64,000 bases of DNA from Macrotis lagotis (lineage: Eukaryota > Chordata > Mammalia > Peramelemorphia > Peramelidae). Every line of letters begins with the position of its first letter. Position 1 is the first letter of the stretch. The notes under the pieces were generated by a model. The model was not told the DNA's origin. It ran no database searches and worked only from the letters and a program-made list of their open reading frames with translations. The translations under genes were made by a program, and so were the position numbers. The stretch covers positions 185,258,306-185,322,305 of the forward strand of contig NC_133661.1 of NCBI RefSeq assembly GCF_037893015.1. The letters are read 5' to 3'. Shown one piece after another: positions 1 through 64,000 of this stretch.

Positions 1-3000
1 GCGTGGGGACCGACGGCGACGTCGTTGTGAGGCAGCCTTCAAACTGAAAGAAATTGCACGGCGAGAGAAGCAGCAGCGGTAAATCAGTGGAAATTGAGCT
101 TCTTTCCAATTATGTTATCTTTCTCTAGTTAGTTATCTCTCATTTAAGTTTCTAAAGGGAGGAATTCTTAAAAGCCTATTTTATTTTATTTTATTTCATT
201 TCATTTTATTTTATTTTATTTTATTTTATTTTAATTTATTTTTGGTTTTTCAAGGCAATGGAGTTAAGTGGCTTGCCCAAGGCCACACAATTAGGTAATT
301 AGTAAGTGTCTGAGACCAGATTTGCACTCAGGTCCTCCTGACTCCAAAGCCGGTGCTCTATCCACTGCGCCACCTAGCCAACCCAAGAGCCTCTTTAAAG
401 AAACACCTCTTACCTGCTAAAATTATAGAGCCCTTAGAAGTAGGACACCCAATTTTAAGCATAATATCCCAGTAATGTCTACTTTAATAAGGGAAACCAC
501 TGATATATACCACATTCATTATCTACTAATTTATTAAATTCTTCTTAGCCTCTTCTACTACTACTTTCTGGAACATGTTTATTTCCTTGCTTAATTTTGT
601 TGGCATTGGTGATCTTAAGTTGCCAAACTGTAAAACAACTTTCTGTTTACTCACCTGTTAACCAATCCTATATTTGTTTTTTCCAATTTATAGATGGACA
701 AGGCGTGAGGAATCAGATTTCTACCGAGTGGTGTCAACCTTTGGAGTGGAGTTTGATCCTGATAACTTACACTTCCACTGGGGTCGATTCCGTACATTTG
801 CCCGCCTGGACAAAAAAACAGATGAAAGCCTTACCAAGTACTTCCATGGTTTTGTAGCCATGTGTCGACAGGTGTGCCGTCTACCTCCTGCTGCTGGAGA
901 TGGTAAGTGACTCTTAGACAAATCCAGTATAACTCAAAAGAAATGATGAAAAAACTAGCAAATAATTCTTCATTTATTTCTCCTTTCAGAATCCCCAGAC
1001 CCCAATCTATTCATTGAACCCATCACAGAGGAGAGGGCCTCACGCACACTTTTCCGAATTGAGTTGCTTCGGCGATTACGGGAACAAGTACTGTGCCATC
1101 CATTATTAGAAGACCGACTGGCATTGTGCCAACCCCCAGGCCCTGAACTGCCCAAATGGTGGGAACCAGTTCGACATGATGGGGAGCTTCTCCGAGGGGC
1201 AGCCCGCCATGGGGTGAGCCAAACAGACTGCAATATTATGCAGGACCCAGACTTCTCTTTCCTGGCTGCTCGTATGAATTATATGCAGAGTCAACAGGCA
1301 GGGGCATCAGCTCCATCCCTGTCACGCTGTTCTACCCCACTGCTACACCAACAATATGCCTCAAGCACTGCCTCACCACTGCCCCTGCGTCCAGATGCTC
1401 CTACTGAAAAACTACCAGAGGAGGCAACAACCCATGTCCCCAGCCTGGAGAGTCTGGCCTTAAAACTAGAGCATGAGACAGTGGCCAAAAACAGGCCAAC
1501 CCCACAAGACTATGAGCTACGGGTAACCCCCTCCGATCCTACCCCCATGGCTTCCCAAAGTGTTCTACCAGTCAAATTGGAGGAAGAGGATGATTCAGAC
1601 TCTGAGCTGGACTTAAGCAAACTGTCACCATCCTCCTCCTCTTCTTCCTCCTCATCCAGCTCCAGCTCTAGCACTGAAGATAGTGAAGATGAAAAGGAAG
1701 AAAAGCTGAGTGAGTGCATGTTTTAGGCATTGTTGATACTTTCCCCCTTTTTCCCCGCTCATTTTTCCTCTTTAAATCTTGTTTTTATCTGTGATTTTAT
1801 ATTATCTTCATTTTTGAATACATCTTTATTTCCCTCCCCTAATCAAACTATCATTTATGACAAATAATTTTTTAAAAAGAGGAAAACAAAACAGTTCAGC
1901 AAAATCATTAAACATACTTCAATTTGTTCTAATAATGTGCAGTATTCCATGCCCATAATTTCCCCACTTATGCAGATAATTTTTGTTTTCTAAATGCATT
2001 ATTTTTCATGAGATGCTCAGTATTTGATATAATAGCCCAAATGAAATTTATCTTTTCAGTCATAATGTAATTTTTCTTCCTCCATTTCTACTCATTTGGG
2101 TATTTCTGTATGTCATCTTCAGGTGCTGACCAGTCATGCTCCAAGCTATATGATGAAGAGAGTCTCATGTCCCTCACTATGTCCCAGGATGGATTCCCTA
2201 ATGAAGATGGAGAGCAAATGACTCCTGAACTATTGCTGCTTCAGGAGAGGCAGAGAGCTTCTGAATGGCCCAAGGTAACAACTTATTTCCAGGCCCAAAG
2301 TAAAGGGGAAATTATGACTGGGGTTAAAAGGAAAAGTGTGAATGGAAGTTTTTTTGTTTTTTGTTTTTTGTTTTCATTATGGGGATCACTTCTGCTATTT
2401 TTCTAGAGTCTGTAATGTAGTTCAATTAAGTTTAAAAGGTGTGGAATCTAGGGACTATCCTGTAAACCTCAAAGATTCCCCCTCACAAAGCATCTTAACC
2501 CCATAGAAGATTTGGCAGTGCTGTTTGGAATCATTAAATATATTCTGTGGTCGCCATCTGAACAAAACTAATATTAATTGTTTTGTCCTGATCAGGATCG
2601 TGTCCTGATCAACCGCATTGACCTCGTCTGCCAGGCTGTCCTCTCAGGGAAATGGCCCTCCAACCGCAGGAACCAAGAAATGGTGACTGGAGGGTCACTG
2701 GGACAAGGCAACAATATGCTGGATAGTCCTCTGCTGACTCCAGGCGAATATGGTGACTCACCTGTGCCCACACCTCGAAGTAGTAGTGCTGCTTCAATGG
2801 CAGAAGAGGAGGTGACTGCTGTCAGTACTGCTGCAGCCCAGTTCACCAAACTTCGACGGGGCATGGATGAGAAGGAATTTACAGTCCAGATCAAAGATGT
2901 GAGCTGAGCACCTTTGGTAAAGGGGAGTAGGGAAATTGATTCTTTGCTTTAACTAATCTCACTAGCTCACCTAATATGTTGAGCTGATTTGACTAAGTGA

Positions 3001-6000
3001 CTTCAAAATGGAAAATCCAAAGAAATGGAGGTCATTTGGGCAGGGTAGAAGTTCATTCATTCTCTAAGAAACAGGTAGAAACAATATTATTTAAGAAAAT
3101 CTTACTAAGAAAAGGATCCTTTTTAGGACACCTACATTTAAATCAATTGTTAGAAAGCTGTAGTTATTGTTAAAATAACGTAGCATTTCATGTTTGCATA
3201 AGTATTTCTTTTGAAGTTAAAGCAACCATTTGAAATAGGATGACATTTTTATGTGATACATAGAGAAATTGATAATAGCAATACTACTGATGGAGGTCCA
3301 AAGTCAACTTAGTGTTATAATCATATCTGTGGTTCATTTTTCAGTCATCTGGGGGTATTGCTCACCTGTACCTTAACTAAGATTCCCAAGCCAGTATATC
3401 CTGAAATTTAATTGCCAACCCCTCAATGATAAATGCAATCAACTAGTCAGCCATCATATAATAGAAGAAAGTATCTAAATCTCATTCTAGTTATGTGCCT
3501 CTGTGATGAGTTGCCATGCTAATACTGAAGCACTAGGTAGAGCAGTACTGCTCTGTACTGAGTGTTACTGAGTTAAACTTAACTTCTCTTGTAGACATCT
3601 GAGAGGCACAGGGCCAGGAGCTGGAGATTTTTCTGAGAAAAAAAGTGTAAATGTTTATATTATATTCCTAACTTCTAGTAGCCAGTCAGGTGGCCTCCCA
3701 TTTCTTAGTTATTGAGACAGGGTAATACAGAGCACAGGTTAATTAATCAGGGCTTGGTCTTTAGTTTGAGAACATGTGCCATATTATATCATGGATGCCT
3801 GATGTGTCTCCCAGGAAGAAGGATTGAAACTGACGTTCCAGAAGCACAAGTTGATGGCCAATGGAGTACTGGGAGATGGACATCCACTATTCCATAAGAA
3901 GAAGGGTAGCCGAAAGAAGTTGGTGGAGGTGAGAAGGTCTGGGACTTTAGCTGGATAATATGATGAGGTCTCTTAATCTATTTTCCTAATTAAATCAGTG
4001 AGCATTTGTTACGGTATGGTTTGGGAAAACATAAGTTTTTTCAATTCATTTTATGAATACAAATGTCTTTTCTTCAAATAAGAAATTGTATTCATGAGTT
4101 GGATTCTGAGTTTACAGCTGGAGGTGGAGTGTATGGAAGAGCCTCATCACCTTGATGTAGACTTGGAAGCCCGGATTCCTGTCATTAATAAGGTCGATGG
4201 CACTTTGCTAGTGGGTGAGGATGCCCCTCGTCGGGCTGAGCTGGAGATGTGGTTACAGGGTCATCCAGAATTTGCTGTTGATCCTCGGTTCCTAGCTGTA
4301 AGTGACTTTTTAAATTTATTGGGGTTTGAATCTGCAAGAAAAAGATATAAAGCATGCCAGAAACAAATTTGTATTGTCCCTAGTTAACAGTCCCTTATCC
4401 CTAAGGAAGATATTTAGTGGCACTATTCTACTTAGTCCTTTTTAGTTATAATATAAACCTACCACTGTAGAGAAATCTTTGCTTTAAGATAATTGGCTCT
4501 CTGTTTCTGCTTCAGTATATGGAAGATCACCGAAAACAGAAATGGCTCAGATGTAAAAAACCCAATAAAGCAGAGATGGGTTGTTTGGGAATGGAACAAG
4601 TGCAAACAGTCAATTCCCGGAATGGAAAGAAGGTGAGACCTATTTAGTAATGGCCTAGTTTCTAAGTTTCTTTATTAACATAGTTTCTATTTTATTTAAT
4701 TATTTGTTCTTCAACACAAACATTTCTAAGAATGAGTATTTCTTTCTTCTCTCTTTTTTGGACCAAACCTATGATTTCGTTGTTTTAGGGATCCTGACTA
4801 GGAAATTCTCTACTAATGCAAATCTGCAACTTCAATAAACCATCTACTATGTACCAAATCCTGGGAATAAAGATAATAATGAAACAGTCTCAGCTTTGAA
4901 AGAACTTATAATGTATCAGAGGAAATATAAAATGTACCCTTATAAAAATATACAAAGTAGTTTGGAACAGGGAATAAATAACACTAAAAACCTGGGCATC
5001 AGGAAAAGCCTCATGTAGGATGTAGCACTTGAGCTGAGCTTTGAAGGAAATAAGGAATTCAAAGAGGCCTCTTTGAGAAGGAAGTATATCTGGGTGCAAT
5101 GCAAAAGCATTGAGATGAGAGGGTGAAATGTCATGACAGAGACTATAAGATCACCAGTTTGGCTGGACCAAAAAGGTGGTGTAATGTTTAAAATAATTGG
5201 ATCCAGTTTGTGAAAGACTTCAAATGCTAAACAGAAGTTTAATTTCATCCTAGATATTAAGAAGCTTTAGCTTCTTGAATAATATAATGATTTTGGATTA
5301 GACCTCTGTTTTAACTTGTTTTGACATTACCAAAGGATAGATTGAAGACAGGAGAGAATTCAACAAGGAAACCAATTAGGAGGCCATGAGGCTTAACTAG
5401 GGTGGTGGCCATGTAGTGGAGAAAAGGAACAGATTTGAGAAATATTGTAGCATTAACATCACAGAGTGTAGGAGAGCAAAGAATTATATGGCTGTAGATT
5501 TCAGTGTCTAGAAGGAATGATTGTGTTCGCAATAGAAATAGGAAAATTTTTTTTTTTTTTTTTTTTTTTTTGCAAGGCAGTTGGGTTAAGTGGCTTACCC
5601 AAGGCCACACAGCTAGGTAATTATTAAGTGTCTGAGGCCAGATTTGATCACAAGTACTCCTGACTCCAGGGCTGGTGCTCTATCCACTGCGCCACCTAGC
5701 CACCCCCAAATAGGAAAATTTTTAAAAGGATTGGGTCTTTTGTCAAAATGTAAGTTCTGTTCTGGATATATGTTGAGTTTGAAATGCCTGAAAAACATCC
5801 ACCTCAAAATGGCATTAGACAGTGGGATAGATGAGACTAGTGCTCAGGAGAGAAACCATAGCTGGATATATAAATTTGATAGTCATCTGCATAATAATGA
5901 TTATTGAATCTAAAGGAATTGTGTAAGGACACCAAGAGAGAATTTTTAAAAAAAAATTAACCCTGCATGGAGGCTTGAGATTCACTTATGGTTAGAAGGT

Positions 6001-7358
6001 AGGATATGGGTAATGATCCGGCAAAGGAAACTGAGGAATAGTTTGACTAGTAAGGGAAACCAAATAAGAACAGCAGCAGGAAAAGCCAGAAAGGACAGAG
6101 TCAGCAGTCAGTAAACACTTTAATTAAGCATATACTGTATTCCAGGAGACTGATAAATGGTAACACGTACTTAAGAGTTTTTAGAGATGAGTATTAAGGA
6201 AAGGCCAGGTTTAAGAGATCATTGGAGGGGGCAGCTAGGTGACACAGTGGATAGAGCACCGGCTTTGGAGTTAGGAGGACCTGAGTTCAAATCTAGCCTC
6301 AGACACTTAATAATTGCCTAGCTGTGTGACCTTGGGCAAGTCACTTAAACCCACTGCCTTAAATAAATAAAATTAAAAGAGATCATTGGTAACTTTGAAG
6401 AGAGGAGTTTCAGTTGAATAATGAGATTGAAGTAATGTATCTTGCAAATATGTGGATAACTCAACCAGTAAAAGAGTAGAATTTGAGCCTCTTGAGGGAT
6501 CCATAAAATATATACATAGATAACATATGTACATATACATATATGTAGTGTTTTTATGGTACTATAGTATTCTGTCTTTAAATTAATCCCAAGAATCTTA
6601 AAACAAAGTTACTTTTAATTCATCCTGACTAAAAAAAAAAACAAAAATATACTAGACATTTTAGAATAGTTCAAGGTAATGGTTAATTCCAAACATGTTG
6701 GGATTAACTAACAGTTAGCAGTTTTCTAGGTCTTGACAGGACCAGGGACATATTATATTTTTTTTCCTACCTTTCCAATAGTTTGTGTCAGCTGTTTAAA
6801 CATCTGAAGTTTTTCCCTCATTTTGGTACTTTAAACAGGTGATTGCAACCTGGACTTGTTATATTTGTCTCCATCATGTTGTTTATACAGGTTTACCACA
6901 GTTTTTTGATGAATTTGTCCCCTGAATCACAGCATTTTAATTGCTCAGAAGAGCAATTATGGAAAAAAGAATTCTGTGATGGAAATTTTTTCGTAAAGTG
7001 AATAACCACTCTTGTTTTACCCATCTGAGTATACATATAGGGTGTGGGTTTTTTGGTGGAGGAAAAGGAGGGTATATTTTATATACTAGTAGGCAAGAAC
7101 TATGTCATAGAATCTAAATTTAAATTATAAAAGACCTTAGAAAGTAGTTAAATGTAATCCCCTCATTTTAAAGATGAGGGAACATAAGAGATAAAGAAAT
7201 TGTCTATTTTTTCTTTAAAAACATATGATAGTTACATTTATTGATGAGAAGGAATAAATAAAAAAACTCATCTTAGTGTTTCTCAATAATCAGCCTTCAA
7301 AGTACCACAGGTGTCTTACATTGATGGTATCAACATGTTCCAGAGAGACAAAGAGAAA

Positions 7359-7402
<44 letters not shown>

Positions 7403-9804
7403 TGTGTGTCTGTGTCTGTGTCTGTGTCTGTGTCTGTGTCTGTGTGTCTGTGTGTGTCTGTGTGTCTGTGTGTGTATGAATGAGTTCACACATATCTCTA
7501 TAGAGGGTGCTCAAGCTTCAGCTTAAAATTGTACTAAGGGGCAGGTAGGTGGCTCAGTGGATAGAGCACCAGCCCTAGAAGGACCTGAGTTCAAATTCGG
7601 CCAAAGACACTTAATAATTGCCTAGCTTTGTGGCCACCTTTGGGCAAGCCACTTAACCCCATTGCCTTGCAAAAACCTAAAAAAAAAATTTGCACTAAGA
7701 CTTTTGATACAACCTGTATATATTTATGTCAGTACTTTTAGGATTGAGATTTTGCTGATATGGGTACTCTTGAACTTAGGTAGATTATAACTCTAGAACT
7801 AAGTAGATGGTTTGTAAGAGTTGCTATGACCAAAAAAGCTAATCACCCTCTATCCATCTCAGGTATTAATCTATCCTAATTTACCAAGGCTTCAGACCAA
7901 GACTCAGACTCCTCATCTTCTATGGGAAGTTTTCTTGGCTCTAAATAGGATTGGCCAGAGTTTACATTCTCCCAGCATAGCCATCAGAGAAAGACTATTG
8001 TGGGGAAAAGCACATATATTTAAGTATATTATTATTATTATTGACAGAGTACCAGTTCTAAGAGATATCAATCCCTTCATCTTTTCAGTTTAAACTGAAA
8101 GACCTTTTTAAAAGTCTGCATACCAATTAAAAGAAATATATTCTTAGATGATTAGTGTGAATTTTAAGTGGTGAATAACAGTCACTGGCATAATTATGAA
8201 ATAAAACTAAGGAATTGGATTGTAATTCTAAAGCTGTATTATAATTGGATTTAGTAGAGTAGTCAAACCTATACCTTATAAGTGAGAGCATTAAGATATT
8301 CTGTTTTTCATGGCAGGGAAGGGTATGAATAGATTATAAATAAAATCCTAGAGCATAAAAGTGAACTTAGAGATCAACTAATCTGGTGCCCTCAAGTTTA
8401 GAAATAGGAAAAATGTAAGCCAAGAGATGTTAAACATCTAAAGTTAATTTGGTCACAGTTGTACAATTAGTGTCAGATTTGGAATTTGAACCTAAGTCTC
8501 CTGACTCCATCCCTGATGCACTAGTGTGCATTTATATGGTAAAATCTTAAGAATGTTGCCCTTCATATGTGAAAATCACATTACAACTACCATGATTATT
8601 TATATACTTTAAATTGTTGAAGAAGTTATTTAGTAAACCAGACAAATTTTGAAATGGCCCTGCTCATTTCTGTTGTTTTTAATTTTATTGGTATATTTTG
8701 TTTTCATATCCAAATACATCCCTCCTCCTATCTTTGATCCTTTGAGAGCATGCATCCCTTTTAACAAAGAATAAAAAAAGGGAAGGGGAATTGTAGTTCA
8801 ACAAAACTAGCCATCATATTCTGTATGTGTGTTTATATACATATGTATGTTTAAATACTTTTTCCACCTCTGCATTTCTTCTTACTTTAGAACTAAATTG
8901 GATCCTTGTAATTACACTGCCAAAAAAATGTGGGTTTTTGAGCCAAGTAGCTGGGGTGAGGTGGAATTGCCCTATGAATTTATGTAATAGCAAACCAAGC
9001 TGGCCTTCAAAGCTATCAAATTTATGACCTTGGCATAATTAATACCATGCTTTAACTTACTTAGTCTAACATCCCCCTACATATACACCAGTTGGAGTGT
9101 GCTAAAATACTACAAAAATAAACCAATGAAGCATGCTGAGAGGAAGCTTTTGTGGTATATGAAATCTGTTTTGACTTGTTTTTTCCCCTTGTCTCCCCCC
9201 CCCCCTTTCCCAGGGTCATCTGTCTGATACTATGTTCAACCGGGTCTTGCCAAGCCCAGTTGCACCAGACAATAGTAAGAAGCGAGCCCGCAGGGTACGG
9301 CCAGACCTCTCCAAGATGGTGGCCCTGATGCAGGGTGGGGGTTCTGGACCCCTGTCTTTGCATAGTACCTTCCAGCATGGTAGCAGTGGCCTACAACCTG
9401 TATCAGCACTAGGTCACAGCAGTACCACCTCTACATCTTTGCCTTTTGTGCCATTTGTGATGGGAGGTACAGTCTCATCCCCTCATGTAGACTCCAGCAC
9501 AATGCTTCATCACCAACATCACCACCACCATCACCACCACCACCATCACCACCACCCAGGCCTAAGAGCTTCTAGCTACCCTTCCACGCCAGCTACTACC
9601 ACCTCTGCAGGCACAGCCCTCAGGTTGCCACCATTGCAACCAGAGGAGGAAGAGGAAGAGGAAGAGGATGAGGAAGAGGAAGATGATGAGGAAGATGATG
9701 ATGACTTATCTCAGGGCTATGATAGCTCAGAAAGGGACTTCTCGCTCATTGATGACCCTATGATGCCAGCCAACTCGGACTCCAGTGAAGACGCTGATGA
9801 CTGA
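1..9804 (+). CDS. CHD8: CHD8, C-terminal part (last nine coding exons; 5' part lies outside the window)
   Basis: Chromodomain-helicase-DNA-binding protein 8 is a nuclear ATP-dependent chromatin remodeller, a regulator of Wnt/beta-catenin and p53 targets and an autism risk gene in humans. Coding exons that splice in frame: 1-78 (partial, frame starts at base 2), 694-902, 990-1709, 2123-2274, 2596-2898, 3815-3928, 4118-4297, 4516-4632 and 9214-9804 (TGA). All introns are GT-AG. They give 820 residues, colinear with human CHD8 from memory. In order there is a SANT-like helical segment (exons 1-3, with [10 protein letters not shown]), a Ser/Pro/Thr-rich linker with a poly-Ser run and acidic flanks (about 1570-1700), a BRK domain (exon 4118-4297, [13 protein letters not shown]), then a C-terminal exon with a poly-His tract, a Glu/Asp tract and the conserved end S-D-S-S-E-D-A-D-D. 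The helicase and chromodomains are not in the window. Paralogues CHD7 and CHD9 are excluded by the C-terminus and by synteny. Confidence 0.97.
177..241. repeat. (TTTTA)n simple repeat, the expanded tail of a SINE
   Basis: About twelve units of TTTTA with scattered C and A variants directly abut the tail end of an inverted SINE. It most likely grew from the SINE's A-rich tail. Confidence 0.85.
245..384 (-). mobile_element. Marsupial tRNA-derived SINE (WSINE1/SINE-1_MD type)
   Basis: The reverse complement shows the family consensus: a head like GGCTAGGTGGCGCAGTGGAT (tRNA A box), a B box near GCAAATCTGG, the segment with ACCTAATT and TGTGGCCTTGGGCAAG, and an A-rich tail. Diverged copy in a CHD8 intron. 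Confidence 0.9.
1710..2595 (+). other. Two CHD8 introns (1710-2122 and 2275-2595) flanking exon 2123-2274
   Basis: The first intron (donor GTGAGT) contains AT-rich sequence at about 1810-1950 that resembles an old LINE 3' end seen again near 8690-8815. The second intron shows only T-runs and no recognisable element. The donor of the second is GTAACA. Confidence 0.55.
2899..3814 (+). other. CHD8 intron that hosts a C/D-box snoRNA
   Basis: Unique-looking intronic sequence between donor GTGAGC and acceptor CCAG. The only structured element I see is the snoRNA at 3494-3610, which ends about 205 bases before the acceptor. No transposable element was recognised. Confidence 0.7.
3494..3610 (+). ncRNA. 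SNORD8/SNORD9: C/D-box snoRNA guiding 2'-O-methylation of U6 snRNA A53 (SNORD8/SNORD9 family)
   Basis: An 8-bp terminal stem is perfect: TGTGCCTC (3494-3501) pairs with GAGGCACA (3603-3610). C box GTGATGA lies at 3503-3509 and D box CTGA at 3599-3602, directly against the stem. An internal D' box CTGA lies at 3525-3528. The segment before it, GCCATGCTAAT (3513-3523), is the exact complement of U6 snRNA positions 50-60. The fifth base upstream of D' is the T that pairs with U6 A53, as the box +5 rule demands. Human CHD8 introns host SNORD8 and SNORD9 (mgU6-53 and mgU6-53B), so host, target and structure agree. I cannot tell which of the two this is, and I saw no second copy in the window. It would be processed from the spliced CHD8 intron. 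Confidence 0.85.
4812..6160 (-). mobile_element. L2 (CR1-clade LINE) fragment, antisense, interrupted by a SINE
   Basis: The + strand reads as the complement of the L2 reverse-transcriptase 3' part and 3' end. Recognisable landmarks are the complement of the S-N-R-H-L-K-L-N-M-S-K-T-E region (around 5770-5800) and the conserved run around 5030-5240. The copy is old and full of stops. A SINE at 5547-5707 inserted into it later. Confidence 0.7.
5547..5707 (-). mobile_element. Marsupial tRNA-derived SINE nested in the L2 fragment
   Basis: Full-length inverted copy with a long T-run (its A tail). AAATAGGAAAATTTT occurs on both sides (about 5536-5550 and 5707-5721), which is the target-site duplication, so the insertion is younger than the surrounding L2. 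Confidence 0.92.
6227..6379 (+). mobile_element. Marsupial tRNA-derived SINE
   Basis: Sense copy with the GCAGCTAGGTGACACAGTGG head, B box GTTCAAATC and the family body, ending in an AT-rich tail. AAGAGATCATTGG occurs on both sides (about 6213-6225 and again after the tail), the target duplication. Confidence 0.9.
7361..7476. repeat. (TG)n / (TGTGTC)n microsatellite
   Basis: A pure TG run passes into TGTGTC and TGTCTG variant units over about 115 bases. It lies in a CHD8 intron and is likely polymorphic. Confidence 0.95.
7538..7688 (+). mobile_element. Marsupial tRNA-derived SINE
   Basis: Sense copy with GTAGGTGGCTCAGTGGATAG at the head, B box GTTCAAATT, a small internal deletion near the B box and an insertion in the GGCCTTGGGC region; A-rich tail. 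Confidence 0.9.
8420..8525 (-). mobile_element. MIR-like CORE-SINE, antisense, old
   Basis: The reverse complement carries a tRNA-like B-box region and the core (GGAGTCAGGAGACTTAGGTT, then AATCTGACACTAATTGT). It is strongly diverged and shorter than the consensus. Confidence 0.5.
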
Positions 9805-10225
9805 GGTCCCAGCATGGTTCCCACTGCTTTAGTGGTTGATGAATTTTTTTCATTCACTCTGGCCCTTGGACTGTGGAAAAAAGAAAGGGGCAGGAGAGAG
9901 ATGGGAAAACCCAGGACTTGGGGAGGTGGAAAAGAAAAAGAAAATTTGTACCTAATTGCTCCCAAACATGAGAGGATTGGGTGGGCAGGGTAACTCATCA
10001 AATAATACATAACCACTTCCTCATTTCTGGGGAAGGAATGGAGACTGGAGCAGCTGGTGTGCTCATTTACCCCTTCCCTGGACACCTTCATTAACAACAG
10101 ACTATAGTGCTGGCCCCAGCCTCTGGCAGAGCCTGTTCCTGCTGGAACTGTGGACACAGGCTGGAGGGTCAGGAACTGTTACCTTCCTTCCCCTTGGCAT
10201 TAATAAATTTAAGTTAATCCTTTTC
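9805..10225 (+). other. CHD8: CHD8 3' UTR with polyadenylation signal AATAAA at 10202-10207
   Basis: Noncoding sequence follows the CHD8 stop. A canonical AATAAA lies about 400 bases downstream, followed by a T-rich stretch, so the CHD8 mRNA probably ends near 10220-10240. The 3' UTR is short and repeat-free. Confidence 0.8.
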
Positions 10226-10769
10226 CATTCTTCCCCAGTGCTGTTTTTGCTCCTGAGGTAAAATGCTAATAATGCTAATTATTTTAAATGAGTAAGGGTG
10301 CTCATTCTGGGCATACCATTCAGACTATCCCACATCAGGCCAATGAATGTATGTGCAGTTTTGAAATTGAATCGAGGTTATAGTAGGTAAATTAGGAAAG
10401 TGTGGTTTGGTTTGTTCAGATTATAAATTGGGGGGGGGCGGCAAAAAACAATTTCTCCATGCTTTTTTTACTCTGGTCCTAACAGGGATTTAAACAGGGA
10501 TATACAGCCTTGCTGCTTTTCAAGGTCATTAACGTGTGTTCTGTGACTCAGGCTTTGGTTAAACCAGAGGGAAATAAGATGCAAGACTCCGGCTGGCCTC
10601 CTGTGCTGGTTTCACCCTGCTCTATTTTGGCACTTCCCCCTCCCCGTTTTACTATTTCAGTGACACAAGTAGCTGAAGCTAGGGCCAAGATTGTCTCATC
10701 TTCCGGCCATCGGAAAGAAGGCTCCCCACGGGCCTGGGTTTCACTGACTCCAGGCGGTCCAGACCCCAC

Positions 10770-10770
<1 letters not shown>
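10226..10770. other. CHD8-SUPT16H intergenic spacer
   Basis: About 550 bases between the CHD8 polyadenylation site and the SUPT16H CpG island. It includes a G-run near 10430 and no repeat or gene that I can recognise. GC content climbs toward its right end. Confidence 0.6.
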
Positions 10771-37624
<26,854 letters not shown>

Positions 37625-38830
37625 ATTTGAACTTTTCACCTTATAATCCCTTTCTTCCTCCAGCCAATCCCCTAAATATTTTACATGACATAGAAACTGT
37701 ATTTTTCCCTTCGTTTTCTTTGACTCTTTGCCATTTGTGTTCATGGGTTTTGGGGCCATTTTGTATGGACCAATCTACTCAGTGAATTCCAGGGCCCACC
37801 AGCCTACATGTCCTGAGACCACGGCGTACACCAATGGCCCCACACAGATGCTGAGGGAAGAGGTATTCTTGAAGAAGGCCAGAGGCATCAGCTATTAATA
37901 GAAGTTTCCTTCCTCTCTCTTTTTTATCTGTCATCCCGTGCCAGGAATTCCTTGTTGGCTTCTGATTATGATACCCATATGTAGTACTCATTTCCAAGGG
38001 GTTTGGGCTCTGAGCCACATGGATACTGTGGCAGCTCAAAGGTATCCTTTTAATAGAGTGGCTGGTATAGGGCATTACCTGCACGCTGGATCCTGAGCAA
38101 CAGGCTCAATCTCTCCTCCTCTCCTACCCTATTATCATAATCTTTTCCCTAGTTCTTGGAGTCCTCAAGAAAAGGTTCTTTTGAGGACATTCAGCAGTTA
38201 CTTTTAAAACTGTTAGTCCATAACCTCCATGCAGCCAACTTCAGTAATTGTCAAGACTCCCTACCTTCTTGACTGTTGTCCTGATGTCCCAAAGTTGAGA
38301 CAAGCAGTGCTTCCCTGCCTCATTGTCACACTTTTTTCCACAAGTTCAAAAATGACAGGCTGGGCAGGAAAAAAAAAATACTGCTTTTCTGTACCAACTT
38401 CTCACTCAAAAGGAGTAGTTTTGCCTCACATTCAATTCCTAATGAAATCTAGAGGGGTTGTTTTGAAGCAACAGTAATTCTGGTTGAGAGAAGTTCAATA
38501 TCCTAGAAGATCCTATCAGGGAAAGAAGGGAGAAAAGAAAGACAACACAGCCACTGGTCACTGTTCTTCATTTTTACTTGTCTTGCATTGTCCTGTATTT
38601 ATCACAGTTTCTGTTGAACAGTTTTTTGTTTTAAAGTATTTGGGAGGGGATTTTGCTTGCCATCTCCCCTCCTATTCCTCTGCACTCACCCGTCCCAGAT
38701 CATTCTGTGTCCCGTGACTTTAGGAGAGAGGCTTTTGTTTTTGTTTTTTTTTTTTTCTCCTTAGCAGTAGGACTTGATATTTTCAACTTTGGAAGAACTA
38801 AAAAGATGAATAAAATGTGTTTTTTTTTTT
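37625..38830 (+). other. SUPT16H: SUPT16H 3' UTR with polyadenylation signal AATAAA at 38809-38814
   Basis: About 1.2 kb of noncoding, repeat-free sequence after the TAG. The AATAAA is followed at once by a long T/GT-rich stretch, a good downstream element, so cleavage is expected near 38830. Confidence 0.8.
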
Positions 38831-39190
38831 GTAAGTTCACCTCTTGTGACAGTTATTTTGTACAGTTCCCAAAGTAGACTGAAAGAAGAGGTCATGAGTA
38901 AATCTCAAGTCTTACTTTCATGACTTTCACCTAATTTAGTCAAGACCTGGCACTGCAGGAGCCATATTTGGATAGTAAATCAATATAAGGTTGGTACCAG
39001 ACAAAAGTTAAGGATGAGATGTAAGACTAGGCTTTTTTCCATGATAGTGAGGGAGATATAGATGTCACTAATTAAGTGTATAAGGGGTAACAAATCTGTG
39101 GAATAGCAAAACACTTTGTAAGCAGACTTTTACAGTGGTCCCCTTAAAATGATCCTGGGATCTAAATGAGACTCCCTTCCATCTGTCTTC

Positions 39191-39303
39191 TCATAAATGA
39201 ATATCTTCACTCATCTCGTGGTAAATGGCCTGAAGTGCATCAGTTGCTTGAAGGGATACTTTCAGTTTTCCAATAGTGGCTGCTTTGTCCTGAGGATTGA
39301 TGA
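39191..39303 (-). CDS. RPGRIP1: RPGRIP1 terminal coding exon
   Basis: 113 bases from acceptor TTAAATAG to TGA. Encodes [19 protein letters not shown] and ends [10 protein letters not shown], matching the human end (which finishes E-M-T-E-D-L-F-S). Confidence 0.93.
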
Positions 39304-42300
39304 CTATTTAAAAAAATAAGACATGAGACAATAGAATTAAGATTTGCTTCATCCTGCCTTGGGAGCTAAGAGCTAAATTTTACTAAGTCATCTGAAAGGG
39401 TGGGGGGCCTGGATATAGAATTTCTTTAGTGGCGCCAGATATTCCCCATTTGACTACTATTTTTCTGTACATTGTACTCTCAAACCAGAGCAGCAAAAGG
39501 TTAAGTGACTTAGTGGTTCACACAGCTGCTAAATATGAGGTTTGGATCCTCTATCTCGACTCAAATCCAGTCCTCATTTTCACTCCATGGTCCCTTGAAA
39601 TACAAAACCATTTAAGTTCTTCGCTGTCTCTCTTATGAAGGAATAAATGAAGCCAGTGTTTTTAGGACCTTTTTTCCTAAAATAGATTTTTGGGGGGGGG
39701 GGTTTGCAAGGCAGTGGGGTTAAGTGACTTGCCCAAGGCCACACAGCTAGGTAATTACTGTGTCTGAGGCCATATTTGAACTCAGGTACCCCTGACTCCA
39801 GGGCTGATGCTCTATCCACTGTGCCACCTAGCTGCTGCTTAAAATAGATTTCTTTAGAAACTTTATCATAATCAAGGAAGAGGCAGAAAATCAGTGCTGA
39901 GGATTCATGCCCATAAAAATTTTGCGGAATGCAACCAAATCCAGGAAAAGTCTTGTTTATGAAAGGGAAGTTTGGTTCTTTAAAATTGCCAGTTAAAGAG
40001 TTCAGAGATAATATAACAATCCTCTGCTGTGTAGGGTAGTCATAGGCCAACTTTAGGGTTAGCTGCAATTAAATGACAATATGACAATACATAAAAGATT
40101 CAAGTTTAGTAGCATTCCACCAACTTTGCACTTATCATTGTAAAGAAAAAGTGAAAGTTCATTCATGAGATGCCTTGTAAGAGTACTCACTGTCTATCTC
40201 TTGTTCTAAAATGTCTCTTCCTGTATGTAGGATCTGCCAGAGTTCCAAGTAAGCATAGCCCACTTCTTGACATTCATTCTTTTGCTCTTCAGGATCACTC
40301 ACCACTATAAACTTAAATCTAAAGAAGAAAATTATTTCCCTTTGACAGGATTCATTTTTAATAGGCTTTGCTTTTTTTAATCTCATCACATATCTTATGT
40401 ATTTTTTTCTCACACCCCCCAGTTAACAGAGGAAATATGACATGATGACATTGTCTCTTCAGGAACATTTTAAGAATAAGGATTAGCAGAGTCGTTGCTT
40501 TTTAAAATTGTCTTTCAGGATCAGAAAACCCCACAAAATACTATCTTGAGAGGAGGGTTCAAAGACCATGAAATGGACAGAAATCCACATCAGATTTGAG
40601 ACCCTGTAAATAATCTTAACATTGCTCAGTCAAATTTTTTAAATGTTATTTTACATTAATAGTAAAGATAATTTTCAGCATTGATTTTTAAGTTCCAACT
40701 TTTTCTTTCAACCCCCTCCCCAAAATGTATAAACTATATTTCTGTATTAAATGATTTTATACAAATTCATTCATCACAGAATCAAACCCAAATAATTTCA
40801 AAAATCTTAAAATCAACCCCCTCCCCAAAATGTATAAACTATATTTCTGTATTAAATGATTTTATACAAATTCATTCATCACAGAATCAAACCCAAATAA
40901 TTTCAAAAATCTTAAAATTAAGACTAAACTTTTGAGTGACAGAACCCACAGAAAGGTCCAGTAAGGCAATTCTCCAGCCCAAGGTTAACCTGGAAAATAG
41001 TGGAAAAACTTCCACAGGGTTAGAGGGGTAGCCCGCCAGAGTGAAGGAACTTCAGCCTCCCAGGAACAGCTCCAGGGCACCTGGGAGCCATACCTTCCAG
41101 TAACAGAAGCAGTTTCCTGACCTGCACCCCAGGGGGCACCAAGCACATCTTATAAGATCAACAGGGAGACCTCTGCCAGAATGATTACGAAGCCCAGGCC
41201 TTCAGTGCAGTTGTGACACTTAGTGCAGCCACAGCGGCCCAGATCCAGGAAACAGAAGCAGGCCTGCAGAGTCGCCCAGCAGGAGCCTCCAGGCAGCTGC
41301 ACCCTGAATGCTCAGCCCACTGAACGTAAGGGAGTGGAGGGAGACTTCCAAGGTCTGTCCTCTGTCTCTGGAACAGTCCTCTGGGGCTCTGACCACATTC
41401 AGATCCTGATCGCCGTCTAGGCCCCGCATAGCGCAGGGAGCCTCACACACAGGTCCTTGAGGGAGTGTCCCAATAAAAGTCAAAAGCTTAGGAAGCACCC
41501 CAAAACAGGCACAGGCTGGGGAAATGAATAAAAAAAAAGAACAGGACTATTGACAATTACTTTGTCTATGATCCATCCCATGGGAGGATCAAAATAATCT
41601 GATGAGAAAGTCCAAGCTTCTGCATTTAAAGACTCCAAGAAGTTAAATTGGACTCAGGCTATGACAGAGCTCAAAAAAGATTTTGAAAATCAAGGGAGAT
41701 AGAAGAAAAATTGGAAAGAGATAAGAGAGATGCAGGAAAAACATGATAGAAGAAAAATTGGGAAGAGATGAGAGATATGCAGGAAAAACATGAAAAAATC
41801 AGCAGCTTAGTCAAGGAGATGGAAAAAAATGCTGAAGAAAATAACATTAAGGTGCGGCTAGGTGGTGCAGTGGATAAAGCACTGGCCCTGGAGTCAGGAG
41901 TACGTGGGTTCAAACCCGGTCTCAGACACTTATTACCTAGCTGTGTGGCCTTGGGCAAGCCACTTTAACCCCATTTGCCTTGCAAAAACCTAAAAAAATT
42001 AAATGTTAAAAACTAGCTTAGGTCGAATGGATAAAACAGTTCAAAAAGTTAGTGAGAAGAATGCTTTAAAAAACAGAATTGGCCAGATGGAGAGGGAGAT
42101 AAGAAAGATCTCTGAGGAAAACATATCCTTCAGATGTAGAATGGAACTAAAGGAAGCCGATGACTTTGTGAGAAATCAAGACCATAGATCAACACAGAAG
42201 AATGAAAAATTAGAAGAAAATGTGAAACATTTCATTGAAAAAATGACTGATCTGGAAAATAGATTCATTGGGATACCTGAAAGTCATGATCAGGAAGAGC

Positions 42301-45300
42301 CTTGACTTCATTTTTAAAGAATTCCTACAGGAAAAATAGAAATGGAGAGAATCCACCAATCCCCCTGAGAAAGATCCCAAAAAACCAACCCCTAGGAATA
42401 TTATAACCAAGTTCCAGAACTCCCAAGTCAAAGAGAAAATATTACAAGCAGCCAGGAGGACACAATTCAAATATTGTGGAGCTGCAGTCAGAATCACACA
42501 GGACTTAGCAACTACATTAAAGGGCTTGTAGGGCTTAGAATATAATATTGTGGAAGGTAAAGAATTGGAATGCAACCCAGAATCAACTACCCAGCAAAAC
42601 TGAGAACATCCTCTTCCAGGGGAGGAAAGATGGACTGGACTTCCAATGAAAAAGGGGAATTTCAAATGTTCCTGTTGTAATAGCCAGAACTGAACAGAAA
42701 GTTTGACCTTCAAGTACAGGAACAAGGTAAAGCATATAGTAGAGGAGAAGGGTAAAATATGAGGGGTTTAATGATGATGAACTTTCATGTATTCCTACAT
42801 GGAAAAATTATACTGGTAATACTCACGAACCTTATTTAATAGAGCAGATAGGAGCTTTTACAGATGAAGCATGGGAGAGCTGAATTTGAAGATATGTTGT
42901 AAAAATGGAGTGAATGGCTAAAAGGGAAATGTACTGGAGAAAGAGGTGGAATAGGCTAAGATGTTTCATATAAGTTTTTTTTGCTATGATATGGAAGGGG
43001 GGAAGGCGAGGGAATGAGAGAACCTTCATTCTCATCAGAAATGGCTCAGAGAGCAAACAACATACATACTCAATAGGGTACAAACATCTAGAGACATGGG
43101 AATGGAGGAGGGGGGGTGTGGGTGATAGAGGAGAGAGTAGAGCATAGGAGAGAATAGTCATATAACACATTTTCTTTTTTCACTTTTTTGCAAGGTGCTG
43201 GCCTGTCTGGGACCACAGGGCCACGTGGTTGCTGGATCTTGGGTCATATGTGGACTTGGGGCCTCTTGTACCACTCAATTACCCTACAGCACATTTTAGA
43301 AGAGGGGCAGAGTGAAAGGAAAGAGAAAATTAATAGATGGGGGTGGCTAGGTGCCACAGTGGATAGAACACTGGCTCTGGAGTCAGGATCACCTGAGTTC
43401 AAATCTGGCCTTGGACACAATAATTACCTAGTTATGTGGCCTTGAGCAAGCCATTTAAACCCATTGCCTCACAAAAATATATATATGGGAGTGGGGAGGA
43501 ATGGATGGAGGGAATTACAATCAGCAACAGCTACTATGGAAAAATATAGAAGTAACTTCTGTGATGAACTTAAGATAAGGAATGTGATCCACCCAAGACA
43601 GCTGATGGTATTAGAAACAGACTCAAACACATTTTTTTCTCTTTTGCTTTATTTCGCATGAGGTTTTATATTTTTGTGGGGGAGGTGGTAATGTTTATTC
43701 TTAAGAATATTTTAGCAATGTGTAAATAAAATAATAAAGAAAAAATAAACTCAAATGAGCTTGTAAGGGGAAAAACTAGGCTGATAATAGCCCATAGCTA
43801 AATTTATTTTTTCTGGATCTTGAAAAGGTTTCTAGCACTATTACCAGCTTCCAAGTGGGGCAGCCCTAGTCACTTGAAGCTCAGGTTTCCTCACCTTCAG
43901 TTTTAAATGGATATGACTAGTGCCAGCATTTTTGAGGAAGTACAGACTAAAGCATCTCATATTAACAGTGGTCAAAGCAAAAATCAAAAGGGCTGGCTGC
44001 ACCTATTCCAAAGTAAGAGATCTCTGAAGATGTGGATGTTAACCCCAATGATGCAAAATACAACCTGGAAATATCCATCAATCCTGGTGATTCTTCAGAA
44101 AATATGCTGACATGCTTTCCTCCAGGCATTTTAACATGGCTGCACTGAGCTTACCATTATCCTTTTCTCTCTGAAATGACCCACTTCTTTCTCCAATCAT
44201 ACTTTATTAGAGGAGCTCTTTTAAAATTCTCACAAACCTTTAGCACTATTCAGTAGCCTAATTTGACCCAATCATGCTTTTGTCCATTCCCTCTTGGAAA
44301 AATGAAAGAAAAGTTCCCTGTGGTGGTAAGGTTCTTCAGTTGCTCCTGTTTGAAGATGACATTGTGATTAATACAAGAAGCCCTAAATTACCACAGGGCC
44401 AAGGATACTTAAATATTTCTAATTTTTATTCTTGAGATCATTGTTTTCTGTGATTAATAGCTATTTAATATCAATAGAAGAATATTGGTATTTGGTATTT
44501 TTGACCCTTTTGGACAGAACAGTCCACTGAGCCAAGTCTTGAATCCACAGTGACTCCCAGATTCCCTTCCCCAATTAAAAAATTTATCTTTTGTCTCAAG
44601 GACCAGTCTAGGACTGTGGAAAGCAATGCAGTTTCTCAAATGAAAAATAGTCTATTCTTGCCTTCAATGAACTGGGATTTCTTGTCCATCTATAACTTGA
44701 ACAAGATGCAATAATAGAATCATTCAATGAGGTGTTCCAAAGGAATGTCACAGACTAGATAGTAGGCATGCTTAATTTTTTTCCTGGACAGAGTGTTATG
44801 TTTATCTTTTTTGAAGTAACAAACATTAGAAAGACTAGAGGACCTCACCAGCTGTAATTTATCTTCCCTGGTAGTTATAAACACCTTTCACAAAAATCTA
44901 TCTCCCCATTTTACAACACTATTAATGCTGATTATAGGTGTTTTTCTCAAAGTCCTATATTGAAGAATACCTATCATTACTTTTAAGATAGCATATACAT
45001 GGAAAATCACTTATTGGAAGAGAGCATTTCTTTTGCACTAAATCTATTTTTATAAAAAATAAAACAGCATAATCTTGTATTCTCTACAACTTCCAGGTCG
45101 CTGTGACAATGAAGATATGTGTTGTCTTGCATAAAATCTTTGTGAAAATACCTGTTCCATTCTCTTTTCCATCAACGATATGTGCAAATGTATAGATCAT
45201 TTTATGAAATGATAAAACAAGCACATAGGTTAATATGACTTTCTCTCCACCTTTTTGGGAGATAGTACCACATTTCATTTTTTTCCATTTCAGCAGCTGC

Positions 45301-48300
45301 TCTAAATCACCTGCTTAATGGAAAATGTTCATATACGTGATCCATCACATTTAAGAAATATTTGTGGACTATATATGTTGAATAGATCAAACTGCCTTAG
45401 GGAGAAGGGATTTAGTTTCTTTTACAAAACCCTATCAATAGTCAAATACTGAGACAACAAAAATATAAGCACTGCCAATGGCTGGGACACATGAGGATGT
45501 GAACTATACTATCTAATTAAGTTTAGATGACAAAGCTGCCGCAACGAAGGTTTAATTTCTTGATATGAAGATTTCAAGAAGCATAAATCAAAAGGAAAAT
45601 AAAGAAATTTGAAAAGGGATACATCAGGTATATCCAGCAGTGTGAGAACCCTCTACAGCATAGCTCCATTGCCTATGAACAAATAGGAAGCACTTACTGT
45701 CTCTGCTCAGGATTTTTTTCTTGCAACATAGAAAAGAGAAATTTCCTTCGGTCTCTGTGTTCCATTGGGTTCAGGTCTATCACTGTATACAAAGAGAGAA
45801 ACATTGGTAATCTTTTCTCTCATTTTTACAAATAAATTGTAAATTGTAAATTTTGCTCATGGTCCCATAGCTCCTAAGTGCCTTAGAGTTAGTACCCAAT
45901 TCTGATAAAAAAAAAAAAAAACAGGGCTCTTTTTACCTCTTTTCTCACCTTACTTTCATGCCAGATGCATCTCCCAAACTGTCCAAAGTAAAGGTCTGAC
46001 CATAATGAAATCCTAGTACAGTCAGAAAATAACACTAGGAAGACTTAGAAAATATGGCCTGACAGATTTCAGTTTCTGCTCCTAGATATGATATAGATGC
46101 TCCTAAGCCTAGATATTCAGTTAAGTCATTGTAATCTGATCATCTAAGTCTAAGATCCTGTAAAGGACCAGAACAATTCCCTCCGGACAAGTTGGAGAAG
46201 GTTTTCAGTCAAAGCCTTTTGTCCTCATTGAATCCACAAGACCCCTGACAAACAGGGAATCTGAATAGTAGGAAGGTTGGGCTTTACCTTTCCTGAAATG
46301 AAAGTAGATGTCTTCCCCAGCCCTGGGTTTCCGAAGGGATACAGGTGTCTCTGTCTCTGACAAGGGCAGATCATGAAATTTGTACTCCACATACACCTGC
46401 TGAATGCTCTCATCAGACATAACTTCAGCCTTGGGGTCAAAGGCCAGAGACACAATTTCAATGCAGATCTTGTCTGAATTCTAAAAAGAAAAAGATCTCC
46501 ATTTCTCTTTTTTCTCCCAGCAATTTAGGTACTAGATGTTTGGTAGATAAGCAACACCCCCTATTAAACTCTGTAGCAGATGCATGATCTCACTTGCAGG
46601 TCACAAATGGCAAAATTATGGCCTGAGAAGTGCTGTATAAATACTCATTTGCTTAGTGGAAGATCCAAATACAAAACTCAGAAGTTTTTTGGTCCCAGTC
46701 CCACAAATTGCTTTCTTCACTAAGCATTTTCTTGCTATATGAGCACCCAAGAAGAGCTAGAAATACTTTCTGGTCAAGTAGAATTTTAAAATATTTTTCT
46801 AAATAATGACTTATTATTATAGAATCAAGGTTTAAATATTACAATTAAATTGAAATTTTATTCTCTCACACAGGCTACAAAAGTAAACTCCTCACTGGTA
46901 AATATACTTAGACCTACTTAAACTCACAATCCATCTTTTTTGTTACCTGTCACATGATAATGCAGTTTTGATTTTTCTGAGATCATGGTATTCCATGATT
47001 CACAAACATAACATCACTGTAAGCATTTTGTTTCTTAAAAGTATGGACAGGGAGCAGCTAGGTGGTGTAGTGGATAAAGCACCTGCCTTGGAGTCAGGAG
47101 TACCTGGGTTCAAATCCGGTCTCAGACACTTAATAATTACCTAGCTGTGTGGCCTTGGGCAAGCCACTTAACCCCATTTGCCTTGCAAAAAAAAAAAATA
47201 TATGGACAGGAAATAATGCCATGCCATTTTTTCCAAATGTGCAAAACAATTTTCTCCTGTTATATATTCTGGTCAGCTCAGTTTCTGTCCAAAATATACA
47301 TAGAGTTAGAACTAAAGGACTCACTCACTCACTCACTCATTCATCTGAATGTAAAATCTAGACAATCTATGTATTCATTTTATTCTTATATTCTGTACAG
47401 GCCTTTCTCTTTCAAATAACTAGCATCATTAATTGGGCTTTGTTAATATAATTCATACAACTGTTGCAGCAGCATCTGTATATAGAATTCAGAGAAAAAT
47501 GCAACTGATAATGGTTTGCTTCTTCTATTTATAATCTGCAAGATATCCTCTGACATTTCAGTGGATATATGTCTCTAAATTACAATTTGCTTATGTTATT
47601 TTTGTGGTTCAGTTTTTCAATCATATCCGATTGTCACTCAATCATTTGGGGTTTTCTTGGCAAAGTTACAGGAGTGTTTGTCATTACTGTCTCAAGATCA
47701 TTTTACATTTTGAGGAAATTGAGGCAAACAGTGTTAAGTGACTTGTCCAGGGTCACATTATGTATCTGAGGATGAATTTGAACTCAGGAAGATAAGTCTT
47801 ACTTTGACTTCAGACCCTGAACTCTTATCCATGCACCACCTCACTGCCTGGTAAGATACCTTTCTAAACCATTATCATCACACCCCTAGAAGTCTAGTGT
47901 CCTCTTGAGGCCAGATAATAATCCACAACCTCCTCTGTGATACCCTACTCAAGTGTGCATACTACTAAAGTATCTTATGAAAATTCTTATTCCCTTTAAG
48001 TATTAAAATAATCTGATTAAAGTAATAAACTAGGAGCGGCTAGATGATGCAGTGGATAGAGCACCAGCCCTGGAGTCAGGAGTACCTGAGTTTAAATCTG
48101 GTCTCAGACACTTAATAATTACCTAGCTAGTGGCCTTGGGCAAGCAAATTTATTTTAACTATCATCATTTCAATGTGTTTTTTAAATAAAGTTATTTCAT
48201 ACCCAGCACAAAAACTCAGCTGTTCAGTGTTCATAATTCCCATTCATATGGCAATTCTCTTTACCATTTTTGTTCCAGCTTTTTGTACCAGTTTTTCAAT

Positions 48301-51300
48301 TTCTTGTTTGTGTGTGTTGGATTCTCACTGTGGGGGGAATATCCCAAGTGCTTTAAAGAGACAATCTAGAAACATACTGTTTGGTACTGAGTAGAGGAGC
48401 CATCCTTAGGTGAAGAGTTCATTTAATACAATAATCAGTTTGTTACACTAATACACTAAATCTCCAATATAGTATAATTCCATTTTGACTAAGTAATGTT
48501 GATATTCCACCAATATAGAACTGAACTAGGTGCCTACAAGGGGCCCTAGATCCTGTGACTTTATAATTTTAAGTATGAGAACTAAACCACCTGTGATTTC
48601 ATTAGTATGAGGAAACTCAGGCTGGGAAAACTCCCTCTAACACAAGTCACTACCTTGTCTTCTTGTTGCTGAGAACACTGATAAGTGAAATGACTTACCC
48701 AGGTTCATATAAGTCAGGATAAGTCTGAAGAGGGGTTTGAACTTAGGTCTTCCTGGGTTTGAGGCCAGCTCTCTATCCACTACACCACATTGTCTCATCT
48801 TTACTTGACCAAATAAGAAGTAGAGCTTGCATCTGCTTTTTATTCCTTCACTTAAATATTATTTATTCTCAGAGTTTACAGTCTTATCACACTCTTATTG
48901 GTCATCTCCAGATTGACTTACTGTCTTAGGTCCTTTCTGAGACAGGGGTGTTACTATGACATCATCACTGTCTGTTGTCGGTGTTTCACTGACTTCTTCA
49001 CCTTTTTCAAAAGGTTGATTAGCTGCTGTAGAAAAGACTGTAGTTATATCTCCATGTCAGATAATACACCCTTCCCAACAAGAGGTCCAGTACTCCATCC
49101 CATTGTTTGGTTTTCAGTAACAAGGTCATGAAATCCAGAAATGAACTGTATTTTTTGCAGAGATAAAGCAAGGCCTCTTTTCACAAAGTTTCACTTATTC
49201 TGAAATTTTTCTAGCTATCAAACAGGAGGGGAAAATCCTTCAATAACAGTTATAGAACAAAAATAGTTAGAAGTAGTATGGAAGAATTAGAACCTGCAAA
49301 CATATAGGCAACTGCCTGGACTCAAGGTCACTTTTTAAAATAAATAAATATTTTTCATGCCAGGAGAATATTCTGTGTCACACAGGCATTTGCTTTATGA
49401 TAAATCAAGTTGCTTATGATGTAGCAAATCCTCTAGTCAATAGTTACACATACCCAGGTATACTAAAATCCTGCCAAGGCTTTTAAAATGCCTTGTTCCA
49501 AAGACATTCTCCAATTGACAAATGGTCAAAGTATATGCAGAAGCAATTTACAGATGAGGAAATCAAAGTGATCCATAGTCATATGAAAAACTGCTTTAAA
49601 TCATTATTGATTAGAGAAATGCAAATTAAAGCATCTCTGAGGTACCACCTCACACCTCTCAGACTGGCCAATATGACCAGAAAGGATAACAATCATTGTT
49701 GGAAGGGATGTGGGAAATCTGAGACACTATTACATTGTTGGTGGAGCTGTGAACTCGAGTATCCAGCCTTTCTGGAAAGCAATTTGGAATTATGCCCAAA
49801 GGGCAACAAAAATGTGCATACCCTTTGATCCAGCAATACCACTACTGGATCTATACCCTAAAGAGATCGTGAAAAAAGGTAAAAATCCCAGATGTACAAA
49901 AATATTCATAGCAACCTTGTTTGCGGTGGCAAAGAATTAGAAGTCAAGTAATTGACCATCAATTGGGGAATGGCTAAACAAATCGTGGTATATGTATGTT
50001 ATGGAACACTATTGTTCTATTAGAAACCAGAAGGGATGGGATTTCAGAGAAGCCTGGAAAGACTTGCATGAAATGATGATCAGCGAAATGAGCAGAACTA
50101 GAAGAACATTGTACACCCTAACAGCAATATGGGGGGAGGGGATGATCAACCTTAATAGACTTGCTCATTCCAACAATGCAATAATCAGGGACAATTTTTA
50201 GAGTACCTGCGATGGAGAATACCATCTGTATACAGAAAAAGAATTGTAAAGTTTAAACAAAGACCAGATTATTACCTTTAATTTTTTAAAAAAGTTATCT
50301 TCTTTTGTAATTTTGCTATGTATTTTATTTTTTCCTTAAGGATATGATTTCTCTCTCAACACATTCAATTTTCCATGTAGTATGGAAACAATGTAAAGAC
50401 TATCAGACTGCCTTCTGTGGGGGGTGGAAGGGAAGGAATGAGATTGGATGAAAATTGTAAAATTTAAAAAACAATTTAAAAATGTCTTGTTCCAGATATT
50501 GCCCAGATGTATGAGAGTTCCAGAGATAAGAAGGGCTCAAATAAAATAGGTTCCTAAAACTAGAGGGATTTAAACAAGGTACATTCTTTTCTTCTATGGC
50601 ATCTTCCACAATGATCATTAGAGACCTTTCTTAACTAAAAACAACTATATTATGTTAAATAGAAATTGCTTCTTTTCTTAACACCATATTTCATTCCAAT
50701 AATATCTTGCTGACAATAATGTTAACATAGGATCATAGAACTGAAAGGGACCACAAAGATTATCTCATTCAACTCCCTCTGCAAACTGAGACTCAGATCA
50801 GTTAAGAGACTTGTCCAATGCAACTCAGGCAGGAAAAATCCCAGAGAGCTAGGATTTGAAACCAGGTTCTCTAACTCGAGTCAATACTTCTCATGTGCTG
50901 GAAAGCCTCTACTCAACTATTCTCATATTTCTATAGTGCTTTAGGATTTACAAAGACCCTTCTCACAACAGACAACTATCTGAGGTAGAAAAAATATTAT
51001 CCCTATATTGTTGCTCAGAAAACAGATAAGGTGACTTGCTCATACCCACATGGCAAGTATCAGAACTGGGACTATCAACTCCTTCAGGAGAAACTTTCAC
51101 TTTGTCTTATTTCCAATACTTAGCAAGTTTGTTGATTTTGTCTTAAGACTAGTACTTCTTTCAGAACCAATTGACTCCAGATTTTTGCCTTTCCCCAATG
51201 TATCTAGTGTGCCGATATAAAGAGAAGTGCAATTGTTGAACATCTGAGGCTCAGGAGAGTTATTGAAGAGATGATATGTAAATAGTACTGCTTTGGTTCA

Positions 51301-51429
51301 CCTAATTAATTCAACAAACATGGATTTGGTGCCTATGAATAGGATTTTATTCTCTGCACATCAGATATAAAGCCAAAGTGAAACAATCCTAATCCACAAG
51401 AGGCTTATTATATTCTTTACACATTTTAC

Positions 51430-51463
<34 letters not shown>

Positions 51464-54400
51464 GAAGAGAGAAAAAAATTATTTTCTACACTTCTATAAA
51501 TAGCTGGTCCTTGATCTTATAATTTTCTTTTATCTCTACTTATCAACCACATTTTCCATGAATAAAAAGCCAGTGGATACAGGGCAGATTAAAAAGAATG
51601 TGAAAAGGGATGGAAAAATATAGATGTAGTCAATTGGGTATCACTATCCTGTCTTAAGAATAGTTCATTTAGGGGGCAGCTAGGTGGCGCAGTGAATAGA
51701 GCACCAGCCTTGGAATCAAGAGTATCTGAGTTCAAATCCAATCTCAGACTTAATAATTACCTAGCCGCGTGGCCTTGGGCAAACCACTTAACCCCATTGC
51801 TTTGAAAAATTTAAAAAATAAAAAAAAAGAATAGTTCATTTAGTATGTCAGATGGTAATTGCCAAGAATGTTTAAGATCAAGTATTCCTGAGATAATTTC
51901 CCATACTGAGCTCTCACTATTGAAAATAAAAGCTGGGTCATGGTTCAGAGAAACTTGTTTCTTACAAGTAAAAAAAAAATTCTATCCAGAAGTTTTGTAC
52001 TCTCTCCAGTCTTATGATTTTCTTTTGAAAATGTTACTATGTGCCTCATGGAAGGTATTTAATCTGTCAGTATCTGTTTTACTAAGGCTCTTTCCAACAC
52101 TAAATCCTATGATCATAAAGTGAAGATGGATTTTCCTGTAATTAGCTGGAAAATACACACTTATCACACACATGAGTAAAACACACCTCCCTTCTGCTCC
52201 TGCCAGTGCAGTAGTACATGGAGCTTTAGGGATAACATAAGCATAATATTTAATTAAGGTCCTATAGCTAAATGTGCAGTTGACCTGTCCATTAGGGTTA
52301 CCAGTTCCATCTGATTAAGAACTACAGCATGAGGACTTTTGTTTATTTTGTTGGCTATTTAAAATAGAAATTTGAATAGAATAGGAAAGCAGCAACCAGT
52401 TTTCCTTGGTGGTTAAGTACATTTTAAAAGAGACAATACCAGTGTAAGGAGATGGAGCCTCCTGCGGCTTTACTTCTGGGTAATATTCCTCTGCTTCTCG
52501 TTTTGTATCACCCATAGCACCTGAAAATTTCCTCTTGTTCACCTGCTTTAGAAAAAGACACCCATCACTGTATAGCTGGCAGTGGTTTCAGTCTAGTTTC
52601 CTCTGAGGTCATTAGATTTCTATAAATAGCACCAGTTAAGCAGTAGGTGATCAATTAATGCTGGGTTGGGGGGGAGGGGAGATGGTCCCATATCAGGTTA
52701 CTATATTATAAGACATACATGTTTAATTAGTTTGTGGAAAATTAAAACCCTGGCTACTAGTGCTTCCTTGTTTACCTTGTCACTTAAATTTTCCCAGATC
52801 CAACACAAAGCTGTCAGAATCCTTTACTCCCAAGCATTGTTGCCATCTTATTCCTTTCTTTCAAAACTTAGAAATAGCTTCCAAAGTTTCTGGCTTCCTC
52901 TTATCTTACCATCTTATCCCCTGAACTAGTCTACTCCAAATAAGCAGATGAGCTTTTCTTCAGTTTCCTCCTACCCTTCAAAACAAGTAGCATTAAGCAT
53001 CTATTCTGTGCACCCTGTGCTAAACACTTGGATTTACAAAGAATGGCAAAAACACCCAGCCATTTCTATATTCTACAGAACTTTCCCATAGCATTAGCTG
53101 GACTCTAGTGAGCCTTGTCCTTTTTCCTCTCCAAATCTTACCTTCCCATCCTAAAAACCTTTCCAGACTAATCCCACCTGATTTTCATCACAGCTGTAGC
53201 CATATCAACCCCTCTAAATAGAAATCTTTTCTCCTTTTTCATGCCCTTTATATTCAAGTATTTATACACAAATCTGCATACAATTCTATTAGAAAATTGT
53301 TCTCTTTCCTGGAAAATGATTCTGAAACAGGGTGAAGGGGTTCAGTATGTATGTGTTCTGGCTCTGGCCCCCTGCTTCCTGATGGGTCCCTCGATCCTCA
53401 TTTATGATGATGAGGTTTGGGAAGATATTGAAAATGATGTGCTACATTCAACTGAGATCAATGTATAACACAAGACCAATGTAAACACTAACAGAATGCC
53501 TTCTGTGGGGGGTGGAGGGAGGGAAGCAAGAATGGGGGAAAGATTTTAAACTCAAAATAAATAAAATCTTTCTTTAAAAAAAAAAATGATGTGCCTGAAA
53601 GTCACCACCACAACGATGAAAGGAAGGAGATAGGAGTTCCTTCTCTTTTCTCATTCCCCTAAGATGAAATCAGGAATGCCAAGTCAAACATTTGAAAAAA
53701 ATTAAAGAGGAAGGAGAACTTGACATCTTTTATGCTGCTGTATAGTTTGTCTTGGCTTAGTCATAGTCCTTGTCGCCACATACCCATAACAGGAACCTAG
53801 AGATGAATCAAGAGTACATAAACCCACTAACAAAGTTCTAAGGCCCATATGACTCTAGAAGTGGCCCGAGCACATAAGCTCAGTCCCATTTCACCCATTA
53901 CATACAAAAATATAGTCTGGTTTTTCAAAATGCCTAATTCAAATAAATTTATGGTATTGATGACCAACTTGGCTTATATGACCATGGCAGCTTATATCTT
54001 TCTCTTCCAGCTCTGAGAATACAGTTGTGGGGGACAGTTCACCCAAATTTTGCCTAAGATTCTTACTCGCCTCTTAGTTCTTACTTCTGATCTATTTCTA
54101 ATCAAGCAATCAAGACAAGGACTTTACTTTCTATTCATCTTTCCTGCCATATTTTATTCCCCAAAATAGCTTTCAACCTGTAACTTCCTTATTTTATATT
54201 TCTCTAAGGTTAGACTCAGTTATTAGTGATGGAAGTCAAGGGTTAGAGGAGAAAATTTCCACAACTTTAATATCTAAAAACCATTTTTTGCATTCATTTT
54301 ATATGTTATTTTTCTATTTCAGGGATGCTAAGAAAAACTTTTATTGTAGTTGAAACCAAAGTTATGCTAAACTAACCCCTTCCCTTCCGGAATATTCCCA

Positions 54401-57400
54401 TTTCACTGGGTTTTCAGACTTTCTTTTGGTTTTCCTACTACCTACTCATCTCAGTAATTCTTTAGGTTTTTTTTTTTGCAAGGGTAATGGGGTTAAGTGG
54501 CTTGACCAAGGCCACACAGCTAGGTAATTATTAAGTGTCTGAGACTGGATTTGGACCCAGGTACTCCTGACTCCTGGGCGGGTACTTATCCACTGCGCCA
54601 CCTAGCCGCCCCCTGTCTGAGTAATTCTTAACTCCCTTTGAACCACCCCACTGTGTTTCATTGTACCCCATGTCTTTGTATCTCTCTCTCTCCTCAGCTT
54701 CCATGATTTACATAATCATCTCTATCCAGATGATTATTACATCTACTGACCTGGCTCTCATTTTGCTCCTGAAGTCCAGTCCCACATTACCAATTGCTTG
54801 CTTTACATATCTCTAATCTCCATGTCCCATATACATCTCAAATTCAACATATCTAAAATGGAATTATCTTTCTCCTGAAACACACCCCAACTTATTTATT
54901 CCTTATTTCTATTAAAGTCACTATCATCCCTTTAGCCATGCAGATTCACCACACTTCAGTGGTATCTTTGACTGTTTCCTCTATCTTACCATAGTTATCC
55001 AAAGGATTGGAGCCACCTCCAACTGACAAAGAGCCATTCCTGAAACAGAGCACATTTTCTAGAGATGGCTTGGCCTTGGCCAGATTTGACAAATGTTATC
55101 TCCTGTATCAGTTTGGAGCTCTCCATTTATTCTGCCACTGTACTAATTCAGGAATTAGTCACCTCCAGCATACACCATTGTATCCACCTCCAACTGGCAA
55201 AGAGCCATTCTCCTGAAACACAGCAGTTTTCATAGTGTTCCTAAAACAAATCCAAACATGACACCCTCTTTCTCCAGAAGCTCCCTCTTACACCAAAGAT
55301 AAAAGATAACTCATTCTACTGGGCTCAGTGAAATTACTCTCTTTTACACAAATCCAGCTGACTTTCTTGCTGTTCTCTGAGAAGGATGTACTCTGGCTCA
55401 TTCCTCTGTGCTTTTGAATGACTGTCTCACAGATATCCCTGCCCTAATTACCTCTGATTTGTCTCCTTCAAAGCTCATCCTAGGGGCAGCTAGGTGGCAT
55501 AGTGGATAAAGCACTGGCCTTGGAGTCAGGAGTACCTGAGTTCAAATCTGCCCTCAGACACTTAATAATTACCTAGCTGTGTGGCCTTGGGCAAGCCACT
55601 TAACCCCATTTGCCTTGCAAAAAAAAAAAACTCATCCTAAAGAAGCCTGTTTTTATCTCCTATTCATCTTCCCCCAAAAGTTATTTTGTATACATTTTAC
55701 ATTTAAATTTCCATATTTTAAATTTCCACATTTTCCCACTCCCTCCAATAGATAGTGAACTTCTCAAGGCTAATTACTGTTCTCTTTGTCTTCATATTTG
55801 TTTCCCAATAAATATAAAAGTAAATAAAAATGATCCCATTTCCTTGCTGAAATTTTCTAGATCCAGAAATGCTGGTAAAGTCAGTAAGAGAAAGAAATTA
55901 AAGATATAAACATAGGCAAAGAGGAGATAAAGCAAATCTAGGTTTGATTTACTTAGAAAACCCCAGGGAATTAGCAAAGAAAATAATTCAGATAATAGTT
56001 TTAGTAAAATAACAAAAACAAAATGAACCCATATAATCAACCACAGTTCTATGTAATAACAAACTATAGAAGTAAAGAATAATTCCATTCCAAATAACTA
56101 CAAAATGCATTAAATATCAAGCAATATTTGTATCCCAACACCTACCACAGTGTCTGGCACATAATAGTATTTTTACAAATGTTTATTGAATTGAGTGGTA
56201 CTGATGCAATGTTTTCAGTAACAATTCAACAAACATTTATTAAGCACTAACTATATGCAAAACACCATCCTTTCACCCCAGTCCTCATAATACTTTCTCC
56301 ATAATTCCTTCCTAAATCAGGCAAAGGGCTCCCTACCTGGTGAAATAAAATGTTTTCTTCTTCAATTGGAATCTCTCTAGGCTTCTCATTATAAATTTTT
56401 ATAGGTTCAGGTGCTTTATTATAATCTTCTACCAACAGGGGCAACTCATTGTCATTTTCTATAGATAGCTTTCCCTTGTGACTGTTTTCTAAAAACTTTT
56501 TGGCTTCATCGAAGTTTTCTACAGATGCTTTTGCTTCATCGAAGTTTTCTATAGATAGTTTTGCCTCCTCGAGGTTTTCTATAGACAGCTCTGCCTGGGT
56601 GGGATATCCTATAGACAGCTTGTCCTTGTTGAGTTTTTCTGTAGATAGCTTGTCCTTGAGATTTTCTAAAGCTGGTTTATCCTCATCAAGGTTTTCTATT
56701 ACTATAGATAGCTTGTCCTCATCTCGGTGTTCTGTCTCTTTCAATGACTTGATCTTGTCAAGGTTTTTTATCTCTATAGATGCTATGGCCTCATCAAAGT
56801 TTTCTATCTCTATAGATGGTTTGGCTTCATAGAAGTTTTTTATAGATGACTTTGCCTTATTGAGGTTTTCTATAGACAGATTGTCCTCAGCAAAGGTTTT
56901 TATCTCTATAGATATCTTGGCCTCAGTGAAATTTTCTATCTCTACAGAGAACTTATTCTTGTCAGAGTTTTCTATAGACAGCTTTGCTTCAAGATTTTCT
57001 ATAGACAGCTTGGTCTTTGCAAAATTTTCTGTCTCTATAGATGGCTTGTCTTCATCAAGGTTTTCTATCTCCATAGATAGTTTGTCTTCAAGGTTTTCTA
57101 TCTCTATAGATTGCTTTGCCTCATCATGATTTTTTATAGATGGCTTTGCCTTGTCAAAGTTTTCTATAGACAACTTGACCTCAGTGAGATTTTCTATCTC
57201 TACAGACTGCTTGTTCTCATTGAGGGTGTCTATCTCTGTAGATGTCTTTATCTCATTGAGGTTTTCTATAGACCTAACCTTAGTCAGACTTTCTAGAGAT
57301 GGCTTGGCCTTGGACAGGCTTTCTAGAGATGGCTTTGCCTCATTGAGGTTTTCTATAGACAGCTTGAGTTTGGCCAGATTTTCTATAGACAGCTCAGCCT

Positions 57401-60400
57401 TGAGGTTTTCTATTGGTGACTTTGTCTCAAGATTTTCTATAGATGGCTTGGCCTGGATCATATTTTCTATAGATGACTTTGTCTTGTTGAGGTTTTCTGT
57501 AGATGGCATGGGCTTGGCCAGGTTTTCTAGAGATGGACAGGCCTTGACCAGGTTTTCTATAGATGGCTTTGTCTCGAGGTTTTCTAGAGACAGCCTGGCC
57601 TTGACCAGGTTTTCTAGAGATGGCTTTGTCTCAAGGTTTTCTGGAGACGGCCTTGTCTCAAGGTTTTCTAGAAAGGGCTTGGCCTTGACAAGGTTTTCGA
57701 GAGATGGCTTGGCTTTGGAGAGGTTTTCTATGGATGGCTTGGCCTTGGCCAGATTTTCTAGAGATGGCCTGGCCTTGACCAGGTTTTCTATAGATGGCTT
57801 TGTCTCAAGGCTTTCTAGAGATGGCCTGGCCTTGATTTCTGAAGACAGCCTTGTCTCAAGGTTTTCTAGCAATGGCTTGGCTGTGGCAAGGTTTTCTAGA
57901 GATGGCTTGGCTGTGACAAGGTTTTCTAGTGACAGCTTTGTCTCAAGGTTTTCTAGATTTGGCTTGGCCTTGGCCAGGTTTTCTGTAGATGGCTTGGCCT
58001 TGGTGAGATTTTCTGTTTCTATAGGTGGCTTGTTCTCCACAAGTTTCTCTCTCTCTTTAGCTGGTGTGGCCTCATCAAGATTCTCTATAGACAGTTTTGT
58101 CTTGTCATGATTTTTTATAGATAACTTTTCCTCATTGAGGTTTTCTGTAGACAGCTTGACCTCAGTAAGGTTTTCTATCTCTGTAGATGACTTGGCCTCA
58201 TCGAGGTTTTCTCTCTCTATAGATGGCTTATCCTCATTGAGGTTTTCTCTCTCTATAGTTGTAGTTTCATCTAGGTTTTCTATTTCTCTAGAGGATTTTT
58301 CCTCCTTGAGGTTTTCTATTGACAGCTTGACCTCATGGAGTTTTTCTATTTCTATAAATGACTTAGTCTCATCAGGTTTTTCTATCTCTATAGAAGGCTT
58401 GTCCTCATTGAGGTTTTCTATCTCTGCAGATGGTTTGTCCTTGTCAGGGTTTTCTATCTCTATAGATGGTATGGCTTCATTGAAGTTTTTTATTTCTATA
58501 GACAACTTGATCTCCTCAAGGTTTTCTAGTTCTATAGATAACTTGCTCTCATCAAGTTTTTCTATTTCTATAGATGGCTTGGCCTTAATCAGGTTTTCTC
58601 TTTCTAGAGATAAATTGGCTTCATCAGAGATTTCTATAGATAGCTTTGCCTCATTGCAATTTTCTATAGGTGTCTTGGTTTTGTTATGGTTTTCTATAAA
58701 CAGTTTGGCATTGCAGTTTTCATTAGATGGCTTAGCTTCATCACTTTCTCTGGATAGATTTACAAAGGGCAAGTTTTCCTCATCATCTTCTACATTTAGA
58801 TTCACCTCATTTTCTATAGACAATTCTGCCTCATTATCAACAGACAGAGTTGCCTCCTTGTACTTTTTTGTAGATAGAATTGCCTCAGAATTTTCTTCAA
58901 ATAGGGGTGCCTCAGAATGTTCCACAGATAGGGGTGCTTCATTGTTATGTTCTATATGCAAGTCTGTCTCATTTCCTACAGAGGGAGGTGCTTCATTGTA
59001 ATCTACTTGCAGGTTTGCCTGTTTTTCTACAGATAAGGGTGCTGGTGCTTCATTGTAATTTTCCACAGACAGGGATGCCTTGTCATTTTCAACAGACTGG
59101 GTAGCTGACTTCAGGGAACTCTCTGGAGATAGGTAAGGAGATTCCCACTCCAATTTCAGTTCAACAGACCCATTGGGTTTCCCCATAGGGTCACTGACGA
59201 AGTTACCTGGAACATACAGGTATGAATAGATATCAAGTCTGGATGATTCAACATTATGACCTTTACTTCAGGTGTGAATCTGGGTTTTATTTAAAATAAA
59301 ATGAAGTTCTACCATATAATGATAGTATTATTACTTAGGAATGACACTATGCATTATTGAATTTATAAGGGAGTGAAACTATTATGGCATTCGGGGTGGA
59401 AAAAGAGGTAGAGGAATATGACTTGCCTTCTAGGACCCCCACTGAGGGAAACTTTGGTTCAGGTAGATGGTGGTAGTGATAATTACCAAATCACATGTTA
59501 GTATCCCAGTGTTATAAGAGTTAAAAGCTATCTTAGACCCACTTTTCTGGTGAGAAAATAAAGAGGCTTAAAGGTAAAATGATCTCCTCAAAGTCACACA
59601 ACACAGGGCAGAGCTAGAATATGAATGCCTCAAAACCCAACTACACCAAATTAGCCCTGACATCAGTGCTTCCTGATTCCACCCCCAGTCCTTATACAAC
59701 TTTTTCCTCTATATCCAGATCGTAGAACTGCATTCAGGAAGACTCGTAGTGCATGAAGTAGGGTTGGGGTTGGGTTTGGAGTTAAGGGTTGGAGAGATGA
59801 GATTAAGAAGCAGTGAGAGTTCTACTATTTAGGAAAAGAGGTAGCTAAGAAATTGAATTTAGGGAAAATACATCTAAGCATAATCCTGGCTATTGGCTGG
59901 AGTTTTTAAAATGAAGAAAGCAAATTGAGGGGATGATTTAAAGCCAAGTTCATTATTATATAATAAACATTAAACCTCAAACTGAAAAGCATTAACTAGA
60001 AAGATTAGGAAAAATCCTAGGAAGCACTATTATAAAGTTTTAGTAACTTTGTATCAAAGATTGAGTGGTTTTCAAATGGGTTGTAGGAATTTTATTTAAT
60101 TTATATTTCTGATTAGAAACAGAAAAGTTCTGGGTTCTTCTAAAAGGGATCCATAGAGCAATAATTCAAGATAGATAGCTTGGTAGTTTTTAACAGACTT
60201 CACAGACAGAAGTAAGAAGAATGAATGGGTCTATTAATTTCACTCACCTTAAATAGCTTTATCTTGTGAAAGAGGATGTAAAGTACCTGAGCTTTGCCAA
60301 GCAACTAACCTAGCTCCTATTCCAGGACCATCTGCTAGGGATATTGATCCAATTCAAAAGTTTTGTGCACTGGGAAACTGGTATGATTACCAAAGTGGAA

Positions 60401-62549
60401 GTGGCTGATGGCAGAAATGATCGGTGTGGCATGGTCAGCAAAGGTGAAGAATTGATAGATGACATATGAACTGGATTCGTGTCCCCAAATGTTAACTCCT
60501 AAGGTTTAGTATTTCGTGATTTCCACCTACAATAATTTTCTATGCTTGAAAATCTGAGATTTGGACTGGAAAGAGGTAGCACATTGGTTGTGGAAAAATT
60601 AATAGGTTTTTGGAATTGTGACTAGAAGATCAAAGTGATGAGGGAGTTATGGACATAGGGAACATTGTAATTGGAAACAGATTTTGTAATCTTTTCCTGT
60701 CAAATTCTGCCTAGTAAAGAAATGTTATCTGTGCCTCAGGTGTAAGGTGTAAATTGACTCCTATTGATCCATTGTTAAAATGTAAATTTGTAACCTCTCC
60801 TCATTTCCACTCCCCTCTCCCCCAGCTTCCATCTTTTTACCTGCTTTCAGTCCCAGAGTGGGAGAGATTTCCCCTTTGCCAGATTCTCCTGACCCTTCCA
60901 AACCCAGAGAATGGCCACAGACTAGCTCCAGTCTCAGCCCCATCAGTCCTCCTGGCTGGCTGGCTCTCACTCAAACCTCACCTAGCCTTTTAATTCTCCT
61001 ACCCTCAAGAAGCTTACAAATTTGCTTGCTGCCTCTACAAGTGGAAAAAAAATTTTAATGGGTAAACTTTACAAGCTTATACAATAAAACCTGAGCAGTT
61101 TTTAAATTGCAGGGCTCTATGTGAATTTTTTACCCTCAAGACCTCTTAAAATTGGAGACCAATCCTCTGGCAACATAAATACTGCCCAACAGGAATTTTT
61201 TCCTGCTGGGGTGATAACCCAATGTCCATTTGCCAATTTATGTCTTTATTTTTAAAAATTTGCTCAGAAAAGCAGCTTTGCTCTCTCATAGTTAGTATAA
61301 CTTCAATCAAGAAGAAAATTCAAAATAGATGATTAAAGATCTCATCTAAATTCAAGGAAACACACAGCATATACCCTGCTGACTAGAGATGGAGGGAATT
61401 AATGAAAACCTTGGATCCATAAACTATCTTTTTAAAAAAAGTTCAAAAGACTTTTTAGCAAAGCAATGGGGTTAACACAGTAGATAGAAAGTGTCTGAGG
61501 TCATTTTTGAACTCAGCTCCTCCTCAATCCAGGGCCAGTACTCTATCCACTGGGCCATTCCAAGCACTTTTCCACACTTTTCTATCCTTCCACAGTGTTC
61601 CATACACAAAATGCAGAAGACTAAGAAGCTGGCTTTGTTCTTTTGAATGGGAGGCACAATTGGGAAAAACCACAGAGCACTTAAGGTTAGGAGAATTGAA
61701 TTATTAACTTTTATTATTAGCTTGCTAGTGCTGCTCTGATAAACTGGTGTGTAATAGCTCCTTTGAAATATGTTGGAATATTCTCCTCACCTCCTCCAGC
61801 TGAGCCTTTCTGGCCCCAAGCACATTAGCAGACAGGTATGCTTGGGCTTTCAATTGCTTATTGTATACCTGTAGGCAGTGTGCTATGGGGAATTTCAGCC
61901 TCATCCAGTACTCCAAAGTCCCAAATTCTTCTCCATTATTTCCTGGAGACCAGAAAGTAGGACATGCATGGAAGAAACAGATGTAATAACATGGTTTAGA
62001 AACAAAGGAAGAGATTGTGAAAACAGTGCAAAAATAGTCAGGTAGCTTCAGAAAATCTACATTAACACTAGGGAACTCTGGGAAAGCCTAGCATGCACTT
62101 ACCAGTAAGCATAGCAGTACCATAGACCTTCTCCACCGTCTCTAGCACTTTGTCAAAATGAAGCCAGCCAACTGCAAGGGTTTTGTGGTCAAGAGCTGCA
62201 GTCTGGTGGAGGTTAATTCGGGTTAAAGCCCCTTGTAAATAGTTCAGGAAAAGGTAATCTGTTGTCACCATATACTGGGAGGTGAAATCATAGAGAGGTT
62301 GTGGTCCCACAGCCAGTGGGGTGCAGTGGATTTCAAAATCATAGAAGGAATAGGTACAGAAGGAGGCAAACTGGGGATCTCCAGCTTGGGACAGGGCTGC
62401 AGGTGACAGAAAGGCCTGATGAATATGCAATTCAAAAAGGTTTTCACCCTGGTATAGCTGTTGAGTGTCCACTTTATTATCCTCATGGACTGGCATTTCC
62501 AGACACAGTGGAAACTTCAAAGTACCATAAGCCATATCTTTGAGCTGTA
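39191..62549 (-). CDS. RPGRIP1: RPGRIP1, C-terminal two-thirds, with a giant repeat exon and a decayed C2-C exon
   Basis: RPGRIP1 scaffolds the photoreceptor connecting cilium, tethering RPGR and binding NPHP4. Exons in transcription order: 62549-62103, 61942-61791, 59206-56337, 52542-52440, 49025-48922, 46480-46288, 45782-45698, 40318-40191, 39303-39191 (TGA). From the repeat exon to the stop all junctions are GT-AG and in phase, giving 1197 residues. The first two exons encode the C2-N domain and linker, the last four the RPGR-interacting domain (S-L-R-K-P-R-A-G-E is conserved). The exon for C2-C (60565-60248) is degenerate, and the junction 61791 to 59206 is out of phase, so the true splice path there is unresolved. 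Upstream coiled-coil exons lie beyond the window. No clear polyadenylation signal is visible after 39191. Identification rests on close match to human RPGRIP1 from memory and on synteny; RPGRIP1L is excluded by sequence. Confidence 0.93.
39304..40190 (-). other. RPGRIP1 last intron with one SINE
   Basis: Holds a MIR-like antisense fragment (about 39478-39580) and the inverted SINE at 39690-39838. The rest is unrecognised. Confidence 0.6.
39690..39838 (-). mobile_element. Marsupial tRNA-derived SINE
   Basis: Inverted copy with a G-run near its tail. CCTAAAATAGATTT before and CTTAAAATAGATTT after mark the target duplication. Confidence 0.92.
40191..40318 (-). CDS. RPGRIP1: RPGRIP1 exon, RPGR-interacting domain
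   Basis: 128 bases, acceptor TTCTTTAG, donor GACA|GTGAGT. Encodes F-K-F-I-V-V-S-D-P and [13 protein letters not shown] then [10 protein letters not shown], the diagnostic core of the domain. Confidence 0.95.
40708..40917. repeat. Exact tandem duplication, 105-base unit
   Basis: Copies at 40708-40812 and 40813-40917 appear identical base for base, ending where the L1-type element begins. Either very recent or an assembly artefact. Confidence 0.95.
41851..41998 (+). mobile_element. Marsupial tRNA-derived SINE nested in the HAL1-like element
   Basis: Sense copy splitting the ORF1-like region, so it arrived after the host element. Low divergence. Confidence 0.92.
43338..43482 (+). mobile_element. 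Marsupial tRNA-derived SINE
   Basis: Sense copy with head GGGGGTGGCTAGGTGCCACA and a slightly shortened middle; tail AAAAATATATATA. Confidence 0.9.
45698..45782 (-). CDS. RPGRIP1: RPGRIP1 exon, RPGR-interacting domain
   Basis: 85 bases, acceptor GTATACAG, donor CA|GTAAGT. Encodes [19 protein letters not shown]. Phases fit both neighbours. Confidence 0.93.
46288..46480 (-). CDS. RPGRIP1: RPGRIP1 exon, start of the RPGR-interacting domain
   Basis: 193 bases, acceptor TTTTTAG, donor AAAG|GTAAAG. Encodes [15 protein letters not shown] and [17 protein letters not shown]. This C2-like domain binds the RCC1 propeller of RPGR. Confidence 0.95.
47050..47200 (+). mobile_element. Marsupial tRNA-derived SINE with exact target duplication
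   Basis: TATGGACAGG at 47042-47051 and 47201-47210 flanks a low-divergence copy. Confidence 0.95.
47603..47852 (-). mobile_element. tRNA-derived SINE with an RTE/BovB-like tail (MAR4/WALLSI type)
   Basis: The + strand starts with the complement of the RTE tail (GGTTCAGTTTTTCAATCATA), passes CATTTGGGGTTTTCTTGGCA, then a MIR-like centre, and ends with the complement of the tRNA head (CCATGCACCACCTCACTGCC). Confidence 0.75.
48032..48147 (+). mobile_element. Marsupial tRNA-derived SINE, 3' truncated
   Basis: Full head and B box, but the copy stops after GGCCTTGGGCAAGCA without the usual tail. Confidence 0.88.
48640..48800 (-). mobile_element. MIR-like SINE, antisense
   Basis: The complement carries a tRNA-like head (GTGTAGTGGATAGAGAGCTG) and B box region followed by a MIR-type core. 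Confidence 0.6.
48922..49025 (-). CDS. RPGRIP1: RPGRIP1 exon, Asp/Thr-rich linker
   Basis: 104 bases, acceptor TTTTCTACAG, donor ACA|GTAAGT. Encodes [18 protein letters not shown], a nearly exact match to the human linker before the RPGR-interacting domain. Confidence 0.93.
49501..50478 (+). mobile_element. L1, 5'-truncated 3' end with target duplication
   Basis: Encodes the degenerate end of L1 ORF2 ([15 protein letters not shown], then [22 protein letters not shown]) and the marsupial L1 3' tail (GCCTTCTGTGGGGGGTGG). AAAATGCCTTGTTCCA at 49485-49500 and the same with one change at 50479-50494 are the target duplications. It is antisense to RPGRIP1. Confidence 0.92.
50735..50915 (-). mobile_element. 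MIR-like SINE, antisense
   Basis: GGATCATAGAACTGAAAGGG start, MIR-type core complement, and a B-box complement near 50850. Old copy. Confidence 0.5.
51672..51826 (+). mobile_element. Marsupial tRNA-derived SINE with target duplication
   Basis: AAGAATAGTTCATTTA occurs before (51656-51671) and after (from 51827). Low divergence, A-rich tail. Confidence 0.95.
52440..52542 (-). CDS. RPGRIP1: RPGRIP1 exon downstream of the repeat exon
   Basis: 103 bases, acceptor CTAAAGCAG, donor ACTG|GTATTG. Encodes [15 protein letters not shown] and [11 protein letters not shown]. Starts in phase 0 and ends in phase 1, matching both neighbours. The first base after the donor GT is A and +5 is G, a moderate site. 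Confidence 0.85.
52770..53230 (+). mobile_element. L2 3' fragment, sense, old
   Basis: Reads like the L2 ORF2/3' end (CAACACAAAGCTGTCAGAAT, later the CTTTCCAGACTAATCCCACC region). Heavily diverged. Confidence 0.5.
53443..53582 (+). mobile_element. Short L1 3'-tail insertion with exact target duplication
   Basis: AAAATGATGTGC at 53431-53442 and 53583-53594 brackets 140 bases containing GCCTTCTGTGGGGGGTGGAG and an A-rich tail, the marsupial L1 3' end. Heavily 5'-truncated. Confidence 0.9.
54465..54613 (-). mobile_element. Marsupial tRNA-derived SINE
   Basis: Inverted copy with a T-run; CAGTAATTCTT before and GAGTAATTCTT after mark the target duplication. Confidence 0.92.
54640..54995 (+). mobile_element. 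L2 fragment, sense, old
   Basis: Follows L2 RT 3' sequence: ATCTCCATGTCCCATATACA, then CTCAAATTCAACATATCTAA and CACACTTCAGTGGTATCTTT. It is the opposite strand of the same L2 region seen at 4812-6160. Confidence 0.65.
55054..55087 (-). repeat. Stray copy of the RPGRIP1 repeat unit in the neighbouring intron
   Basis: The + strand segment containing TTTTCTAGAGATGGCTTGGC followed by CTTGGCCAGATTT matches central units of the repeat exon (for example 57290-57316 with one mismatch). It lies about 1.25 kb past the exon's donor, inside the intron, on the same strand, between two imperfect copies of a 40-base sequence (about 55012 and 55184). Confidence 0.75.
55482..55630 (+). mobile_element. Marsupial tRNA-derived SINE with target duplication
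   Basis: CTCATCCTA occurs just before the head and again directly after the A tail. Low divergence. Confidence 0.94.
56337..59206 (-). CDS. RPGRIP1: RPGRIP1 giant repeat exon (about 956 codons of short tandem repeats)
   Basis: 2870 bases open throughout, from acceptor ATGTTCCAG to donor CACCAG|GTAGGG. The first about 30 residues ([20 protein letters not shown]) match the end of the human C2-C/linker boundary, which places the exon. The rest consists of roughly 85 degenerate units of 9, 10 or 12 residues: K-P-S-I-E-N-L-x-x-A (10), [12 protein letters not shown] (12), K-P-S-L-E-N-L-E-T (9). Composition is extreme: Glu, Lys, Ser, Asn, Leu and Ile dominate, with almost no aromatic residue and essentially no Cys. 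It should form an extended charged rod or disordered spacer. The exon re-enters RPGRIP1 sequence at E-E-E-N-I-L-F-H-Q and is in phase with exon 52542-52440. Confidence 0.88.
56440..59100 (-). repeat. Coding minisatellite, 27/30/36-base units
   Basis: The + strand shows the same units as (T)TTTCTATAGATGGCTTGG-like repeats. Units of 36 bases (E-I-E-N form) prevail in the outer parts and 27/30-base units in the central block (about 57262-57990). The most diverged units are at the 5' end of the exon (58740-59100). Confidence 0.9.
60248..60565 (-). pseudogene. RPGRIP1: Decayed RPGRIP1 exon for the C2-C domain (relict)
   Basis: Reading the - strand from acceptor CTCTTTCCAG to donor AAG|GTGAGTG gives 318 bases that align in order with the human C2-C exon: V-E-I-T-K, then [25 protein letters not shown], and S-Q-D-K-A-I near the end. 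In the starting frame there are stops at 60529-60527 (TAG), 60508-60506 (TAA) and 60337-60335 (TAG). A net deletion of about 20 bases shifts the frame before the last block, which also ends in TAA (60251-60249). Splice sites remain good. It looks like a once-functional exon under relaxed constraint; sequencing error is unlikely given the number of lesions. Confidence 0.85.
61451..61556 (-). mobile_element. Marsupial tRNA-derived SINE, degenerate
   Basis: The complement retains GGCCCAGTGGATAGAGTACT and a diverged body with a central deletion. Confidence 0.7.
61791..61942 (-). CDS. RPGRIP1: RPGRIP1 exon, end of C2-N and linker
   Basis: 152 bases between acceptor GTCTCCAG and donor GAGGAG|GTGAGG. 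Encodes [17 protein letters not shown] and [17 protein letters not shown]. It ends in phase 0, which cannot join the repeat exon (phase 1 needed) if the C2-C exon is skipped. The frame stays open beyond this donor. A weaker GT after base 61745 would give the required phase; this alternative is inference only. Confidence 0.88.
62103..62549 (-). CDS. RPGRIP1: RPGRIP1 exon, C2-N domain
   Basis: 447 bases, beginning with two bases of a split codon after acceptor CCCTTTAG and ending one base into a codon before donor GTAAGTGC. It encodes about 148 residues including [41 protein letters not shown] and L-E-T-V-E-K-V-Y-G. This is the N-terminal C2 domain of RPGRIP1. It is fully open and highly similar to human. 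Confidence 0.95.
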
Positions 62550-64000
62550 CTAAAGGGAAAGAAAATATCTTCATTCAAGAGCTGAGAAATAAAGTAACTG
62601 GAAGAAACAGAAAAAGGTCTGAAAGTGACTGTCAGGTATCATTGTGATTCTAGGGGCAAAATTATGATGTCTGGAAGTCTTAACTTCAAATACAAAATCT
62701 GTTAGTGACATGGCAAATAAAATCAATGTTTTCTTGTCAGAGAATTGACCAAATGGATGATTGAAAAGTAGATACTGTATGTACTATATACATCAAACTC
62801 AGAAAAATATTTTGTGCAAAATTTCATCAACCTGTTAAGATTATTTTGGATTAACAGGTAAGGGTTGGGGGAAGGAGAAGGGAATAAGCACCTATTAGTA
62901 GTAGCAGCACCATGCTGCCCTTCTAAGTGTTATTATTCCTCATTTTACAGTTGAAGAAACTGAGAGGATAAGTGACTTACACCCAGGATCATACAGCTAA
63001 TATATGCCTAAGACTGGATTTGAACTCATCCTCCTGAAATAATCTAGTTTAGCAGTCTATCCACCTTGGCATCTATTGAAATACTTATAGTTGGGATTTA
63101 TCAGAAGTTCAGTTTAAGAAATTTAATGTGATTATTCTCAACAGAATAGACTTGGAATACTGAATGAAGAAAGAACAAGCTATATTATATTCGTTAGAGG
63201 TATTCTGTGCAGACTATCTTATCATCTGAGACTATATTTCTGACTACTGCCATGTGCCTGTAATAGACGTGTTGAATCATAGAGCCTCGCCATCACCGTG
63301 TTTTATACAAAATGCCCTCTTGGAGATTGATGTTTCAAGTTTCACATGGGATCAATGACAAGGGAAGGGACTAGAGAAAAGTCCTATGATTTATTTTTAT
63401 TCTGCTGAGGTATTAAGCACAGTTTCATTTTAGAAGGACTAGAAAGGGAAAAATACAAAGAGGTTAAAAAATGCTGATGGTGAGATGGGGCAGTTACATA
63501 TAACCCTTCTTCCTAATCTGGACCATCACCTTCCACCAGAGACCAATCAGAAACTTCAGCCTGTAGCTTGATGTAAAGAAGTTTGGATTCTAAGGGAGAA
63601 ACCACAAAGACTGGAGGACAAAACAAGAAGAAAGCAAAGTGACTCTCTTCTTAATACTAGAAGCCATTTCCCTCTGACATAAATTAGAAAGCACCTTAGA
63701 ACTCATCTAGTGGAAACCCTTCATTTCACAGTTGAGAAATTGAGTCCTAGAGAGTAAATCACTTGCCACAGCACACAATGAAACATAATGATGGAATAAA
63801 TAAGAGAAACAGGCTCTTGAGCTAATATCATAAAGATGATAGGAAAAGAGGAATACTAAGGACTTATAAAATCCTAGTCTTGGAGCTGGAAGGGGTGTTA
63901 AGAGGGCTCTTGATCCAAATCTCTCTTTTTATAAAGAAACAGAGGTACAGGGAAAGTTAAGTTATTTGCCCAAAGATGTCAAAAGCAGGAAGCTTCAGAG
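62550..64000 (-). other. RPGRIP1 intron upstream of the C2-N exon, running out of the window
   Basis: Contains MIR-like antisense fragments (about 62930-63070, 63690-63780 and 63870-63990). No further RPGRIP1 exon was recognised, so the coiled-coil exons lie beyond base 64000. Confidence 0.6.

Follow-up and report, generated by a model that had tools for sequence, protein, structure and literature searches.

Introduction

RPGRIP1 of the bilby (Macrotis lagotis) appears to contain one giant exon filled with short repeats, which raises the question of whether this exon is coding and, if so, with which domains of the protein it can be joined. Mutations in RPGRIP1 lead to Leber congenital amaurosis in people and, according to PMC8551679, many of them lie in the second C2 domain; the same review describes two C2 domains, the second of which is hit by 23 mutations, 15 being null. 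Decay of eye genes has been described in the marsupial mole (PMC10671557). Among the matches listed, the titles and abstract openings of the RPGRIP1 literature contained no published report of the array, and nothing relevant was found on the bilby retina.

In this study, the exons of the locus were read along the window (the whole stretch of DNA analysed, 64 kb, which contains no N) and were compared with those of other marsupials. Claims made for this DNA in a preliminary description are considered where the results bear on them.

Results

The locus and its exons

Judged by the exons other than exon 16, the locus is the RPGRIP1 orthologue, and the gene had been correctly named. The open frame at 62068-62574, which contains exon 14, matches the first C2 domain (Pfam C2-C2_1, 1.4e-40), and the RPGR-interacting C-terminal domain is present (Pfam RPGR1_C, 1.3e-64; solved RPGRIP1 chain 4qam_B, 1.1e-77). 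For the first C2 exon there is also a match to 2yrb, a solved domain of 'Protein fantom' (RPGRIP1L), a paralogue with C2 domains; however, a match of 50% identity on contig C1 near 303.4 Mb, which we take to be RPGRIP1L, is a locus separate from that of the array. Exon order and phases agree with those that we assume for human RPGRIP1, and the giant exon is presumably the counterpart of human exon 17. For the N-terminal coiled-coil exons, homologous stretches that are open lie on this contig, upstream of the window, the N-terminal part of the Dromiciops protein being incompletely matched. The features within the window are as follows.

62103..62549, minus strand: exon 14, holding the greater part of the first C2 domain (Pfam C2-C2_1); open, entry phase 1, exit phase 1
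61791..61942, minus strand: exon 15; open, entry phase 1, exit phase 0
60248..60565, minus strand: dead exon 16, second C2 domain; 318 nt, AG/GT kept, phase wrong for exon 17
56337..59206, minus strand: giant exon (exon 17); 956 codons without a stop, entry phase 1, exit phase 0
56364..59138, minus strand: decapeptide-type array; 925 codons from LEWES to EEENILFHQ, coordinates derived from codon positions
52440..52542, minus strand: exon 18; open
48922..49025, minus strand: exon 19; open
46288..46480, minus strand: exon 20, where the RPGR-interacting domain begins; open
45698..45782, minus strand: exon 21, RPGR-interacting domain; open
40191..40318, minus strand: exon 22, RPGR-interacting domain; open
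39191..39303, minus strand: last exon (23), coding part; ends in TGA

The giant exon

Exon 17 of RPGRIP1 is real, and almost certainly it is coding. It had been described as an uninterrupted exon of about 956 codons, in phase with the downstream exon and framed by good splice sites, and most of this holds. Its length is 2870 nt with no stop in the coding frame over 956 codons, while the remaining five frames contain 97, 93, 44, 10 and 89 stops. It is placed after the second C2 domain and before the RPGR-binding domain, and its exit phase of 0 matches the entry of exon 18 at 52542. The flanking AG and GT are present and the donor has a consensus score of 8.8, but the acceptor score of 6.7 is the lowest among the ten exons scored (next lowest 7.1). 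The genome also contains an old, 5'-inverted processed copy, in which exons 17-18-19-20-21-22-23 are joined at 6/6 junctions, including that from the giant exon to exon 18, so that germline mRNA must once have contained exon 17.

The repeat array

The array type considered here, S-[IL]-E-N repeats flanked by KPNGS..LEWES and EEENILFHQ, is present in exon 17, where the motif GAAAAY occurs 59 times and always in the coding frame (59/59). A strict anchor pattern gives 60 units, spaced mostly by 10, 12 or 9 codons; the figure of about 85 units previously offered is fair as a loose count for an array of 925 residues. Glutamate makes up 17.9% of the array, with 199 acidic against 118 basic residues among 900. 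The ratio of nonsynonymous to synonymous changes within it is 1.98, against 2.51 expected, and amino-acid constraint is weak. In an AlphaFold model of the exon 17 product, 877/956 residues have a pLDDT of <50, giving a low-confidence fold with a few moderate-confidence helices (34 residues at pLDDT 70-90), and the two Pfam matches of the exon are both under the cut-off; the array product is acidic and probably disordered. The binding partner RPGR has, in ORF15, a long low-complexity Glu-rich coding stretch, which resembles the array in being long, Glu-rich and coding and differs from it in gene and repeat.

All 12 matches of an array-only protein search are marsupial RPGRIP1, and this search found no array outside marsupial RPGRIP1. 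The preliminary description had proposed looking for the array in other marsupials; their predicted RPGRIP1 proteins do carry it, in the same exon, of the same kind, in the same placement and with the same flanking sequence. However, its length is 277-543 residues in the seven other marsupials measured (database predictions for Dromiciops, Sarcophilus, Monodelphis, Antechinus, Sminthopsis, Petaurus and Notamacropus), compared with 925 in Macrotis lagotis; across all eight species the length varies by a factor of more than three. On these predictions, marsupials of both America and Australia share the array, and no array measured is longer than that of Macrotis lagotis. The term 'lineage-specific' therefore suits marsupials as a group, within the reach of the search, and not Macrotis lagotis alone. 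To our knowledge, human RPGRIP1 is without such an array.

Exon 16

The second C2 domain is represented at this locus by a dead exon only, and RPGRIP1 of Macrotis lagotis has most likely lost this domain. Exon 16 contains five in-frame stops (four TAG and one TAA), a 24-base gap relative to its relatives and frameshifts, and its splice sites are still good. Unlike in Macrotis lagotis, the second C2 exon is intact in all seven marsupials that were comparable (Dromiciops, Sarcophilus, Monodelphis, Antechinus, Sminthopsis, Petaurus and Vombatus). Exon 16 is changed at 22/65 columns that are conserved in other marsupials, compared with 17/310 for exons 14, 15, the start of 17 and 20-23 pooled; the contrast weakens against exon 15 alone (p 0.017) and is no longer clear against the short start of exon 17 alone (p 0.08). 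A length-only test of whole-gene decay gives 8.6e-9 for seven lesions, a rough guide that assumes independent lesions of equal opportunity. The other alignments to RPGRIP1 on the same contig have no stops, except for three with one stop each, two of which overrun exons 20 and 21 (both open) and the third of which is open over the stretch covered by a further alignment.

An intact exon 16 was sought in 61790-59207, by reading the minus strand in three frames and by tblastn with a human sequence, and only the remnant appeared. A search of the genome with the full-length protein (32 of 303 candidates scored) gave, for this part of the query, the remnant and one diverged match only. The array had been described as a separator between the C2 region and the RPGR-binding domain; its placement before the latter stands, and the rest needs correcting, since the exon of the second C2 domain survives only as a pseudo-exon. 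No single protein from this locus can therefore combine the coiled coil and both C2 domains with the array and the RPGR-binding domain.

Exon joins

Owing to the exon phases, the array can be read only with in-frame skipping of dead exon 16. The frame is lost if exon 15 is joined straight to exon 17 (14+15+17 reaches a stop after 16 codons), and the join 14+17-23 runs for 1348 codons up to the native stop. Isoforms joining exon 13 to exon 17, without both C2 exons, are predicted in five marsupial species, and this join is most likely the best in-frame skip in Macrotis lagotis, where it would leave out both C2 domains. A join of exon 14 to exon 17 is a less likely alternative, which would remove the end of the first C2 domain, because the Pfam match of this domain continues into exon 15 in Dromiciops. 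Exon 14, however, evolves at a normal rate (private changes 6/104; 8/107, 6/106 and 20/120 in other lineages), so that the first C2 domain seems still to be used, which the 13-to-17 isoform alone leaves unexplained. The suggestion that the array nearly doubles the length of RPGRIP1 may hold for an isoform.

Discussion

The results show the open frame of exon 17, the distribution of the array among marsupials, the dead exon 16, the exon phases and the ancient processed copy. We consider it probable that exon 17 is a coding exon whose tether is longest, of those measured, in this species, and that the array is reached by an in-frame skip. The array would have expanded by duplication of single units and of blocks of units. 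In Macrotis lagotis exon 16 has died and the remaining exons are open, and the likely route to the array and the RPGR-binding domain is a skip of exon 16 in frame, most probably from 13 to 17. This would result in a protein with no second C2 domain whose N-terminal coiled coil is linked to RPGR by a very long flexible tether. The isoform used, the flexibility of the tether and any ciliary function in Macrotis lagotis are what we infer.

It is rather unlikely that RPGRIP1 as a whole is dying, with the long protein lost along with exon 16 and the giant frame open only thanks to array turnover and short time. A dead exon 16 with good splice sites would give the usual transcript a premature stop, private changes are more numerous than in most lineages in exon 15 (4/36) and in the RPGR-binding exons 20-23 (5/151, compared with 0-2 in other lineages), and simulated neutral arrays stayed free of stops in 47/200 runs at 2% change and in 12/200 at 5%. 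However, they did so in only 2/200 at 10% and 0/200 at 20%, erosion of exon 16 goes far beyond that of the other exons pooled, and there are no stops over 4195 nt of the other exons read in the window or in the aligned 5' exon stretches. It is also unlikely that the output is split between a short product, comprising the coiled coil and the first C2 domain and ending at or before exon 16, and another product that lacks C2 domains and carries the array together with the RPGR-binding domain. This would fit the normal constraint on exon 14, even though exons 14 and 15 together have no in-frame join to the array, as well as the C2-skipping isoforms predicted in marsupials, but mRNAs with a stop in an internal exon are normally degraded.

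Since the basis is a single assembly, dead exon 16 might be an assembly or haplotype artefact, with an intact copy existing. This is very improbable: five stops, a gap and so many changed conserved columns are beyond sequencing error, the window is free of N, and the candidates scored in the genome search (32 of 303) yielded, for this part of the query, only the remnant and the 50%-identity match on another contig. That the array is a noncoding minisatellite open by chance is barely credible. Units in multiples of three easily keep frames open, and one plus-strand frame has only 10 stops, but this explanation was rejected as all motif copies lie in one frame, the array is coding in other marsupial predictions and it is spliced in the processed copy.

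Returning to the coding tether and the in-frame skip, we tentatively suggest, as a possibility open to doubt, that the bilby, a seeing mammal, tolerates loss of the second C2 domain because an in-frame isoform that lacks the C2 domains and contains the tether was already present in marsupials, the tether then growing longest here; two separate products may now be made. If this were true, the bilby would live with a loss that would be classed in people as a null mutation in a blindness gene. A marsupial with a dead second C2 exon and an intact RPGR-binding end would offer a natural experiment on what photoreceptors really require of RPGRIP1. It is also a case of a repeat tether in a marsupial ciliary scaffold, the array varying in length by more than three-fold across the eight species measured.

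A second processed copy was also noted, in the same orientation and not inverted.

Gene structure and the repeat array

The minus strand of the window carries the 3' half of RPGRIP1, the 5' exons of which lie further along the same contig, upstream of the window. The open frame around 62549-62103 matches the Pfam family 'First C2 domain of RPGR-interacting protein 1' (1.4e-40) as well as the C2 domain solved for 'Protein fantom', the product of the paralogue RPGRIP1L, and the RPGR-interacting domain encoded by the last four exons matches both Pfam RPGR1_C (1.3e-64) and a solved RPGRIP1 chain (1.1e-77). The window sequence itself gave the exon bounds and phases, and exon numbering is that of human RPGRIP1. 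The exons of most concern here are as follows.

62549-62103, minus strand: exon 14, most of the first C2 domain
60565-60248, minus strand: exon 16, second C2 domain, dead, between exons 15 and 17
59206-56337, minus strand: exon 17, the giant exon with the repeat array

Long open frames are also present on the plus strand at 959-1726 and 9175-9804. These may represent CHD8 exons, which they resemble, in agreement with the human gene order CHD8-SUPT16H-RPGRIP1.

The giant uninterrupted exon proposed in the preliminary description was confirmed as a single exon of 2870 nt, comprising 956 codons with zero stops. All 59 copies of the GAAAAY motif and all 58 copies of the 15-base array consensus (up to four mismatches) lie in the coding frame. 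The units are spaced for the most part by 10, 12 or 9 codons, and tandem-repeat finding also returned longer periods, for example 87, 138, 144 and 231 bases, which probably reflect duplication of whole blocks of units. When neutral change without turnover was simulated, the array stayed free of stops in 47, 12, 2 and 0 of 200 runs at 2, 5, 10 and 20% change, respectively. Of the single changes that separate nearest units, 109 are nonsynonymous and 55 synonymous, a ratio of 1.98 versus the 2.51 expected; amino-acid constraint is weak. A stray unit of 33 bases, with up to 94% identity to array units, lies in coding-strand orientation at 55055-55087, in the intron 3' of the giant exon.

The array had been regarded as special to this lineage; it is in fact marsupial, and what sets Macrotis lagotis apart is the longest copy measured. 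The protein search included 13 marsupial-named proteins among the 120 listed of 194 found. An array-only search with the Dromiciops array part returned 12 proteins, all of them marsupial RPGRIP1, in a search that scores just the 7991 candidates sharing most words and that a very diverged array elsewhere could escape. Eleven proteins were entered for length, of which two without an end anchor were left unmeasured. Between the flanking motifs LEWES and EEENILFHQ, there are 277 residues in Notamacropus, 291 in Dromiciops, 343 in Petaurus, 514 in Sminthopsis, 535 in Monodelphis and 543 in both Antechinus and Sarcophilus, versus 925 in M. lagotis.

Loss of the second C2 exon

A more surprising finding than the giant exon is that the second C2 exon is dead, and the scaffold with two C2 domains and an array that had been envisaged is accordingly not sustained. 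Exon 16 contains four TAG codons and one TAA in the whole-genome protein search, as well as an eight-codon gap relative to marsupial proteins. Inspection of its sequence also points to three frameshifts, of which two compensate for each other and one lies close to the exon end. It differs at 22 of the 65 columns at which seven other marsupials agree (four of the 22 being stops); variable columns, the eight columns of the gap and 11 between the compensating shifts are excluded from this count. The corresponding count is 17 of 310 for exons 14, 15, 20-23 and the start of exon 17, leaving out exons 18 and 19 and the array (Fisher p = 3.6e-9). Taken singly, exon 16 differs clearly from exon 14 (p = 3.1e-6) and exons 20-23 (4.4e-9), less clearly from exon 15 (0.017) and not clearly from the start of exon 17 (0.08), where the comparison sets are unequal, with three other proteins for exon 14 and seven to nine rows for the remaining exons. 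Private changes are few or absent in the dasyurids (one of them represented by two entries), as the comparison set includes their close relatives. In the whole-genome protein search, three other RPGRIP1 rows on the same contig have one stop each: L005 and L031 extend past the boundaries of exons 20 and 21, both of them open, and L013 is open across the stretch aligned to marsupial proteins.

Both splice sites of exon 16 are kept, the acceptor with AG and the donor, a strong one, with GT, so the exon may still be spliced in as a poison exon.

Splicing and the present protein

The phases are 1 to 1 for exon 14 and 1 to 0 for exon 15, with entry into exon 17 in phase 1. Joining exon 15 to exon 17 therefore loses the frame, with a stop after 16 codons, and exon 16, its 318 nt being a multiple of three, would deliver the wrong phase for exon 17 even without its stops. 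Joining exon 14 to exon 17 reads through 1348 codons to the native stop. Exon 13 probably exits in phase 1, judging from direct joins to exon 17 in relatives. These joins, which are database predictions, occur in five of the 120 listed proteins, all marsupial (P0006, P0008, P0009, P0011 and P0012, from Antechinus, Sarcophilus, Sminthopsis, Petaurus and Notamacropus), and in none of the other 115, four of which are unclassable; exon 13 joins exon 15 in four, marsupial too, and exon 14 in 107. Their presence in five marsupial species suggests that an isoform without both C2 exons predates the loss of exon 16.

In other mammals, the C2 domains of RPGRIP1 anchor NPHP4 and the C-terminal domain binds RPGR (PMC4519163, PMC4466403 and PMC5290278). 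The present M. lagotis protein would lack the second C2 domain, and its array would act as a flexible tether linking the coiled coil to the RPGR-binding end. The array is net acidic, with abundant Glu, Leu, Lys, Asn and Ser. AlphaFold modelling of the giant exon with eight sequences gave a mean pLDDT of 36.8, with 877 of 956 residues below 50 and a few helices (34 residues at 70-90); a low pLDDT from few sequences is weak evidence of disorder, with which the composition agrees. Conservation of exon 14 matches that in other lineages (private changes at 6 of 104 columns), so the first C2 domain seems still to be in use. Since the Pfam first-C2 match in Dromiciops extends into exon 15, the cleanest route to a used domain would be a separate short RPGRIP1 product carrying it, which we put forward as a hypothesis.

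Processed copies

A processed RPGRIP1 copy is located near 742.575 Mb on contig C1, another contig of the same genome, and has a second, 96% identical copy in equal orientation about 93 kb away.

Contig C1 742573902-742577177: processed copy L020, about 758-2529
Contig C1 742666907-742670188: second processed copy, L023

All six junctions from exon 17 through exon 23 are intronless, with a few bases lost at the exon 18/19 junction, and the 5' part is inverted, in the manner of twin priming. The copy begins within exon 17 and is thus silent on splicing upstream of it. By eye, its array core holds approximately three or four canonical units followed by the end segment; either the array was short at copying or units have since been lost. 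Where the present gene has private residues, the copy shows the state of other marsupials (IHFHFNK, ILDTG and IFKEM), which indicates that it is old.
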